From: Acidimicrobiales bacterium
GTDB taxonomy: Bacteria > Actinomycetota > Acidimicrobiia > Acidimicrobiales > JAVJTC01
Length of the DNA: 64,000 nucleotides
Assembly: GCA_040219085.1 (NCBI GenBank)
Contig: JAVJTC010000021.1
Coordinates: 1 to 64,000 of the forward strand
Direction: 5' to 3'
Of this stretch, positions 1 through 64,000 are shown piece by piece. The position numbers were made by a program, and so were the translations under genes. The notes below the pieces were generated by a model. It was given only the letters and a program-made list of their open reading frames with translations. It did no database searches and was not told the DNA's origin. Numbering within the stretch: the first letter of the stretch is position 1; every line of letters begins with the position of its first letter.

Positions 1-138
1 ATCGACGAGTGGACCTCACACTGGAACGAGGACCCGCGACCGTTCGTGTGGACCAAGCCGGCCAACGACATCATCACCAAAGTCCGACGAGGCCGCGCCG
101 CCCTGACCCACCAGACCAATTCCGCGACGGACCACTAG
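1..138 (+). mobile_element. IS630-family transposase, C-terminal fragment (cut by window edge)
   Basis: The first 138 bases read in frame 1 as the last 45 residues of a protein ending in TAG at 136-138. The stretch W-x-DPRPFVWTKPANDII (from about residue 8) matches the conserved C-terminal end of IS630-type DDE transposases, where a DPRPFVWTK motif precedes the last helix. The catalytic DDE residues would lie upstream, outside the window, so activity cannot be judged. The stop codon overlaps the stop of the convergent patatin gene by a few bases. No terminal inverted repeat or TA duplication can be checked, because the next gene begins at once. Confidence 0.75.
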
Positions 139-1196
139 CAGCCATCGTCGTCTTCGGGCAGGACCGGTCCGGGGCTCTCGTCGAACAGCGATGAGGGCCG
201 CCACGAGGAACGCTCGCCCAGGTCGTCGAAGTGCTGGCCCAACCAGTGCTCCGCTGCCCGCCGGCCGATGTCGTGGAGGTACCGCAGGAACGCCCACTCG
301 GAGTTGAGCTTGCTGGACACGCTCAACTCCAGCATCTTCTCGTCGCACTGGACCATGTGCAGGCGCCGATCGCGGTACGCCTGGAACTCGGGCCCCTGGT
401 CGACCATCCGCCGCAGCAGCGACACGGCCCGCAGCTCCTTGATCAGGCTGGCGTTGAAGGTGATCTCGTTGAGCCGGTTGGTGATCTCGTAGGCCGTCCG
501 GGGGACCTCGGACCGGGTGATCGGGTTGATCTGGACGATGACGATGTCGAGGGCCTCTGTCTCGTCGATGAGAGGGAAGATCGGCGGATTGCCCGTGTAG
601 CCGCCGTCCCAGTACGCCTCGCCGTCGATCTCGACCGCCTGGAACAGGAACGGCAGACACGCCGACGCCATGGTGGTGTCGACCGAGAGTGACGGTTGGC
701 GGAACACCTTGGGACGCCCGGTCCGCACGTTGGTGGCGGACAGGAACAGCCTCGGCCGCGTGGCCCGGTTCACGACGTCGAAGTCGAACGACTCGGCGAC
801 GACGTCGCGCAGGGGGTTGATGTTCAACGGGTTGAGCTCGTAGGGCGAGAACGTCCGGGTGAGGCTCTCGAAGAGATGGAAGCCGGGCGAGAGGTCCAGG
901 CTCCAACGCCCCGTGAGAACGTCGAAGATCGACCGCTGGACCGGGCTCACCCGTCCGAGGTCGCTCACCTTCTTCCAGAAGGCCGAGAGGAGCTCCTGGG
1001 CCTCTCGCCGTCCGCCTGCCGCGAGGCCCTGGGCCAGGGCGACCGCGTTCATCGCCCCTGCGCTGGTCCCGCTGATCCCGTCGATCTCGATGCGCTCGTC
1101 GTCGAGGAGGCGGTCCAGCACGCCCCAGGTGAAGGCGCCGTGAGCGCCGCCGCCCTGGAGTGCGAGATCGATCCTCTTGACGCCGCTGTCCTTCAC
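135..1196 (-). CDS. Patatin-like phospholipase family protein
   Basis: The 353-residue product is predicted to be a serine lipid acyl hydrolase with a Ser-Asp dyad. The glycine-rich oxyanion loop GGGAHGAF is near residue 14, the nucleophile elbow GTSAG (GxSxG) near residue 43, and the catalytic Asp lies in DGGYTGNPP near residue 197. All three elements of the patatin fold are intact and the length is normal for bacterial single-domain members. No signal peptide is seen, so a cytosolic or peripheral membrane role is likely. The start is GTG at 1196, chosen because GGAGG sits seven bases upstream. The gene is divergent from the zinc-ribbon gene and convergent with the transposase fragment. Natural substrates of these bacterial proteins are mostly unknown. 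Confidence 0.9.
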   Translation of the reverse strand: MKDSGVKRIDLALQGGGAHGAFTWGVLDRLLDDERIEIDGISGTSAGAMNAVALAQGLAAGGRREAQELLSAFWKKVSDLGRVSPVQRSIFDVLTGRWSLDLSPGFHLFESLTRTFSPYELNPLNINPLRDVVAESFDFDVVNRATRPRLFLSATNVRTGRPKVFRQPSLSVDTTMASACLPFLFQAVEIDGEAYWDGGYTGNPPIFPLIDETEALDIVIVQINPITRSEVPRTAYEITNRLNEITFNASLIKELRAVSLLRRMVDQGPEFQAYRDRRLHMVQCDEKMLELSVSSKLNSEWAFLRYLHDIGRRAAEHWLGQHFDDLGERSSWRPSSLFDESPGPVLPEDDDGC

Positions 1197-1356
1197 CGTT
1201 CGCCTCCGTCCAGAGCGCCCCGTCGGCTCCCAGCGTCGACGATACGGGCCTTCACGATGCGGGTGTGCCTCACATGGGTCGTCGCGACCCTGTCACGGCG
1301 AGGCCGTACAGGAGGGCGGTAGGTTCGCGACGCGACTGTGGTCGAACGGAGGTCCC

Positions 1357-1686
1357 ATGGCGGAACCGGATGAGATGCTCGAGGCGGGTTCCGGAACGCC
1401 CGCCGGTGACCTCCCGTGGCCGACCGGCGAGGACCGTGTTCTCTACTCCCCGGGTGATCCGTGTCCACGGTGCGGGTCCGACCGGGTCGTCGAGGTGGTC
1501 TACGGGATGCCCGGTCCCGATGTGGCCGAGGCATCCAGGCGGGGCGAGGTGGCGCTCGGCGGGTGCTGTATCGGCTTCGACGACCCGACACATCGCTGCC
1601 TCGACTGCGAGGCGGACCTGTGGGACCGACCCGACCGCATGGCTGACATCACGCCCACGCCGTCCGCAGAGGACCTCCGACCCTGA
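1357..1686 (+). CDS. Small zinc-ribbon protein
   Basis: The 109-residue product has one CPRCG pair near residue 34 and a CLDCE pair near residue 83, the spacing of a split zinc ribbon. Between them is a segment with GMPGP and GGCCIGFDDP. Similar short CPRCG...CLDC proteins with no assigned function are common in actinobacteria. The start at 1357 is preferred over in-frame upstream starts because GGAGG (1348-1352) is directly upstream of this ATG. The stop codon lies inside a hairpin that probably ends transcription from both sides. The role is unknown; metal or nucleic-acid binding is an inference from the ribbon. Confidence 0.75.
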   Translation: MAEPDEMLEAGSGTPAGDLPWPTGEDRVLYSPGDPCPRCGSDRVVEVVYGMPGPDVAEASRRGEVALGGCCIGFDDPTHRCLDCEADLWDRPDRMADITPTPSAEDLRP

Positions 1687-1700
1687 TCCCGACGATCAGG
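1682..1700. terminator. Bidirectional terminator-like hairpin between convergent genes
   Basis: CCTGATC (1682-1688) and GATCAGG (1694-1700) form a perfect seven-base stem with a five-base loop. It includes the TGA stop of the zinc-ribbon gene and ends nine bases before the stop of the convergent ADP-ribosylglycohydrolase gene. There is no T-tract, as is usual in high-GC genomes. A related TCAG-rich stretch (19760-19785) lies beside the truncated copy of the same gene's 3' end. Confidence 0.5.
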
Positions 1701-1709
1701 CTCTGAGGT

Positions 1710-3113
1710 TCAGGACCGGGCCGACAGGAACCCGCTGAAGCTGGCGTTCCACTCCCCCAGGTGGGGCCAGCGCTCGCGCAGGTGGTCGGTGGCGGTGGCT
1801 TCGTCCCAGCCGTTGGTCCCCATGAGCCAGGCGCGCAGCACGAGCCCGGTGCGGCTCGCCCCGCCGTGGCAGTGCACCACCACCTGACGGCCCTCGGCCC
1901 TGAACGCGTCGAGGGTTGCGACCGCGTCGGCGACGACGTGACCCAATCCGATGTTGTGGTCCCCCTCCTTGTCGATCAGGTAGACCGCGCGGCGTACGGG
2001 GTGGTGGGCGAATGTGTCGCCGACCCGGCACAGCGAGATGACGGCCCAGTCCTCTGGAACGGTCGCTGCTCCGGCCAGGTCTGCCGCGTGGATGCCGGGC
2101 GCGATCTCGGTCGGTCCGAGCGGTAGGCCCGGCTCCTGGGCCGGCACCGGGTCTGCTCCGATCAGCCGCAGCGTGAGGTCCTGGAGGTCGGCGAGGCGCC
2201 AGGTCCGCGGACCGTCGGGGGTGCTCACGTGGCCGTGGAGGTAGGTGGTCCACCGGCTCGGGATGGACTGGATGCCGTAGATGGCCCCGGCGAGACCGCC
2301 GGTGACGGCGGCGACGGTGTCGGTGTCGTCACCGAGGTCGATGGCGGCGGTTACCGCCTCCGCGAACGTGCTGCTGCCACGCACCGCCCACACAGCGGAC
2401 GCCAGGCAGCCCCAGACACTGCCGTTGCCGACCTCGGCCGACTCCGGCTGCCACGACGGGGCGAGCATCCGCCGGTAGCGGTCCTGGTCGGCGGGGAGCA
2501 TCTTGAGGCCCTCGGCGAGCGCGGCCTCGTGGTCCTCGCCGCGCACCGCGGCGCCGACCATCAGGTGGAAGAGCGCGGTCCCCCAGCCGGCCGCCGGGTC
2601 GCCGTGGGTGACCGCCGAGGTGGCGCGGGCGGCGTCGACGGTTTCGGCGATGGTGGCCGTGGCGTAGTGGACCGCCGTCGGCGTGGACCGCATCAGCGAT
2701 CCGTTGCCCGCTGCGCCGCGGGGGTTGCGTTCGTAGTGGGCCGCCGCGGCCGTCTCCCACCCGGCGGCGGAGTTCAGGACGCTTCGGGTCTGAACGCCCA
2801 CATCGGACGCATCGCGTGCCCATGTGCCGAACCGTTCGAACAGGTCCGCCCCGTCGACACCGCCGCGGTCGAGCAGGGACTCGGCCTGGACGACGGCCAT
2901 CTGCGTGTCATCGGTGAACTCACCGGGCGCCCACGAGTAGCCCCCGCCGCCGACCATCTCGCCGATTCCGCCGAGCACGGGTTGGGGGAAGCGGCGCGAG
3001 TACTCCCCCGCCGGGCCGAACTCGAAGGGCGCGCCGAGCGCGTCACCCACCGCCGATCCGATGACCGCCCCCAACGCCCGCTGGCGCGCCGCCCTGTCTC
3101 GACTGATGTCCAT
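1710..3113 (-). CDS. ADP-ribosylglycohydrolase fused to a CX5R (dual-specificity-type) phosphatase domain
   Basis: The 467-residue protein has two enzyme domains. Residues about 10-310 are an ADP-ribosylglycohydrolase (DraG/ARH fold): the N-terminal signature is GSAVGDALGAPFEFG, and the metal-binding aspartates are in FTDDTQM near residue 65 and GDDTDTVAA near residue 260. This domain removes ADP-ribose from proteins or nucleic acids. Residues about 350-467 carry HCHGGASRTG, a complete CX5R phosphatase signature with the catalytic Cys and Arg. The fusion suggests action on an ADP-ribosylated or phosphorylated substrate in one pathway; that link is inference. The start at 3113 is chosen because the first domain begins there; no strong ribosome site is seen, so it may be leaderless. 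A diverged copy of the phosphatase half lies at 19786-20100. Confidence 0.9.
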   Translation of the reverse strand: MDISRDRAARQRALGAVIGSAVGDALGAPFEFGPAGEYSRRFPQPVLGGIGEMVGGGGYSWAPGEFTDDTQMAVVQAESLLDRGGVDGADLFERFGTWARDASDVGVQTRSVLNSAAGWETAAAAHYERNPRGAAGNGSLMRSTPTAVHYATATIAETVDAARATSAVTHGDPAAGWGTALFHLMVGAAVRGEDHEAALAEGLKMLPADQDRYRRMLAPSWQPESAEVGNGSVWGCLASAVWAVRGSSTFAEAVTAAIDLGDDTDTVAAVTGGLAGAIYGIQSIPSRWTTYLHGHVSTPDGPRTWRLADLQDLTLRLIGADPVPAQEPGLPLGPTEIAPGIHAADLAGAATVPEDWAVISLCRVGDTFAHHPVRRAVYLIDKEGDHNIGLGHVVADAVATLDAFRAEGRQVVVHCHGGASRTGLVLRAWLMGTNGWDEATATDHLRERWPHLGEWNASFSGFLSARS

Positions 3114-3149
3114 ACGAAAAAGGTAGGCGGCGCCTGTGACACGCGTACC

Positions 3150-3177
3150 GGGGGCGCCCCCCGTGAGGAGCGCCCCC
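3150..3177 (-). terminator. Terminator-like GC hairpin after the secreted repeat protein
   Basis: GGGGGCGC (3150-3157) pairs with GCGCCCCC (3170-3177) across a 12-base loop. It lies about 33 bases past the stop of the leftward secreted-protein gene and before the start of the leftward ADP-ribosylglycohydrolase gene. There is no T-run. Confidence 0.4.
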
Positions 3178-3209
3178 GCAATCATCGGCTCGGGATCCCC
3201 GGCGAGCGG

Positions 3210-4589
3210 TCAGCCCACGCGGGTCCAGGTGCCGCAGCGGCTGGATTCGAAGCCGACGTCGCCGGCTGCGATCGTGACCACGGCGGGCCCGTCGCCGATG
3301 TTGTTGGTGATGATGTCGTCGAAGTCACCCGAGAAGCCCGAGAGCCGAGCCCAGTAGCAGCTCTCGCCGCCGTTGGTCCGCCAGGTTCCCGGTGTCATCT
3401 GCCGGCCGACGATCCAGATGCCCTCGCCGATCGCGGGGTTGGCGGGCGCCTGGGAGACGGGGCGCCACGTTCCGCAGCGGCTGGTCTCGAAGCCGACGTC
3501 GCCCCCGGCGATGGCGACCACACGCTGGCCGCTGCCGAAGTCGTTGGCGATGATGTCGTCGAAGTCACCCGAGAAGCCCGACAGCCGAGCCCAATAGCAG
3601 CCGTCGGTGCCCGTGGCGAAGTAGGTGCCGGGGGTGACGTCGACGCCGACCGAGAAGGTGCCGGATCCGCCGATGGTGGGTCCGGTGGCGGGCGGTGCGG
3701 GAGCGGGCGAGGGGCTCGGAGCGGGCGCCGGGGCGGGGCCGGGTGCAGCCGGCGAACCGCCGGATGCGACGACGACGTCCGCGCAGCCGAGAAGCGGGTT
3801 GTTCCCGTCCTGACCACCGGTGGCGTCGAGGCCGAGGATGAACACGCACATCTCACGCAACCCGGGCGATGCCGGCACCGTCCAACCGAACCCGTGGTTG
3901 CCGGACACGCCCAGCGCGGCGTTCACGTCGGGGCGGGCGCCGGCGGCGGTGCGACCGTCGGCGTAGGCACCGTCCACGTAGACGTGGACGGCCACGCTCT
4001 TAGCGGGGGCGTCACGATCCAGAGCCCAACCTGCGATGGCGACACCGCCGTTGACGCCGTCGGCGCGGTCGAGCCAACCCTGCGGTGAGTTCGTGCCCGG
4101 CGGCGCGGTTGGGCTGGGGGGCGCCGACGGGGACGGGGCCGACGGGGCCGCTCCCCCGCCGAGATTCGCGCAACCCAGCAGCGGGTTGTCGCCGTTCTCG
4201 TTGCCGGCGGCGTCGAGTCCGAGCGCGAACACGCACACCTCACGGGCGCCGGGTCCGGCCGGGACGATCCAGCCGAAGCCGTGGTTGCCGGACACGCCGC
4301 GTGCGGCGTTCACGTCGGGCCGGGCACCGCTCGCCGCTCGACCGGCGGCGTAGGCGCCGTCCACGTAGACGTGGACGTTCACGCTCTCGGCCGGGGCGTC
4401 ACGGTCCAGGGCCCAACCTGCGATGGCGACTCCGCCGCCGACGGCCTCGGCCCTGTCGAGCCAACCCTCCGGTGAGACGCCGGACTGCGCCGACGCGGGG
4501 GACGACCCCAGTGCGAGGACGCCCGCCAGGACGGCAAGGGTCGCCAGGGTCGCCAGGACCCGGGAATGGATACGTCTGCTCGTGCTCAT
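3210..4589 (-). CDS. Secreted protein with two pairs of internal repeats
   Basis: The 459-residue product begins with a signal peptide (RR near residue 5, a hydrophobic stretch of about 20, cleavage after ASA at 34). Residues 39-141 and 168-270 are two copies of a module with GWLDRA, GGVAIAGWALDRDAP, VHVYVDGAYA, RPDVNA, NHGFGW and a closing NPLLGC. Residues 309-375 and 389-455 are two copies of a second module with TPGT, CYWARLSGFSGDFDDI, GDVGFE and SRCGTW. A Pro/Ala linker separates the pairs. Each module has conserved cysteines, which suggests extracellular disulphides. Modules like the first occur in actinobacterial cell-wall amidases, so a surface or peptidoglycan-associated role is possible but unproven. 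The start at 4589 has GGAGG six bases upstream. Confidence 0.85.
   Translation of the reverse strand: MSTSRRIHSRVLATLATLAVLAGVLALGSSPASAQSGVSPEGWLDRAEAVGGGVAIAGWALDRDAPAESVNVHVYVDGAYAAGRAASGARPDVNAARGVSGNHGFGWIVPAGPGAREVCVFALGLDAAGNENGDNPLLGCANLGGGAAPSAPSPSAPPSPTAPPGTNSPQGWLDRADGVNGGVAIAGWALDRDAPAKSVAVHVYVDGAYADGRTAAGARPDVNAALGVSGNHGFGWTVPASPGLREMCVFILGLDATGGQDGNNPLLGCADVVVASGGSPAAPGPAPAPAPSPSPAPAPPATGPTIGGSGTFSVGVDVTPGTYFATGTDGCYWARLSGFSGDFDDIIANDFGSGQRVVAIAGGDVGFETSRCGTWRPVSQAPANPAIGEGIWIVGRQMTPGTWRTNGGESCYWARLSGFSGDFDDIITNNIGDGPAVVTIAAGDVGFESSRCGTWTRVG
3225..3665 (-). repeat. Tandem coding repeat B (two copies of the CYWARLSGFSGDFDDI module)
   Basis: The copies span 3465-3665 and 3225-3425 within the secreted-protein gene. 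The CYWARLSGFSGDFDDI core is identical at the protein level and nearly identical in DNA, which suggests recent duplication or gene conversion. Confidence 0.8.
3780..4475 (-). repeat. Tandem coding repeat A (two copies of the GWLDRA...LLGC module)
   Basis: The copies span 4167-4475 and 3780-4088 within the secreted-protein gene, separated by a Pro/Ser-rich linker. They are of equal length (103 residues) with no gaps and high identity. Confidence 0.8.
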
Positions 4590-4796
4590 CTGCGCCTCCG
4601 GATGTCGACGGTGCCGACATGTGCTCGGTGTCTTCTGCTTCGGAGACCCGGTAGGGGGCGGCTGTGACATCGGTCCGACGCACGGGCACGCGGCCGAGCA
4701 CGATGATCGCTGAGCCGGTCGATGTCCTGGACCTGTGTCGGCGCCAACGTCGTAGCGAATCGCAGCTGGAGCCGGCGGTAGCTGCCGCACGGCGCG

Positions 4797-4820
4797 GGCG
4801 CCGCGAGCACCGTCGGCGCC
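4797..4820 (-). terminator. Terminator-like hairpin after the SEC-C gene
   Basis: GGCGCCG (4797-4803) and CGGCGCC (4814-4820) form a perfect seven-base stem with a ten-base loop, 12 bases beyond the stop of the leftward SEC-C protein gene. There is no T-tract. The remaining bases up to 4589 hold only the ribosome site of the secreted-protein gene; no clear promoter could be named. Confidence 0.4.
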
Positions 4821-4832
4821 GCGGCAGGCGCG

Positions 4833-7418
4833 TCAGGACCCGACGTCGATGCCGAGCAGCGCCTCAATGCGGTCGGCCGACATGGCGACGCCCCCGGCGC
4901 CTTGCGCTCTCTCTCGGCGCCTCATGTCGCGCAACAGCGCGAACAGGTCTTCGCGCCGGGTCGGGTCGTCGAGGGCTTCTCGGGGCGTCGATCCGCCTAG
5001 CGCGGGGATGGGCTCGTCGACCCAGCGTCGTTCGTGGTCCTCGATGTAGGCGAGCAGCGCTTCGCGGATCTCCGGTGGGGCGTCCTCGGGCGCGATCAGA
5101 CCCGACGGCGCTCCGTCGGCACCCGACGCATCACCAGTCCCTTCGGCCGCTCCGTCGGCTCGACGTCGGGCAACCGCCTCCATCGCCGGCTGGCGCTCGT
5201 CGTCGACGACCCACGCGTCGAGGATCTCCTCGAACATCGAGACGAGCCGGTCCTGGCGTTCCTCGGAGTTGGACTCCACCACGAGCGACGTGCCGTCGAG
5301 ACGGATCGTCCCGCCGATGACCGTCTCGCCTCCGACGTCCACGGACTCGTGCCAGGTGGTCTCCTCCCCGTCGCGGGTGAACAGCGCGTCGAAGGCGAGC
5401 GCGACCGCCCCGGGTTCCTCGTCGGTCTCGAGCTCCGTGCGGCACAGCACCATGTCGTGCCCCTCACGGTTGGTGAGCGTGGGCAGTCTGTACAGCGATC
5501 CGTACCACTCCGCGAAGGTTGCGGCGTCAGGCGTCGCCTCGAGCAGGGCGAGGACCCGCTCACGCTCACCGAGGGGCACGATGATCGGCACGCCCGCCAT
5601 CACCGAGTCGTCGCCGACGTGGACGACCCGGAGCATCACCAGCTCGCCGGCCTCGCGGCCTTCGGTGCCGGACCGCTCGGCGACGTCGACAGTCTCGCCG
5701 GTGGCGGTGTCACGCAGGACGAGGGCTTCGCCGGGGCGCACCTCGGTGATCTCCCACAGCCTGCGCGGCTCGTCGAGGATCGAGACCACGAGCCGCCGTT
5801 CGTCGTCGGGCAACAGGTCACCTCGTTCGGCGAGGTAGGCCAGCGCGAGGCCGCCCTCGTGGACGGCCACGTCGATGACGAACCCGTCGTCGCGGAACCG
5901 GTCGAGTCCGTCGAGGGCGACGTCACCTGAGGCGCCGACGGCGGTCACAGCGAGCGTGAAGACCCCCACCTCGTGGTCGGGGTGGGTGGCGAACCGCACG
6001 ATGCGGCCCTGGACGAAGGGCATCCGGTCCAGCAGCGACGGCGCGCCGCCCCTTCCGCAGCACTGCTTGAACTTGCGGCCCGACCCGCACGGGCACGGCT
6101 CGTTGCGACCCGCCCGTGGTCGAAGGCCGGCGCGGCGGTCGCGTTCGCCCGCGAGCCAGTCGACCCGCGCCTCGTCGTCGTCATCGCGCACCGCCAGCGC
6201 GTGGGCCCGCGAGATGTCGCCCCGGTCGGCGGCGAGCTCGGCGAGCTCGCCGGCGGCCACGGCGCATGCGGGGTCTTTGCCGAGCGCGCGGCCGAAGGCC
6301 GCCTCGGCGTCGAGCGCGTTTCCGGTCCACCGGTGTGCGAGACCGGCGAGAGCATGAGCGTTGGCGCTGTTGCGGCCCCCGGCGGCCGCGATGGTGTCGG
6401 CGAACTCGACGATGGCCGGGGCGTACCCCCGCTGGAGGTTGACGAAAGCCCGCGCCACGTCGCCGTGGCCGAGATCTCGCGCCACCGCCGCCAGGTCGAC
6501 ATCGCCGCCTTCGCCCTCGCGGAACTGCAGTTCCTCGAACGCGGCCCGGACCCGTTCGAGGGCGCGCGTGCAGCAGGTGTCGAACCCGTAGGAGGACATC
6601 GTGTAGGCCTCGTTGAGGTCGCGTCGCTCCTGAACCGTCGACCAGAGCTCGTCAGCCCATCCCCACTCGTGGCCACGGCGTTCGAGGCCGGCAGCCTCGA
6701 GGAGCTCGCCGACGGGCGGTACCGGCTGGGAGAAGAGCAGCTCGTCGTGCGCGATCGCCTCCATCACGATCGGCGTCTCCTCGCTGCCGCGCCCGTCGCC
6801 GACCCAACCCGTGGCGTACTCGCGCAACGCGTCCACCTCGGCGGCGCCGTCGCCGAGGGCTTCCACTGGGTACACGTCGACGTCGATGTCGACCCGGTCG
6901 AAGGCGATCAGGTCGCCGGGTTCGAACCCGTCGAGCCATCCGGGGGGTCCCCACACGACGGTCGGGCCCCACGGTCGGTCGGGGTCGGTCGACTCGGCCG
7001 GGCCGGTTCGCAGCCTCCCCCCGCCGCGCAACCGGAGCTCGTCGTAGGCGTTCCATTCGAGCACGGCGAGGTTGGGGCTCTCGACGACCTCGCCCGACGC
7101 GATCTCCTCGGCGCTCAGGCGGTGGGTGAAGACGACGCCCTCGGCGAGACGGGCGGTGATCGACACGACCATGTCGTCGTCGCGCACCCACGTGTCGTCG
7201 CTGGTCGTGACGATCTCGTCGACGAGGTCCCACGCACCGTCGACGTCCGCATCGTGGTCGCCCGTAGGCGTGTAGAGCCCCGAGTCGACGAGCTGTTCGG
7301 CCAGATCACCCGCGTCCCGGGGCCCGACCTCGAGCCATGACATGACCGCATCACGGACGCGCTCGAAGGTCTCGTCGCCGATCTCCCCGTCGGGGTTCCC
7401 AGCAGTGTCATCAGCCAT
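4833..7418 (-). CDS. SEC-C motif-containing protein of unknown function
   Basis: The 861-residue product has a central SEC-C zinc motif, PCPCGSGRKFKQCC near residue 437, with the CxC...CC ligands of the SecA C-terminal tail. The part before it (about 350-430) looks like TPR-type helical repeats, with AEAAFGRALGKDP-like units. The N-terminal 300 residues are acidic, with predicted mixed alpha/beta and no motif I recognise; the C-terminal 400 residues are also unassigned. In SecA this motif binds zinc and helps contact SecB and the ribosome; in other proteins it mediates protein contacts. The start at 7418 follows from the good reading frame; in-frame codons further upstream encode Arg/Pro-rich low-complexity sequence. 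The 271-base gap to the Fic gene shows no convincing gene. Confidence 0.75.
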   Translation of the reverse strand: MADDTAGNPDGEIGDETFERVRDAVMSWLEVGPRDAGDLAEQLVDSGLYTPTGDHDADVDGAWDLVDEIVTTSDDTWVRDDDMVVSITARLAEGVVFTHRLSAEEIASGEVVESPNLAVLEWNAYDELRLRGGGRLRTGPAESTDPDRPWGPTVVWGPPGWLDGFEPGDLIAFDRVDIDVDVYPVEALGDGAAEVDALREYATGWVGDGRGSEETPIVMEAIAHDELLFSQPVPPVGELLEAAGLERRGHEWGWADELWSTVQERRDLNEAYTMSSYGFDTCCTRALERVRAAFEELQFREGEGGDVDLAAVARDLGHGDVARAFVNLQRGYAPAIVEFADTIAAAGGRNSANAHALAGLAHRWTGNALDAEAAFGRALGKDPACAVAAGELAELAADRGDISRAHALAVRDDDDEARVDWLAGERDRRAGLRPRAGRNEPCPCGSGRKFKQCCGRGGAPSLLDRMPFVQGRIVRFATHPDHEVGVFTLAVTAVGASGDVALDGLDRFRDDGFVIDVAVHEGGLALAYLAERGDLLPDDERRLVVSILDEPRRLWEITEVRPGEALVLRDTATGETVDVAERSGTEGREAGELVMLRVVHVGDDSVMAGVPIIVPLGERERVLALLEATPDAATFAEWYGSLYRLPTLTNREGHDMVLCRTELETDEEPGAVALAFDALFTRDGEETTWHESVDVGGETVIGGTIRLDGTSLVVESNSEERQDRLVSMFEEILDAWVVDDERQPAMEAVARRRADGAAEGTGDASGADGAPSGLIAPEDAPPEIREALLAYIEDHERRWVDEPIPALGGSTPREALDDPTRREDLFALLRDMRRRERAQGAGGVAMSADRIEALLGIDVGS

Positions 7419-7689
7419 GGGACGGACGCTAGTCCGACCCGGTGACAGGGCGGACCGCCGTGAGCTGTGCGCGCGGCTGACGCGGGTGGCAGACAGATCC
7501 TCGGCACGGCGACGACGATCAGGTGGACGTGTGTTCGGCGGCTCAGCGCTCTGCATGAGCCCGGCCGTGGGTGGGTGCGAGGCGAGGGTCTCGGCGATGA
7601 ACGGTTCCTCTCGGGCGAGCAGGTGGTTGTGGGCTGCCTGCGCGGTCTTGGGGGCGTCGTGACCGTGCGCCCGTGGCTCAGCCGCAGGC

Positions 7690-8856
7690 TCACTCGCCGT
7701 CGAACGCTATTCGCGCCTCCGGGTCCAACACGTGGAAGACGTCTCCTGCCACCCACCGCTTAGAGCGCCCAGGGAGTCCCTGAGCCTCGCTGACGATCCC
7801 TTCCGCCTCGAGACGCCGGACGTGGTTGAGCGCGCTCTGGAGCGTGACTCCGAGCTCCTCGGCGATCCTCGTAGTCACGAGGACGGGGTTGCGAAATACA
7901 AGGTCGACGACCTCGATGGCCCGCGATCGATCACCTGTGAGTCGGCCCCTGAAGTCTTCGCGAAGGTCGGCCAACGCCTCGGCCCTCTTCACCGCATCCG
8001 TTGCCTGCTCGGCGACCCCGACCAGGAAGAAGACAAGCCACTCCTCGAGTTCGCCACGCTCCCGCACCGCCTGTAGCCGGTCGTAGTAGTCACCACGGCG
8101 GCGCTCGAAGTAGGCACTCAGATAGAGCAGGGGTTGTGGGAGCAGTCCGTGCTCGACGAGCAGGAACGCGATGAGCAGTCTGCCCAACCGTCCGTTGCCG
8201 TCGAGGAACGGGTGGATCGTCTCGAACTGGTAGTGGACGAGTGCGATCTGGATGAGTGGCGGAACCTGCGCTTCGGCGTGCAGGTACTGCTCGAGTTCGT
8301 CGAAGCACCTGATCATGACGTCGACCGGGGGAGGGACGAAGACGGCCGTGTCGGGCCGGTTGTCGGGTGAACCGATCCAGTTCTGGGATCGCCGTATCTC
8401 ACCCGGTCGACGTTCGCGGCCACGGACGTCATCGAGCAGTATCGAATGCACTTCGCACAGGAGCCGCTTCGAGACGGGTAGCGAGGCGATCCGCGAGAGG
8501 CCGTGCTCCAAGGCGCGAATGTAGTTGGTGACCTCGCGTACCGGTCCTTCGGCAGTCGCCCGCGCCTGCGCGTCGAAGACATCCGAGAGCGAGGCCTGGG
8601 TTCCCTCGATCCGACTGCTCGCGAGGGCCTCACGTGTCACGTAGGGCTGAAGGAGAAGATGCGGGTTGGGCAGGAGCCGGCCGGCTCCCGCGAGTCGTCC
8701 AAGAGCCCGGTCGGCTTCCGACAGAAGCATCACAGTCCGGGGCTGGAGCGGGAGTGACCGAGGTACAGGTTCAGGGTGGTACGCCCAGTAGCCGTGGTGC
8801 CCCGGCGTCTTGACCGGCCTGCCCATCTGCGGAGCTACAAAGGTATTTGGGTCCAC
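7690..8856 (-). CDS. Fic family protein, class II layout with C-terminal winged helix
   Basis: The 388-residue product is a Fic-fold nucleotidyl transferase, predicted to AMPylate a protein target. The core motif HPFLDGNGRLGR near residue 213 is complete, including the catalytic His and the phosphate-binding GNGR. The autoinhibitory motif SSRIEGT near residue 80 is N-terminal to the core, the class II arrangement in which its Glu blocks ATP binding. The last 80 residues form a winged helix-turn-helix, common in this subgroup and suggesting DNA binding or autoregulation. The start is GTG at 8856. A 24-base palindrome lies 48 bases upstream. The gene may be transcribed with the NurA-type gene upstream of it (96-base gap). 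The target is unknown. Confidence 0.9.
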   Translation of the reverse strand: MDPNTFVAPQMGRPVKTPGHHGYWAYHPEPVPRSLPLQPRTVMLLSEADRALGRLAGAGRLLPNPHLLLQPYVTREALASSRIEGTQASLSDVFDAQARATAEGPVREVTNYIRALEHGLSRIASLPVSKRLLCEVHSILLDDVRGRERRPGEIRRSQNWIGSPDNRPDTAVFVPPPVDVMIRCFDELEQYLHAEAQVPPLIQIALVHYQFETIHPFLDGNGRLGRLLIAFLLVEHGLLPQPLLYLSAYFERRRGDYYDRLQAVRERGELEEWLVFFLVGVAEQATDAVKRAEALADLREDFRGRLTGDRSRAIEVVDLVFRNPVLVTTRIAEELGVTLQSALNHVRRLEAEGIVSEAQGLPGRSKRWVAGDVFHVLDPEARIAFDGE

Positions 8857-8903
8857 CGGGACAACCTACAACGATTTCGCTAAAACTTTGATGCTTGGCC
8901 GCG

Positions 8904-8927
8904 AAGCCCCAAAGCGCTTTGGAGCTT
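8904..8927. promoter_or_regulatory. Palindrome upstream of the Fic gene (operator or terminator)
   Basis: The core CCAAAGCGCTTTGG (8909-8922) is a perfect 14-base palindrome. It is extended by AAGC/GCTT arms with one mismatched pair. It sits 48 bases before the Fic GTG start and 26 bases after the stop of the leftward NurA-type gene. It could be an operator for the Fic protein's own winged helix or a terminator for the upstream gene. The very short central loop favours an operator. Confidence 0.5.
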
Positions 8928-8952
8928 GCTCCCACTGCGGTGAGACCGCTGT

Positions 8953-9870
8953 TCACGACGCCGCGGCGAGCCGTAGCGATCTCTCGAGCAGCAGTGCGTC
9001 ACCGAGGCGGTGACGGAGGCGGTGTTCGAGCCCGGCGATCGGGTAGAGGTTCTGGGGCGCCCGGGACTCCTTGTGCGCCTCGGACGCGAACCGGGGCAGC
9101 GCCGCCGACACGACCTCGGCCCGCTCGACCGCATCGGCCACCGTCCCCACGCCGGGCAACTCCAACCGCACGATTCCCGACAACGGCTGGTTCCTCGGAC
9201 CGGGCAGGCGCAGATACCAGCTGTAGCGGGTGAAACCCCGGCCGCTCACGAGGAACAGGGGCGTGCGTTGGCCGTCGTCGAGCGCTGCGAGGATCGGCGC
9301 GACCGGTTCGGGCAGGTACTGGACGTGTTGGGTCTTGACGTAGCCGACGCCGTGAGGGTCGTTGCGGCCCCGCAGTGGCCCGTCGAACACGACGAGTTCG
9401 CAGTCGTGGCCGGCCGAAACCCCGAGCTCCAGCGACGTCATGCGTTCGTGGATGGCCAGGTAGGAGGCCTCAGGCGTCTCATCGGCAGTCGGGGCGAACG
9501 CATAGGTTGCGTGGCGGGTGACGACGGGCCCCGCCCCTGACGTCGCCGCGGCGAACAGCCCCCGCCCCACCTCGACAGCCGTCACCTCAGCCGTGGCGCC
9601 CCGGCACGTCACCGCGCCGGCCGCGTAGGAGGCGCACACCCCGGCGTGGGAGCCGTCGTCGTGGTGGATCCACACCCGGGCGTCGATGCGGCGCACCCCG
9701 TCGATGAACATGATCGAGTCGGGCACCGACTCCGGCGACGGCACGATCGGCGCCCAGTCCCCGACGTCACGCTCGAGCTCCACCTCGACGCGTTCGGACA
9801 CGTCCTCGAGCTGGTCGGCGTCCGCGCCGATCCCGTACTCGGGCGCCCACGTCTCGACGCTGAAGCGCAT
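8953..9870 (-). CDS. nurA: NurA-type 5'-3' nuclease (HerA partner)
   Basis: The 305-residue product has the layout of NurA nucleases. An N-terminal acidic motif is seen in MFIDGVRR near residue 55 and a second in LVVFDGPL near residue 163. VGYVKTQHVQYLP (near 180) matches the conserved lysine segment, and the C-terminal RAPQNLYPI...LEHRL helix matches the family end. NurA forms a dimer on the HerA hexamer and resects DNA ends with Mre11-Rad50 in archaea. The recognition comes from these motifs and from the neighbouring HerA, SbcD and SbcC genes on the same strand. The start at 9870 is preferred; in-frame upstream sequence overlaps the preceding gene. Two small genes lie between it and sbcC. 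Some annotations would call it a hypothetical protein. Confidence 0.75.
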   Translation of the reverse strand: MRFSVETWAPEYGIGADADQLEDVSERVEVELERDVGDWAPIVPSPESVPDSIMFIDGVRRIDARVWIHHDDGSHAGVCASYAAGAVTCRGATAEVTAVEVGRGLFAAATSGAGPVVTRHATYAFAPTADETPEASYLAIHERMTSLELGVSAGHDCELVVFDGPLRGRNDPHGVGYVKTQHVQYLPEPVAPILAALDDGQRTPLFLVSGRGFTRYSWYLRLPGPRNQPLSGIVRLELPGVGTVADAVERAEVVSAALPRFASEAHKESRAPQNLYPIAGLEHRLRHRLGDALLLERSLRLAAAS

Positions 9871-9920
9871 CAGCGTCTCCGGTCCGGCTGGTTCATCGAG
9901 CGGGCGGTCACGGCATCGCG

Positions 9921-10376
9921 TCAGCGGACCCGGCTTGCCAGGTCCCCCAGCGCCGTCGTGAAGGACTCGATGTTCGAACGGTCGGTGATCGCTGCGACGT
10001 GTCGGAGCCACTGCTCCCCCAACATGAACAGCAGCCACCGTCGGTCGGGGCCGACCTCGCGCTGGTCCCACCACTCGAGACGGATCGAATCGATCGGCGC
10101 TTCCACCACGAGCTTCTTCGGCCTGACGCCGATCACCCCACCGACGCCGGCGAACATCAGCCGGAGGTCGGTCACGATCACGATCATCTGCGTGTAACCC
10201 TGGCCGACCTGGGCGGCTGGGTCGAGACCACGCTGGTCGATGTACTCGTCGAGAGCGCGACTGGAGTGGCTCGAACCCGCGCTCGGGTAGCCGAGGATCG
10301 CCCAGTCGGTCAGGGACTCGCCGTCGCCGGTGACCCCGCCCAGCCAGTCGACGACACGGGATTCGGTCTTACTCAT
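9921..10376 (-). CDS. Hypothetical protein, possible PH-like fold
   Basis: The 151-residue product has no motif I can name. The middle part reads as alternating short strands (YTQMIVIVTDLRLMFAGV, then KKLVVEAPIDSIRLEWW), followed by a C-terminal helix. This pattern of strands describing how a protein is displayed and modified is typical of bacterial PH-like domains, so that fold is a guess. It lies between the lipoprotein and NurA-type genes, 39 and 50 bases from them, and is probably co-transcribed with the DNA-repair cluster. No signal peptide or membrane segment is seen. Confidence 0.55.
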   Translation of the reverse strand: MSKTESRVVDWLGGVTGDGESLTDWAILGYPSAGSSHSSRALDEYIDQRGLDPAAQVGQGYTQMIVIVTDLRLMFAGVGGVIGVRPKKLVVEAPIDSIRLEWWDQREVGPDRRWLLFMLGEQWLRHVAAITDRSNIESFTTALGDLASRVR

Positions 10377-10415
10377 CGCTGAGGGCACCGGCCCACGTCG
10401 CACGTCGTCACGGGC

Positions 10416-10724
10416 TCAAAAACCTGCTTCACACGCACCGCGCGCATTGATCACCTGCCTGGCGACGCCCTCTGTGGCGAGGACCTCTTCGCCGTCGCCA
10501 ACCGCCTCGAAGAAGTCGAAGAGCTCATTGGCTGTCACGTTCTCGAGCTTCGCGGCGACGCACTCGGCGTCCTCCTGCGGGGCGCCCAGGTCGACCATCA
10601 CCGCGGTCAGCGCGTCGACGGAGGTGCTCTCGCCGTCGGCCGGCCCGTCGTCGCCACCCCCGCACCCGACCACCAGGGTCAGGGCCATGGCGGCGGCACA
10701 CACGGTCAGAATTGCTCGCTTCAA
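10416..10724 (-). CDS. Small putative lipoprotein
   Basis: The 102-residue product starts with KRAIL, a hydrophobic stretch and a lipobox ending LVVGC near residue 21, then a Gly/Asp-rich linker. It should be cleaved and lipidated at that cysteine. The mature part is acidic and helical, with two further cysteines (in AECVAAKL and GACEAGF) that could form one disulphide. Similar small DUF-type actinobacterial lipoproteins exist, but none has a known role here. The start is TTG at 10722-10724, chosen because GAGGAGG lies nine bases upstream and no ATG or GTG fits. It sits 103 bases downstream of sbcC on the same strand; a functional link to DNA repair is not implied. Confidence 0.7.
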   Translation of the reverse strand: MKRAILTVCAAAMALTLVVGCGGGDDGPADGESTSVDALTAVMVDLGAPQEDAECVAAKLENVTANELFDFFEAVGDGEEVLATEGVARQVINARGACEAGF

Positions 10725-10827
10725 CGGAGATTCCTCCTCGGGACGGACCCGATGGTCGTCGTACGCCGCACACGATCCCACGCGGACCCCCCTGCCCGGC
10801 GGATCGTGCAGGCACCTGAACACTCCC

Positions 10828-13689
10828 TCACAGCACCACCCGTTCCACGGTGGACGCGCCGCCGCTCTTGGTCACCTCGAGGCGCACGGGCATCCGGTCG
10901 GCGAGCTCGCGGATGTGGGTGATGATCCCGACGAGGCGGCCGCTCGCGCCGAGGTCCTCGATGGCGGTGGCGACCGTGTCGAGCGTGTGGGCGTCGAGGG
11001 TGCCGAAGCCCTCGTCGAGGAAGATCGATTCGATCTGAGGCGCACCCTCGGGGGCCAACTCGGCGGTGGCGTCCGCGAGGGCCAGGGCGAGCGACAGCGA
11101 CGCCAGGAACGTCTCGCCGCCCGACAGCGTCCGGGCCGAGCGGATCTCGTCCGCGTTGGCGTGGTCACGCACGACGAAGTTCGCGTCGTCCAACTCGAGC
11201 GAGTACTGGCCGCCGGACAGTTCGAACAGCCGCACGGTGGCCCGGCTGACGAGGTGCTCGAGCGCCTCGCGCATCAACCACCGTTCGAATCCGTCGGCCC
11301 GCAGCAACCGCCCGAGCGCCTCGGCGACCTGCCCGCGTTCGGTGAGGTCGTCGATCATCTCCTGCCGTTCGGCGAGGCGGTCACAGCGTTCGTCGAAGGA
11401 CCGCAGACCGGCGCGCGTTTCGGCGACGGCGGCGGTGATCCGGTCGGCGATGTCGCTGAGGGGTGGCGCCTCGTCGGCCAGGTCCACGACCTCACGGACG
11501 CGGGCCACGAGCGCCGCTGTGCGGGTGTCGGCGGCTTCGACGGTCCCGGTCCGGGTGCGGTGCGCCTCCTCCCGGCGGGTCGTGGCCGCGGACCGTTCAC
11601 CGGCTGCCCAGGTGGCGAGGGTCGCCCAGTCGGCGGCGACCTGTTCGCCGCCGAGCGCAGGCGGTTCGAGCGCGGCGACACGGTCACGGGCGGCCTGCAG
11701 CTCCGTGCGGGCTGTCGCGGCCGCGACCCGGGCGACCCCCAGCGCACCAACGGCCTCCTCGGCGGCCGTCTCGGCCTTCACGACCTCGTCGACCGCGGCC
11801 TTCGCCAAGGCCCGGAGCCGCTCGGCTTCGGCCGCTGCCCGCTGCAACGCCTCGACGTCGGGCACCCCGTCGAGTCGCCCGGCGAGGGCCTCGACGCGTT
11901 CACGCGTGGACGTCTCGGACTGCTCCACACGGATCCGAGTCGCCTTGGCTTCGTCCTCGGCCGAGAGGACGGCACGCACGTCGTCGCTACGGCGGTGCTC
12001 GTCGGCAGCGAGCCGGGCCCGCATCACCTCGGCGCGTGCGGCGGCGACCGCGGCGTCGGCCGCTTCGGTCTCGCTACGGCGACGGGCGATCTCGTCACCG
12101 GCGGGGACGGCCCCGACCCGCTCCGCGAGCCCCCGCAGCTCGTCGGCCGCGGCGTCACGGCGGGCCTCGGCCCGGTCGGCGTCACGCTTGGCCGCGTCAC
12201 GGGCGGCGAGTACCTCGTCGCGTGACGCTCGTGCCTGCGTCTCGCGCTCGGCGGCTGCCTGCAGGTCGTCACCCAGGCGGTGTTCGGGCAGGGTCTGCAC
12301 CGTCTGGTGACACAGCGGGCACTGCTCCCCCACGGCGAGCAGGTCGGCGTGTGCGGCGACGCCCTCCTCGCGGCGCAGACGCGCCAGCTCCCCCGACGCC
12401 GCCTCGAGCGCGGCTTCGGCATCGGTCACCGCGTTCTCGAGCGGTACGAGCGCGGCGGCCGCGTCGGCGTGGGCGGCCCCGGTGGACCTCTCCGCTTCGA
12501 CAGCGGCGGCGTGGCGTTCCCACAGTTCGGCCCAGGCGTCGAGCTGTTCACTGCTCGTGACGGTCCCGGCTGTGGCCAGCGCGTCCTCCTCGACGGCCTG
12601 CGCGGCCGCGACGGCGTCGTCGCGGCGTTCCTGCTCGAGTCGCACTGCGTCCGCGGCTGCGACCGCTTCGTCCTCCGCCGTCCGGGCAACCTGGAGCTGC
12701 CCGCTCAGCTCGGCGAGCTTGCCGGACGCTTCGACGTGGTCGGCCCGCAGCCGCAGCTGGGCGGTGACCTCGGCGAGGTCGGGGCCCGCAGCGACGGCTT
12801 CGTCGGCGGTGCGGCGGGCATCTCGTGCGGCCTTCACGACCTCCGAGGCCGTCTCCGCCGCGTCCCGTGCCCGCCCGAGCCGCGCGTCGATCTCGGCGAC
12901 GCCGTCGGGCACGTCGACGCCGCGCAGCTTCTCGAGCCGGGCGTCGAGCTCCGCTATCTCCGCCCCGAGCCTCTCGGCCGCAGCACGGGCCTGTTCGATC
13001 TCGACCCGCTGCGCGATGAACTCACCCTGCACCGTCTCCAGCGCCTCGATCCGCCCGGCGATCCCGGCCCGCTTCTCGTCGGTGAGCTCCTCGGCGTCGG
13101 TGGCCAGGTCCGCCTTCAGTACGACGGCCTGGTCCCGACACGTGGTGGCGATGGACCGGGCCTCGCCGCCGAGGCGGCGGTAGAGCTCGAGGCCGAGGAG
13201 GTTGCGCAGGGTGGCCTGGCGGTCCTTGGGGGTGTCGTGGAGGAAGTCGGCGAAGCGGCCCTGGGGCAGGACGACGGTGCGGTTGAACTGGTCGGCGTCG
13301 AGGCCGAGCAGCTCCTCGACGGCGGCGGTCATGGACCGGGCGTCGTCCGCGAGGATCCGCTCTCCCTGCTCGAGGCGGGCCTCACGAGTCGTCGCCCCCT
13401 TCGCCGTGCGCCGGACGACCCGCACGGCGGTGTGGGGCCGTCCGCCGATCTCGAAGTCGAACGCCACCCGGGCCTCTTGGGAGGTCTGGTTGATGACGGG
13501 GGCGACGGCGCGATTGTCCTGGTAGCGGGCGACCGAGCCGTAGAGGGCGAAGGTGAGCGCGTCGATGATCGTGGACTTGCCCGAGCCGGTGTCGCCGACG
13601 AGGGCGACGAGGTCGATGTCGGTGAAGTCGATGTCGGTCGGCTCTCGGAACGGACCGAACCCCTTCATCCGGATCCGCAGCGGCCTCAC
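10828..13689 (-). CDS. sbcC: SbcC (Rad50-like) exonuclease ATPase subunit
   Basis: The 953-residue SMC-like ATPase is the partner of SbcD in cutting hairpins and blocked DNA ends. The Walker A site GDTGSGKST is near residue 35 and the ABC signature LSGGETFLASLSLALALA near residue 855, with Walker B IFLDEGFGTLD after it. Between them are two long Ala/Glu/Arg-rich coiled coils around the zinc hook CPLC near residue 457. All parts needed for the clamp are present and the length is normal. Its start overlaps the sbcD stop by four bases, so translation is coupled. It belongs to the HerA-SbcD-SbcC-NurA cluster. Confidence 0.95.
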   Translation of the reverse strand: MRPLRIRMKGFGPFREPTDIDFTDIDLVALVGDTGSGKSTIIDALTFALYGSVARYQDNRAVAPVINQTSQEARVAFDFEIGGRPHTAVRVVRRTAKGATTREARLEQGERILADDARSMTAAVEELLGLDADQFNRTVVLPQGRFADFLHDTPKDRQATLRNLLGLELYRRLGGEARSIATTCRDQAVVLKADLATDAEELTDEKRAGIAGRIEALETVQGEFIAQRVEIEQARAAAERLGAEIAELDARLEKLRGVDVPDGVAEIDARLGRARDAAETASEVVKAARDARRTADEAVAAGPDLAEVTAQLRLRADHVEASGKLAELSGQLQVARTAEDEAVAAADAVRLEQERRDDAVAAAQAVEEDALATAGTVTSSEQLDAWAELWERHAAAVEAERSTGAAHADAAAALVPLENAVTDAEAALEAASGELARLRREEGVAAHADLLAVGEQCPLCHQTVQTLPEHRLGDDLQAAAERETQARASRDEVLAARDAAKRDADRAEARRDAAADELRGLAERVGAVPAGDEIARRRSETEAADAAVAAARAEVMRARLAADEHRRSDDVRAVLSAEDEAKATRIRVEQSETSTRERVEALAGRLDGVPDVEALQRAAAEAERLRALAKAAVDEVVKAETAAEEAVGALGVARVAAATARTELQAARDRVAALEPPALGGEQVAADWATLATWAAGERSAATTRREEAHRTRTGTVEAADTRTAALVARVREVVDLADEAPPLSDIADRITAAVAETRAGLRSFDERCDRLAERQEMIDDLTERGQVAEALGRLLRADGFERWLMREALEHLVSRATVRLFELSGGQYSLELDDANFVVRDHANADEIRSARTLSGGETFLASLSLALALADATAELAPEGAPQIESIFLDEGFGTLDAHTLDTVATAIEDLGASGRLVGIITHIRELADRMPVRLEVTKSGGASTVERVVL

Positions 13690-14870
13690 GGCGCCGCCTC
13701 GCCGGCACCGGCGCCCGAACCCGCCCCGGTCTCGTGGGCGTCGTCGAGCAGTTCGTCGAACAGCGCCGGGATCCGTTCGTCGGCGACGCCTTCGAGGGCG
13801 AGGTACTCGTCGAAGAGCTCCCGGGGCGAGCGGCTGCGCATGTCGACGCTGCGGCGGGTACGAGGGGCAGCGGTCGATTCGACCCGCACGTCCACCACAC
13901 CCTCGCCGAGCATCTCGCGGACGTCGGCGGCGAGCCCGGCCCGACCGGCTTCGCGCACCACCACCCGCAGGAACGCGTCGTCGGGCACCTCGGCGGCTCG
14001 GAGCTGTTCGAGGCTGCCGGTGAGGGTGCGCAGCGGTCGGCCGGAGGTGAGCGGTACGGGCCGGACATCGGCGGGAGCGCCGGGTTCGAGGGTGACGACG
14101 TTGACCTGTTTGGCCTGGTCGGCTTCGCCGAAGTCGAGTTGCAGCGGGGAGCCGCAGTAGTGCAGCGGCGCGCCGGCGGGGATCTTCTGGGGCCGGTGGA
14201 GATGCCCGAGCGCGCCGTAGCTGATGGTGGCGGGGAACGACTGGGCGGTGACCGCGTACTCCTCGACCAGGTGCGCGGCCCGTTCACCGCCACCGCTCTG
14301 GGCCCCGAGGACGAAGGCGTGGGCCGCGAGGACGTTGACGGTGTCGGCCCGGAAGGACCCGGCGAGGACGTCGATGAGCATCCGCAGCCGGGCGCTGTAC
14401 TCCTGGGCGTGGACGAAGGCGTCGCCGTCGATGAGGTGTTCGGCCCGCACGATCCCCCGCTTGGACACGAACGGCAGAGTCGCGATGAGGACCTCCGCCC
14501 CGTCTCGGGCCGTGAGCGAGATGACGCCACCCGCGTCGGGGCGGGTCGGTTCGGCGACGAGGTGGACGCGGCCGAGCTCGAGGATGGGGGCGACGGCACG
14601 CAGGCGTCGGGCGTTGTCGTGGTTGCCGGCGATGACGACGACATCTGCCTCGGTGGCGGCGAGATCGAGCAGGGCCCGGTAGACGATCTCCTCGGACTCC
14701 GGCGACGGCGACGCGGTGTCGAAGAGGTCTCCGGCCACGACGATCACGTCCACGTTCTCGTCCCGGGCTACCCGGGCGATCTCGGCGAGCACGGCGCGGT
14801 GTTCGTCCGCGCGCGAGATGCCGCGGATGGCCTTGCCGACGTGCCAGTCGGATGTGTGGAGCAGCTTCAC
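13686..14870 (-). CDS. sbcD: SbcD (Mre11-like) nuclease subunit
   Basis: The 394-residue metallophosphoesterase is the nuclease half of SbcCD. Metal-binding motifs are in order: HTSDWHVGK near residue 5, GDLFD near 48, GNHDN near 83, then HAFV and GALGHLHRPQ further on. The family capping domain follows and the C-terminal region provides the SbcC-binding helices. It uses manganese for 3'-5' exonuclease and endonuclease activity in characterised members. The stop overlaps the sbcC start by four bases, and the HerA-type gene ends six bases upstream of its start. The three genes therefore form one transcription unit. Confidence 0.95.
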   Translation of the reverse strand: MKLLHTSDWHVGKAIRGISRADEHRAVLAEIARVARDENVDVIVVAGDLFDTASPSPESEEIVYRALLDLAATEADVVVIAGNHDNARRLRAVAPILELGRVHLVAEPTRPDAGGVISLTARDGAEVLIATLPFVSKRGIVRAEHLIDGDAFVHAQEYSARLRMLIDVLAGSFRADTVNVLAAHAFVLGAQSGGGERAAHLVEEYAVTAQSFPATISYGALGHLHRPQKIPAGAPLHYCGSPLQLDFGEADQAKQVNVVTLEPGAPADVRPVPLTSGRPLRTLTGSLEQLRAAEVPDDAFLRVVVREAGRAGLAADVREMLGEGVVDVRVESTAAPRTRRSVDMRSRSPRELFDEYLALEGVADERIPALFDELLDDAHETGAGSGAGAGEAAP

Positions 14871-14876
14871 CGTCGC

Positions 14877-16637
14877 TCAGGTGAGCCCGTCGAAGGGGTC
14901 GGCGGGCGCGCCGCCGTCGCCACCGGAGCCATCCCCCGCAGCCCCAGCCCCGTCGGAGCCGCCACGGCGGCCACCGCCGGAGAGGTCCGCTTCGGCGGAG
15001 CGGGTGGCCCAGGCGGGGAACGGGAACTCCAACAGCAGCGGCACCGGCAGGCGGGGCTGGGAGACGAACATCGTCCCGGGCTTCAAGATGGTGGCCCGCT
15101 GGCGTTGCGCGGCCGGCAGGAACCCGTACTGGTCCCGGCCGGCTTCGGCCGAGTCGAGGCGCCCGACGACACGGATGGCGGAGTTGGCGACGACGCGCCG
15201 CTCCACCTCGCTGGCGGTCTGTTGGGCGCCGATGAGGATCATGCCGAGGCTGCGGCCGCGCTCGGCGACGTCGAGGAGGATCTCCTTGATGGGGCTCGAG
15301 GAGTCCCGGGGCGCGTACTTGTTGAGCTCGTCGAGGACGACGAACTGGAGCGGCTCGGCGGTGCCGGAGGCCTCCTTCGCGTCGAAGGCCTGACGCAGGA
15401 CAACACCGACGACGAAGCGCTTGGCCCGGTCGTGGAGCAGGTGCAGGTCTATGACGGTGACCTGTTGCGCGTCGAGGTCCACGGCGTGGGTGGCGGCGTC
15501 GGCGAGGTCGGCCCGCACGAGGTGACCGACGTGGCGACTGGCCGACGCGAGGCGGCGGACGAACGCGTTGATGGTGCCGGCGCCGATGGCACGGCCGCTC
15601 CAGCGGGGGTCGGTCGTGTCGTCGGGATCGTCGGGGATGAGCTTGGATTCGATGATGGCGACGAGCTGGTCGAAGGTGCGGGCGGTCTGGCCTTCGATGC
15701 GGACGGCGCCGTCGGAGGTGTCGTTGTCCCGGGCGCATTCAGCGAGGCGGGCGGCGACGGACTGCACGACGATCGTGTAGTGCTGGCGTTCGTCCTCGGC
15801 ATCGGCGAAGAGGTAGGGCAACAGGCCCTGTTCGCAGAACTGGGCGATGGTCCAGTAGAGGGGGCGCACGCCGTGTTGGCGGGCGCCGGTGGCGGGGGTG
15901 CCGTTGGGGTCGCCTTTGCGGGGCGGGGCGAGGATGCGCACCGAGTTGAACGGCGCGGCGGCGAGGCCGAGCTGCGCGTAGCGGGCCCGCTGGTCGTCGT
16001 CGAGGCGGGTGTTGGCGTGGTCGAGGAACAACAGGTCCTCGCCCTTGACGTTGAAGATGAGGCCCTTCGTGTTGGCCGACGCGGCGCCGAGGACCCCGGA
16101 GTTGAACAGCGAGTAGAGAAGGAAGGTCGCGTAGCTGGTCTTGGTGGCGACGCCGGAGATACCCGAGATGTTGACGTGGGCGCCCTTGGTGCCGTCGATG
16201 AAGTCCAGGTCCAGGTTGACGGGTTCGCCGTCGCGGGACAGGCCGGCGGGGAGGCGCCGCTCCACGTCGGTGAGATCGAGGGCCTCGTCGCGTTCGGCGT
16301 CCACGGCGCGGCGCACCGCCGTGCCGGGCAGCGGCGGGACGAACGTCTCGGGGACCACGCGGGTGACCTGCACGAGGGCGGACTCGGCGACCTCGGCGGG
16401 CAGCACACCGCGGGCGACGAGGAAGACGTCGGTGTCGAAACGGGCGCCCTCGTGGCGGGCACGCACCTGGCCGACGATCCCGTAGATCGACACCTGCTCG
16501 CCGTTGGGCAGCGTCCGGTCCAGCGCCACGACGTCGTCGAGTTGGAGGTGGTGGCCCGGCTCGACCGCCACCCAGAACTCGAGCGGCGTCGAGTCCTCGG
16601 TGCCGAGCACCCGCCCGACGTTCGGCTGTTCAGACAT
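14877..16637 (-). CDS. herA: HerA-type ATPase (HAS-barrel, DUF87 family)
   Basis: The 586-residue product begins with a HAS-barrel-like beta domain (about 1-95), then a FtsK/HerA-type ATPase core. The Walker A loop is a variant, GISGVATKTSY near residue 167, which lacks the usual GKS/T. Walker B is FVVLDELNKYAP, followed by the GRSLGMILIGAQQTASEV sensor segment and an arginine-containing end typical of the HerA hexamer. HerA translocates on DNA and drives NurA and Mre11-Rad50 end resection in archaea. Its position first in the cluster with SbcD, SbcC and NurA supports that role. No strong ribosome site is seen. The atypical P-loop occurs in a bacterial subgroup annotated only as ATP-binding protein. 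Confidence 0.85.
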   Translation of the reverse strand: MSEQPNVGRVLGTEDSTPLEFWVAVEPGHHLQLDDVVALDRTLPNGEQVSIYGIVGQVRARHEGARFDTDVFLVARGVLPAEVAESALVQVTRVVPETFVPPLPGTAVRRAVDAERDEALDLTDVERRLPAGLSRDGEPVNLDLDFIDGTKGAHVNISGISGVATKTSYATFLLYSLFNSGVLGAASANTKGLIFNVKGEDLLFLDHANTRLDDDQRARYAQLGLAAAPFNSVRILAPPRKGDPNGTPATGARQHGVRPLYWTIAQFCEQGLLPYLFADAEDERQHYTIVVQSVAARLAECARDNDTSDGAVRIEGQTARTFDQLVAIIESKLIPDDPDDTTDPRWSGRAIGAGTINAFVRRLASASRHVGHLVRADLADAATHAVDLDAQQVTVIDLHLLHDRAKRFVVGVVLRQAFDAKEASGTAEPLQFVVLDELNKYAPRDSSSPIKEILLDVAERGRSLGMILIGAQQTASEVERRVVANSAIRVVGRLDSAEAGRDQYGFLPAAQRQRATILKPGTMFVSQPRLPVPLLLEFPFPAWATRSAEADLSGGGRRGGSDGAGAAGDGSGGDGGAPADPFDGLT

Positions 16638-16733
16638 CGGACGCCCCGGGCCGCTCTTGCACGCTCATCTGAAGCATTCCGCCATTGGTAGCAGGCGGCT
16701 GTGACGTGAGACCCGATCAGCTCCAAAGGTCCG

Positions 16734-16761
16734 TTGGCATCAACCCACTCTAAGTTACAGT
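16734..16761 (+). promoter_or_regulatory. Sigma-70-like promoter of the second Fic gene
   Basis: TTGGCA (16734-16739) and TACAGT (16756-16761) are 16 bases apart and fit a housekeeping -35/-10 pair. Transcription would start near 16768, leaving a leader of about 20 bases before the ATG at 16790. AGGAG ends only two bases before that ATG, unusually close for a ribosome site. Confidence 0.5.
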
Positions 16762-16784
16762 TAGGCAGCAACCGATACTTAGAG
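16748..16784. promoter_or_regulatory. Inverted repeat over the Fic promoter, possible operator
   Basis: CTCTAAGT (16748-16755) and ACTTAGAG (16777-16784) are perfect eight-base inverted copies, 21 bases apart. They span the -10 box and likely start site. A dimeric repressor bound here would block the promoter. The AT content is higher than in the surrounding sequence. Confidence 0.5.
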
Positions 16785-16789
16785 GAGTC

Positions 16790-18070
16790 ATGGCCTCACA
16801 CTTGCGGAAGCGCCGGGAGGCGAACTTCCAGGGGATGAGTCGCCGCGATCGCCGCGGCTGCGATTACGACGCGTACCTCCCCGACCCGCTTGTCGGCTGG
16901 GACCCGTCGATCCCCGCCGACGTCGCCGCGGACATCGCCGACGCCGAAGCGGCCGTCCGTGCACTGAACGACGCCGGCACGACGCATGTGAGCCTCGAGG
17001 GTCTGGCCCGGTTTCTGCTCCGCGCCGAGTCTGTCGGTTCTTCCAAGATCGAAGGGCTGGAAGCCGCGGCCCACCGACTCGCCCGAGCCGAGGCCGCGAT
17101 CGCGCTCGGCGGGGACGCCGACGATCGCGTCGCAGTCGAGGTGATCGGCAACATCGCCGCGATGGAGTCCGCAGTCGGACTTGCGGCGAGCACCGACCGG
17201 TTCGAACTCGACGATCTGCTGTCGGTCCACCGCACGCTCATGGACAACTCCCCCACCCCCGTGGTCGGCGGTGTCGTCCGACAAGAGCAGAACTGGATCG
17301 GCGGAAGCTCGTTCAACCCGTGCAGCGCAGCCTTCGTCCCACCACCTCCTGAGCACCTCCCAGACCTGCTGGCTGACCTGCTCGACTACGTCAACGGCGA
17401 CGCCCACTCCCCCCTGGTGCAGGCCGCCATCGCCCACGCCCAGTTCGAAACCCTTCATCCTTTCGCCGACGGAAACGGGCGCACCGGCAGAGCGTTGATC
17501 CATGTCGTGCTGCGCCGGCGGGGCCTCGCCCCGTCCTTCGTGCCACCGATCAGCCTCGTGCTGGCCACCTGGTCCGACGACTACGTCGACGGATTGACGA
17601 CGTTCCGCCACCTCGGCGAACCCGACAGCGCCGAGCGCTCCACCGCTGCGGTCGAGTGGCTTCGAATGTTCGCCACCGCCACCAGTCGCTCCTGTCGAGA
17701 CGCCGAGGCATACAGCGACGACATCGACGAGATCACCGCGACCTGGCGCTCGAAGCTCGGCCGCGTCCGCGCCAACTCGAGCACCGAGTTGCTGCTGGGA
17801 GTCCTACCGGGGGCCCCGATCGTCACAGTCGGCTCAGCCAGCAAGCTGATCGGACGATCCAAGGCGCGCACGACTGACGCCGTCAACACCCTCGCCCGAG
17901 CAGGAGTGCTGCGACAGCGCAACGTCGGCCGGCAGCGGTATCGGGTCTTCGAGGCAACCGAAGTGCTCGATCTGTTCACCGGCCTCGAGCGGGCGCTTGC
18001 CAGCCCGACGGGCGACACGAGCAGTGACCGACCCGTCAGGCTCGTGCCCCAGCGACCCGAGAGGGACTGA
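16790..18070 (+). CDS. Second Fic family protein
   Basis: The 426-residue product carries the complete core motif HPFADGNGRTGR near residue 222 and the N-terminal inhibitory motif SSKIEG near residue 83, again the class II arrangement. The C-terminal third includes a winged helix (IGRSKARTTDAVNTLARAGVL near residue 345) that ends shortly before the stop. It is predicted to transfer AMP to a protein hydroxyl and may bind DNA through its winged helix. It is a distant paralogue of the Fic gene at 7690-8856, with low similarity outside the motifs. An alternative ATG at 16835 has a better-spaced purine-rich site, so the first 15 residues are uncertain. The HerA-type gene is divergent. Confidence 0.9.
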   Translation: MASHLRKRREANFQGMSRRDRRGCDYDAYLPDPLVGWDPSIPADVAADIADAEAAVRALNDAGTTHVSLEGLARFLLRAESVGSSKIEGLEAAAHRLARAEAAIALGGDADDRVAVEVIGNIAAMESAVGLAASTDRFELDDLLSVHRTLMDNSPTPVVGGVVRQEQNWIGGSSFNPCSAAFVPPPPEHLPDLLADLLDYVNGDAHSPLVQAAIAHAQFETLHPFADGNGRTGRALIHVVLRRRGLAPSFVPPISLVLATWSDDYVDGLTTFRHLGEPDSAERSTAAVEWLRMFATATSRSCRDAEAYSDDIDEITATWRSKLGRVRANSSTELLLGVLPGAPIVTVGSASKLIGRSKARTTDAVNTLARAGVLRQRNVGRQRYRVFEATEVLDLFTGLERALASPTGDTSSDRPVRLVPQRPERD

Positions 18071-18716
18071 GGACCGCCGGGCTCGACGCGAGGCGACGTC
18101 GATGCGGGGGCCTTCGACGAGGCGGGCACGATTGGAACAGGGTCACGTCTCGAGGAGGACCCGGCGGTCGTCGAACACGGCAGTGATCTCGACCTCGCCG
18201 CCGAGTTGGCGGACGATCGATTGGAGCATCTCGATCGAGAGGCCGATCTCGCCATGTTCGATCTGAGAGATCGCCGACTGCGACTTGCCGATCAGAAGCA
18301 GTCGCCGTCGGTTCCCAACACGACGAGGGGCCGCCCGACAGCATCCTGCTCAACTGCGCGCCGACCCGGTCTCGCACGCGCGAGAAACCTGCGAAGCCAC
18401 TCCGCCACGGGTGTCACGCCAGGCCGATACAGGAGGGTGACGTGCCTCATCAGTTCCAGACCAGACGAGCCCTCGTGGCCGACCGCGACAACACCGAGAC
18501 GGCGGTGCAGGTTCTTGAACAAGGGCTCGATGATGGTCGGAATGTCCGACGTCTCGGAAGGTGTCAGAGGTCCCTCGCCGGCGGTTTGGCACCCGTGAGA
18601 CCTTTGGATGCTCACCGTGTTCACCGGGCGCCTCGAACCGCCATCGCGTGTCACGGTGTGGCGATATAGATCACTGGAAGACAACGGAGACGACGGCGGA
18701 GGGAAGGAATCGCGCT
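18071..18716. other. Gap with a relict antitoxin, no intact gene
   Basis: These 646 bases lie between the second Fic gene and a TY-Chap gene. Apart from the XRE remnant described separately, there are only long open frames without ribosome sites or recognisable protein features. The largest, on the minus strand at 18292-18684, abuts the remnant in a different frame and may be part of the same decayed locus. Confidence 0.6.
18143..18348 (-). pseudogene. Remnant of an XRE-family antitoxin, C-terminal half
   Basis: Read leftward, the frame ending in TGA at 18143-18145 encodes IGKSQSAISQIEHGEIG, then SIEMLQSIVRQLGGEVEI and a closing FDDRR. This is the recognition helix and tail of an XRE/HipB-type helix-turn-helix antitoxin. 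The first helices are missing and an in-frame stop lies just upstream, near 18350, so the gene is truncated or frameshifted. A toxin partner is not recognisable. Position next to the Fic gene could mean that it once regulated that gene, which is speculation. Confidence 0.6.
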
Positions 18717-19766
18717 ATGGCAGCGCTCGAAGATCTGACAGAACGGCTGGCGAAGGCTCTGGCGCGGTTGCCCGCCGAGTCACTCTTCACCATCTACTGC
18801 GAGCGGCCGGACGCCCACTCCTCCGACGAACAAACGGAACGGCACTTCCAATTCGCCCGGTACGACGGCGGCGATATCCGCGCCGAGACCATCGGGCCGG
18901 GGTATCTCGGCGACGGCGACGACTACACCGACGACGACCTGGCGACTCTCAGCAGGCTCGGCTGGATGGACCCCGACGGGGGCGGCAACTTCTGGCGTCG
19001 GTGGGAATCGTCGGTCCCATGCGACGGCCTGGCGGCGATGGTGCTGGCAACGGCCGAACAGGTCCACGGCGTCGCCGACCTGAGTCAACTCGCCTTCGGC
19101 GGGCCACCCGGCGTTCTCGACGCTCTCGGCGCGACTAGAAGGCCTTCCCAGGCCGCTAAAGGGGCCGAGCCGTCGAAGACGGAGACCCCGAGCCCGGAGG
19201 CCGCTGCGACGACACCATCGCCGGCTCCGGCGCAAAGCGCGGAGCCCGACCGAGTCGAGCCCAACGGGTGGTATGTCCACTCCAGTTTCGGCTCGGTCCT
19301 ACGGACGTTCGGCAGCCCCATCGACCGGATCGAGGTGTTCCGGCGCGGTTCCTGGGTCCCGTGGAGCGGCGACTACTGGAAGTTCATGCAGAGCATGGAC
19401 TACGACTCGATCTCCGAGGAGAAGGCTCGGGAGATGACCGGGGAGGGCAACAGCGACGACCGCGCCATGACCCCTGAGGACTACCTCAACGCGAGGACCG
19501 AGGACGATCTCTCCATCGAACTCGAACGGGGCATCATCACCGTCGAACAGGTCGTGGAAGAACTACGCACGTCGAACGATCTCTACGTCTACCCCGCCGC
19601 GGAGTACGACCCGGAGACCGCCACGATGGACGACGTCGAGAACGCGGCGAGCGGGTCGACCCTGCAGTCCGATCTGTTCAGCGCGGGGGCGACCGAGGAG
19701 CAGCGCGACGAGGTGGGACGCAACATCGTGCGACTCCGAAAGCTCGGCAAGATCATCAGACTCTGA
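18717..19766 (+). CDS. TY-Chap-like domain protein with unknown C-terminal half
   Basis: The 349-residue product has an N-terminal domain of about 140 residues that matches the T3SS-chaperone/YbjN-like (TY-Chap) pattern: HFQFARYDGGDIRAETIG, then LSRLGWMDPDGGGNFWRRW and a closing helix. A paralogue with the same domain lies at 23091-23768. TY-Chap domains are peptide-binding folds linked by earlier comparative work to bacterial conflict and stress systems. An acidic Ala/Pro linker (about 140-180) leads to a second half with no motif I recognise, which contains GWYVHSSFGSVLRTFG and an acidic helical tail. The start at 18717 has a GAGGGAAGGA site upstream. Its 3' end faces the truncated phosphatase copy. 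Confidence 0.7.
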   Translation: MAALEDLTERLAKALARLPAESLFTIYCERPDAHSSDEQTERHFQFARYDGGDIRAETIGPGYLGDGDDYTDDDLATLSRLGWMDPDGGGNFWRRWESSVPCDGLAAMVLATAEQVHGVADLSQLAFGGPPGVLDALGATRRPSQAAKGAEPSKTETPSPEAAATTPSPAPAQSAEPDRVEPNGWYVHSSFGSVLRTFGSPIDRIEVFRRGSWVPWSGDYWKFMQSMDYDSISEEKAREMTGEGNSDDRAMTPEDYLNARTEDDLSIELERGIITVEQVVEELRTSNDLYVYPAAEYDPETATMDDVENAASGSTLQSDLFSAGATEEQRDEVGRNIVRLRKLGKIIRL

Positions 19767-19785
19767 CGAATCAGGGTCTGAGGAC

Positions 19786-20100
19786 TCAGGACCAGGACGC
19801 CAGGAACTCGCTGAACCCGTCGTTCCATTCCGCCAAGTGCGGCCACCGTTCGCGCAGGTACTCGGTGGCCGTGGCGACGTCCCACCCGTTGGTCCGCATC
19901 AGCCAGGCGCGCAGCACGAGCCCTGTGCGGCTCGCCCCGCCGTGGCAGTGCACGACGACCTGACGGTCCTCGGTCCGGAATGCCTCGATGGTCGCGACGA
20001 CGTCGGCGACCACGTGATCGAGGCCGATGTTCTGGTCGCCGTCCTGATCGATGAGGAAGACCTCGCGGCGCACGGGGCGCCGACTGTGACATGTGCTCAC
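19786..20100 (-). pseudogene. Truncated copy of the ADP-ribosylglycohydrolase-linked phosphatase domain
   Basis: About 96 codons match the last part of the fusion gene at 1710-3113, from PVRR...YLID through HCHGGASRTG to the C terminus. Identity is roughly four residues in five. The glycohydrolase half is missing. Similarity continues into the 3' flank, where TCAGG-rich sequence around both stops is alike, so this is a DNA duplication rather than a related domain. The CX5R signature is intact and a GTG at 20100 could start a 104-residue stand-alone phosphatase, but no good ribosome site supports it. Confidence 0.65.
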
Positions 20101-20136
20101 GGGATCCGGAGTCGCTGAGAGTGCAAGAATCCCGAG

Positions 20137-20946
20137 ATGCAGAAGCCGCAGACCGAAGGCATGCCCGAAGACCTGGTCCTCGTCCGCCACGGCCACTCAG
20201 AGGGCAACCGTGCGCTCGATGCGGCGAAGGGTGGAGACACCAGTCTCATGACCCCCGAGTTCCGGCGCAGGTCGACCGCAGAGTGGCGTCTCACCAACAA
20301 GGGGCGCACCCAGGCCGCCGCAGCGGGCGATTGGCTGAAGAACAACGGCCTCGAGCACTTCGACCGGTACTACTGCTCCACCTTCGCCAGGACAAGGGAG
20401 ACAGCGGCGCTGCTCGGTCTCGCCGAAGCCCGCTGGCAACTCGAGCCGCTCGTGCGTGAGCGAGACTGGGGTCTGTGGGAGGGCCGCTCCAGGGACCTCA
20501 CCACCGAGATGTTCCCCATTTCGTCAGAGCAGAAGCGACGCAACGCGTTCCTCTGGCGGCCCGAGTGCGGCGAAAGCATCCCCGACCTCGACCTCCGAGC
20601 TCGGGAGATGTTCGCCACCTTCGCCCGGGAACTGGCCGGAGGCAGAGTCATCTGCATCACGCACGAGGACGTCATGTGGGCGATGCGGTTCCGGCTGGAG
20701 AAGATGAAGGTGAAGGAGTGGATCGACCACGACGACAAGATTCCGAACTGCGGCATCCTGCACTACACGCGCCGCGCCGCGGACGGAACAGTCGGCCCGA
20801 AGTTCGAGCGGGTGCGGCTCGTCGACCCGACGGATCCGGAGACGTTCGAAGCCTGGCAGCCGATACAGCGGCCCCGCTTCTCGAACGAGGAGCTGATCGC
20901 TGACGTCAGGAAGATCGAGCCCCTCTGGACCGACAGCGCAAGCTGA
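20137..20946 (+). CDS. Histidine phosphatase family protein
   Basis: The 269-residue product belongs to the phosphoglycerate-mutase-like superfamily. The catalytic RHG is at residues 17-19 (VLVRHGHSEGN), an arginine follows in STFARTRETA near residue 88, the acidic residue is in ERDWGLWEG, and the second histidine is in VICITHEDVMW near residue 174. These four elements make the phosphohistidine active site. The C-terminal 70 residues are longer than in minimal members. Substrates in this family range from sugar phosphates to proteins and cannot be predicted. An alternative ATG lies eight codons in. The gene is followed after 66 bases by a PD-(D/E)XK gene on the same strand. Confidence 0.85.
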   Translation: MQKPQTEGMPEDLVLVRHGHSEGNRALDAAKGGDTSLMTPEFRRRSTAEWRLTNKGRTQAAAAGDWLKNNGLEHFDRYYCSTFARTRETAALLGLAEARWQLEPLVRERDWGLWEGRSRDLTTEMFPISSEQKRRNAFLWRPECGESIPDLDLRAREMFATFARELAGGRVICITHEDVMWAMRFRLEKMKVKEWIDHDDKIPNCGILHYTRRAADGTVGPKFERVRLVDPTDPETFEAWQPIQRPRFSNEELIADVRKIEPLWTDSAS

Positions 20947-21012
20947 GAGCGACGTAGCCCTTGGCAACCTCGGTCGCCGTGCCACACCTTCGCAAGCGAA
21001 AGGCAGAAACCG

Positions 21013-22116
21013 GTGGACTTGGATCGACTCGAGAGACTGTGCGCGAAGCTTCACGAGGAACCCTTCCTCCACCTCTCGCTTCACTCCAAGGAACTCTTCC
21101 ATTCCAACTTCCTCGGCTGGCTCTGTGAGGCGTACCCAGGAGAGATGGCGGCCGAACTCGAACGATGGGTCCCCTGCCGTGACGGCAACGACACGAAGGT
21201 GCTTCGGGAGAAGGACCAGCTCGACCTCGCCGTTCAGCTGCCGGGACTCGCGCCGTTCATCGTCGAGAACAAGGTGTTCGCACCTCCCGACGAGATGCAG
21301 CTCGACAGGTACGCGGCTGGCAATCTGGCCGGGTTTCATGACCCGACGCTCATCCTGCTCAGCCTCACCGACCCAGGCTGGCGGGAGTACCACAGCTCGC
21401 CAAACGGACCCACCTGGCACTACCGGTCGTTCACGGACCTTGCGGACCTGATCCGCGCCGTAGCGGACCGGCTTCACGAAGGATCGGCGCCGAGCTACCA
21501 GCGAGATCTCGTCGACCACTACAGCGAGTTCCTCCGGATGCTGACGGAGCTGGTCGGCGTCGCAGGGCGGCTCAAGACCGACGATCCCATCAGCTTGCCC
21601 TCTGACGCCGCTGGGCTACTCCAAGAGATACGGCTGCACGACGGCATATCGAAACTTCGCGCACGATCTGCCATCGCGCTGGTGCAGGAGGCCGCCGAGG
21701 GTGCCAGGAACCCGGCGGTGGACTGGGAGGCGGGATTCACCAGGGGCAACCCTCTGCTGGCCGCGTTCGTGGAACTCGCCAACGGGGATCGTCTCGGCTG
21801 GCAATACCAGGCAGGACAGTGGCGGTTGGCAGTCATCTGCGGACGCGAGGAGCTCGTCGGCCGCACTGGGGATCAGGGCGATGCGCGGAAGAAGTACGTC
21901 CAGCGCAACTACGGGGACTGGTTCGATTTTGACCCGATCCCCGAACTCGTCGACCGACAGGTCAATGGCGTGCCGAAGCTCGAAACCGCCGGTGACTTCA
22001 ACAGCTACAAGCCCGACTTCGTGTACCGCTACCGGAGGCTTCCAGACCTCACGACCACCGAGATCTGCAAGCTCTCGAACTACTACCTCGACAAGGCCCA
22101 GAGCTGGCCAAGCTGA
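21013..22116 (+). CDS. PD-(D/E)XK nuclease superfamily protein
   Basis: The 367-residue product has the nuclease core in its first third: DQLDLAVQLPG near residue 73, then FIVENKV near residue 86, giving the D...ExK triad. A helix with QLDRY follows, as in PD-(D/E)XK domains of the type also found in defence and repair genes. The rest is mixed alpha/beta with a C-terminal YKPDFVYRYRRL segment. It could be a restriction-type nuclease or a catalytically modest relative. The GTG start at 21013 is used because the domain begins immediately. It ends one base before the stop of the convergent metallophosphoesterase. Confidence 0.75.
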   Translation: MDLDRLERLCAKLHEEPFLHLSLHSKELFHSNFLGWLCEAYPGEMAAELERWVPCRDGNDTKVLREKDQLDLAVQLPGLAPFIVENKVFAPPDEMQLDRYAAGNLAGFHDPTLILLSLTDPGWREYHSSPNGPTWHYRSFTDLADLIRAVADRLHEGSAPSYQRDLVDHYSEFLRMLTELVGVAGRLKTDDPISLPSDAAGLLQEIRLHDGISKLRARSAIALVQEAAEGARNPAVDWEAGFTRGNPLLAAFVELANGDRLGWQYQAGQWRLAVICGREELVGRTGDQGDARKKYVQRNYGDWFDFDPIPELVDRQVNGVPKLETAGDFNSYKPDFVYRYRRLPDLTTTEICKLSNYYLDKAQSWPS

Positions 22117-23094
22117 TCAGATAGGGCTCCTCGAACTCTCGAAGTTGTCCGAGTCGAGGTGGGTTTCGCCGCTCCACCGGTAGGCGACGAGTGCTTCGCC
22201 GTTACCTGCGGAGTAGTCGACGCAGGCCGTCTTCGGACTGGTGAGTTCGGGCACCCCGGTTTCCCAGTAGTGCCCGTAGATCACCGGAACTGCGTCGGTG
22301 TACGGGCGCATGGGGGGATCGATCGGATCGTCGGGCAGAGGCGGGTAGTCGCCCCCGTCGACAGTCTTGGTGCCGGAAGGGATGAGCGCGCCACGCCGGA
22401 GCGTGTCCGCGTCGGGACGCCACCACTGGAAGCGGGCGCGCTTTCGCTCCTTTCCGCCTTTGTCCTCGTAGGCGGGATCGATCGGGACCTCGGGCCCCTT
22501 GAGAAGATGCTCTATGGCACGCCATTCCGGGGTGCGTGATCCGTCATCCGCGCGGCCCTCGGTCGCCTTCACGACAAGCTCGGGAGTCAAGGTGTTGCCC
22601 GCTCCCAGGGTGGCGGAGTCGCGGAGCACGTCGATCGCATGCTGGTCCCAGGCCGCGTGGACGACACGCAGGCCATCGAGCTCGAGCCAAAGCGGCAGTG
22701 TCTGGAACCAGCCGATCCACTCGTCGTGTTCGGCGCTGGACAGACCCACCGCCGCCAGGAAGGCCTCGTGTTGATCGCGGTTCTTCTTGATGTGTGGCCG
22801 GCAGAACCCACCGCCCGGCCGGGGCGTGTGGAACGCGACAGCGTTGAACTCGTGGTTGCCGGCGATCGCGAGGGCGGCACCCGAGTCGACCATCGCACGC
22901 ACGGTTTGGAGAACATCGATCTGATCGGTGCCACGGTCGATGAGGTCGCCGACGAAGATCGCCCGTCGGGTGGGGTGCGACCAGTGCCCGGCGTCATCCG
23001 TGTAGCCGAGCCGGGCCAACAGGGCGACGAGCTCGCCGTGGTGCCCGTGAATATCGCCGATGACGTCGAATCCGTCTGCTGCCGCCGCGTTCAT
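22117..23094 (-). CDS. Metallophosphoesterase, PrpE/ApaH-like
   Basis: The 325-residue product has the calcineurin-type metal motifs in order: GDIHGHHGE near residue 12, GDLIDRG near 45 and GNHEF near 76, with VIYGHYWETG and a closing VAYRWSGET near the end. This layout matches bacterial diadenosine tetraphosphatase-like and protein-serine phosphatase-like enzymes. Its start overlaps the stop of the upstream TY-Chap zinc-ribbon gene by four bases (23091-23094), so the two are translationally coupled. The start at 23094 is set by this overlap. The substrate is uncertain; RNA cap or nucleotide polyphosphate cleavage would fit the closest known relatives. Confidence 0.85.
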   Translation of the reverse strand: MNAAAADGFDVIGDIHGHHGELVALLARLGYTDDAGHWSHPTRRAIFVGDLIDRGTDQIDVLQTVRAMVDSGAALAIAGNHEFNAVAFHTPRPGGGFCRPHIKKNRDQHEAFLAAVGLSSAEHDEWIGWFQTLPLWLELDGLRVVHAAWDQHAIDVLRDSATLGAGNTLTPELVVKATEGRADDGSRTPEWRAIEHLLKGPEVPIDPAYEDKGGKERKRARFQWWRPDADTLRRGALIPSGTKTVDGGDYPPLPDDPIDPPMRPYTDAVPVIYGHYWETGVPELTSPKTACVDYSAGNGEALVAYRWSGETHLDSDNFESSRSPI

Positions 23095-23768
23095 GCGCTC
23101 GATTCTGACCCGAAAGGGCTCACTGGTGCCACCGCGCCTCGACTGGTCTCCTCTGGGGTCGGGTAGACGGCGATCAGGATCATCTCGCCGCAGTCCGGGC
23201 AGCTGACATCGAGGAGGTCGGTGTGCGGCTCCTCGTGGTCGCCGGCCCGGCCAGTCCAGCCACAGAGGGGACAGCTCACGGTGGCATCGGGGTCGTAGTC
23301 CGAGTACTCGACCCACGTCGGTCCCGAACGGTGATCCGGGTCTGTCTCGAAGCGTGCACCCACTGCGTCGAGAACCTCCGGCGGCCCATCGAAGCCGAGT
23401 TGGCCGGGGTGAATCGCACCGTGGACGCGCTCCAGGGTGGCCAGTGTCACCGATGCCACATCGTGGAAGTCGACCGGGACTTCCCAGTGGCGCCAGTAGT
23501 TGCCGCCTTCGTCGGGGTCCTGCCAGCCGAGTCCCCTCAGCACGGCAAGGTCGTCGGTGCTCAGCCCGTCGCCGGCGGTGAGGTACATGGGCCCGACGCT
23601 CTCGGCTCGGATGTTGCCGCCGAAGTGGGCGAACTGTACGAAGCGGTTCCGGCCCTCGTCGTCGACGTAGTTCTCCGAGCCTGGCCGAGAGATCGTCAGG
23701 TGCGTCTCGTCGGTCAACTGCCCGATGGCCGCTGCCAACCGTCCTGTCAGATCGTCCAGTCCTGCCAT
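23091..23768 (-). CDS. TY-Chap-like domain fused to a zinc ribbon
   Basis: The 225-residue product carries the same N-terminal domain as the protein at 18717-19766: FVQFAHFGGNIRAESVG, then LRGLGWQDPDEGGNYWRHW. After about residue 155 it has CPLCGW near 166 and CPDCG near 188, a four-cysteine zinc ribbon. The first protein lacks the ribbon and has a different C-terminal half, so the shared domain has been joined to different partners. It is the first gene of a two-gene unit with the metallophosphoesterase, which suggests related work. The start at 23768 has AAAGGGG upstream. The function is unknown. Confidence 0.75.
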   Translation of the reverse strand: MAGLDDLTGRLAAAIGQLTDETHLTISRPGSENYVDDEGRNRFVQFAHFGGNIRAESVGPMYLTAGDGLSTDDLAVLRGLGWQDPDEGGNYWRHWEVPVDFHDVASVTLATLERVHGAIHPGQLGFDGPPEVLDAVGARFETDPDHRSGPTWVEYSDYDPDATVSCPLCGWTGRAGDHEEPHTDLLDVSCPDCGEMILIAVYPTPEETSRGAVAPVSPFGSESSA

Positions 23769-23951
23769 CGTCCGGCCCCTTTCATCCACCGCTTCGTATC
23801 GAACCAACCAGTGGCATGTACCGCCTCCCCGTGACAAGTGGCGATCACGGCAGAGGGCGATCGCGAGAAGGGCAGCCCATCCGTGCAGTTCAGGCCGCCT
23901 CAGCCCGCATGAACCACCCCGAGAATCACGCCGCGGGACTATCTTCTCCGC

Positions 23952-24626
23952 ATGGCGGATGATCAGGCCGACTCACCGGCCCTGCTGTCGAATCACGCTC
24001 ACGTGTTGCTGTCGATCGCGGCCGACCCCGAGATGCGGCTCCGCGACATCGCCGATGCGCTCGATGTCACCGAGCGCACGGTGGTCGGAATCGTCGGCGA
24101 ACTCGAAGATGCCGGTTTCCTCACACGGCAGCGAGTCGGTAGGCGCAACCAGTACATCGTCCATCCGGAAGTAGCCCTGGTCGATCCACACCTGGGACAC
24201 CATGTCGCCGGCGAACTGATCGGCGCGATGAGTCACCGGTCCGATACAGAACCGCCTCCCCGGCCACCGGTTCCGAGGCCCGGCCGGGTCAACCTCGACG
24301 TTGCCGACCCCGAGCGGTCGGCTGCCTTCTACGCAAGCTTCTTTGCCTTCGACGGCGACAGGAGAACCCTGCCCACCGGCGCCGTGGTCGTCACCAGCCA
24401 GGATGGCTTCGAACTCGCGTTGCGACCCGCGGGGCCATTTACGACACCCACGACCGGCGTCCAGCTCGGGTTGCCCTGCTCTTCACGCCGGGCAGCGGTG
24501 GATCTGATCGACTGGCTTCTCGGGGCCGGGGTCCCGGCGACGGACCGGCACGAATCCACAACCTCCGTGTCAGCGACGTTCACCGATCCCGACGGTCACG
24601 ACGTCGGCGTGTACTGGCGCGAGTAG
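23952..24626 (+). CDS. Winged-helix and glyoxalase (VOC) fusion protein
   Basis: The 224-residue product has two domains. Residues 10-85 form a winged helix: HVLLSIAADPEMRLRDIADAL, then TERTVVGIVGELEDAGFL and RRNQYIVHP. This half alone matches a widespread family of small actinobacterial regulators. Residues about 110-224 form one VOC domain (VNLDVADPERSAAFY, then SATFTDPDGHDVGVYWRE), as in glyoxalase/bleomycin-resistance proteins. VOC domains can bind small molecules, so a ligand-sensing repressor is plausible, but that is inference. The gene stands alone, divergent from the TY-Chap unit; possible targets include its own promoter or its neighbours. Confidence 0.8.
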   Translation: MADDQADSPALLSNHAHVLLSIAADPEMRLRDIADALDVTERTVVGIVGELEDAGFLTRQRVGRRNQYIVHPEVALVDPHLGHHVAGELIGAMSHRSDTEPPPRPPVPRPGRVNLDVADPERSAAFYASFFAFDGDRRTLPTGAVVVTSQDGFELALRPAGPFTTPTTGVQLGLPCSSRRAAVDLIDWLLGAGVPATDRHESTTSVSATFTDPDGHDVGVYWRE

Positions 24627-24667
24627 CTGAGGGCCCTGTCGCTGTCGGGTTCTGTGCGCATCGGCAC

Positions 24668-24772
24668 CTAGGGCCTGAAATCGAGAGAGACCCCGTCGTG
24701 GTCGCTCATGCGAACGCCTCCTGCATCGTGCGGCGACGCGTCGACGGCCTCGACCGTCAGACCCCCGTGCGG
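24668..24772 (-). pseudogene. Remnant of an EEP nuclease gene, last 34 codons
   Basis: The minus strand ends in TAG at 24668-24670 and reads GLTVEAVDASPHDAGGVRMS, then DHDGVSLDF. This matches the last residues of the intact EEP gene at 34482-35225 (GLTVESVETWPNDAGGVRMS, then DHDGVVMDL) almost position for position, with 17 identical bases in a row. Upstream the similarity stops. DNA identity is about 70 percent, so the copy is old. The remnant and the intact gene are in direct orientation, 9.8 kb apart, and bracket four defence-type genes. Confidence 0.75.
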
Positions 24773-25082
24773 AGGCTGGTTCATCGGCGTGAAGTGGGAG
24801 ACGGACCAGTTCATGTCGATCTGCTCGCGCGGTTGGAGCTACGACGCCGAACTGAACTCGGTCGTCATGACACGGGGTGTCGGGACCTCTACGACGACCG
24901 CAATCGATCGCCCCAACACGAGGAAGCCACCACCCCCTCGGTCGGACTGGCCCGACCGCTCCAAGCTAGGCCCGGCCTGGCGTTGAGAACCTCGCTGACT
25001 TGACGCTGCCGATTCAAGAACCGAACCGCTGTGCCGATATTCCGGATTCAGGACGCGGACCAGGTTCGGGGTCGATTCGCCA
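24773..25082. other. Gap without a recognised gene
   Basis: These 310 bases between the EEP remnant and the XPB-like helicase gene hold a short plus-strand open frame without protein features. No clear promoter boxes or hairpin were found. Confidence 0.4.
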
Positions 25083-26840
25083 ATGGGAAACGAGTGGGAG
25101 CTGGCGCATGAAATCAGCGAGCTTCTCGACCGGAAGCGGTCGCTGACCGCCAAGGAGGTCGTGAGGCTCCTCCAACACAAGGGGCTGCAGCTCGAAAAGT
25201 CGCAGGTGAACTCAGCGTTGTATTCCAACGGCGACATGTTCGCGAACGACGGTCAGACCCCTCCGCGGTGGCGCTTGAAGGCAGCGGCCGCCACACCGGC
25301 TGTGAAGCGGGATGAACCACAGCGAGGGCCGGCCAGCGTCCCGTCACGTCGGTCTACGTCCCGGCGTCGACTCTACGCATGGCAAGCAGAGGCGCTCGCA
25401 GCCTGGCAGGCGGCGGAGCACCGAGGCGTTGTCGAAGCGGTGACAGGTACCGGCAAGACAGTCGTCGGAATGGCAGCCGCCCGTGCTTCGATCGAGGTAG
25501 GGGGCCATGTCCTCGTGGTCGTGCCGTCGATCGAGCTGCAGCGCCAATGGGCGGATCAGCTCCGGTGCGAGATTCCGCGAGCGCGGGTGGGACTACTCGG
25601 GAACGGGCGGTCAGCAACGTGGGCCCGTTCCGACATCATCGTCGCCGTCGTGAACTCCGCCCGATCCCGCGACCTCGGCGACCCAGGCCGCGGGGCTCTC
25701 CTCGTCGCCGATGAGTGCCACAGGTACGGCTCCGTGGAGAACGCCAAGGCGCTCGATGAACGCTTCGCATGGCGGCTCGGGCTCAGCGCGACGTATGCAC
25801 GTTCAGACGACGGCAACGCCTCGCACCTCGATCCATATTTCGGGTCCACCTGCTTTGAGATGGGCTACGACAGGGCCATCGATGACGAAGTCACGGCCCA
25901 TTTCAAAGTTGCGCTCGTTGCTGTTCCCTTCGCTGCGGGGGACCGGGAGGCGTACGAGGAGGCGAACGACGCGGCCAACGATGCTCAGTGGTGGCTGATC
26001 GACAAGGGGCACGCCCGGGCCGAGCCATTCGGTGAGTTCATGAAGGACGTCCAGGCCCTCTCGGAGGAGTGGCACGGGAACCAAACCCTCAAGGCCCGGA
26101 TCTTCTTGAAGAACTTCGCGGAACGGCGCAGGATCCTTGCGGAGACGGCCACGAAGCGCGAGCACCTCGCACGCCTCGTCCAAAGCTTTCGTGAAGCTGA
26201 CCGGTCGATCGTCTTCACCCAAACCGTCGACGCTGCCGACGATGCTGCCCGTGCCCTCAGGGAGCATGACATCAGGGCGGAGCCGATTCACTCGAAGCTC
26301 GATGCTCAGCGACGCCGACAGGTCCTAGAACAGTTCGCGAGTGGCGGGCTCCAGGTCATCACGGCACCGAAGGTGTTGGACGAAGGCATCGACGTGCCGG
26401 CCGCCGACCTCGCAGTGATCCTGGCCGCGAGCAGGTCACGGCGACAGATGATTCAGCGGATGGGCCGCGTCCTTCGGCGCAAGGACGATGGGCGCCTTGC
26501 TCGATTCGCAATCCTCTACATCCACGACACCTCCGAGGATCCGGGACGGGGCGCACACGGCGAGTTCCTCGATGAAGTCACAACGGTTGCCGACGACGTC
26601 CGAGACTTCTCTCTTACCGCTCCTCGAGAAGAGCTGTGCGACTACCTCAACCAGATGACGCCCGGCTCTCCGCAGCCGGCACCACTCCTCGCGACCGCCG
26701 ACCATGCCTTCGTCATGCCGCCCCCACCCAGGCCGACGGATGGGACAGCTCAGAACCGCACGGGGGGAACGAAGACGGCAGGGCGCCTATTCGTCTCTCG
26801 CTCCGCTCCGCGCAGGCACAAGCCCCGGAAAGTCAGCTGA
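25083..26840 (+). CDS. Superfamily 2 helicase, XPB/RAD25-like
   Basis: The 585-residue product starts with a small winged-helix-like region (1-65), then a Ser/Arg linker and two RecA-like domains. Walker A is VTGTGKTVVG near residue 120, Walker B is VADECHRYG near 208 and motif III is LSATY. Motifs V and VI are DEGIDVPAAD and MIQRMGRVLRR near residues 430-460, and the protein ends soon after them in a basic tail. This is the layout of bacterial XPB-like helicases, several of which sit in defence or repair loci. It is followed after 111 bases by the giant helicase-nuclease on the same strand, so the two may act together. The weak ribosome site leaves the start slightly uncertain. Confidence 0.85.
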   Translation: MGNEWELAHEISELLDRKRSLTAKEVVRLLQHKGLQLEKSQVNSALYSNGDMFANDGQTPPRWRLKAAAATPAVKRDEPQRGPASVPSRRSTSRRRLYAWQAEALAAWQAAEHRGVVEAVTGTGKTVVGMAAARASIEVGGHVLVVVPSIELQRQWADQLRCEIPRARVGLLGNGRSATWARSDIIVAVVNSARSRDLGDPGRGALLVADECHRYGSVENAKALDERFAWRLGLSATYARSDDGNASHLDPYFGSTCFEMGYDRAIDDEVTAHFKVALVAVPFAAGDREAYEEANDAANDAQWWLIDKGHARAEPFGEFMKDVQALSEEWHGNQTLKARIFLKNFAERRRILAETATKREHLARLVQSFREADRSIVFTQTVDAADDAARALREHDIRAEPIHSKLDAQRRRQVLEQFASGGLQVITAPKVLDEGIDVPAADLAVILAASRSRRQMIQRMGRVLRRKDDGRLARFAILYIHDTSEDPGRGAHGEFLDEVTTVADDVRDFSLTAPREELCDYLNQMTPGSPQPAPLLATADHAFVMPPPPRPTDGTAQNRTGGTKTAGRLFVSRSAPRRHKPRKVS

Positions 26841-26951
26841 TGCCGAGCTCGCAGTCCTCGCCGGACGAGGTGGGGCGTGTGTCACGGCTCCCCGGTACCG
26901 CGCGTTACGTCGGCTCCAACCCGGCTGTTCTACGGTGCAAGAAGTCAAGCG

Positions 26952-29900
26952 ATGCAGATCGACTCGGAGTGGTGGGGCGTGGCAGAAGGAACGATTGAGG
27001 AGGGCCCGGATGGGCTCGACAACGTAGCCGCCCTCATCGACTTTCTCGAGGCCTACTACCGCCTTGCGCGACCTCCGATCCGAGACATCGCAGACTTCGG
27101 CGAGTTTCGAAGCCGTGAGTCCAATCTGCCCGACGGTCCAGGGGTGCATCTATCCCCGAGTGCAGACGCCTGGTTGACGGCAGAGCTCGTCCAACACCCA
27201 TCCAGGCCCGAGATCCCAGATCATCTTCTTGGCTGGATCGACAAGTCGCAGCTCTCGCCGCACCAGCCACCAGACATCAGCCTGGACGACGACGCCACCG
27301 AAGAAGCGCTCGACGCCGCGATTGCGTTGGATACTTGGATCGACAACGAGTGGGAGCAGTGGTCCCGACGCTGGAAGCGGGTCGAGCGGTCTCGCGTCTT
27401 CTACAAGGACCTCTATGCCGTCAGGTCTCGCCTCGAGCGGGACCAGGACAGCTTCGAGCTCGTCTGGGGGTTCGGGCGACTCCGTTGGACAGTTGAGCAG
27501 GGCCGCATCGACCACCCACTGGTCACAGTCCCGGTCACCATCGACGTCGACTCGAACGGGCGCCTTCAGGTCTCGCCGGATGGCGCCCCGGTTATCGAGG
27601 CGACGTTCCTCTCGGACGTGAAGCTTGCCGACCACGCAGGGTTCCTGAAGGTCCGGACTGACCCAGCAACACTCGATGTCGATATCTGGGGTCCGGAGGA
27701 GCGCGGTGCGCTTCTTGACCACCTCCTCCGCCTCATCGACCACGATGGCGAGCGTGACCCGACGGGCCCGGCCGCCGGGTCAGCGATCGTCCACGACGAA
27801 TGGGTCATCTACCTACGACGCCGCCAGGCCGACTACCTCGGCTTCCTCCAGGCTCAACGACAGCTCTATGAGTCGGGAGAGACCCCATCGCTCCCCTTCG
27901 CGTCACTCGTCACGGAGCGTCCGTCCGAGCTACCCATCGAGCTCTTCGAGTCGACATCCACATCCGCGACTCCACGCGACGACACCCTCTATCTACCCAA
28001 GGAGGCGAACAGCGAGCAGGAGCGCATCCTCAGGCTCGCCCGGGACCGGCCGGGCGTGACAGCCCAGGGCCCACCCGGAACGGGCAAGTCGCACACAATC
28101 GCGAATCTTGTCTGCCACTTCGTCGCTCAGGGGAAACGGGTCCTCGTAACGGCGGAGAAGGAACAGGCGCTCGCAGTTCTCAACGAAAAGCTTCCCCCGG
28201 CCGTGCGCGAGCTCTCGGTGACCATCGGCGGGGGCGGCACTGCAGCCAATACGGCGATGGAGCGTGCAATCAGCACGATTCAGGACAGGGTCTCGGCCTA
28301 TGACGAGCGCGAGGTAGCTCGCGACATAGATACATACGCGACCGAAATACAGGAAATCGACGCCACCGTGGCCCTCGCAACCAATCAGCTACGTGAGGCG
28401 CGAGCGGCAGAGACACAGCGCCTCACCGGAGCCTTCCCGGTTGGCGATCCGGCAACGCCCAGCCGGGTAGCCGAGTGGGTTGCGGAACACCAGGGCGAGC
28501 TGTCGTTCATCCCGGACGTCCTCCCACTCGACCGACCATCGGTTCTGGACCCCGGCGAATGGGCGACCCTGTTGGATCTCTTGGCGCATCTGGATGTCGA
28601 CGATGTCGCCGCATGCGCACTCGAGCGTCCGATACCCGCAGACCTCGCCTCCGGCGGCGAACTCGCCCGGCTTGCACAAGAACTTCGCGACCTGCGGTCC
28701 ACCCTCGCAACGGTCGAAGATGGCATTGAGTCCTGGGAACAACTCGATGCCGGGCACGAGATGCTGACAGGGCTCCACGAGGACGTCACCGAATGTGCCG
28801 ACTGGATGAGAAAGGTCAGTGGCACGTGGCTCGACAAGGTGCGCCAGGAGTCCGCTGCGGCCATCGGCCGCGGAGAGTGGCAGGAATTCGCCGACGGCAT
28901 CAGCGCCGCTCGGGAAGCGGCCGTCACGTTTCGACGACAGACAGCTGCGCACGAGGTGGCCGTTCCTGGCGATCGAGACCCTGAGCTGGATGAGGGCCTA
29001 CGGGATGCGCGGCAGCGGTATTCGGCCGGCAAGGGCGTGTCGTGGGTGCAGCGCACAGCATCACGTGCGCTCGACCAATGCACCGTCGACGGTCACCTTC
29101 CGAGGACGGCTGACGAGGTCGATCTTTGTGTCGCGGCACTCGACCGGCAGGACCGGCAGCGCGAACTCACACGGCGGTGGCACAACGGAACCAGCCGGGT
29201 CGGCGGGCCGGAGCTCGACGGCGGGCGCCCGGCTGAGGACGCTGTCCAAGAGCACCTCGACGGTCTCACCCGAGCGATCAACTGGATCCCGGACGAGTGG
29301 CCCGCCCTCTCCGAGCGAGTCCGCGCCATGGGAATCCAGTGTCCCGCAGACCCCGATGTCGAGGACCTCGACCGGCTGGCAGAGACGCTGGGCGTTGTGA
29401 GCCGGCGAGCCCGTGAACGCGCACTTACCGCCTACTTCGACGACCTGAGGCGATACCTCGCCAACAAGAGCGGCGGCGAAGTCTCACCACTTTGGAACGA
29501 GCTGCGCGAAGCCCTCGAAAGTGAGCGGTGGGAAACGTGGGACCAGACGGTAAGCGAGGCTGCGCGCCTCGCAGCGCTGGAAACCAGAGCGGAACGTCGC
29601 CGGCAGCTGAGCGATCGCTTGCACGAAGTTGCTCCGAAGTTCTTGAGACAGCTCGAGACGATGGGCCAGCCCGACCTTCCCCAGCCAAGCATCGTCGAAC
29701 GCGCATGGACCTGGCGCCAACTCGAATGCTGGCTCGATTCGATTGCTGCACTTCCGTCGACTGGCGAACTCCAGCGGCAGTTGGAGCACTTGGCACGCCA
29801 ACGCCGCACCGCCATGGAGCGGCTCGTTGCTGCGAAGGCATGGAGAGGGCTCGCTCGGAACTTCACAGACGCCAATCGCATGGCCCTGAACAAGTACCTC

Positions 29901-32039
29901 ACGGCCGTGAAGCGCTACGGGAAGACAGGCGGCAAGTACGCAGCCCGGTGGCGGCGCGAGATGCGGGACGCGCTCAACGAGTCCAAAGATGCTGTTCCCG
30001 TCTGGATCATGCCCATCAGCCGGGCGCTGGAGAGCTTTCGCCCATCGTCGCCCACTCCCTTCGACGTCCTGATCGTCGATGAGGCGTCGCAGATCGGCCT
30101 CCTCGGGACTCCCGTTCTTGCTCTTGCGAACCGAGCGATCGTGGTCGGCGACGACCAGCAGACGAGTCCGGAGAACGTCGGACTCGAGCGGCAGGGAGTA
30201 TTCAACCTGATCGATGCCCATCTGAACGAGGTGCGCGATTCGCGCACTCTCTTCGACGGCGACAACAGCCTCTATGACGTGTCGAAGCAGAAGTTCCCCG
30301 AGGTCGTCTCACTCCGCGAACACTTCAGATGCCTACCGGCGATCATCCGGTTCTCGAACGGTCGCTACTACGGCGACATGATCCCACTGCGGGACAGGGC
30401 ACCTTCTCCGAGCTGGCAGCCGCTCGGCACTGTCTTCGTTCCCGATGGATTCCGGGACGGCGACGTCAACGAGCCCGAGGCACTCGCGACCGTCGACCTC
30501 ATCGCGGAGCTCATCGCCGACAGAGACTACGACGGGATGACCTTCGGCGTCATCGCACTGCTCGGCAAGCGACAGTCGTTGAGGGTTCAGGAGCTTCTCA
30601 TCGACCGCCTCGGCCCCGAAGTCCTCGAGGAGCGCCGGATCCGCTGTGGCGAAGCGGCGGACTTCCAGGGTGATGAGCGCAACGTGATCGTGTTGAATAC
30701 CGTCGTCGATCGCCCCGAGGGTCGACGCATCGGAACGTTCACCGACCGCAAGTCTGAGCGACGAATGAACGTGGCCGCGAGCCGGGCGAAGGATCAGATG
30801 TGGGTCGTCCACTCGATCCCTCCCGAGGACTTCCCGAATGGCGACCCTCGCGCAGAGCTCATCCGTCACTGCACGGACCCATCAGCGCTCGACGAGACGA
30901 TGGCGAACCTCGACGAGCTGACGGAGTCGCCCTTCGAGTCAGCTGTCCTCCGCGAGATTCTCGAGCGGGGCTACCGGACCGTGCGGGTCCAGCACGAGGT
31001 TGGGCACTACCGGATCGACATCGTGGTCGAAGGACCGAGCCGGTCTCTAGCCGTCGAATGCGACGGCGACCGGTGGCACACCGCTGATCAGTGGGACGCC
31101 GACCGGGCCCGTCAGCAGATCCTCGAGCGTGCGGGATGGACGTTCGAGCGGATTCGCGGAAGCAGCTTCTATCGAGACCGCAAGGCGGCGTTGGAACCGT
31201 TGTGGGCAAGGCTCGATGAGCTCGAGATTCCCACCGGCGACTGGGCGAGCGGCGGTGTGGAGCTCTCAACGCGACGAGTTGCCCCCACCATGGCCGAACG
31301 GCGCGAGATCGACCCACCTGAGCCGGTCGGTACGCCGGTGGCTTCTTCGGTCGAACCGGGACCGCAGCCGCCTAGGCTCGCAACAGAGGCCATCGCCGCA
31401 GCGACAGAGGTCGAACACGCTCCCTCCGCTCCTGACGACGCTGCTCCTGCAATAGCGCCCCCGACTCGCGAGGTGGCGCCCGAGCTAACCGAGGACCTCG
31501 ACCCAGGATCCTTGAAGAAGAGCAGCAGGCTGCTCTCGGAGTATTCGCCATGGACACCGCGGTCGCTGCACTCGGTGCACGATGGCGCCATCTCCCGGAT
31601 AGGCGAGGAGCTCGTCGAGATCGCGTCAGCCGAGGGCCCGATGCACGTCCTCTTCTTGTTCCAGGTACATGCCAAGGCATCAGGAAACCGCAGGGTTGGC
31701 CGCGAGATGAGGAGGTTCTATCTCGACGCATTCCGTGCGCAAGAGCAGCGTGGCCATCTCTCCACGCTCAACGACGACGTGGAGGACGACCTCGAGAAGA
31801 CAGTCGTCGTTCCGGGCCGCCCGTTCGTCATCGTGCGGCAACTCGGTCCTCGCCAGATCCACGAGGTTCCCCGAAGTGAGATCAAGACGCTCGCGGAGTC
31901 ACTCGGCTTCAGCGGACGGCTGAACGAGTCTGAGCAGCGGCACGTTCTTCGGGAGTACGGCTTGAAGAAGCTCACCCAGAAGACGGAGCACTACCTCGAC
32001 GGGTGCATCGCCTATCGGTGGTCCCCACCGAACTTCTAG
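26952..32039 (+). CDS. Giant SF1 (UPF1-like) helicase with Vsr/DUF559-type nuclease and DUF3320-like tail
   Basis: The 1695-residue product has, in order, an N-terminal regulatory region of the DUF4011 kind (about 1-360), Walker A AQGPPGTGKSHT near 373, a long helical insertion (about 430-1000), Walker B LIVDEASQIG near 1040, and motifs with DFQGDERNVIV and MNVAASRAKDQ near 1240-1275. A Vsr/DUF559-type nuclease follows (about 1320-1420; YRIDIVVEG, AVECDGDRWH), then a DUF3320-like C-terminal region. The helicase-plus-Vsr order is that of Hhe-type single-gene anti-phage systems. The start at 26952 is chosen because upstream in-frame sequence is intergenic in character. It overlaps the convergent nuclease gene by four bases. 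Confidence 0.85.
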   Translation: MQIDSEWWGVAEGTIEEGPDGLDNVAALIDFLEAYYRLARPPIRDIADFGEFRSRESNLPDGPGVHLSPSADAWLTAELVQHPSRPEIPDHLLGWIDKSQLSPHQPPDISLDDDATEEALDAAIALDTWIDNEWEQWSRRWKRVERSRVFYKDLYAVRSRLERDQDSFELVWGFGRLRWTVEQGRIDHPLVTVPVTIDVDSNGRLQVSPDGAPVIEATFLSDVKLADHAGFLKVRTDPATLDVDIWGPEERGALLDHLLRLIDHDGERDPTGPAAGSAIVHDEWVIYLRRRQADYLGFLQAQRQLYESGETPSLPFASLVTERPSELPIELFESTSTSATPRDDTLYLPKEANSEQERILRLARDRPGVTAQGPPGTGKSHTIANLVCHFVAQGKRVLVTAEKEQALAVLNEKLPPAVRELSVTIGGGGTAANTAMERAISTIQDRVSAYDEREVARDIDTYATEIQEIDATVALATNQLREARAAETQRLTGAFPVGDPATPSRVAEWVAEHQGELSFIPDVLPLDRPSVLDPGEWATLLDLLAHLDVDDVAACALERPIPADLASGGELARLAQELRDLRSTLATVEDGIESWEQLDAGHEMLTGLHEDVTECADWMRKVSGTWLDKVRQESAAAIGRGEWQEFADGISAAREAAVTFRRQTAAHEVAVPGDRDPELDEGLRDARQRYSAGKGVSWVQRTASRALDQCTVDGHLPRTADEVDLCVAALDRQDRQRELTRRWHNGTSRVGGPELDGGRPAEDAVQEHLDGLTRAINWIPDEWPALSERVRAMGIQCPADPDVEDLDRLAETLGVVSRRARERALTAYFDDLRRYLANKSGGEVSPLWNELREALESERWETWDQTVSEAARLAALETRAERRRQLSDRLHEVAPKFLRQLETMGQPDLPQPSIVERAWTWRQLECWLDSIAALPSTGELQRQLEHLARQRRTAMERLVAAKAWRGLARNFTDANRMALNKYLTAVKRYGKTGGKYAARWRREMRDALNESKDAVPVWIMPISRALESFRPSSPTPFDVLIVDEASQIGLLGTPVLALANRAIVVGDDQQTSPENVGLERQGVFNLIDAHLNEVRDSRTLFDGDNSLYDVSKQKFPEVVSLREHFRCLPAIIRFSNGRYYGDMIPLRDRAPSPSWQPLGTVFVPDGFRDGDVNEPEALATVDLIAELIADRDYDGMTFGVIALLGKRQSLRVQELLIDRLGPEVLEERRIRCGEAADFQGDERNVIVLNTVVDRPEGRRIGTFTDRKSERRMNVAASRAKDQMWVVHSIPPEDFPNGDPRAELIRHCTDPSALDETMANLDELTESPFESAVLREILERGYRTVRVQHEVGHYRIDIVVEGPSRSLAVECDGDRWHTADQWDADRARQQILERAGWTFERIRGSSFYRDRKAALEPLWARLDELEIPTGDWASGGVELSTRRVAPTMAERREIDPPEPVGTPVASSVEPGPQPPRLATEAIAAATEVEHAPSAPDDAAPAIAPPTREVAPELTEDLDPGSLKKSSRLLSEYSPWTPRSLHSVHDGAISRIGEELVEIASAEGPMHVLFLFQVHAKASGNRRVGREMRRFYLDAFRAQEQRGHLSTLNDDVEDDLEKTVVVPGRPFVIVRQLGPRQIHEVPRSEIKTLAESLGFSGRLNESEQRHVLREYGLKKLTQKTEHYLDGCIAYRWSPPNF

Positions 32040-32968
32040 CCTTCGACGCACCACGACAACCGCCGAGACTCCGCCGACCCGACGGCCACGAGTGGCGGTA
32101 GGCCGTCTATCTCGAAGTCCTCATGCAGAGCCGGGGCGCCATACAGGCCCCCCATCGCCCGGGCGAGGCGCCCGAAGAACGCGAGGAGCTCATCGCCGGC
32201 CGCGGCGACCTGCTCGGCGTACGCTGTCCCTTGGCGGCGCGCAGAGGGCAGCAGGTCATCCTTCCGCTTGAGTTCCATTACAACGAGACGTCGATCTTCT
32301 GGACGGACGCCGACCAGGTCGACGCGTTGCCCGCTCGGTAGTCGCCACTCGTTGCAGACGAACAAGACGCCGTCGAGCGGCAGTGTCAGGCGCGATCGCA
32401 ATGCCGCCGACATCATCGAGATGGAGAACTGCTCCTCGGGCTTCACCTCTGCCCTTGGGGCCTCGACGCGCCAGCTGGCGACAGCAGTCGCCAACTCGAT
32501 CGGGTCTACGGACAAGCCGCTGGAAGAAGTCACCTCCCTGCCGATCCCCACCAGCTTCGGCGAAGTCGGAGCGAGAGGGACAACCGTCAGGCCCCGTTCA
32601 GCCGGGCGGAGGTAGACCGGGCTACCGAGCTCCGCCTCGTAGCGGTCAAGGAACAGACGCACGTCGGCCGTCGCCTCCAACAGCTGCAGTGACCTCCAGT
32701 GTCCTGTTCGCACGGGCGGCCTGATCTCATTCGGCTCATTGCATTGGGCGGCCCCCCTCTTCCGCCAAACCTGAGCCCCGCGACTCCTCCGGTCGACCTT
32801 TTCGATGCCGACCTCGTGCGCCATGTTGCTCAGTGCGATAGCGAACTGCGACCGGTCTACATTCGGGTGAGCTCGCATGACGCTCGGATGCTCGATCACG
32901 TCGTGAGAGGTGAACTCGTCAGGAAGGTCACGGAGCGCCTGTGCCACAAGCTCGGGGCGGATGATCAC
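32036..32968 (-). CDS. Winged-helix-like and PD-(D/E)XK nuclease protein
   Basis: The 310-residue product has an N-terminal helical region like a winged helix (about 1-70; DEFTSHDVIEHPSV) and a C-terminal nuclease domain. The nuclease core is GQRVDLVGVRPEDRRLVVME followed by LKRK near residue 225, the D...ExK pattern with a strand in between. After it are a Tyr/Gln helix (GTAYAEQVAAAG) and a closing WCVEG. It is a predicted DNA nuclease or DNA-binding relative. The start is GTG at 32968. It is convergent with the giant helicase and overlaps its stop. The 176-base gap to the NucS-like gene upstream gives no clear promoter. Confidence 0.75.
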   Translation of the reverse strand: MIIRPELVAQALRDLPDEFTSHDVIEHPSVMRAHPNVDRSQFAIALSNMAHEVGIEKVDRRSRGAQVWRKRGAAQCNEPNEIRPPVRTGHWRSLQLLEATADVRLFLDRYEAELGSPVYLRPAERGLTVVPLAPTSPKLVGIGREVTSSSGLSVDPIELATAVASWRVEAPRAEVKPEEQFSISMMSAALRSRLTLPLDGVLFVCNEWRLPSGQRVDLVGVRPEDRRLVVMELKRKDDLLPSARRQGTAYAEQVAAAGDELLAFFGRLARAMGGLYGAPALHEDFEIDGLPPLVAVGSAESRRLSWCVEG

Positions 32969-33144
32969 GGCCGTGCTCTCATTGCGCTCAGATTCCTGCT
33001 GACGATGCCCCGGCCACTCGCCGGCAGCGCCGACACGTGTTCACCGTCCCCGATTGCAGCGCGAGGTGCTGCTACCGGCTCCGGCAGTTCCCAGACATCT
33101 CGGCTACCAGAAGCTTCGAGACTCAAGTGCCCACCAGACCTTGT

Positions 33145-34467
33145 TCAGCTGTCGTCGGAGTGGGTGACGCGCGAGGCGAGCACATCCACATCGAGCCGCT
33201 GCTGGGGATCCGCTGAACCATCTTCGAGGAACTGGACTCCTTCCGCCTCGAGACGCCTCCGGCACTCCTCCGGACCCCCTCCATCTTGTGACCTCCATCC
33301 AGGAGGAACTGCACCACGCACATTGAGAACGCGATGCGGGTTCGGGAAGTCATCATTGTTGGCTGCCATGTTGCCGATCGACATTGCGGCGGACGAGCCC
33401 CCAATCGCCACTCTCGAGAGATCTCCGTAGGTGGTCCACTCCCCTGGCTCCACACAGGCTGCGATCTTCGAAATCGTCTCGAAGTTGGCTTTCGCGCCAT
33501 TGTCGGGCGCGTCCTCGTCCGGCAGCTCTGAGAGGAAGTCAACGTAGAGAGCGGCGATCTCCATGAGCTCCGGGCCGGAGTACCACCGGTTACCAGATGG
33601 CCCGAGCGCTGACTCCACCGACTCAGCCGTGACCCCGTCGAAGAACTCCGCGAACGCTTCTGGGCCGTGGTTGACGCGCAGGCCCTTTCCCGCCTCGGGC
33701 GTCAGCACAATGAGGAACCGGTTGCGGTGACTGGCGGGCGTGATCATGATGCTCCGCGTGTAGGGGCGCGGGAAGAGACCCGCCTGCTGGGCTGCGTCGA
33801 CAATGCAATCGAAGCCTTCTTGGAGCCCTGCGCTCGCTGCAAGAGCGCGGATGTCGTCGACGGAACGCTTCTTGGTCTTCTGCTTCGTCGGCTGGTCCTC
33901 TTCGTCCTCGATCACCTCGCGCACGAGGAGCTGCTCGCCGCTCGCGAGCTCGAACACCTCGAAGGAGATGACCCTCAGTGGAAGGTCGAACGCTGCAACA
34001 AGGTTCGCGACGCGCTCCAGCCCAGGGTCTACCCCGGCACCGGCGACGATGATCGCGATCTCCCGCTCGTCCTCTTCGTCGTTGGCCAACTGGGTATCGA
34101 CTGCAGACATGACGTCGGTAGGCCCCGCAAGCTTCCCTGCACCAGATGCGCAGAGCTCGCGTAGAGCCTCTCCGTCGAGATCCCTGATGCTGGCTGCGTA
34201 GTCGAGCGCCTGCGCGACGACCTCCCGGTAGAGACGGTCGCGCTTGAGTTCGACGACGACCCAGCGATCATGCACGTCGAGGCAGAGCAGGTCGAGGTAT
34301 CCCCCATCGACCTTCAGCTGCCGGCCCACTACCCGGAGGCCATCCGAGAGCATCGTGGGGTTCGCCGCCACCCAGTCCTCGAAGTCGAGCTCCTTGGCCA
34401 TCGCTGACCGCTCGACCCGGCTCGGCTGATCATCGCCGACAGCCCATATCCGCACTTGTGAGGCCAT
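33145..34467 (-). CDS. NucS-like nuclease fused to an alkyltransferase-like (ATL) domain
   Basis: The 440-residue product has two DNA-acting ends. Residues about 20-95 match the NucS/DUF91 nuclease core: YLDLLCLDVHDRWVVVELKR gives D...ExK, followed by the VAQALDY helix. Residues about 330-425 match the DNA-binding domain of O6-alkylguanine methyltransferase: WTTYGDLSRVAIGGSSAAMS, then NPHRVLNVRGAVPPGW. The reactive cysteine of the PCHRV motif is replaced by proline, which makes it an alkyltransferase-like domain able to bind but not repair. The middle segment (about 190-320) is unassigned. The inferred job is cutting DNA at alkylated or modified bases. It is 14 bases downstream of the EEP gene and is probably co-transcribed. 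The start at 34467 is chosen by domain layout. Confidence 0.8.
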   Translation of the reverse strand: MASQVRIWAVGDDQPSRVERSAMAKELDFEDWVAANPTMLSDGLRVVGRQLKVDGGYLDLLCLDVHDRWVVVELKRDRLYREVVAQALDYAASIRDLDGEALRELCASGAGKLAGPTDVMSAVDTQLANDEEDEREIAIIVAGAGVDPGLERVANLVAAFDLPLRVISFEVFELASGEQLLVREVIEDEEDQPTKQKTKKRSVDDIRALAASAGLQEGFDCIVDAAQQAGLFPRPYTRSIMITPASHRNRFLIVLTPEAGKGLRVNHGPEAFAEFFDGVTAESVESALGPSGNRWYSGPELMEIAALYVDFLSELPDEDAPDNGAKANFETISKIAACVEPGEWTTYGDLSRVAIGGSSAAMSIGNMAANNDDFPNPHRVLNVRGAVPPGWRSQDGGGPEECRRRLEAEGVQFLEDGSADPQQRLDVDVLASRVTHSDDS

Positions 34468-34481
34468 AACCGGAGGGTAGG

Positions 34482-35225
34482 TCAGGGCCGTGACAGGTGC
34501 CTGAGATCCATGACGACGCCGTCGTGGTCGCTCATCCGCACGCCGCCAGCGTCGTTGGGCCACGTTTCGACGGACTCGACAGTCAGGCCCCGAACGGCGA
34601 CGTGGTCGATGAGGCGCCGTTCGACTCCCGGAACCTCACCGGCCGTGGGGATCGCGAAATCATCGAGGATCGCTGCGAGACGTTCGGCGACATCTCGGGG
34701 CTGGCGCGTGCGTGGGATACGCTGGTTGAAGTCCCCGGCGACGATCACCTTCTCATTCGGCGACAACGCTGAGATATACCTGCCCAGCGAGTCGAGGTAC
34801 CGGCGATGGTCGGCCCACGCTGTGGCCTCTCCCGATCGGACCCGGCTGTGCGACCACGGGATGCAGACGCCCACGGTGCGAACCGGGCCGAACGGGGAGT
34901 CGACCGACGCCGCTACGAACCTGCCAGGAACGCTGTCGTCACACACGGACGTCTCGACGTCGTTGAGCGGCATGCGGCTCGCAATGACAACCTTGCGCTC
35001 GTCGTCGCCCAGGTGCGACAGACCGGCAGGCCCGGCCGATGCGCGGTGCCACCCATCTCCGAGATGATCGAGATGCGCCTCGGTGAGCACCGCCACATCC
35101 GGTGCCACGGCCGCGAGATGTGCGAGAGCAGCGCGCCCCGTCGGCGTCGTCGGCCGCCTCCGCTCGAGGTTCCAGGTGGCAATCCTCACCCTGTGACCGT
35201 ACGCGTCGGAGAGGACACGACACAT
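34482..35225 (-). CDS. Endonuclease/exonuclease/phosphatase (EEP) family protein
   Basis: The 247-residue product has the EEP fold motifs: IATWNLE near residue 14, a glutamate in LTEAHLD near 47, VAGDFNQR near 162, and the closing SDHDGVVMDL with the catalytic Asp-His near 235. Family members cut DNA, RNA or phosphate esters using magnesium. A GTG twelve codons in is an alternative start. It is first in a leftward unit with the NucS-ATL gene and divergent from mcrB, 51 bases away. A decayed copy of its last codons lies at 24668-24772. Confidence 0.85.
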   Translation of the reverse strand: MCRVLSDAYGHRVRIATWNLERRRPTTPTGRAALAHLAAVAPDVAVLTEAHLDHLGDGWHRASAGPAGLSHLGDDERKVVIASRMPLNDVETSVCDDSVPGRFVAASVDSPFGPVRTVGVCIPWSHSRVRSGEATAWADHRRYLDSLGRYISALSPNEKVIVAGDFNQRIPRTRQPRDVAERLAAILDDFAIPTAGEVPGVERRLIDHVAVRGLTVESVETWPNDAGGVRMSDHDGVVMDLRHLSRP

Positions 35226-35276
35226 CCGTCACGATGATCGGCTAGAAGGAGTCAACGGCCGGGCGAGGGAGCGACG

Positions 35277-37625
35277 ATGGCGCGAATGCGGGAAGCGGAC
35301 AGACAGATCGTCTACGAGGAGGGCGAGGCCCTCCGGGAGGAGTGTCTGATCGCAGGCCGCTCCCTCTTCATCGAAGGGGCCGAGGTCTGGACCAGCGACA
35401 GGTTCGCCGAGCTGATGGACCGCTTTGTCAAGGCCCCAGAGCACGGTGATGCCTCGTTCATGGCGAAGCTGGAAGGCCAGATGGCGGACGTCTCGCCCGC
35501 GGGTCGACAGCTGATGGCAGAGCTTCTCTACGTCTACTTCCTGGCCGCGCACCAGATGACCGCAAATACGAAGCAGGAGCAGCTCGACACGATTCTCGGC
35601 TGGGGCGCCCCTCTTGATTCCGTGCCCGATGCGAAGTTGGAGCTACTAGGGACCGGCCTGGTCCACACGGGCACGTACTTCATGACGAAGCGTGACCTCC
35701 AGCTCAAGTTCCTGGTCGAGCTCGGCTCGCACCTTTGGACTCTCGACACCAGTCAACGCCGGGACCTTGTCGAGGACCCGTGGGCCTTCTCGGAACTCAC
35801 GGCGGACCTCGCCGGCAATCCGGCGTTCCCTCAGAGGTCAGGCCTCCTTCACCTCATCCACCCTGACCAGTTTGAGGCGATCCTCTCGCGGGACCACAAA
35901 CGTCGAATCAAGGAGGCGTTCTCCGCTCGGCTTTCCGTCGTTCCAGGTGACCTGGACAGGGCCCTCTACGAGATCCGGCAACAGCTCGAACCCGAGTTCG
36001 GACCCGGCTTCGACTACTACGACCCGACCATCGAGACGAAGTGGAACCCGAAGAAGATCGGAGCGTGGGACAAGGTCGTCGAGCTGGCCAAGGTGCAGTT
36101 CGACGACACGTTCGACGCCGACGAGCGGGAGTACAAGCTGGAGATCGCAGGCCGTCTGCGAGACGTCCGGTCCGCGCTTCTCGCCGGCGACGACGAATGG
36201 CCGCAGCTGTTCCGCCGGGCGATCCAGAGCGGTTCCAACAACTTGACCGCGTGGCGTTCCACGGATGACCTTGCGAAATGGGCCATCGCCGAGCCGGAAG
36301 ACGCCGGGGATGCCCTGAGGGCAGTCTGGGGCGACAACGAGGCAGACCTGGATGACATGGCTGCGTTCCTCGACCGGCTTCCTGAGACCGTCGTCTCGGG
36401 TCCCGGGACGCGGGCGTCGTTCGGAGCGCTGATGTTGTTGGCGTTGGACCCGGAGAACTACCCGGTCTACCGGGCGACGGCGTTCGGCGATCTCTACAAG
36501 CTGACAAGCACCACGCCACCGCCGGACGGGTCCGATGAGGTCGCCACCTATGACCACGCGATCGCGCTTCTGGATCAGATGCTCGAGGAGTCCGCTAGCC
36601 GGGGGCTCGAGCTGCGGGACCGCCTCGACGCGCAGGGCGTGTTGTGGAGAGTCATCCACCACGAGAAGGAGGCGGCCCAGCCAGCGCCACCGGACGGCGA
36701 CGACCAGACGGATGGACCCGAGACCACGGCCGACTCGCTTCTTGTCGGTGATCTCAGCAAGCTCGCCTCCGACCTGCTGATCGATGTCGGCTTCCTCGAC
36801 ACGTTCACCTGGCTTCTCGAACATCGCTCCCAGGTCATCCTCCAGGGACCGCCCGGAACCGGCAAGACGTACCTCGCGCGGCGGTTCGCGAAGCACTTCG
36901 CCGGCGAGGACGGCTCGGTGGAGCTCGTGCAGTTCCATCCGTCCTACGCCTACGAGGACTTCGTCCAGGGCTTCCGCCCGAAAAGCGACGGTGGGTTCGA
37001 GCTCCGGTCGGGACCGCTGATCAGAGCGGCCCGCCGGGCACAGAAGGCGCCCCGGGCCCCGCACTTCCTGATCATCGACGAGATCAACCGCGGCAACATC
37101 GCCAAGGTCTTCGGCGAGCTCTACTTCCTCCTCGAGTACCGGGACGAGACGGTCACCCTCCAGTACGACGAGGAGCCGTTCGGCCTTCCGCGCAATCTCT
37201 TCGTGATCGGGACGATGAACACGGCGGACCGGTCGATCGCACTCGTGGACTCGGCGCTGCGACGCCGCTTCCATTTCGTCGACCTCTTCCCTGACCGGCC
37301 ACCGGTAGCCGGGCTGCTCGACCGCCACCTGGAGAAGACCGCTCCGGACCTCCAGTGGATCGCGGAGGTTCTCGACCTCGCGAACACAAAGCTCGGTGAC
37401 GCCGACGGCGCCGTCGGCCCCAGCTACTTCATGCGGGAGGGACTCACCGCGGAGGAGATCCCCCTGCTGTGGAGCCACGCCGTTCTCCCCTACCTCGCTG
37501 AGCGTTTCTTCGGGGATCCGGATCGACTCGATGCATTCTCGCTCGAGTCCCTCCGCCGCGAGCTAACAGGCCAGCCACGAAGCGACGTCGAAGCCGAAGA
37601 TGATGCGCCACCTACGGCTGACTGA
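35277..37625 (+). CDS. mcrB: McrB-like AAA+ GTPase of a modification-dependent restriction system
   Basis: The 782-residue product has an N-terminal region of about 490 residues without a known DNA-binding domain, then the McrB motor. Walker A is LQGPPGTGKTYLA near 522, Walker B is LIIDEINRGNIAKVFGEL near 597, and the McrB signature GTMNTADRSIALVD is near 645, with a sensor arginine in SALRRRFHF. McrB hexamers hydrolyse GTP and drive DNA cleavage by McrC at methylated sites. The N-terminal specificity region is long and differs from E. coli McrB, so the modification recognised cannot be stated. GAGGGAG is upstream of the ATG. The stop lies inside mcrC, with 26 bases overlap. Confidence 0.9.
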   Translation: MARMREADRQIVYEEGEALREECLIAGRSLFIEGAEVWTSDRFAELMDRFVKAPEHGDASFMAKLEGQMADVSPAGRQLMAELLYVYFLAAHQMTANTKQEQLDTILGWGAPLDSVPDAKLELLGTGLVHTGTYFMTKRDLQLKFLVELGSHLWTLDTSQRRDLVEDPWAFSELTADLAGNPAFPQRSGLLHLIHPDQFEAILSRDHKRRIKEAFSARLSVVPGDLDRALYEIRQQLEPEFGPGFDYYDPTIETKWNPKKIGAWDKVVELAKVQFDDTFDADEREYKLEIAGRLRDVRSALLAGDDEWPQLFRRAIQSGSNNLTAWRSTDDLAKWAIAEPEDAGDALRAVWGDNEADLDDMAAFLDRLPETVVSGPGTRASFGALMLLALDPENYPVYRATAFGDLYKLTSTTPPPDGSDEVATYDHAIALLDQMLEESASRGLELRDRLDAQGVLWRVIHHEKEAAQPAPPDGDDQTDGPETTADSLLVGDLSKLASDLLIDVGFLDTFTWLLEHRSQVILQGPPGTGKTYLARRFAKHFAGEDGSVELVQFHPSYAYEDFVQGFRPKSDGGFELRSGPLIRAARRAQKAPRAPHFLIIDEINRGNIAKVFGELYFLLEYRDETVTLQYDEEPFGLPRNLFVIGTMNTADRSIALVDSALRRRFHFVDLFPDRPPVAGLLDRHLEKTAPDLQWIAEVLDLANTKLGDADGAVGPSYFMREGLTAEEIPLLWSHAVLPYLAERFFGDPDRLDAFSLESLRRELTGQPRSDVEAEDDAPPTAD

Positions 37626-38823
37626 GCACCGACCGTCGACGACATCGCTCACTTCCGAGGAGCTGAGTCGACTCCGCAAGCTCGTCCCGTCCGTCTCCAC
37701 CACACCCGGTGACCGGGACGGGGAATGGATACTGAAACCGGGGTCATCGGTCGGCATCGTGCGCGACGATCACCTCGTCGTCGAGATCCAGCCGAAAATC
37801 GGGATCGAGCGCCTGCTCTTTCTCGTGTCGTACTCACTTCAGCCGGACATGTGGGCCGACCTCACTGCGCCAATGCGCTCGGACCAGACGCTCGTGGACG
37901 CGATGGCGACGATCCTCACCCGAGCGGTCCGCTCCGCGTTGCGAGCCGGGGTCATCCAGGCCTACGAAGTGAGAGAGGAATCCCTCCTGACCGTGAAGGG
38001 CCGAGTCCGGTGGAGCGACCAGATGAGGACTCACCACGGGCGGCTTCTCCCCATCGAGGTGTCCTACGACGAGTTCACCGAGGACAACCTCCTCAACCAG
38101 ATCCTCAAGTCGGCGCTCATCGAGTTGGAGAGGCTCCCCTTCCGAGATGAGACGGCAGCTCGTGAGCTCAGGTCGACCGCACAGCTTCTTGCAAACGTCT
38201 CCTACCGACGGTTCGATCCGAACCGTCTGCCGACGCCGGCCTTCAACCGCCTGAACGCCCACTACAAGACGGCGGTCCTGCTTGCCCTCGTGGTCCTCGG
38301 TCGGTCTTCGAGCGAGGCGGGCGCTGGATCGGTCAGTACCGCGACCTTCCTGATCAACATGAACCAGGTGTTCGAGGACTTCGTCACCGTCGCCCTGCGT
38401 GAGGCGCTCGGGCTAACCGAGTCGCAGTTTCCCCAGAATGCGGCAGGCCGACGCCTCTTCCTCGATGCTGACCGGAAGATCGGACTGGAGCCGGACCTCA
38501 GCTGGTGGGAGGGAGAGCGCTGCGTCTTCGTCGGCGACGTGAAGTACAAGCGAACGAACGCTGCCGGGATCCTGCACCCAGACCTCTACCAACTCCACTC
38601 CTACGTCACTGCGACCAAACTCGAAGAGGGGCTCCTCGTCTACGCAGCCGGGGAAGAGACCGACGCCCTCCACGAGGTGCCCGGTAGCGGGAAACGACTA
38701 CGGGTGACGACCCTCGACCCCTCCGGTCAGCCCGACGAGATCCTCCGAGCTGTCAGCGACGTCGCAACTTCGATCATCGAGATCCGCGGCGCCGAGCTGC
38801 CCGTCATGGCGTACAGTGCGTAA
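37600..38823 (+). CDS. mcrC: McrC-like nuclease subunit
   Basis: The 407-residue product matches McrC: an N-terminal beta region that stimulates McrB (DHLVVEIQPKIGIERLLFL near 65), then a PD-(D/E)XK nuclease with LEPDLSWWEG and FVGDVKYKR near residue 300, giving D...DxK. Two adjacent ATG codons (37600 and 37603) are possible starts. The 26-base overlap with mcrB couples the two. The 3' end overlaps the convergent EVE-nuclease gene by 20 bases, so two modification-dependent enzymes meet tail to tail. Confidence 0.9.
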   Translation: MMRHLRLTEHRPSTTSLTSEELSRLRKLVPSVSTTPGDRDGEWILKPGSSVGIVRDDHLVVEIQPKIGIERLLFLVSYSLQPDMWADLTAPMRSDQTLVDAMATILTRAVRSALRAGVIQAYEVREESLLTVKGRVRWSDQMRTHHGRLLPIEVSYDEFTEDNLLNQILKSALIELERLPFRDETAARELRSTAQLLANVSYRRFDPNRLPTPAFNRLNAHYKTAVLLALVVLGRSSSEAGAGSVSTATFLINMNQVFEDFVTVALREALGLTESQFPQNAAGRRLFLDADRKIGLEPDLSWWEGERCVFVGDVKYKRTNAAGILHPDLYQLHSYVTATKLEEGLLVYAAGEETDALHEVPGSGKRLRVTTLDPSGQPDEILRAVSDVATSIIEIRGAELPVMAYSA

Positions 38824-39799
38824 AGGTCTTCTTCGCCTTGCCTGAGACGTAGGCGACTTCGACGTCGACCGCTCGAAGAAAGTCGAGGTTGTCGTCACTT
38901 GGCTTTCTTGGGAGAAGGAGCCGGAGCGTCGGACGCGTGTCGTGAAACCTCGCGTAGTCGAAGAGCTGACCAACGGCCCCTCGGACGGCGCCGGTGGTGC
39001 TCCGGTTCTTCGCTTCGATCAGCACCTCGCCATCGATGTCATAGACGTCGGAGATGTACGGCCTTCCACCTGCCTTCCGCTGGTAGTAGGTACGTCCGAC
39101 GGATGTCTTCGACCAAAGATGCTTGATGTATCGCTGGACCAGCTCCTCTTCGAGGTTCATGGCCCGCGAGAACATCGAGACTCCGGGCTTGTCGACGATC
39201 CGCTTTACGGTGACGCGCTTTCCTAACCTCGGCAGCGGCAAGGCCGACGGCGGGACCCTGAGCCCCTGGACGTCAGCCTGGTCGGCTGCCGAAGCCTGAT
39301 CGAGAGGAAGAGCATCGCTGATTCCAAGGCGACTGTGAGCGGCCCATAGCTGCTCGACTGTCGCCGCCACGTCCTCCGGAACCCGGGTGCCGCTCTTCAT
39401 GATCCACCAGTGCCAGCCGGTCCGGTCCTTCAGGACCTCGACCGGCAGCTCCGCGTCGAGCGGCTCAACCCGGTCCCACTCGATGTCGACGTAGGGAACC
39501 TGCTTCGCCGACCGCTCGGACTCCCACGTTCGATCGAAGTACAGGTCGGACGTGATGTGACCGCTGGCGAGAATCCCCCGAGGCGCATGATCCCCAACCC
39601 TTAGAAAGAAGATGCGATCACCAATCTGGACGTCGGAGTTCTCAGTGGCTGTGCCGAAGGACCAGCTCGTCGTCCAGACCTCTGAGTCGATTCCAGCGGC
39701 CATTTCATCCCAGGCCTGCTCGAACTGCTCGAGGTCCTCCAACGGTGGCCACTTCTTCGGGTTCCAGATCAAGAGAAACGTTCTGTCGTACGTCGCCAT
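38804..39799 (-). CDS. EVE-domain and restriction-endonuclease fusion
   Basis: The 331-residue product has an EVE/PUA-like N-terminal domain (about 5-130): FLLIWNPKKWPP, then GDRIFFLRVGDHAPRGILAS and YVDIEWDRV. EVE domains bind modified cytosines in DNA by base flipping. Residues about 215-330 hold a nuclease domain with DVYDIDGEVLIEAKNR near 265, giving D...ExK, then GAVRGAVGQLFDYARF. The pairing of a modified-base reader with a nuclease is the plan of type IV restriction enzymes. GGAGG lies six bases upstream of the ATG. It is the last gene of the leftward defence operon, nine bases after the 271-residue gene. Confidence 0.85.
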   Translation of the reverse strand: MATYDRTFLLIWNPKKWPPLEDLEQFEQAWDEMAAGIDSEVWTTSWSFGTATENSDVQIGDRIFFLRVGDHAPRGILASGHITSDLYFDRTWESERSAKQVPYVDIEWDRVEPLDAELPVEVLKDRTGWHWWIMKSGTRVPEDVAATVEQLWAAHSRLGISDALPLDQASAADQADVQGLRVPPSALPLPRLGKRVTVKRIVDKPGVSMFSRAMNLEEELVQRYIKHLWSKTSVGRTYYQRKAGGRPYISDVYDIDGEVLIEAKNRSTTGAVRGAVGQLFDYARFHDTRPTLRLLLPRKPSDDNLDFLRAVDVEVAYVSGKAKKTFTHCTP

Positions 39800-39808
39800 G
39801 TCCGCCTC

Positions 39809-40624
39809 CTAAGCGTGATCGACGTTGGTGATGCCCATCTGGTGATAGCGATGGCGCCCAGAGAACCAGCGGCCGCTCTCACGCGACAGTCGAAATTCGC
39901 CGAGTCGGCCGACGTCCTCGGCAACCACGTGCACCCGCCACGACCTCCCGTCGGACCGCTTCGGCATTTCACTCCGAACCGCATCCATCCCTTCCAGCAC
40001 GGTTCTCAAGCTCCGAGCGAAGAAGACCATCGTTCGCTTCGAAGATTCGCCGATAACGAGGCCAGGGCTTCCGGAGGAAGGGTCCCCAGGGAATCCGTTC
40101 GGCGGATCAAGCAGGTGCATCGAGAGGTGAAGCGCGTCGCTCCCACCGAGGAGTGGTGTATGAGATTCCCTTTGCGCTCTCTCTTCCACCCCGCGCAACC
40201 AGCGTTGGTCAACATCCACTCGCTCGGTCAGCGAACCGTCGAGCCACGGCTTGCCAGCGAGGTATTCGGCCCCGAACTTCCAAAGCCAGGCCGCGTAGTA
40301 GTCCAGTCGGTCGCCCCAGAGCCGGTTGAGAACCTGAAAGCGGATGTCCCAGTCGGGGCGGCCCTGGTCGTACCAAACCTTCAGCCCCGTCCCGGGGTCC
40401 GACCATCCGAGGGAGACAACGAGGATCGAGGTGATCGGGCCATACCAGGCGACTGCCGCGTCGAGGCTGCCGGGCGGTCCCGGAAACCGGTAACGCCCGC
40501 TCCCGGTGGAGATCATTCGCCACACTTCAGGTGCCCAGAGGCCGTAGTCGAGCTCGCAGATCAACCGGTCGCGCTCGGGATCGAAGAACTGAATCTCGAG
40601 GCCCCCGAGCTCTGTGTCGTTCAT
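39809..40624 (-). CDS. Protein of unknown function in the defence operon
   Basis: The 271-residue product is soluble and rich in Trp, Arg and Asp. I recognise no domain. Visible features are ICELDYGLWAPEVWRM near residue 23, a strand-rich WYGPITSILVVSLGWSD segment near 60, WDIRFQVLNRLWGDRL near 92 and a basic C terminus. There is no signal peptide, membrane segment, nuclease triad or P-loop. Its start overlaps the RelE-UvrD stop by four bases, and the EVE-nuclease gene follows after nine bases, so it is translated within the same unit. A specificity or adaptor role would fit, but it is a guess. Confidence 0.7.
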   Translation of the reverse strand: MNDTELGGLEIQFFDPERDRLICELDYGLWAPEVWRMISTGSGRYRFPGPPGSLDAAVAWYGPITSILVVSLGWSDPGTGLKVWYDQGRPDWDIRFQVLNRLWGDRLDYYAAWLWKFGAEYLAGKPWLDGSLTERVDVDQRWLRGVEERAQRESHTPLLGGSDALHLSMHLLDPPNGFPGDPSSGSPGLVIGESSKRTMVFFARSLRTVLEGMDAVRSEMPKRSDGRSWRVHVVAEDVGRLGEFRLSRESGRWFSGRHRYHQMGITNVDHA

Positions 40625-42747
40625 GGGAGGAATTCGCTCGGCTTGCCGGCCCAGCCGATCCAGAGGTCGTCACGGGCTCGGGTGCACGCCACGTAGAGGA
40701 GGCAACGCTCCCGCTTCACGTCGAGGTCATGTTGGAGCCGGTCGACCCCTGCAGCGGTTATCGCCTTCTGCGACGGAACCGAGTTCGCGTCCACGTCGGG
40801 CAGGGCGACGCAGCGGAACTCGAGCCCCTTCATCCGATGCATCGTTGCCACCCGCACCCCGTCCTTGGAGACGAGGTCACTCCTCAGCTTCAGCGACGGG
40901 AACCCGGCGGCCTTCAGGGCCGACTGGATCGTCTCATGTGACCCACCCGCACGGGTTGCGATACCGATGTCCTCCAGCGCTACTCCGTTCTCGTGCCACC
41001 GCTTCACGCGCTCGACGAGGGCATCGAGTTGCTCCTTGCGTGACCCGAACCCTTCGACCATCGGCTCGGGACCGGAGAGGAACGAGTGATAGCCGGCGAG
41101 CTCGTGGGTGTCGGCCCCTTCATCAAGGTCGTCGAAGCTCTCGCCCTCCAACAGATTCAGGGACCAGCGCAGGATCTCGAAGGTGGTCCGGTAGTTGATT
41201 CGCAGCTTCTTGGACCTCCCGACGATGTGAATGCCGACCTTGGCGAGGGAGGACTGCCGGTCGTAGATCCGCTGGTGCGTGTCACCGACGATGAACATGT
41301 CGTCGGGCCCCTCGTCCACCGCCGCCCGCAGCATCCGCCACTGCGTCTCGTGGAGGTCCTGAGCCTCATCGACGATCACGTGGCGGTACGGCTTGACGCT
41401 CCGATTCGCCAGGTAGCCGGCGGCGTCCTCGGCGAGCTGGAGCATCGACCGCTGATCACTGGAATCGAGGCGGCGCTTGAGTTCCTCGACCGCCTTCCAC
41501 AGCCTCGCCCGACTGCGACGGTCGAGTCGGACGCCGCGGCCGGCCCGGCTCGCCTGGAAATACTCATCCCGTGATTCGATCCCCTGGGCAAGGATCACGT
41601 GCTCCCACTCTGCGGCGAGGAACTCGGGCGTGTGGTCGATTCCGTAGTCATCGACGATCTGCTGCCAGACCTCCCGCAGGTCCGAATCAAGGATCTTCCC
41701 CGGGCCGGAACCCTCCGCTCCCTGCACGATGCGGTGCGAGAGCGCATCGACGTTGATCACGTCGATGACTTCGAGCAGATCCGACCCGCCGAGGAGCCTG
41801 AGTTCCCGCTCGATCACCTGGGCCAGGTTCCGGGTGAAGGTCGTGAACAGGATGGGCTTGCCGCTGCCGCTTCCGTCCAGCTGCTCGGCTAGGTGCTTCG
41901 CTCGGTGCATGGCAACAACGGTCTTGCCGGTTCCGGCGCCACCGGTCACCCGGGCCGGTCCGGAGTAGCTCGGCCGGTAGGCGACCTCCTTCTGCGTGTG
42001 GTGGAGGAACGTCCGCCACTGCGCGAGCGGCAGCGCCAGCATCTCGGCGAGCTCGTCCTCATCGGTGACCACATGGAAGGACTTCTGTGATGCTGGCGCG
42101 TTCAGCGCGGCGGCGACGTCGGCGGTGTCGACCTCACCGGGCACCAGGCTGCCGGCGAGCTCGCGATACAGAGCTTCGACGGTGTCGTCGCCGGTCAACA
42201 TGATGAGCGCCTCGGCGACGGTCTGGGGAAGAACGCTGATGAGCGCCTCCAACTCTCCTTCGGTGGTGAGTGCCCGCACCGCCGGAAGAAGATCCCCGTC
42301 GACACCGAGGTTGGTGAAGTCCTTGTCCTCGCGGTGGGCGAAGAGACGGTCGGCTTCGGGCTCGGGTTCGGACACCCGACCCACGGCTTCTTCGATCTCG
42401 ACCAGGTTGAGGATCTCGAAAGCGCCGGTCACCTCGTTCACCCGGAAGGTGTTCTGGCGCATCCACCTGTCCACCTCGTCATGGGTGCCGATGGACGTCA
42501 GGACGTAGTGCTCGTCGTCACCTGCGTCGAAGACGATGCCGCGATGGTTGTCGTCGATGCGGATCGTCCGTGCCCGGGGGTCCGCCGCATCCTTGTAGGC
42601 CTCGAGATGGAGGCCTTTCAGGTCCCGAAGCTGCTGGGCGGTACAGCGTTGGAAGGTGTCCGCTATCTCCGCAAGCTTGGTCTGTGCTCGACGTTCGAGC
42701 TTCGCGAACTGCCCGAGCATCTCGACTGACAACGCGAGCGTGGCCAT
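40621..42747 (-). CDS. UvrD-family helicase with N-terminal RelE-like toxin domain
   Basis: The 708-residue product has two parts. Residues 1-110 resemble RelE/ParE-type toxins: FAKLERRAQTKLAEIADTF, then ARTIRIDDNHRGIVFD and the typical YVLTSIGTHDEVDRWM end. Residues about 235-708 form a UvrD/Rep helicase with Walker A GGAGTGKT near 264, Walker B VDEAQDLHE near 457, FIVGDTHQRIY, the GVRVATMHRMKGLEF motif and CTRARDDL near the end. An antitoxin gene is not adjacent, so the RelE-like part is probably an RNA- or ribosome-interacting sensor or a regulated effector. The start shares one base with the stop of the DUF1998 helicase gene; the stop overlaps the next gene by four bases. Confidence 0.85.
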   Translation of the reverse strand: MATLALSVEMLGQFAKLERRAQTKLAEIADTFQRCTAQQLRDLKGLHLEAYKDAADPRARTIRIDDNHRGIVFDAGDDEHYVLTSIGTHDEVDRWMRQNTFRVNEVTGAFEILNLVEIEEAVGRVSEPEPEADRLFAHREDKDFTNLGVDGDLLPAVRALTTEGELEALISVLPQTVAEALIMLTGDDTVEALYRELAGSLVPGEVDTADVAAALNAPASQKSFHVVTDEDELAEMLALPLAQWRTFLHHTQKEVAYRPSYSGPARVTGGAGTGKTVVAMHRAKHLAEQLDGSGSGKPILFTTFTRNLAQVIERELRLLGGSDLLEVIDVINVDALSHRIVQGAEGSGPGKILDSDLREVWQQIVDDYGIDHTPEFLAAEWEHVILAQGIESRDEYFQASRAGRGVRLDRRSRARLWKAVEELKRRLDSSDQRSMLQLAEDAAGYLANRSVKPYRHVIVDEAQDLHETQWRMLRAAVDEGPDDMFIVGDTHQRIYDRQSSLAKVGIHIVGRSKKLRINYRTTFEILRWSLNLLEGESFDDLDEGADTHELAGYHSFLSGPEPMVEGFGSRKEQLDALVERVKRWHENGVALEDIGIATRAGGSHETIQSALKAAGFPSLKLRSDLVSKDGVRVATMHRMKGLEFRCVALPDVDANSVPSQKAITAAGVDRLQHDLDVKRERCLLYVACTRARDDLWIGWAGKPSEFLP

Positions 42748-45700
42748 CAGCCGTTCGCCTTCGTCGCTTCGACCAGCTCGTCGACCGTCCAGTCCCCGGC
42801 GGAGCGGACATCCCAGCCTTCGACGGCGATGTCCACCTCGTCCGGGACGACGGCGATGCGCTGCTCGGGCCAGGCGGCCTCGAGCGCATCGCCGTCTTGA
42901 GTCTCGTAGCCGGCGGTGAACACAGGGGCTCCGGCAGCCAATGCCACCCGCGCGAGGGTCCGCACTGCGTCGTCCACGACGAACTCCAGCTCCTCTTCCA
43001 TCTCGGCGGTCAGCTCGACCTCATCGACGGGCGACTCGTCCTCGGGAACCGTGACCGCAGACGATGCGTGCGCGGCGATCCAGAGCTCGTCGAAGGGTTC
43101 CAGATCTTGTGTCGCCGTTCCGATCACCACGTCGCGTCCCACTCCTCGGATGAACTGTGCCAGGTTCGCCCACTGGAGCCAGTCCTGCCAGCGCGTCCGG
43201 TGCTCGTCGGACGCGACGGTCTCGTCGTCGTCGGGCAGGATCGACAGCACCGCCCAACGCTCCTCGGTGGACTTCGCACTGTCGAACAGCAGAGCAAGCA
43301 CCAGGTCATTCTCGGTGACCGGCCGGGCGAGGACGACAGCGCCTTCACCCGGGATGAAGTCGACGGCCTGACCGGCCAAGACGGCCTCCCCGACGCGCAC
43401 CAACTCGGACTCCGGCAGGTGTTGCGGAGCAGCATCGGCCCACAGGCCCGCGCACAGCGACAACGCGAGGCGCTCCCATGCGTCGCCGTCGGGGTCAGCC
43501 AGGTACTGCAACAGCAGCTGGTACGGGTTACGTTCGGCGTCGTCGATGCCGAGGCGGCCGTGGTTCTGCTGTTGGACGACCTTCGCCTTGTTTCTCGCTC
43601 CCGGTCCGAACAGCCGCCGACGCCGGGGCTCCTTCGACAACTCCTGTTCCACCGAGCTGTGGAACGCCTCCACGTCGTCCCAGGTCAGGTTCCACACCAG
43701 CATCCCCGTCGAACGCAGGCCCGCACGCTTCGCGGCGTCCTGGCCGATCACGTTGTGGTCGCTGGAGGCGTGGAACTGGAACCCGTCTAGATAAACGGCG
43801 ACCTTCGGGGCCTTGGCGTCCTGCCGGGTGATGACGAAGTCCGGGACGGTGTTGGGCGAGGTCATGATGCCGTCCACCTGTTCCTCGATCTTGTAGCGGA
43901 CGGCCTGACCATCAGGGCCGGTCAGCCGTAGCTCGAATGCCTCCGAACCGCTGTCGGCGGGCACCGGCTTCAATGTGACCTTCTCGTCGCCCTCCTTGCC
44001 GGCCCATGCCCGCAGCGCCACCTTGAAGCGCCTCTCCAACTCGGACTCCTCGACTGCGCCGATGTCGATGTCGGCGAGGGCGGCAACGGGCTCGGGGTTC
44101 CAGTCGCCGAGGAGGTCGTCGAGGAGGGCGATCGCGAGGTCACGCCGGGCCAGGTCGTACTCCCACCGGTCGATCACGCCGAGCAGGCACCGGTGACACG
44201 CGGCGCGGCCCTCAGCCTGGCAGGGGCACTTCGAGACGATTTCACGAGCAGACGTGAGGATGCTCCGCAACCGATCGGGGTCGGCGAGGCGGCTGAGGTA
44301 CCCGGTGCCGCCGGGGACGTTGTCGAAGAGCACAAGGAACTGGCGGCGGCCCTGACCGCCCCGGTTCGGGAGGTCGGTCCGGGCGATCTCGAGGTGGTCG
44401 GGATCGCCGCCGAAATCGGCCCGGAGCCCGAGCAGCAGCGCCCCTTTGAAGCTGACGAGCCGTTCATCGATCTCGAACATCGAGACCGGCAGCAGCATCC
44501 GGACGGCCTCGGTTTCGAGCTCGTGGTAGAGGACGATGCTGTCCCACCGCTCGCGCGCTGCACCGGACCGCACCTTGCACCAGCCCTGGTGGAGGCGGTC
44601 GGGGCGCTCACCTCTCTTGTCGTCGCGGGCGTCACGAGCGGCCCCGCAGTGGCGACAGATCTCGAAGCCGGTGACGTGGCGGTCGGCGCCGGCGATCGGG
44701 ATGCGATCCCCCGGGCGCTCGGCAAAGCCGAAGTTGTAGGTGCGGAGTCGTGCGACGTCGGCCCGTTCGGCACCGAAGACCTTGTCGCCGAGACGCCATG
44801 ACCCGCTGGTGTGGGCCGGGTCGATGTCAACACTGGTGAGGGTCTCATAGTTCTCGCGGTCGCGGTCGTCCCGCTCGTCGTAGACGCGAGCCCGCTCCTC
44901 GGAGTCGGTGGACAGCGCCGCCTTCATCGGCAGGAGCGTCTGGCGAGACCCGACGTCGAGGATGGCAGCAGCGCCACATCGCGGACACGCCGTGGGTGGC
45001 TCTTCGCCTTCGAGGGTGCCGAACCCGCAGTCGGGACAGAGCCGCCACGTCTCGTAGAGCGGCTCGTCCGCGGTGCCGATCTCGAGGGCGTCGACCACGT
45101 GGCGGTGGCCGCCGGCGTAGAAGCTGTTACCGGGTGCGAACTCTCGGACGGCGAGGCCGGCTGCCCGGGCGTACTCGGTGCTCTCGGACTCGTACTCACC
45201 CTCGGCGTCGGTCCACCACAGCGTGGCCGTGAGCGTCGCCGTGTCGTCGACCAGCGTGTAGTTGGGCAGGATTCCGAGCCGTTCGAGCGCGCTGAGCGTG
45301 TACTGGTTCCGGTGGTCAGCCAGAAGCCGACGCACGACGGTGCGCTGACCGAGCAGTGAGCTGACCACCTCAGATTCCTCGCCTGCTTCCGTCGCCCGGT
45401 CGATCCCCTCGGTGAGACGGCGTTGCCGGTTGACCAGGTCCCGCTCGTGGTCGCGCCACCGGTCGATTGCGGCCTTGATGGTCTGTTCGATGCCGCTCGA
45501 CGCCCAGTCCCTGAGCCGATCGGCGGTCTCGTCGCTCAGACGGTCTCCGAACAAGTCGAGGAATCCGGCCACCGCATCGGGGTCCAGCGCGGACACCTCG
45601 ACGATGCGACGCAGCAATGAACCCTCGTCGATGCCGGCGGCCATGAGCGAGCGGATCTGGGGCTGGATCGGCGGCGCGTCGATCGAGAGGTCCGCCACGC

Positions 45701-48700
45701 GGTCGAACAGGTAGGCCGTGTACTGACGGCGCAGAGTCTCGGCGGCGTCGAGGTAGCAGTTGGGCGGCCGGACGTCGCCGGCGATCATCGCCTCGGGTTC
45801 GGCCAGGTAGTAGAGGCCGTGGGTGTCAGCGGTGACGAACGTGGTGATGAGTGAGTTGCCGGTCTTGCGCCCGGCTCGCCCGACCCGCTGGATGTAGGAC
45901 GAGGCCGACGGCGGGACGGAGGTCAACATCACGGCCGACAGGTCACCGATATCGATGCCCATCTCGAGGGTCGGTGTGGCGACGATGACGTTCGGCGAGT
46001 CGGGCGCGGTCCCGGAGCGGAACGCGTCCTCCAGTTCTTCCCGGTTCTGGCGATCGAGCAGACCGGTGTGTTCCCCGGTCACCACACGCCGGGTCACGCC
46101 ACTGCGATACAGGTCCCGGTAGAAGCGGTGTGGGGGCGGCGGGTCGATCTCGTAGGCGCCGGTGCACCGGTAGCGCAGGCACGGCGTGTCGAGCCACGTG
46201 TCGACAACGGCGACCGGAGCGGGGTGGCGTGAACCGCACAGACCACATCGCACGCCCACCGGGTCGTCGTCCGACGAGAGGTCGTGGATGGTGATCGCCT
46301 CGGCGGCCAGCGCGTAGACCTTGCCGGCCTTCGTCTGGCGTTCCGAGACTGCCTCGGTCTGGTGGGCCAGAAGGGCCATCACCCGCTGGAGCATCGTGGC
46401 GGCAACCGGGTCCTCGACGCCGAGGCTACGCACCGTCCAGTCGACGAGCCACGTCCGCGTCGAACCCCTCGCGGTGAGCGAGTCGAAGTCCCCCTTCCCG
46501 GCGGTCGTGAAGAAGAGCGGCCGGCCTTGACCGGGCGTGAACGGCGGCAGACCGCCGGGCCGGCCTCCCCAGACGAACCAGAGCCGCCCGTCGTCCTCGA
46601 CGTACGGGCGGAGCCACGGATGGTCGATGCCGCCCCGCAACCGGAGGCGTTCCAGGAGGCCGCGCAGCCAGGTGTCGAAGGGCGCGTCGGCCGGATAGTC
46701 GTCGCCGGGCACCGCTCGCAGGTCCTCGGCGAGCAGGCTGAGTACGGCGTCGAGGTCCGGAAGGTCGACCGTGGCTGCGGCGACGCCGGAGAGCTCGAGG
46801 GTCCGACCGACCCGGGACCGGAGCCCGAACTCGATGTCGGCCTCGAAGCGCAGACGCCGGCGCAGCATCTCGAGCCCGGCGGGATCCGGCTCGTCGCTCC
46901 AGGTGGTCCGGGCGAGAGGGTCCCGCATCAGATCGGGCGGGATGAGCGCATAGCGGTCATGCTGTGTGGCAGCGGCTACATGAAGCTCGTCACCCAGCTC
47001 GGCCAGCGAGACCTCCACCCTCTCCCGGATGATCCCGGCCATGAGCGATCGCAGGTTGATGCGGTGGGTCCGTCCGGCGAAGAAGGAGGCGCGGTGGGAG
47101 GCGTCCTGTACGGAGTCGGTGAAGGCGAGGAGCCGGGGCTCTTCGTCGGCGACGTGGGGCGATCCGAACATCGTGTTGATCGACACGGAGGCGAGACTGG
47201 CCACCTGCGATCCGAGGAACCGGATGGCGTCGCGTTCGTCGCATGCCGGGCATGTCTGGTTCTTGGCGTCGTCCTCGCTCTTGGTGACGTGCACGGCCAC
47301 GACAGCTTTGTCGGGCCCTTCGACGAGCGAGCGGGATCGGGCGTCGAACCACGAGACGGCCGGGTCTTCGGGGTTCCCCCCTATCAGCGCGCGTACCGTC
47401 GGCTTCCGCTGGACCGCCGCTCGGTAGATGGTCTCGGCGGAGGTGATGAGCGTGTCACCGAGCTCTGACTGGACGGCCATCCATCCGGACAGGCCGCAGC
47501 GACGGCAGTAGACGGCTGGGAGCTCGAGAACCGGCGGTGACCCGTCCTCGTCGTCGCCGGGCAGACCGAGGGCCGCCGAGTCGCGCCACCGGAAGCGCCG
47601 TGTGTCGTCGACGGAACGGAGGAGGCGGGACACCTCACGGATCCACAGCTGCACCTCGACCGACAGCAGGGGGCGCAACTGGGATCCCTGTCGGCGCCGT
47701 GCGATCGAGAGCAGCCAGAGGAAGCGGCTGAGGGCCTGTTCGACCCGGCCTGGGTCGGTCATCGCCACACGGCCCCACTCGGGTGCGCGGGTCACCACCT
47801 CCTGGACGGTCTGGGCCCAGCTGCGGGGACGCTCGCCGACAGCGGCGAGAACGGCCCGTGTCAGTGGATGAGCCAAGAGAGCCTCACCGAGCGCGACGAC
47901 ATCGTCGACCGTCGGGGACTCTTCAGTGTCGACCCTGCGGCAGAAGGCCGCGGCCACCTCGTCGAGCTCGGTCGCGTCGACGACCTCGTCGACCGCGGGA
48001 ATCGACAGGTTGAAGTCGATCGGGCCGAGTGCCTCCTCGACGCTCTGGCGCCGCTCGGTGATGACCGACTCTTCGTCGAAGTCGACGCCGAACACCTTGC
48101 CGGCAAAGTCCCGCAGTTCGGCGATCGAAGTGGCGCCGGTGCCGAGCGTCGCCGATGTGGCTACCGGTGCGGCCGTTCCGAGTGGCCGGTCGGGCGTCGC
48201 CGTGCCGAGGGTCCGGCCGAGACGGCGGAGCAGCATCGCGACGTCGGTGCCCTGAGCGCCGTCGTAGGTGTGGAACTCGTCGAGGACGACGTAGCGGAGG
48301 GTGTCGGCCTGGTTCAGGGCCCAGAGGTCCCGGTCCTCGGGTCGGAGGAGCAGGAAATCGAGCATCTTGTAGTTGGTGAGCAGGATGTCCGGCGGGTTAG
48401 CACGCAGCACTTCTCGCTGATCCACGAGGTGGTCCTCGCCGGCGGAGCTGTGTCGTCCCGTACCGCCGACGTAGAGGCCCGCTGTCACACCGGCGAGTCC
48501 AGGCTCGGTCCACAAGAGCTCGGCAAGACGGTTGGCCTGATCACTGGCCAACGCGTTCATCGGGTAGAGGATCAGCGCCTTGATCCCCTGCGTCCCCTTC
48601 GCTTTCTCACGCGCGCAGTGGTCAAGGATGGGATAGAGGAAGCACTCGGTCTTCCCGGAGCCAGTTCCGGTCGTGACGATCGTCGGCTCGGGGTCGCCTC

Positions 48701-48974
48701 CATCGGCTGAGGCCAGCCGTTCGAACGCAGCGGCCTGATGAGCGAACGGGATGAACCCATCGCGGTTCCACTCGAGCGGGGACTTCCAGGTCCCGCCGAC
48801 GGGCAGGTAGGGAGTGCGGACGCGGAGGTAGGGGCCGCGGAAAATGCCTTCACGCCCATCGGCAAGAAACTGCGAGAGCGCGTCCCGAACCTCGTCGTCG
48901 GACAGTGCGAACGTGCTGGCCAGGTACTCGACGAGTGCCTTCCGGATGTCGCCAACGACGAGAGAAGGGATCAT
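42747..48974 (-). CDS. Giant DEAD-box helicase with DUF1998 (MZB) and C-terminal nuclease-like domain
   Basis: The 2075-residue product starts with a helicase core: Walker A TTGTGSGKTE near 105, YPMNALASDQ, TNYKMLDFLLLR, Walker B VVLDEFHTYDGAQGTD near 230, a second RecA domain with MGIDIG and YIQRVGRAGRK near 1020. Zinc-binding pairs (CPACDE, CRYRCTG, CPDCG, CPRCG) follow. The DUF1998/MZB end is NVPGGTGYLSRL with CPCQAEGRAACHRCL near 1580. A further domain (about 1640-1770) has VPDFVITRQ and AVYLDGFQFH, a Vsr/PD-(D/E)XK-like pattern. Related helicases are DruE of Druantia and the DrmA/DrmB pair of DISARM. The start overlaps the 57-residue gene by four bases. Confidence 0.85.
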   Translation of the reverse strand: MIPSLVVGDIRKALVEYLASTFALSDDEVRDALSQFLADGREGIFRGPYLRVRTPYLPVGGTWKSPLEWNRDGFIPFAHQAAAFERLASADGGDPEPTIVTTGTGSGKTECFLYPILDHCAREKAKGTQGIKALILYPMNALASDQANRLAELLWTEPGLAGVTAGLYVGGTGRHSSAGEDHLVDQREVLRANPPDILLTNYKMLDFLLLRPEDRDLWALNQADTLRYVVLDEFHTYDGAQGTDVAMLLRRLGRTLGTATPDRPLGTAAPVATSATLGTGATSIAELRDFAGKVFGVDFDEESVITERRQSVEEALGPIDFNLSIPAVDEVVDATELDEVAAAFCRRVDTEESPTVDDVVALGEALLAHPLTRAVLAAVGERPRSWAQTVQEVVTRAPEWGRVAMTDPGRVEQALSRFLWLLSIARRRQGSQLRPLLSVEVQLWIREVSRLLRSVDDTRRFRWRDSAALGLPGDDEDGSPPVLELPAVYCRRCGLSGWMAVQSELGDTLITSAETIYRAAVQRKPTVRALIGGNPEDPAVSWFDARSRSLVEGPDKAVVAVHVTKSEDDAKNQTCPACDERDAIRFLGSQVASLASVSINTMFGSPHVADEEPRLLAFTDSVQDASHRASFFAGRTHRINLRSLMAGIIRERVEVSLAELGDELHVAAATQHDRYALIPPDLMRDPLARTTWSDEPDPAGLEMLRRRLRFEADIEFGLRSRVGRTLELSGVAAATVDLPDLDAVLSLLAEDLRAVPGDDYPADAPFDTWLRGLLERLRLRGGIDHPWLRPYVEDDGRLWFVWGGRPGGLPPFTPGQGRPLFFTTAGKGDFDSLTARGSTRTWLVDWTVRSLGVEDPVAATMLQRVMALLAHQTEAVSERQTKAGKVYALAAEAITIHDLSSDDDPVGVRCGLCGSRHPAPVAVVDTWLDTPCLRYRCTGAYEIDPPPPHRFYRDLYRSGVTRRVVTGEHTGLLDRQNREELEDAFRSGTAPDSPNVIVATPTLEMGIDIGDLSAVMLTSVPPSASSYIQRVGRAGRKTGNSLITTFVTADTHGLYYLAEPEAMIAGDVRPPNCYLDAAETLRRQYTAYLFDRVADLSIDAPPIQPQIRSLMAAGIDEGSLLRRIVEVSALDPDAVAGFLDLFGDRLSDETADRLRDWASSGIEQTIKAAIDRWRDHERDLVNRQRRLTEGIDRATEAGEESEVVSSLLGQRTVVRRLLADHRNQYTLSALERLGILPNYTLVDDTATLTATLWWTDAEGEYESESTEYARAAGLAVREFAPGNSFYAGGHRHVVDALEIGTADEPLYETWRLCPDCGFGTLEGEEPPTACPRCGAAAILDVGSRQTLLPMKAALSTDSEERARVYDERDDRDRENYETLTSVDIDPAHTSGSWRLGDKVFGAERADVARLRTYNFGFAERPGDRIPIAGADRHVTGFEICRHCGAARDARDDKRGERPDRLHQGWCKVRSGAARERWDSIVLYHELETEAVRMLLPVSMFEIDERLVSFKGALLLGLRADFGGDPDHLEIARTDLPNRGGQGRRQFLVLFDNVPGGTGYLSRLADPDRLRSILTSAREIVSKCPCQAEGRAACHRCLLGVIDRWEYDLARRDLAIALLDDLLGDWNPEPVAALADIDIGAVEESELERRFKVALRAWAGKEGDEKVTLKPVPADSGSEAFELRLTGPDGQAVRYKIEEQVDGIMTSPNTVPDFVITRQDAKAPKVAVYLDGFQFHASSDHNVIGQDAAKRAGLRSTGMLVWNLTWDDVEAFHSSVEQELSKEPRRRRLFGPGARNKAKVVQQQNHGRLGIDDAERNPYQLLLQYLADPDGDAWERLALSLCAGLWADAAPQHLPESELVRVGEAVLAGQAVDFIPGEGAVVLARPVTENDLVLALLFDSAKSTEERWAVLSILPDDDETVASDEHRTRWQDWLQWANLAQFIRGVGRDVVIGTATQDLEPFDELWIAAHASSAVTVPEDESPVDEVELTAEMEEELEFVVDDAVRTLARVALAAGAPVFTAGYETQDGDALEAAWPEQRIAVVPDEVDIAVEGWDVRSAGDWTVDELVEATKANG

Positions 48975-49144
48975 GCGAACGCCCGGAGCTCCGGGGCCTC
49001 CCGATCGAGAACGTCGGCGGCCCTCACGACCAGGTCTTCCTCGTCGCGAGAGATGTGGCGGGTTCGTCCTTCTGAGTAACGCTCTGCGAGGCCGAGCAGC
49101 GCTTCGGCCAACGACAGGCCTGCGTAGTCCGTGCGGGAGGGCAT
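48971..49144 (-). CDS. 57-residue protein embedded in the defence operon
   Basis: This small gene fills the gap between the methylase and the giant helicase. It starts with ATG at 49142-49144, sharing one base with the methylase stop, and ends with TGA at 48971-48973, overlapping the helicase start by four bases. GGGGAG lies about eight bases upstream. The product is acidic and predicted mostly helical: MPSRTDYAGLSLAEALLGLA followed by ERYSEGRTRHIS and EEDLVVRAADVLDRE. It has no cysteine, signal peptide or membrane segment. Exact coupling at both ends argues that it is translated. It could be a small subunit, inhibitor or adaptor of the neighbours; no family is recognised. Confidence 0.7.
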   Translation of the reverse strand: MPSRTDYAGLSLAEALLGLAERYSEGRTRHISRDEEDLVVRAADVLDREAPELRAFA

Positions 49145-52100
49145 CAGTCGTACTCCCCGGCCTCCAGCCGCCGTTGGAACTCCTCGTAGGCTTGGGTCAT
49201 CTCCCTCTCACGGTCCGGGCGGTAGAAGGGCGGCTCGTAGTAGCCCATCCAGTCGACCCCCTCCGGCTCTTCCTCGTAGGTCTCGTAGAGTGCCCAGATC
49301 CGTTTCCAGTCGTCTGGAAGCGAACCTGCCTTCGCCATCTCCTGAATTTCCGCCTGCAACACGCCTGCTGCTTGGTGGTGGGCCGAGATCCTTCGGCCAT
49401 TTCGGTCAAATACCGTCCTGCTCTCGTACTTCCTCAGGACTGGAAAGCTTGTCCGAAACACGGATGTCAACTGGTCTGCCGAAATCCCCAAGCAAATCGC
49501 AACTAAGGCATCACACTCGACCAGGGCTCGCCGCCGGTCAATATCACGCCTCAGAGGCGTCGCTAGATCCCAGGGATTAGTGGCGACACTCGCTGGCGCT
49601 GTGTCATACCCCTCAAGCACCCATGACTCATCCGCCCAGCCAGGATCGAGAAGCTCGTTCCAAAGCGGCGCATAGACATCGGTCAGGCAGTTAAGTCGCA
49701 GGGCTCGGTAGATCAAAGGCCGAACAAGTTGACTACGAACGATGGCGGGCGACCTGCTCACAGTCGTATCCTGAATGTTTGACTTGCCGATCATACGAAC
49801 TCTCAAGTCCATCAAGAGACTAGACCATAGAGCGGCCGTTACCACCGTCTGGGTTACATCTTCAAAGGCAATCGTGTGCACTGCATTGACGTGGGCCGGG
49901 CCCGGCGGAATGATTGCTGCATGCAGCGACCGTTCTAGACTGGGACTAGTCATCGCTCGATAAGCCAACCGCCAGAAGTCAGTCTCAATGCGCCCTTCCC
50001 AGGAGTTGAGACGGGACTCGAACACGCTCTTCTGACATGTGATCTGATAGTTGGTCCGGGGAATAGGATTAATACCCAGATCTTCCAGGTTCCATTCCGT
50101 GTAGTCAAGGTTGTTCTTACAGTTCTCATTCGGATTCTTGAAGAATGGGGACGCAACTGAAAGGTGCGGTCCTTGAAGGATTACACGACTCCAGTCCTTG
50201 GCTTGTCCCGTGCGCCTGATTATCGTCCCATCAGTCTTTGCACCCTTCTCATGAAGTCCAGAACTGCGGAAGCAGTCGACATCGTCGAGAACGTGACCAT
50301 AGCGGGCGAGCGAGGCAAGCGTCGCTGCATCCTGACGCGTGACGGTTCGCAGAAGGCGCGCTTCGACCGGACTGTCGCTGAAAGAGCTAAAGAGCGAAGA
50401 CCAGCTCCTCAGGACTCCCTCATCGACTTGCACGATTCTGTCAGCGTGCCCACGAGTATCCCAACCGCCCTCGGTGTGCTGAATGCCGGGCGTAGGCCCT
50501 GAACCATCGTGGACGAGCGAGTCGACGAGAGTCTGCGGCGTGAAGAGGCTCGCCATATGTATGAAGTCGATATCACTTGGACTCCCGTAGACGTTGACTG
50601 CAAACTCCGTGTGATGGTCTACGTCCTCAAAAAGCTGTAGCTCGTTCTGGAATACGAAATGACGCCGCAAGCGATGGTACGATTCACTTCTCAGGCGTCC
50701 CGCTTTCGGGTCAGCTATGTGCGTATCGGGATGGAGGAGTCCAACTACGCCCCTGGGCGGACAGCTACGCCACGTCTGGTCCATAAAGACCATAAACAGG
50801 TTGGCCTGGAGGCCGGTCACTATCGGCCGCATGAGAGCTGACGACAGCGCCGCCAAGTAGCCTTCCGTCAAAGACAATTGAGTCAAGTAGTGTGCAGCGC
50901 TTTCGGGGCGACGGAGTTGCGCCTCTCGTCGTTCTTGAAGTCGGCCTTGGTCCTTTTCGTCTGACAGCACCCACCATGGGTCCTGCTCGGCGAGGACAAG
51001 TGCCTCGTACCATCGCGGACGAACCCATGGCGGGTTTCCGACTTGGATGGTGAACCCGGCTTGCCGTCTGAACAGGTCCGAGAACTCTAGTTCCCAGTGC
51101 CACGCCCCTTCGCGGCGGGCCGCGCTCGTAGCCGTGCGGAGCCACTCGCTTCGGTCGAGCAGGTCCTGCGTTGACGACCCAACGCGGGCGAAGCCTTCGT
51201 CAGCCTCGACCAGAGTGTTCACGTCGTCAAAGAGCTGGGGCTCGCTTGCTGACCCTGGTGCGGCATCAAGCCGGAGGATCTCGCCGGCAGCGGCGAGCCA
51301 CTCGTCCCAAGATGGCGGCTCAACACCCTCGCCAAGTGGCCAAAACCACAGGCCCACCCAAGCATCCATCAGCAGGCGGAGTCGCCCGAGCGGGGATTCA
51401 CGGTCCGTGAGGATCCACTCCGCTTCGGCTCGGGAGACCGCCTGTTCTCGTGGTCCGACGCAGACGCCATAGACCTCGATCGGTCGACGGAGCGCCTCCT
51501 GCGTCAAGCGAACCCGCTCGCTTGCAGCGACCCACAGCCGCTCCACTGCATCGGCCAGGGCTGAGAGGCGAGCGCCGTCGGGCCTCTTCGGAGCGGCAAG
51601 GATCCGCTTCCGCCAGGCCTTGAGCTTCTCGGTCTCCTCCGGCCTCAACTCCTTCGCTTCCTTGCGGTCGGCGATTGCTCCCCACCCGTGGCCGGGCAAG
51701 AGGAAGTGGTGAATCTCGTCTGCGTCCAAAGGTCCTTCTGACAGGGGACGGTCGACGGGCGGCTGAACATCGCCCTTCTTGGTGCTCGCCCAAGGTCGAT
51801 CGCCGAGCTGGCCCAGCCGCCACGTCGCGCGGCGGCACCCGATCAGGCTGTTACCCCTTCGAAGCTGGAGCCCAAGCCAGGGTGCCTTCAGACCTGGGTA
51901 CATGCAGTTCAACCACAGGCTGATCTCAGCAAGCTCCACCGCCGTGGCGTTAAGGTCCACGCCGTACGCTTGGTGAAGGGCGAAGTGGGCCTTCACCTTC
52001 TGGAGCTCGCGCCGGTAGGTCTCCGGATCGAGGCTCTCACTTAGCTCGGCTTGGCGGCGCTTGAGGTAGATCTCCGAGAGCTGGTTGATCGCCTCGTTTA

Positions 52101-53898
52101 GGAAGGCTCCGGAACCGAGCGCAGGCTCGCAGACCGTGACGTCGAGGATGTCACGGGCCTCGGTGATGCCCGAACTGCCATTCTCGGGGCCGTAGTCGTC
52201 AGTACCGAGCAGCTCGGCCAGTGCGTGCTTGACGACACACCGGGTCAGGACCTCGGGCGTGTAGTAGCTGGCCGACCGCTGGCGGTCTCTGCCGGAGAGC
52301 CGGAAGACAAAGCTTCCCTTCGGGTGCCGGACCCGCTCCTCCTTCTTCTCTAAGAGCGGGTCCTCCCGCATCACGAAGACATCGTCCGGATACTCGCCTG
52401 CGTCTTCGACTGGCAGGACCCAGGTCCCATCGGAGGGGTCTCCGTCCTTTGCCACCTCGTACAGGTCCTGGTCGGCGAAGAAGCCCGTATAGGCCATCAG
52501 GCCCTCGTAGACGGCGCCGATCTGGTTGATGCCAAGCTGGGCGTAGGAAATGAAGCCTCGGTCCTTGCCCTTCCCTTCGGGTGAGAGCATCAGCAAGGCC
52601 AGCACCTTCTGAAGCGCCTCGTTGCGGAGGGTGACCGTGTCGAGGAGTTCCGTGCTCTTCTCCTCGAACAGTGCGGCGTCGAGCCCCGGGAACAGCAGGT
52701 ACTCCTCATGCGACCGCTGATCATCCGCCCCTGCATCGAAGACGAAGGACTGCTCCGCCTGGTCGGCGTGGTAGCCACGGTTGACGAGCTCGAAGAGCAG
52801 CCGGAGTGACTCGTGGAGGTGGGAGCCGTTACGTGCCCGCTCGGTGTCGAGGTCGACGAGGCACAGCTCCCGGAGCCGATCCAGTGAGTAGCCCGCCATG
52901 TACTCGTTGTCGTCGACAGGGAGGACACCGAGCTCGGGCCGGGACTCTGCGTAGAGCAGGACGACGAGGCGGTAGAGCCAGCGAAGCGACTGGCGCGTGA
53001 GATCGTCGGCCTTGATGGCGTTCGGGCCGTCGTAGACCCCCCGCTTCGCCGTGAGCCGCTGGTCAATGACCTCATTGGCAAGGATCTCGATGGACTCGCG
53101 GATGGCGTGCCGCAGCTCCTTGGACACGCCGACGGCGTGCCGTTGGGAGTTCTCCGAGAGCTCGTCGAGGACGACCTGGCCGTCGTCGGCGATCAGGGCA
53201 TCCGACGAGAACAGCGCGGCGATGGTCTCGATCTCGCCGGCCTTCTTGTCGTCCATCCGCTCGAGTGCGAGATCGAGGTCGACGGCAAGGAACCGACCTT
53301 CGGCCCACTTGGCCCGCTCGGCGAGCATCACGATCCGCCCGCCGCAGACGAGCACGAACCTCGGGGGCTCGTCGCACGAGAAGATCTCGCCGACTGCGTC
53401 CGCTGCGGAGCGGACCGACCTCTTGTCGCCCTCGCGCCACAGAGGATCCGCAAGGGTTCCGGCACCGCCCTCGGTCTCGTCGAAAAGGTCGTCGACTTCG
53501 GTGGCGAACCCGGCATCGAGCGCCACGAGTTGGAGCCCGGTACCCGTCTCGACGTTCGTCGCCACCGAGACCCTCAGCTCGTCGGTGGTGGTGCGGACGA
53601 GTGTGAGCTCCTCCCGGCTGGGCGGGAACCCGAGAGCCGTCAGGACGACGTCGTTCAGCGCCTTCAGGGCATCGCGGTTGGCATCGCGGTTGTTGGTGCC
53701 GTGCGCCTCGGACGCCGCAGCCCGGGCCTCAAAGAACCTGGCGCTGAGCTTGCGGAGGCGGGACTTGGCCGACTCCTCACCCGAGTCCTCGGCGTCCTTC
53801 CACTTCGAACGCAGATCACCGAGGTCGCTGCCCATGACCGCGTCCAGGTAGTGGTTGGAGAAGAACTCACCCCGGTTTGTGATGCTGTCGAAGCTCAC
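49144..53898 (-). CDS. DrmMI/PglX-like N6-adenine DNA methyltransferase
   Basis: The 1584-residue product is a class I methyltransferase of the Eco57I/PglX/DrmMI kind. An N-terminal region of about 500 residues contains a weak nuclease-like or DUF segment. SASYYTPEVLTRCVVKHALA near 540 leads to SAM motif I, VCEPALGSGAFLNE near 587, and the catalytic NPPW, QVGNPPWVRP near 954. The remainder (about 960-1550) is the presumed target-recognition part. Its coding DNA (about 49.3-50.9 kb) is clearly poorer in GC than the rest, as low as 42 percent in one 60-base line (50101-50160). The enzyme would methylate adenine to mark self DNA. The start overlaps the SNF2 stop by four bases. Confidence 0.85.
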   Translation of the reverse strand: MSFDSITNRGEFFSNHYLDAVMGSDLGDLRSKWKDAEDSGEESAKSRLRKLSARFFEARAAASEAHGTNNRDANRDALKALNDVVLTALGFPPSREELTLVRTTTDELRVSVATNVETGTGLQLVALDAGFATEVDDLFDETEGGAGTLADPLWREGDKRSVRSAADAVGEIFSCDEPPRFVLVCGGRIVMLAERAKWAEGRFLAVDLDLALERMDDKKAGEIETIAALFSSDALIADDGQVVLDELSENSQRHAVGVSKELRHAIRESIEILANEVIDQRLTAKRGVYDGPNAIKADDLTRQSLRWLYRLVVLLYAESRPELGVLPVDDNEYMAGYSLDRLRELCLVDLDTERARNGSHLHESLRLLFELVNRGYHADQAEQSFVFDAGADDQRSHEEYLLFPGLDAALFEEKSTELLDTVTLRNEALQKVLALLMLSPEGKGKDRGFISYAQLGINQIGAVYEGLMAYTGFFADQDLYEVAKDGDPSDGTWVLPVEDAGEYPDDVFVMREDPLLEKKEERVRHPKGSFVFRLSGRDRQRSASYYTPEVLTRCVVKHALAELLGTDDYGPENGSSGITEARDILDVTVCEPALGSGAFLNEAINQLSEIYLKRRQAELSESLDPETYRRELQKVKAHFALHQAYGVDLNATAVELAEISLWLNCMYPGLKAPWLGLQLRRGNSLIGCRRATWRLGQLGDRPWASTKKGDVQPPVDRPLSEGPLDADEIHHFLLPGHGWGAIADRKEAKELRPEETEKLKAWRKRILAAPKRPDGARLSALADAVERLWVAASERVRLTQEALRRPIEVYGVCVGPREQAVSRAEAEWILTDRESPLGRLRLLMDAWVGLWFWPLGEGVEPPSWDEWLAAAGEILRLDAAPGSASEPQLFDDVNTLVEADEGFARVGSSTQDLLDRSEWLRTATSAARREGAWHWELEFSDLFRRQAGFTIQVGNPPWVRPRWYEALVLAEQDPWWVLSDEKDQGRLQERREAQLRRPESAAHYLTQLSLTEGYLAALSSALMRPIVTGLQANLFMVFMDQTWRSCPPRGVVGLLHPDTHIADPKAGRLRSESYHRLRRHFVFQNELQLFEDVDHHTEFAVNVYGSPSDIDFIHMASLFTPQTLVDSLVHDGSGPTPGIQHTEGGWDTRGHADRIVQVDEGVLRSWSSLFSSFSDSPVEARLLRTVTRQDAATLASLARYGHVLDDVDCFRSSGLHEKGAKTDGTIIRRTGQAKDWSRVILQGPHLSVASPFFKNPNENCKNNLDYTEWNLEDLGINPIPRTNYQITCQKSVFESRLNSWEGRIETDFWRLAYRAMTSPSLERSLHAAIIPPGPAHVNAVHTIAFEDVTQTVVTAALWSSLLMDLRVRMIGKSNIQDTTVSRSPAIVRSQLVRPLIYRALRLNCLTDVYAPLWNELLDPGWADESWVLEGYDTAPASVATNPWDLATPLRRDIDRRRALVECDALVAICLGISADQLTSVFRTSFPVLRKYESRTVFDRNGRRISAHHQAAGVLQAEIQEMAKAGSLPDDWKRIWALYETYEEEPEGVDWMGYYEPPFYRPDREREMTQAYEEFQRRLEAGEYD

Positions 53899-56737
53899 GT
53901 GCCTCTCCCCACCAGGACGGCGACCACACGAACGAGCGGCTCGCCTTCGGTGCGCATCGACTCGATGAGCTCCTCGGTGTCGTCCCTGACCGACCCGGCG
54001 TACTTCTCACGGTCCCGACGCCGTCTCTCGTCAAGTCCGAGCGAGAGCTGGTCGTGGCGCTTCTTCCAGCTGGCGAGGCGTTCCGCCGGTTCCGCGAGGA
54101 GGTCTTCGATCTTCTGGTCGTGTTCGGTCCTGCGGCGGGCGAGCTCGTCTCGCGCGATGGTGACGACGGCGTCGAGATGTGCCTCGAGCGGGTCGGTGCC
54201 AAGTTCGGTCCCGGGGTTCGGGGTTCCGCTGGTGACGCCGGCGTCCGTGAGGGCCTCGAACATGTCATCGACGCGCTCGTCGTCGGGGCTGATGGCCATC
54301 CACTCGACGATCTGGGGCTGGCCCCGGCCGTTCGAGTACATGCCCTGAACGAGATAGGTCGGACGGTCGACCTTGGCGACGATGACGGGGGCCTGGTTCC
54401 GGCCGATGTCCACAAGAACCTTGTCGACCAGCCAGTCGACGAACGGGTGCAGCGGGGAGAGGAAGCTGACCTCGGGCCACGAGGACTCGGTCGATGCCCG
54501 GGCTTCGTCGAGCTGTGAGTTCGCCACCTCGGGCGAGGCCGTGACCTTCAGGCGTTCGGCGATCCTCTGCTCGGTGAGGTAGCTCTGCGGAAGTGCCGAC
54601 AGGCGGTTGACGAGATCCCTCGGTGGCTCGAGCGAGAGCAACGACGGGTCCTTGTCGTCGGTGCGGATGTCGAGTTCGGTGACAGGGTCCACGAAGGCCG
54701 CGTGGAGGGCCTCGTCGACGAAGGCGAAGTCCGAATCGAACAGGGAAGGCGGGCGGTAGGTCGGGACCTGGTCGCCGCCGACGGTGCCTGCGAGCAGGGT
54801 CATGATGTCGAAGGCCTTCTGCGGCTCGTCCGGGATGAGCGCGTCCGCGTCGTCGGGCCGGGTGCGGTCCCGCAGCCACTTCATGACCTGCTCCTCCTCG
54901 GCATCCGGCGCGTGCAGGCCGAGCAGCGACCCGCTCTCCCCGAAGGCGCGGTGGGCGTGATGCTCGCGTTCGAGCAGCCGGGTGATGATGCGGACATCGC
55001 CGGTGGACGCGGGGTGGTCAGGGGTGAGCAACAGCGCACGGACATCGGGCCGCTCCGTCTGGCCGTAGCGGTCGATGCGGCCGTTGCGCTGCTCGATGGT
55101 GATGAGCGACCAGGGCAGGTCGAAGTGGATGAGGTGGCTGCACTCGCGATGGAGGTTGACGCCCTCGGAGGCCATGTCGCCGGTGAACAGAAGCCTGACC
55201 GGGGCGCCGGAGAGGCCGAACTGCTCGATGACGTCCATCTGGTTGACGTCGGAGAGGCCGCCGTGGAGCTCGAGGACCTGGTCCGTCTTCAGCCCGAGTA
55301 TCGGCGGGACCGTCCGGGCCAACCAGCGCAGGGTGGCGATCCGCTCGGAGAACACGACGACTCGGATATCGGAGCCCTTCCCCACACCGATGCCACGGAG
55401 GTTGTCGACGAGAACGGCCAGCTTGGAGGAGGAGTCGTCCTCGATCTTCGCCGCGAGGGCACCGAGCCGTTCGAGGGCCTCGTCTTCGACCGCCTGTTCG
55501 GCGGTGAGCCCGCCGTCCTCATCGGCGGCCCGGGCCAAAGTCTTGCGCCGGCTCTCCACGGTCTGAAGCAGCGCGAGGTGTGACGACAACGCCGCTTTGA
55601 ACAGCGTCCACGGGAACAGCGACGACCCCGAACCCGAGGACGGGGACTTCCCCTCGACCGGGTGGGTCCACGTGTCGGCGAGCTCGGCGAACATGGCGTT
55701 CTCGGCCGGGCTGGCGTCGACCGTGATCGGCTGGGGCTCCTTGCGTTCGGCCCACTGGGAGCCGAGCTCGTGAGCGACCTCCTCGTGGGCCTTGTGACGC
55801 CGGACGTAGAGGTGGGCGATGTCGTCACCCGTCAAATCATCGGCATCGACCACAGCGGTCGGGTCGAGCAGTCGGATGAGCTCGGCGAAGCTCTCAGGGT
55901 CGCCGTTGTGGGGCGTCGCACTGGTGAGCAAGAGTGCCTCGGTGCGGGGGCGAGGACCCGGGCGAGCTGGTTGTTGAGGGTGCCCTTGTTGACGAGGTTG
56001 TGGCACTCGTCGATGACGACGGCGTCCCAGCGGATCTTCTCGAGGTGGTGGCGGTAGCGGCCGGCGTTCTTGATGGTGTCGATGGAAACGATCGCCCGCT
56101 TGTAGACGGTGAACGGATTGCGGTTGGCGGGGATCTTGCGGCGGAGACGCTGGATGCCCTCCGAGTCGAGCCGGACGAGCGGAATCGAGAACCGGGTCCA
56201 GAGCTCGTGCTGGAACTGCTCGAGGATGTGGCGGGGGGTGACGACGAGGATCCGCTCTCCCCGACCACGACGGATGAGCTCGGAGAGAATCATCCCGACC
56301 TCGAGGGTCTTGCCCAGCCCGACAGCGTCGGCGATGAGGAGGCGGGGGCGGAGCCCGGTAAGGGCCTTGTGAGCGGCCTTGCGCTGATACTCGAGCTCGT
56401 CGAGGAGCTGGCGATGCGCGACGGCGAGGCTGGTCTCAGTTGCCGGGAGCGGGGTCTTGCGCAGCACGGCCTCGAGGTAGAGGCGGGACGTCCGGAAGTT
56501 GGGTGAGTGGTCGGCGACGAGCTCGGTGTCCTCCGGCCTCAGGGGCGTGATGACGTCGAGGTTGGTGAAGAAGGTGGCCTCGGTATCACGGACGAACGAG
56601 GAGGTTCCGAGGCAACGGACGAGCATCCCGTCGGAGGGAGTCTGCTGGGTCTGGCGGACGAGCCACTCCTCGTCGCGAACCTCGACGAGGCTGCCCGGGG
56701 CGATGAGCGAAAGAAGGTCGGCGGGGGTGGTCTTCAT
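53895..56737 (-). CDS. DrmD-like SNF2 helicase, reading frame broken by a one-base loss
   Basis: Two leftward frames together encode one SNF2-type helicase. The first (56737 to about 55950) has PGSLVEVRDEEWLV at the N terminus, Walker A ADAVGLGKTLE near 139 and Walker B VVIDECHN near 242. The second (about 55950 to 53895) continues with LLLTSATPHNG, then TGDMASEGVNL and IEQRNGRIDRYGQ. The frames join at a run of five Gs (55946-55950 on the plus strand); one more base there would restore LARVLAPRTEALLLTSATP and give 947 residues exactly. DrmD of class 1 DISARM is the closest type by N-terminal layout. Either the gene is inactivated or the run is a sequencing error. It is the first gene of the leftward operon. 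Confidence 0.8.
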
Positions 56738-56987
56738 CGAGTGGCCAGGCTCAGAACCATGTCGGGGTGTCTGTACCCGGCATTCGTGACAACCCGGTTG
56801 GAACCACTTCGCGCCGCCTGACTCGCTCCATCGGGCCACCGTAGCAACACGACCAGCGCCGGGAGGGAAGGCGACTCCGGCGCGCTGCTGCCGGGTTCGC
56901 GATACTCACATGAGCCCAGAGCATGCCGACGGGACATGTCACGGCACTCCCGTACCGACGGTGCGAAGGGAAGGCAAGGCGGATCGA
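56738..56987. promoter_or_regulatory. Divergent intergenic region between two defence units
   Basis: These 250 bases separate the starts of the leftward SNF2 gene and the rightward 1091-residue gene and must hold both promoters. No box pair, palindrome or hairpin stood out well enough to name. Confidence 0.4.
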
Positions 56988-59900
56988 ATGACGCTCGTGG
57001 ATGACGACAGAGACGTATCGGCGCTCCAACCGGTGGCGTTCGAACGGCACCTGAGAGACCTACTCGCGGGCGTACGACTCATCGGCGAAGTCGACGTCGA
57101 GGGGCCCCTCTACGAGCGGGCGCGGGAAATCGCCGAGGGCGTTGTTGCGAACGAGCTCGCCGTCGCGGGGTTCGCCCGCTCGAGTCCCGCGACTCTCGCC
57201 TACTACCTCGTCGCGACCGCGGCACAGCACGCGGACGGCGGCGAACTGTGGCCATACGTCCCCTTCGCCACGGACGACGGCAAGCTCCAGGGCGCCACGG
57301 GCAAGGGCTTCCGTGATGCGCTCGTCAAGTTCGGGCTGGAGACCTTCGACGATCTCGTGCGCGGCGGAGCCCGCCGGAACCTCACTCCCATTCTCACTCA
57401 CGCCATGGTCAACCGGCCCGGCTGCGGCCGACTGCTCACCGAGTTGATCGACGAGATGAAGAAGGGCGCCCGCGGCGCCTCCGAGGTGCTGATCACGTGG
57501 CGGCAGACAGAGACGGGAATGGACGGGCTGAGTACACCCGTCCGACGGTTCATCGAGCGCGGCGACGAGGTCGCTCTCGACATCATCGACCGCTACATCG
57601 ACTATCTGACGGCCAGGGCGAAGGGAACCAACCTCACCAGCCGGGACTTCGGCCTGCCGGGTTTCGTGGACGAAGAGTACGACGAGCTCGACAGTCATAC
57701 CCGAGCGTCGACGCCCGTTCCGAAGTCGCCGGTTCCATGGGTGGAGTTCGACCCCTGGTCAGGAGAAGGACCCCAACTGGTCCTACCCGAAGCTCACCGG
57801 ATCGATGAGTGGGTTGTCGCTGCGGGCGGCGAGCAGTACCGCTTCTCTGCCGGCATCCGCAACAGGTCCGTCGACATCGAACCGAACCGTGCCCTGCGGG
57901 TTGACGCGCTCCAAGGTGGAGCAGTTGACCGGCGCCAGAGTTTCTCCCTCGACTCACCCGTGCTTCTCTTCGACTACGAGACAGGCGTCCTCCTCGACCG
58001 TCAGGACGTGGTGACGACTGACCACGTCACCGTCGTGCACACGGCCGGCATCGAGCTCCGCGTCGATGCGATGACGGGCTCGGCTGTCCCTTCGGAGGAA
58101 CACCCCGAACTCTTCGGCGTCTGGAGCGCCTACCGGTCAGCGACCCTCGACCTCCGGACGGTGAGACGGATCTCCGTCTACGACACGGTTCTCCACAACG
58201 AGGTGGCGACGATCACGGCAACCGCCGCGAGCCGGCGAATAGAGCTGTACGGATCGAGCGTCACGGGAGTCACCGACGCCAGCGGCCGACAGGTTTTCGA
58301 CGAATTGCCACTCGTCTCGGCATCGACGACGACGCCCGAGCAGGTGCGTGTCCAACTGACAGTCGAGGGCACCGAGACGGTGACCACACTGGCCGACGTC
58401 ACCGAGGCGGCGCCCGGCCTCTACCGGATCGCGGATGCAGCGGAGAACGTGTTCGGCAAGGTGACCATCCGGATCATCGGCCCACTCGGCACCGACCTCC
58501 GGACTGAGATCGTCGTGGTTCCGGGCCTCGAGTTGGACCGCCCGACGTCGGTCGTCGAACCGCGGGCGGCGCTTCGTGTCGGCTTGAGGGCAGACGAGTC
58601 CATTGAGTTGGTCGGCCTCTCGGACGGAACGATCGCGTTCCCGCCCGGCGATTCCAGTGCCCAGATAGTCGCAGCGCGCGGTGGAATCGACCGAGCGCTG
58701 AGCGTAAGAATTCCGCGTCTCGCCTGGTCCCTCGGGTCCGCCACAGCCACCCACGAGGGATTCCACACGACGCCGATCATCGTCGACCGAGACGACTTCG
58801 ACGCGACGACCACATCGCTGTTCGTGCGCACGGGAATCTCCACCAGCACCGCGATACGTCTCACCGACTCCGGCGGAGCTCTCCTCCAGGAAAGCGACCG
58901 GACGAGGACGGGAAAAGCCCAGGGGCGCTGGCGCTTCGGACTCGAGCGCTTCAGCGACACCGCTCGCCACCATGAAGGCGACCTGACGTTCCAGGTGGAC
59001 GTGGCAGGCCGGATGTTCGACGTCTGCCACATCCGCTCGATCCACCGGGTGCTGTCCGTGGCGGCCGATGTCGTGTCGGAGGCCGGCGCCAGTGTCCTCT
59101 CCGTGCTCATCGAGGAGCCCTTCCCGGCGGACCACACGATCCGACTTTGGTCTCTCGATCGCCCGTGGGAACCACCGACGGAATTCGCCGGCGAGACGTC
59201 CAGCGAAGGCGAGCTCAGGCTCGAAATGGACGAGACCCCTGTCTCGGGGCGCTACGTGGTCGAGGTCGCGACGGACGGCCGGGATCGGAGGCTGCCATCG
59301 CACGGTGACCCGGCCACGACGCAGATCCAGATCGATGGCGCGGATCCGGAGCCCTGTCCGATCACAGAGATCGTCGGAGGCACAAAGGCGATCGGCCGCC
59401 TTTCAGATGACGACGTGACTCCTCACGCTCCGGCACTGTTCGCCGTGATCGAAGCGGCGGTACGTCGGCTCGAGCCGGAGACCGTCTCGAGAGCCGAGAA
59501 GGCGGTGGAGGCGCTCTTCCTACCTGACGACCTCTTCGCACGCGTGGTCACCGCGGAAAGTCACGGACGAGACTTCAGCCCGACCGACCGGACGCGTCTC
59601 GGACTGCTCGCCATCACATCCGCCGTCGACATCCCTGCCATCGACCTGGGGCAGAGAGAACTCGAAGACCTCTGGGAGACGAACCGGCTGCTCGCTGCCG
59701 CCATCGACAGACCACGCGACTCCTCTGCGCAGGACCGCTGGACAGCTCAGACCGGTTGGAGGCCGTCGCCGACAAGCCCGAGCCTGTTTGCACGTGACGA
59801 CCCGGAACTCGTCAACCTCACGCTCGCCCAGCTTCGGGACGAACTCGCCCTCGAACCGACTCCGCCACCGCGACTCCTCGAACCCGACTTCTTCCACACC

Positions 59901-60263
59901 GCCCAGCTCGACTGGCTGATGAGAACCGTGGCCGATCGACAGCCGGTGGAACTCTGGGTCCGGCGGTATGGCGACCTGGCCGGATCGAAGACATGCGAGA
60001 GGTTCAACGTCCCCCAGTTCGCGGTCGAAGCGCTGAAGTCGGGGCGCAGCCTCTGCGGCCCCCTGACCGGCAACGTCGCGCACGCCGCTTCCGCCGCGGC
60101 GCTCCACCTCGTCGCGTTCGGCGGCGACGAGGCCCGCGGACGCCTGGCACTCTGGGAACTCGCAGAACTCGCGCCGCTCCTCGTCCAAAGGCAGGTCATC
60201 ATCGCCCTCCTCCTGCACCTCGTCGCCACCGGTCAGCTCGATCTGCGGCCGACTGACTCATGA
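56988..60263 (+). CDS. Large beta-rich protein of unknown function, possibly DruH-like
   Basis: The 1091-residue product has three visible parts. The N-terminal 240 residues are helical, with LWPYVPFATDDG, then GKGFRDALVKFGLETFDDLV and LTPILTHAMVNR. Residues about 240-820 are strand-rich and look like a series of beta-sandwich units (for example VRVQLTVEGTETVTTL, APGLYRIAD, FGKVTIRIIGPLG, FPADHTIRLWSL). The C-terminal 250 residues are helical again. No catalytic motif, signal peptide or membrane helix is seen. ATG at 56988 is chosen with AAGGCGG upstream. The stop overlaps the next helicase start by four bases. Druantia type III pairs a large unknown protein (DruH) with a DUF1998 helicase; this layout is the basis for the suggestion. 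Confidence 0.7.
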   Translation: MTLVDDDRDVSALQPVAFERHLRDLLAGVRLIGEVDVEGPLYERAREIAEGVVANELAVAGFARSSPATLAYYLVATAAQHADGGELWPYVPFATDDGKLQGATGKGFRDALVKFGLETFDDLVRGGARRNLTPILTHAMVNRPGCGRLLTELIDEMKKGARGASEVLITWRQTETGMDGLSTPVRRFIERGDEVALDIIDRYIDYLTARAKGTNLTSRDFGLPGFVDEEYDELDSHTRASTPVPKSPVPWVEFDPWSGEGPQLVLPEAHRIDEWVVAAGGEQYRFSAGIRNRSVDIEPNRALRVDALQGGAVDRRQSFSLDSPVLLFDYETGVLLDRQDVVTTDHVTVVHTAGIELRVDAMTGSAVPSEEHPELFGVWSAYRSATLDLRTVRRISVYDTVLHNEVATITATAASRRIELYGSSVTGVTDASGRQVFDELPLVSASTTTPEQVRVQLTVEGTETVTTLADVTEAAPGLYRIADAAENVFGKVTIRIIGPLGTDLRTEIVVVPGLELDRPTSVVEPRAALRVGLRADESIELVGLSDGTIAFPPGDSSAQIVAARGGIDRALSVRIPRLAWSLGSATATHEGFHTTPIIVDRDDFDATTTSLFVRTGISTSTAIRLTDSGGALLQESDRTRTGKAQGRWRFGLERFSDTARHHEGDLTFQVDVAGRMFDVCHIRSIHRVLSVAADVVSEAGASVLSVLIEEPFPADHTIRLWSLDRPWEPPTEFAGETSSEGELRLEMDETPVSGRYVVEVATDGRDRRLPSHGDPATTQIQIDGADPEPCPITEIVGGTKAIGRLSDDDVTPHAPALFAVIEAAVRRLEPETVSRAEKAVEALFLPDDLFARVVTAESHGRDFSPTDRTRLGLLAITSAVDIPAIDLGQRELEDLWETNRLLAAAIDRPRDSSAQDRWTAQTGWRPSPTSPSLFARDDPELVNLTLAQLRDELALEPTPPPRLLEPDFFHTAQLDWLMRTVADRQPVELWVRRYGDLAGSKTCERFNVPQFAVEALKSGRSLCGPLTGNVAHAASAAALHLVAFGGDEARGRLALWELAELAPLLVQRQVIIALLLHLVATGQLDLRPTDS

Positions 60264-63200
60264 CCGCCACCACGGTCACCCTCGATCCGCTCGACGCGGC
60301 GAAGACGATCAGCCGGCGCTACGAGAGCTACCTGCGGGACACGTTCATGCCCCAGCGAGAGGATCTCGCTGGTGAGCTGATCGGCGCGCTGCGCAACAAG
60401 ACGTTGACGAAGGGCCCCTACCTCGAGGCCTCGGCGCCATTCGAGAACGGCGCGCCGATCGCCGGCCTCGTCGCCGAGGGAGTGCTGTCCGAGCTCTTCG
60501 GCCGCTTCGGCGACGAGCTCCCCGAGGATCGGCCGCTCTACGTCCACCAGGAGCAGGCCATCCGCAAGGCCGTCGTCGACCGGCGGAACCTTGTGGTCTC
60601 GACCGGCACCGGATCGGGCAAGACCGAGACGTTCCTCGTCCCGATCATCAACGACCTGTTCCGGGAGATCGAGGAGGGAACGGTCGAGCGTCCGGGCGTG
60701 AGGGCCCTGCTGCTCTATCCGATGAACGCCCTCGTCAACGATCAGGTCAAGCGCCTCCGTCGCCTCCTGTCCCCGGCACCGGAGATCCGCTTCGGCCGGT
60801 ACGTAGGGGAAACTCAGGAGAAGGCGTCGAAAGCGGAGGAGGACTTTCGGGCCCGCTACCCGAACGAGCCCCGCATCGAAAACGAGATGATCTCCCGCGA
60901 AGAGATGCGGGACCGGCCCCCACACATCCTCATCACCAACTACGCGATGCTCGAGTACCTGCTGCTCCGCCCCCAGGACAGCCCCTTCTTCGATGGGCCC
61001 GGTGCCGAGCTGTGGCGGGCGCTCGTCCTCGACGAGGCACACGTCTACAGCGGGGCGCAGGGAGCGGAGGTCGGCATGCTCCTGCGCCGCCTGCGCGACC
61101 GGGTACTGAGGAGCGAGCGTGGCCGCATCCAGTGCTTTGCCACCAGCGCCACGCTCGGCAAGGGCGAAGAGGACTACCCGGACCTCGTCCGCTTCGCCTC
61201 CACTCTCTTCGACGAGACGTTCGATTGGGAGGCCGACGACCCGGAGCGACAGGACATCGTGGTCGCCGAGCGGAGGCCACTCGCGGTCGGCGACGGCTCG
61301 CTAACGCTCGATGTCGAGACGATCCGCGAGCTCCGGCAGAGGTTCAGGGCGGGAGCCGGAGTGGCAGAACTCGCTGCGATAGCCGGCGACGGGACGGCTC
61401 CACAGCCCACCGACTCTCCGCAGGTCTTCCTGGCGACGTTGCTTCGGAACGAGACCCACGTCCTGGCCGTTCAGAGGATCCTCGAGGACGATGGGGGCGT
61501 CGAGCTCGATGACGTGGCCAGACGAGTCTTCCCGGACTACGGGGATGCCTCGGAGGCCCTCGTCGACCTCATCGACCTCGCCATCGCCGCCCGACACGAC
61601 AGCGCCGACGCTCCCCTCATCCCCGCCCGCTACCACTTCTGGGTCGGATCACTCGAAGGCGGCTTCCTCTGCCTCCATCGCGGTCACCCCGAGGGACATC
61701 CCCGTCTTCTCCTTGCCCGCCACGACTCGTGCCCAGCCTGCGAGAAGGCGGGACTGAGTTCTGCGATGGCCGAGCTCGGCGTCTGCCGACGATGCGGGAT
61801 CGAGTATCTCGTCGGCTCTATTCGAGACCGAGGAAACGGAGATCGGCTGGAGCTCGTCAGTGATCGATCGACCAGTCACGACTACCTACTACTCGCAGAC
61901 TCCGTCGCCGACGTCGACGACGACTCGATCGCCGGACTCGAGGGCGACCTCGAATCCGCGACGGCAACCTACTTCGACCCCCCGACCGGGTCAGTCACGA
62001 CAGAAGCCGGTGAGGGGCGCATCCGGGTGCAGCACATCGGGGTTCCTGAGAGGGGCCAACAACTGCACCGCTGCGCTGCGTGCAGCTCCTGGACCTCGAA
62101 CGAGATCGTGATGCGGCTGCTGACGGGTACCGATGCACCCGTTTCGGTGGTCGCAACCGCCCTCTATCAGGCGACTCCCCCTTCGAGCGACCGTCGTCAG
62201 CAGGCGGAGATCGGTGAGGGGCGCAAACTGCTCGTCTTCGCCGACAGTCGCCAGGACGCCGCCTACTTCGCGCCGTATCTGGAGAGGACGTATGGCCGGT
62301 CGACGGCGCGCCGTCTGATCGCCGACGCGATCGAGGAAATGACAGACGATCACGGCGCGCCGCGAGTGCCGGACGTCATCGACCACGTCTATCAGGCGGC
62401 CGAGAAGGCTCTCGTCCTCGACCGCGACGACGGCCGGACGAACAACCGGCGAGTCGCCGCCGAGTGGGTCGTCCAGGAGCTCATCGCCATCGACCGGCGC
62501 CAGAGCCTCGACGGTCTGGGCCTCGCCGACATCACGGTTGCGTTCCCTCGCCGCTTCGAGAGCTCACCAACCCTCGATGCCCTGGGACTCGACCGCGACG
62601 AGGGGGCCGAGCTACTCCGAGCGCTCTTCGAGACCATCCGCCAGGCGACGGCGATCACGATGCCGAGCCAGGTGGACATCCGTGACGAGAGGTTCGCACC
62701 TCGGAACCGCCAGATCGGACTCCGGGAGCAGGGAGCCGAGTACGGCGTGATCGGCTGGGTGCCATCGGGAAGCTCGGTCAACAGTCGCACGGACCTCCTG
62801 AGGAAGATCTTCGCCGCCCGGCGCATCGACGCTGACCCGGTCGACGTGCTGCAGCGGCTGTGGCGTGACGAGCTCACGACGCCCACTGGCCTGTGGTCCA
62901 ACGTCCTGCTCAGCGAGAACGATTCGAAGACCGGCACGACCTGGCGTCTCGACCACGAGCGCATCGAACTCGTGGCCCGGCGTGCGGATCACATCCCTCG
63001 CCGGTGCGGCACCTGCATGCGCATCTGGTGGCACTCGGTGTCCGACGTCTGCCCCGGGTGGCGGTGCGACGGCACGCTCGGTCCGGAGGACGGCGCAGCG
63101 CTCGACTCGAACCACTACGCGCAGCTCTACCGGTCGATCCAGCCAATCGGGATGGCGGTGCAGGAACACACCGCCCAGTGGGCCACTCAGAAGGCCTCCC

Positions 63201-64000
63201 AGATCCAGGACGACTTCGTAGACGGCCGCCTCAACATCCTGAGCTGCTCGACGACCTTCGAGCTCGGTGTCGACGTCGGCGAGGTCCAGGCGGTTCTTCT
63301 CCGAAACGTGCCACCGCAGGCATCGAACTACGTCCAGCGGGCCGGACGGGCCGGCCGACGCATCGACTCGGCGGCGCTCGTGGTGACCTACGCCCAGCGG
63401 CGCTCCCACGACCGCAAGCACTTCGACGACCCGACCCCAATGATCGAGGGGACGATCGATCCGCCGGTGATCATCATCGACAACGAACCGATCGTCCGGC
63501 GCCACATCCACTCCGTTGCGTTCGCCGCGTTCGAGCGCGCCGTCGTGGACTCAGGCCGGCCGGCCCACCACAACGTTGGGGAATTCTTCCTAACCGGGGA
63601 CGAAGGCGCGACCCCTGCCGACATCGAGTTCGTCGAATGGCTCGGGACACAGCCGGAGGCTCTTGGGGACGCGATCGAGCGGATCACCCCGGCAACCATC
63701 GCCGACCGCATCGGTGTACGGAGCTGGGACTGGGTGGGGGCGCTCGCCGAAGAGCATGAGGACGAGCCCGCCTTCGGATGGCTGGGGCGAACCCAGCACG
63801 AAGTGCGGGAGGAGATCGGCCACCTCGAAGAACTCATCGAGAACGCATTCGCCGAGAAGAACGAGCGCCCCATCAACGCGCTCCGGAGGCTGCACAACAC
63901 GCTCACCGGCCGTCAACTCCTCGGCTTCCTGAGCAGTCGGAACATCCTTCCCAAGTACGGATTCCCCGTCGACGTCGTCGAACTCGACCTACGGCGAACC
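60260..64000 (+). CDS. Large DEAD-box helicase of the DUF1998 type, cut by window end
   Basis: The frame is open from ATG at 60260 to the window edge, 1247 codons. Walker A is STGTGSGKTETFLVP near 115, then LYPMNALVNDQ, TNYAMLEYLLLR, Walker B VLDEAHVYSGAQGAE near 258 and motif III CFATSATLGKG. A zinc-binding region has CPACEKAG and CRRCGIEYL near 495-515 and HRCAACSSW near 605. The second RecA domain has SCSTTFELGVDVGEVQ and YVQRAGRAGRR near 1025. The last visible residues, NILPKYGFPVDVVELDL, normally precede a DUF1998 domain, which should lie beyond the window. It is coupled to the 1091-residue gene by a four-base overlap. It is not the same as the 2075-residue helicase but shares its plan. 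Confidence 0.85.
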   Translation, partial: MTATTVTLDPLDAAKTISRRYESYLRDTFMPQREDLAGELIGALRNKTLTKGPYLEASAPFENGAPIAGLVAEGVLSELFGRFGDELPEDRPLYVHQEQAIRKAVVDRRNLVVSTGTGSGKTETFLVPIINDLFREIEEGTVERPGVRALLLYPMNALVNDQVKRLRRLLSPAPEIRFGRYVGETQEKASKAEEDFRARYPNEPRIENEMISREEMRDRPPHILITNYAMLEYLLLRPQDSPFFDGPGAELWRALVLDEAHVYSGAQGAEVGMLLRRLRDRVLRSERGRIQCFATSATLGKGEEDYPDLVRFASTLFDETFDWEADDPERQDIVVAERRPLAVGDGSLTLDVETIRELRQRFRAGAGVAELAAIAGDGTAPQPTDSPQVFLATLLRNETHVLAVQRILEDDGGVELDDVARRVFPDYGDASEALVDLIDLAIAARHDSADAPLIPARYHFWVGSLEGGFLCLHRGHPEGHPRLLLARHDSCPACEKAGLSSAMAELGVCRRCGIEYLVGSIRDRGNGDRLELVSDRSTSHDYLLLADSVADVDDDSIAGLEGDLESATATYFDPPTGSVTTEAGEGRIRVQHIGVPERGQQLHRCAACSSWTSNEIVMRLLTGTDAPVSVVATALYQATPPSSDRRQQAEIGEGRKLLVFADSRQDAAYFAPYLERTYGRSTARRLIADAIEEMTDDHGAPRVPDVIDHVYQAAEKALVLDRDDGRTNNRRVAAEWVVQELIAIDRRQSLDGLGLADITVAFPRRFESSPTLDALGLDRDEGAELLRALFETIRQATAITMPSQVDIRDERFAPRNRQIGLREQGAEYGVIGWVPSGSSVNSRTDLLRKIFAARRIDADPVDVLQRLWRDELTTPTGLWSNVLLSENDSKTGTTWRLDHERIELVARRADHIPRRCGTCMRIWWHSVSDVCPGWRCDGTLGPEDGAALDSNHYAQLYRSIQPIGMAVQEHTAQWATQKASQIQDDFVDGRLNILSCSTTFELGVDVGEVQAVLLRNVPPQASNYVQRAGRAGRRIDSAALVVTYAQRRSHDRKHFDDPTPMIEGTIDPPVIIIDNEPIVRRHIHSVAFAAFERAVVDSGRPAHHNVGEFFLTGDEGATPADIEFVEWLGTQPEALGDAIERITPATIADRIGVRSWDWVGALAEEHEDEPAFGWLGRTQHEVREEIGHLEELIENAFAEKNERPINALRRLHNTLTGRQLLGFLSSRNILPKYGFPVDVVELDLRRT

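Follow-up and report, generated by a model that had tools for sequence, protein, structure and literature searches.

A NucS-type nuclease joined to a cysteine-less alkyltransferase-like domain in an Acidimicrobiales defence island: a candidate modification-dependent restriction enzyme

The window, that is the whole 64,000-nucleotide stretch of an Acidimicrobiales contig that was analysed, carries a gene that joins three parts in a single unbroken frame including the stop: a NucS-type nuclease, a middle domain, and an alkyltransferase-like (ATL-like) domain devoid of the acceptor cysteine (Table 1). The product has 440 amino acids counted from the ATG at 34467, and its codon-position GC is as expected for a coding gene. 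A GTG at 34563, upstream of the ATG, is a possible alternative start; the ATG is preferred because the PDC-S11 relatives align from it with no offset.

Table 1. Position and supporting evidence of the fused gene, its parts and its nearest neighbours
Feature	Position	Strand	Evidence
NucS-type nuclease, middle domain and Cys-less ATL-like domain in one CDS	33145..34467	-	frame, translation, Pfam, codon-position GC
PDC-S11/NucS-type PD-(D/E)XK nuclease module, residues 1-200	33868..34467	-	PF01939; PDLC04916; EndoMS/NucS structural match
Catalytic motif D59 ... E73-L-K75	34243..34293	-	invariant in alignment; aligned to 2vld VD...ELK
Middle domain, residues 203-320	33508..33861	-	C-terminal homologue in a GmrSD protein
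ATL-like (alkyltransferase-like) domain, Cys-less, residues 326-435	33163..33492	-	Pfam, profile, model, tree
PNPHRV (residues 375-380) replacing alkyltransferase PCHRV; Pro377 at the Cys position	33328..33345	-	translation; alignment to Atl1 W56
Endonuclease/exonuclease/phosphatase-family gene, 14 bp upstream of the fusion gene	34482..35225	-	PF03372 E 2.9e-13
310-aa gene downstream of the fusion, weak PDC-S11-like nuclease motif C-terminally	32036..32968	-	E 4.6e-5
McrB/McrC-like type IV restriction pair	35277..38823	+	AAA_5 and McrBC Pfam; NF008457 and NF007277 below cut-off
PDC-S37-like helicase-nuclease	26877..32039	+	PDLC05009 E 2.4e-65; MTES_1575 E 5.7e-30

Regarding the setting, the neighbouring genes bear out the defence island proposed in an earlier note on this DNA: the island includes a PbeA-like helicase, the PDC-S37-like helicase-nuclease, McrBC, two DruE-like proteins, a type IIG/DrmMI-like methylase and a DrmD-like helicase. 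The PF03372 gene is possibly cotranscribed with the fusion gene. Beside McrBC, the gene at 38804-39799 (-) matches EVE weakly (PF01878, E 3.6e-4, under its cut-off), and its C-terminal part reads like a PD-(D/E)XK nuclease; it is a possible second reader-nuclease. The two DruE-like helicases are distinct (42747-48974 on the minus strand and 60260-64000 on the plus strand, the latter reaching the window end), and the island protein of 1117 amino acids at 56910-60263 (+) was matched by nothing in Pfam or PADLOC at the thresholds applied.

As for the nuclease half, Pfam NucS_C (PF01939) matches residues 26-96 over its cut-off (E 1.7e-8), and D59, E73 and K75 are invariant, together with Q86, in an alignment of five sequences; the D...ExK core read earlier at the N terminus is thus confirmed. 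In an AlphaFold2 model of the protein, built on a 14-row alignment, this part is of fair quality for residues ~20-130 (pLDDT about 70-88 for residues 20-110), and VIA-align places it on EndoMS bound to DNA (5gke, Z 10.2) and on NucS (2vld, Z 9.8, rmsd 1.9 Å over 85 residues); Foldseek agrees with the VIA-align placement of both the nuclease and the ATL-like domain. The fold and motif shared with the mismatch endonuclease NucS/EndoMS are those of its C-terminal PD-(D/E)XK catalytic domain, whereas the N-terminal half is absent: only about 20 residues precede the match to the NCBIfam NucS equivalog NF003270, which is limited to profile positions 125-206 and scores 46.5 against a cut-off of 216. 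Elsewhere, the host genome encodes a separate canonical NucS (133 bits) and one MGMT with the PCHRV motif. A housekeeping NucS was rejected as an identity for the window protein because of the missing N-terminal part and the canonical copy, and on the same grounds mismatch cutting in the manner of NucS is not supported for it.

In PADLOC, residues 1-200 match PDLC04916, a model of PDC-S11 (E 3.6e-37), the match covering positions 1-197 of the 358 of the profile and not the whole of it. By sequence, the nuclease half belongs to this candidate defence family, while the C-terminal half differs: the close PDC-S11 relatives bear another C-terminal domain instead of the middle and ATL-like domains, and usual members end in a weakly EVE/YTH-like domain or in DUF4268. 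The usual PDC-S11 C-terminus had no PDB match in a sequence search, and its model is of low confidence (pLDDT 60, with Foldseek E-values above 0.1); the best eight VIA rows were all of EVE/DUF55 type, including VcaM4I, at Z of only 4.5-4.8, and its EVE-like nature is a lead, not a finding. Raoultella and Klebsiella plasmids carry a related nuclease with DUF4268, and on the Raoultella plasmid the gene for this PDC-S11-type protein (L135, 4004-5179) lies between hsdS and hsdR.

Across 296 genomes a single relative of the middle domain turned up, where a GmrSD protein ends (L164 in genome G510; E 2.1e-4 genome-wide, 3.8e-7 locally). Searches with the middle domain gave no plasmid match and no meaningful PDB match; its fold is poorly modelled, with pLDDT mostly below 55 and low confidence over most of residues 130-320. 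GmrSD enzymes have been reported with DUF4268 and with PF01035 (PMC4619093); since DUF4268, PF01035 and the middle domain occur in both, PDC-S11-type nucleases and GmrSD enzymes use a common set of appended domains.

In the C-terminal part, PF01035 matches residues 332-411 with an E-value of 3.7e-5 that lies below the cut-off (23.9 vs 27 bits). The profile of the C-terminal family matches Atl1 (3gva, E 2.7e-8), and it places every MGMT below Atl1 and a Vibrio ATL. The model is confident here (pLDDT 88-97 for residues 330-440), and its best structural match is Schizosaccharomyces pombe Atl1 bound to DNA (3gx4, Z 12.7, rmsd 3.0 Å, 100 residues), with human AGT bound to DNA at Z 10.0 (1t38), both by VIA-align. 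Modelling, which the earlier note had suggested as a check, therefore returns an alkyltransferase fold, and the change from PCHRV to NPHRV that it had pointed out is found as described: in residues F374-P375-N376-P377-H378-R379-V380 (FPNPHRV), Pro377 takes the place of the Cys and Asn376 that of the Pro before it. An active alkyltransferase was accordingly rejected, as the acceptor Cys is absent.

The MGMT C-terminal fold and the missing acceptor cysteine are both traits of ATL proteins; the base-flipping pair of Arg plus Tyr is incomplete, Tyr347 being retained and the Arg finger replaced by Met362, and the domain is therefore called ATL-like and not an ATL protein. In the pocket of Atl1, P50, W56 and R69, whose roles are described in PMC10779285, align with Asp, Pro and Gly of the window protein, in a comparison that used an Atl1 sequence checked at five published positions only; the alignment of the motif was independently the same in the search with the C-terminal family profile. 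These replacements, with Met362 for the base-flipping Arg, weaken the case for O6-alkylguanine as the ligand, which is not supported. In comparison with Atl1 and the bacterial ATL proteins, then, the domain shares the fold, the absence of the acceptor Cys and the flipping Tyr, whereas its Cys position holds Pro, preceded by Asn, where they have Trp/Ala, Met replaces the Arg finger, RVL stands for RV(I/V), and the domain also has a conserved C-terminal extension and is fused to a nuclease.

Twenty relatives of the ATL-like domain were collected. Cys is found at the acceptor position in none of the 20, with Ala, Pro or Gly there instead, so the loss that was noticed in one protein holds among its homologues; the flipping Tyr and the Arg of HRV occur in all of them, W before TTY in 19/20, and the C-terminal extension is a further trait. 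In a maximum-likelihood tree with canonical ATL and MGMT domains the Cys-less clade comes out as monophyletic, with support 98/95, and has two branches: one (99/94) with the window domain, HTH-fused and stand-alone proteins, and the other (94/91) with GmrSD type IV fusions and a second type of NucS (PDC-S11) fusion. Five of these type-2 NucS-ATL proteins were found (L016, L078, L081, L083 and L096); their hosts belong to Chloroflexota or share the class or order of the window. The window and type-2 fusions probably arose independently, since their ATL domains lie on different branches; a further sign is that their nuclease halves best match different PDC-S11 models (PDLC04916 for the window, PDLC04909/04913 for type-2). 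The one scan of contigs, confined to two peptide patterns, gave six loci. The exact architecture of the window protein (type 1) was seen in no other genome searched, and searches of viral contigs and of phage records found, within their sensitivity, neither the full protein nor its ATL domain.

The Arg finger follows the architecture: it is present in all six HTH-fused or stand-alone members, and it is Gln, Met or Ile in 11 of the 12 nuclease-fused ones; L061 and L082, of ambiguous architecture, have Met and Gln. Because neither the finger nor the Atl1 pocket residues are conserved, base reading by the nuclease-fused members may be lost or altered. As for single members of the clade, a stand-alone gene (L074, 2152-3395) lies, by eye, head to head with a MutM/Fpg-like gene. 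Two others have an HTH-like N-terminus before the Cys-less ATL domain, in L073 (692-1384) from a weak match and in L075 (6614-7351, adjoining a type I R-M locus) by eye; these HTH-ATL proteins may be regulators that respond to modified or damaged DNA.

The neighbours of homologues, whose listing had also been recommended, point to restriction. Among type-2 genes, one has HsdM/S/R directly beside it (L113), another has HsdM and HsdR by Pfam and HsdS by tblastn (L112), and a third adjoins a gene for an Mrr nuclease (Mrr_cat, L115). In one tblastn panel, restriction genes lay near 8/18 clade loci (the window, L112, L113, L115, L075, L138, L139 and L147, the gene itself not being counted) vs 0/15 canonical ATL/MGMT loci (Fisher p 0.004), and near 6/16 vs 0/15 (p 0.018) once the window and L113, the sources of the panel queries, were removed; these p-values are indicative only, with small sets, unequal flanks and a panel partly built from the same loci. 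The set of 18 was fixed after the output had been seen, and it left out the short contigs L074, L140, L142 and L143 and the doubtful clade members L146 and L148.

The window protein holds a nuclease and a candidate reader of modified bases, which may together form the pairing of type IV enzymes. The explanation that we favour, with moderate confidence, is a restriction nuclease of a type IV-like, modification-dependent kind whose reader can be swapped. The ATL-like domain would dock in the DNA minor groove via its HTH, as Atl1 does, and its pocket would read a marked or distorted base and not accept an alkyl group, a transfer that is impossible with the cysteine gone; the N-terminal NucS/PDC-S11 PD-(D/E)XK domain would then cut the DNA, and the middle domain would probably be an extra module for DNA contact or dimerisation. 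The targets would be phage or plasmid DNA whose modified bases make it resistant to the restriction systems next door. That the protein binds DNA, reads a base, cleaves and acts against phages is what we infer. The earlier proposal of reader and nuclease in one protein is carried by the folds, the lost Cys and the setting; O6-alkylguanine is not favoured as the ligand, and other modified bases are possible. Of the two purposes it had allowed, repair or restriction, the latter is better supported, by homologue architecture and neighbourhood.

Rather unlikely, yet the strongest competitor, is a domain that acts as a mere minor-groove HTH tether to DNA or to a partner, with specificity coming from the nuclease, the middle domain or an adjacent restriction complex. 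The non-Arg finger of the nuclease-fused members, the lost pocket residues and the PDC-S11-type genes inside or beside type I R-M operons are in its favour, but the conservation across the clade of the Tyr, the HRV Arg and the W before TTY suggests a conserved site and not a generic HTH. A DNA-repair nuclease, which would incise DNA where its ATL domain has marked O6-alkylguanine or similar damage, as has been suggested for the ATL-EndoV fusions of archaea, is unlikely for the window protein. ATL proteins do bind O6-alkylguanine and pass it on for excision repair, both AGT and, in archaea, ATL are known as fusions to EndoV (PMC10779285), and one stand-alone clade gene and a MutM-like gene are divergently oriented; against this, the Arg finger is lost along with P50, W56 and R69 of the Atl1 pocket, the genome already has MGMT and NucS, and the relatives sit with restriction systems while canonical ATL/MGMT loci do not. 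The stand-alone and HTH-fused members suit repair or regulation too. Finally, a toxic nuclease of abortive infection, whose reader senses phage-made DNA and whose nuclease degrades DNA indiscriminately, is very improbable: the defence island and the PDC-S11 genes on viral or prophage contigs would fit it, but no associated antitoxin-like gene was identified, and the observations here do not set it apart from direct restriction.

Returning to the modification-dependent nuclease, a broader form of it, which we rate as quite unlikely, would make the Cys-less ATL clade a general type IV reader module, moved between the unrelated nucleases of GmrSD and at least two PDC-S11 subtypes; it would flip and read a purine that phage DNA carries in modified form, such as 2-aminoadenine (dZ). 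Atl1 also binds 2,6-diaminopurine, and it is from this binding, and nothing more, that 2-aminoadenine is suggested as a candidate ligand. Such a module would bring new chemistry to modification-dependent restriction.

ATL-type domains on nucleases are already known, from GmrSD and EndoV. The archaeal ATL-EndoV and AGT-EndoV proteins (PMC10779285) likewise fuse an alkyltransferase-type domain to an endonuclease, whereas theirs is EndoV, they are discussed as repair proteins, and the AGT version is an active alkyltransferase. A like logic is that of BrxU, a GmrSD enzyme that cuts modified DNA beyond the reach of its companion system, and in whose structure an obvious pocket was not seen (PMC8565348). 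Within the reach of the searches, what appears new is the NucS-type fusion, its probable repeated origin, and a Cys-less clade tied to restriction enzymes; no NucS and ATL fusion was found in the literature searched, whose coverage of subscription journals was thin. If the favoured explanation is true, anti-phage nucleases would have taken up a damage sensor of DNA repair more than once as their recognition part, ATL-like readers would join those of EVE, SRA and YTH type, purine modifications would be indicated as targets, and the recognition of modified DNA by some GmrSD-type and PDC-S11 enzymes would have a concrete explanation that can be tested.

A close precedent comes from Machnicka et al. 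2015 (PMC4619093), who described GmrSD (DUF262-DUF1524) enzymes, of type IV, that end in PF01035. These enzymes too pair a defence nuclease with an MGMT-type domain of the same Cys-less ATL clade, and one GmrSD also carries the middle domain of the window protein; their nuclease is instead ParB-like plus HNH, both DUF262 and DUF1524, by which GmrSD enzymes are recognised, are absent from the window protein, and its ATL domain is on a different branch of the clade. One GmrSD-ATL gene (L149, 9209-11759) is in two frames with the break inside the ATL domain, possibly through a frameshift, a sequencing error or decay.
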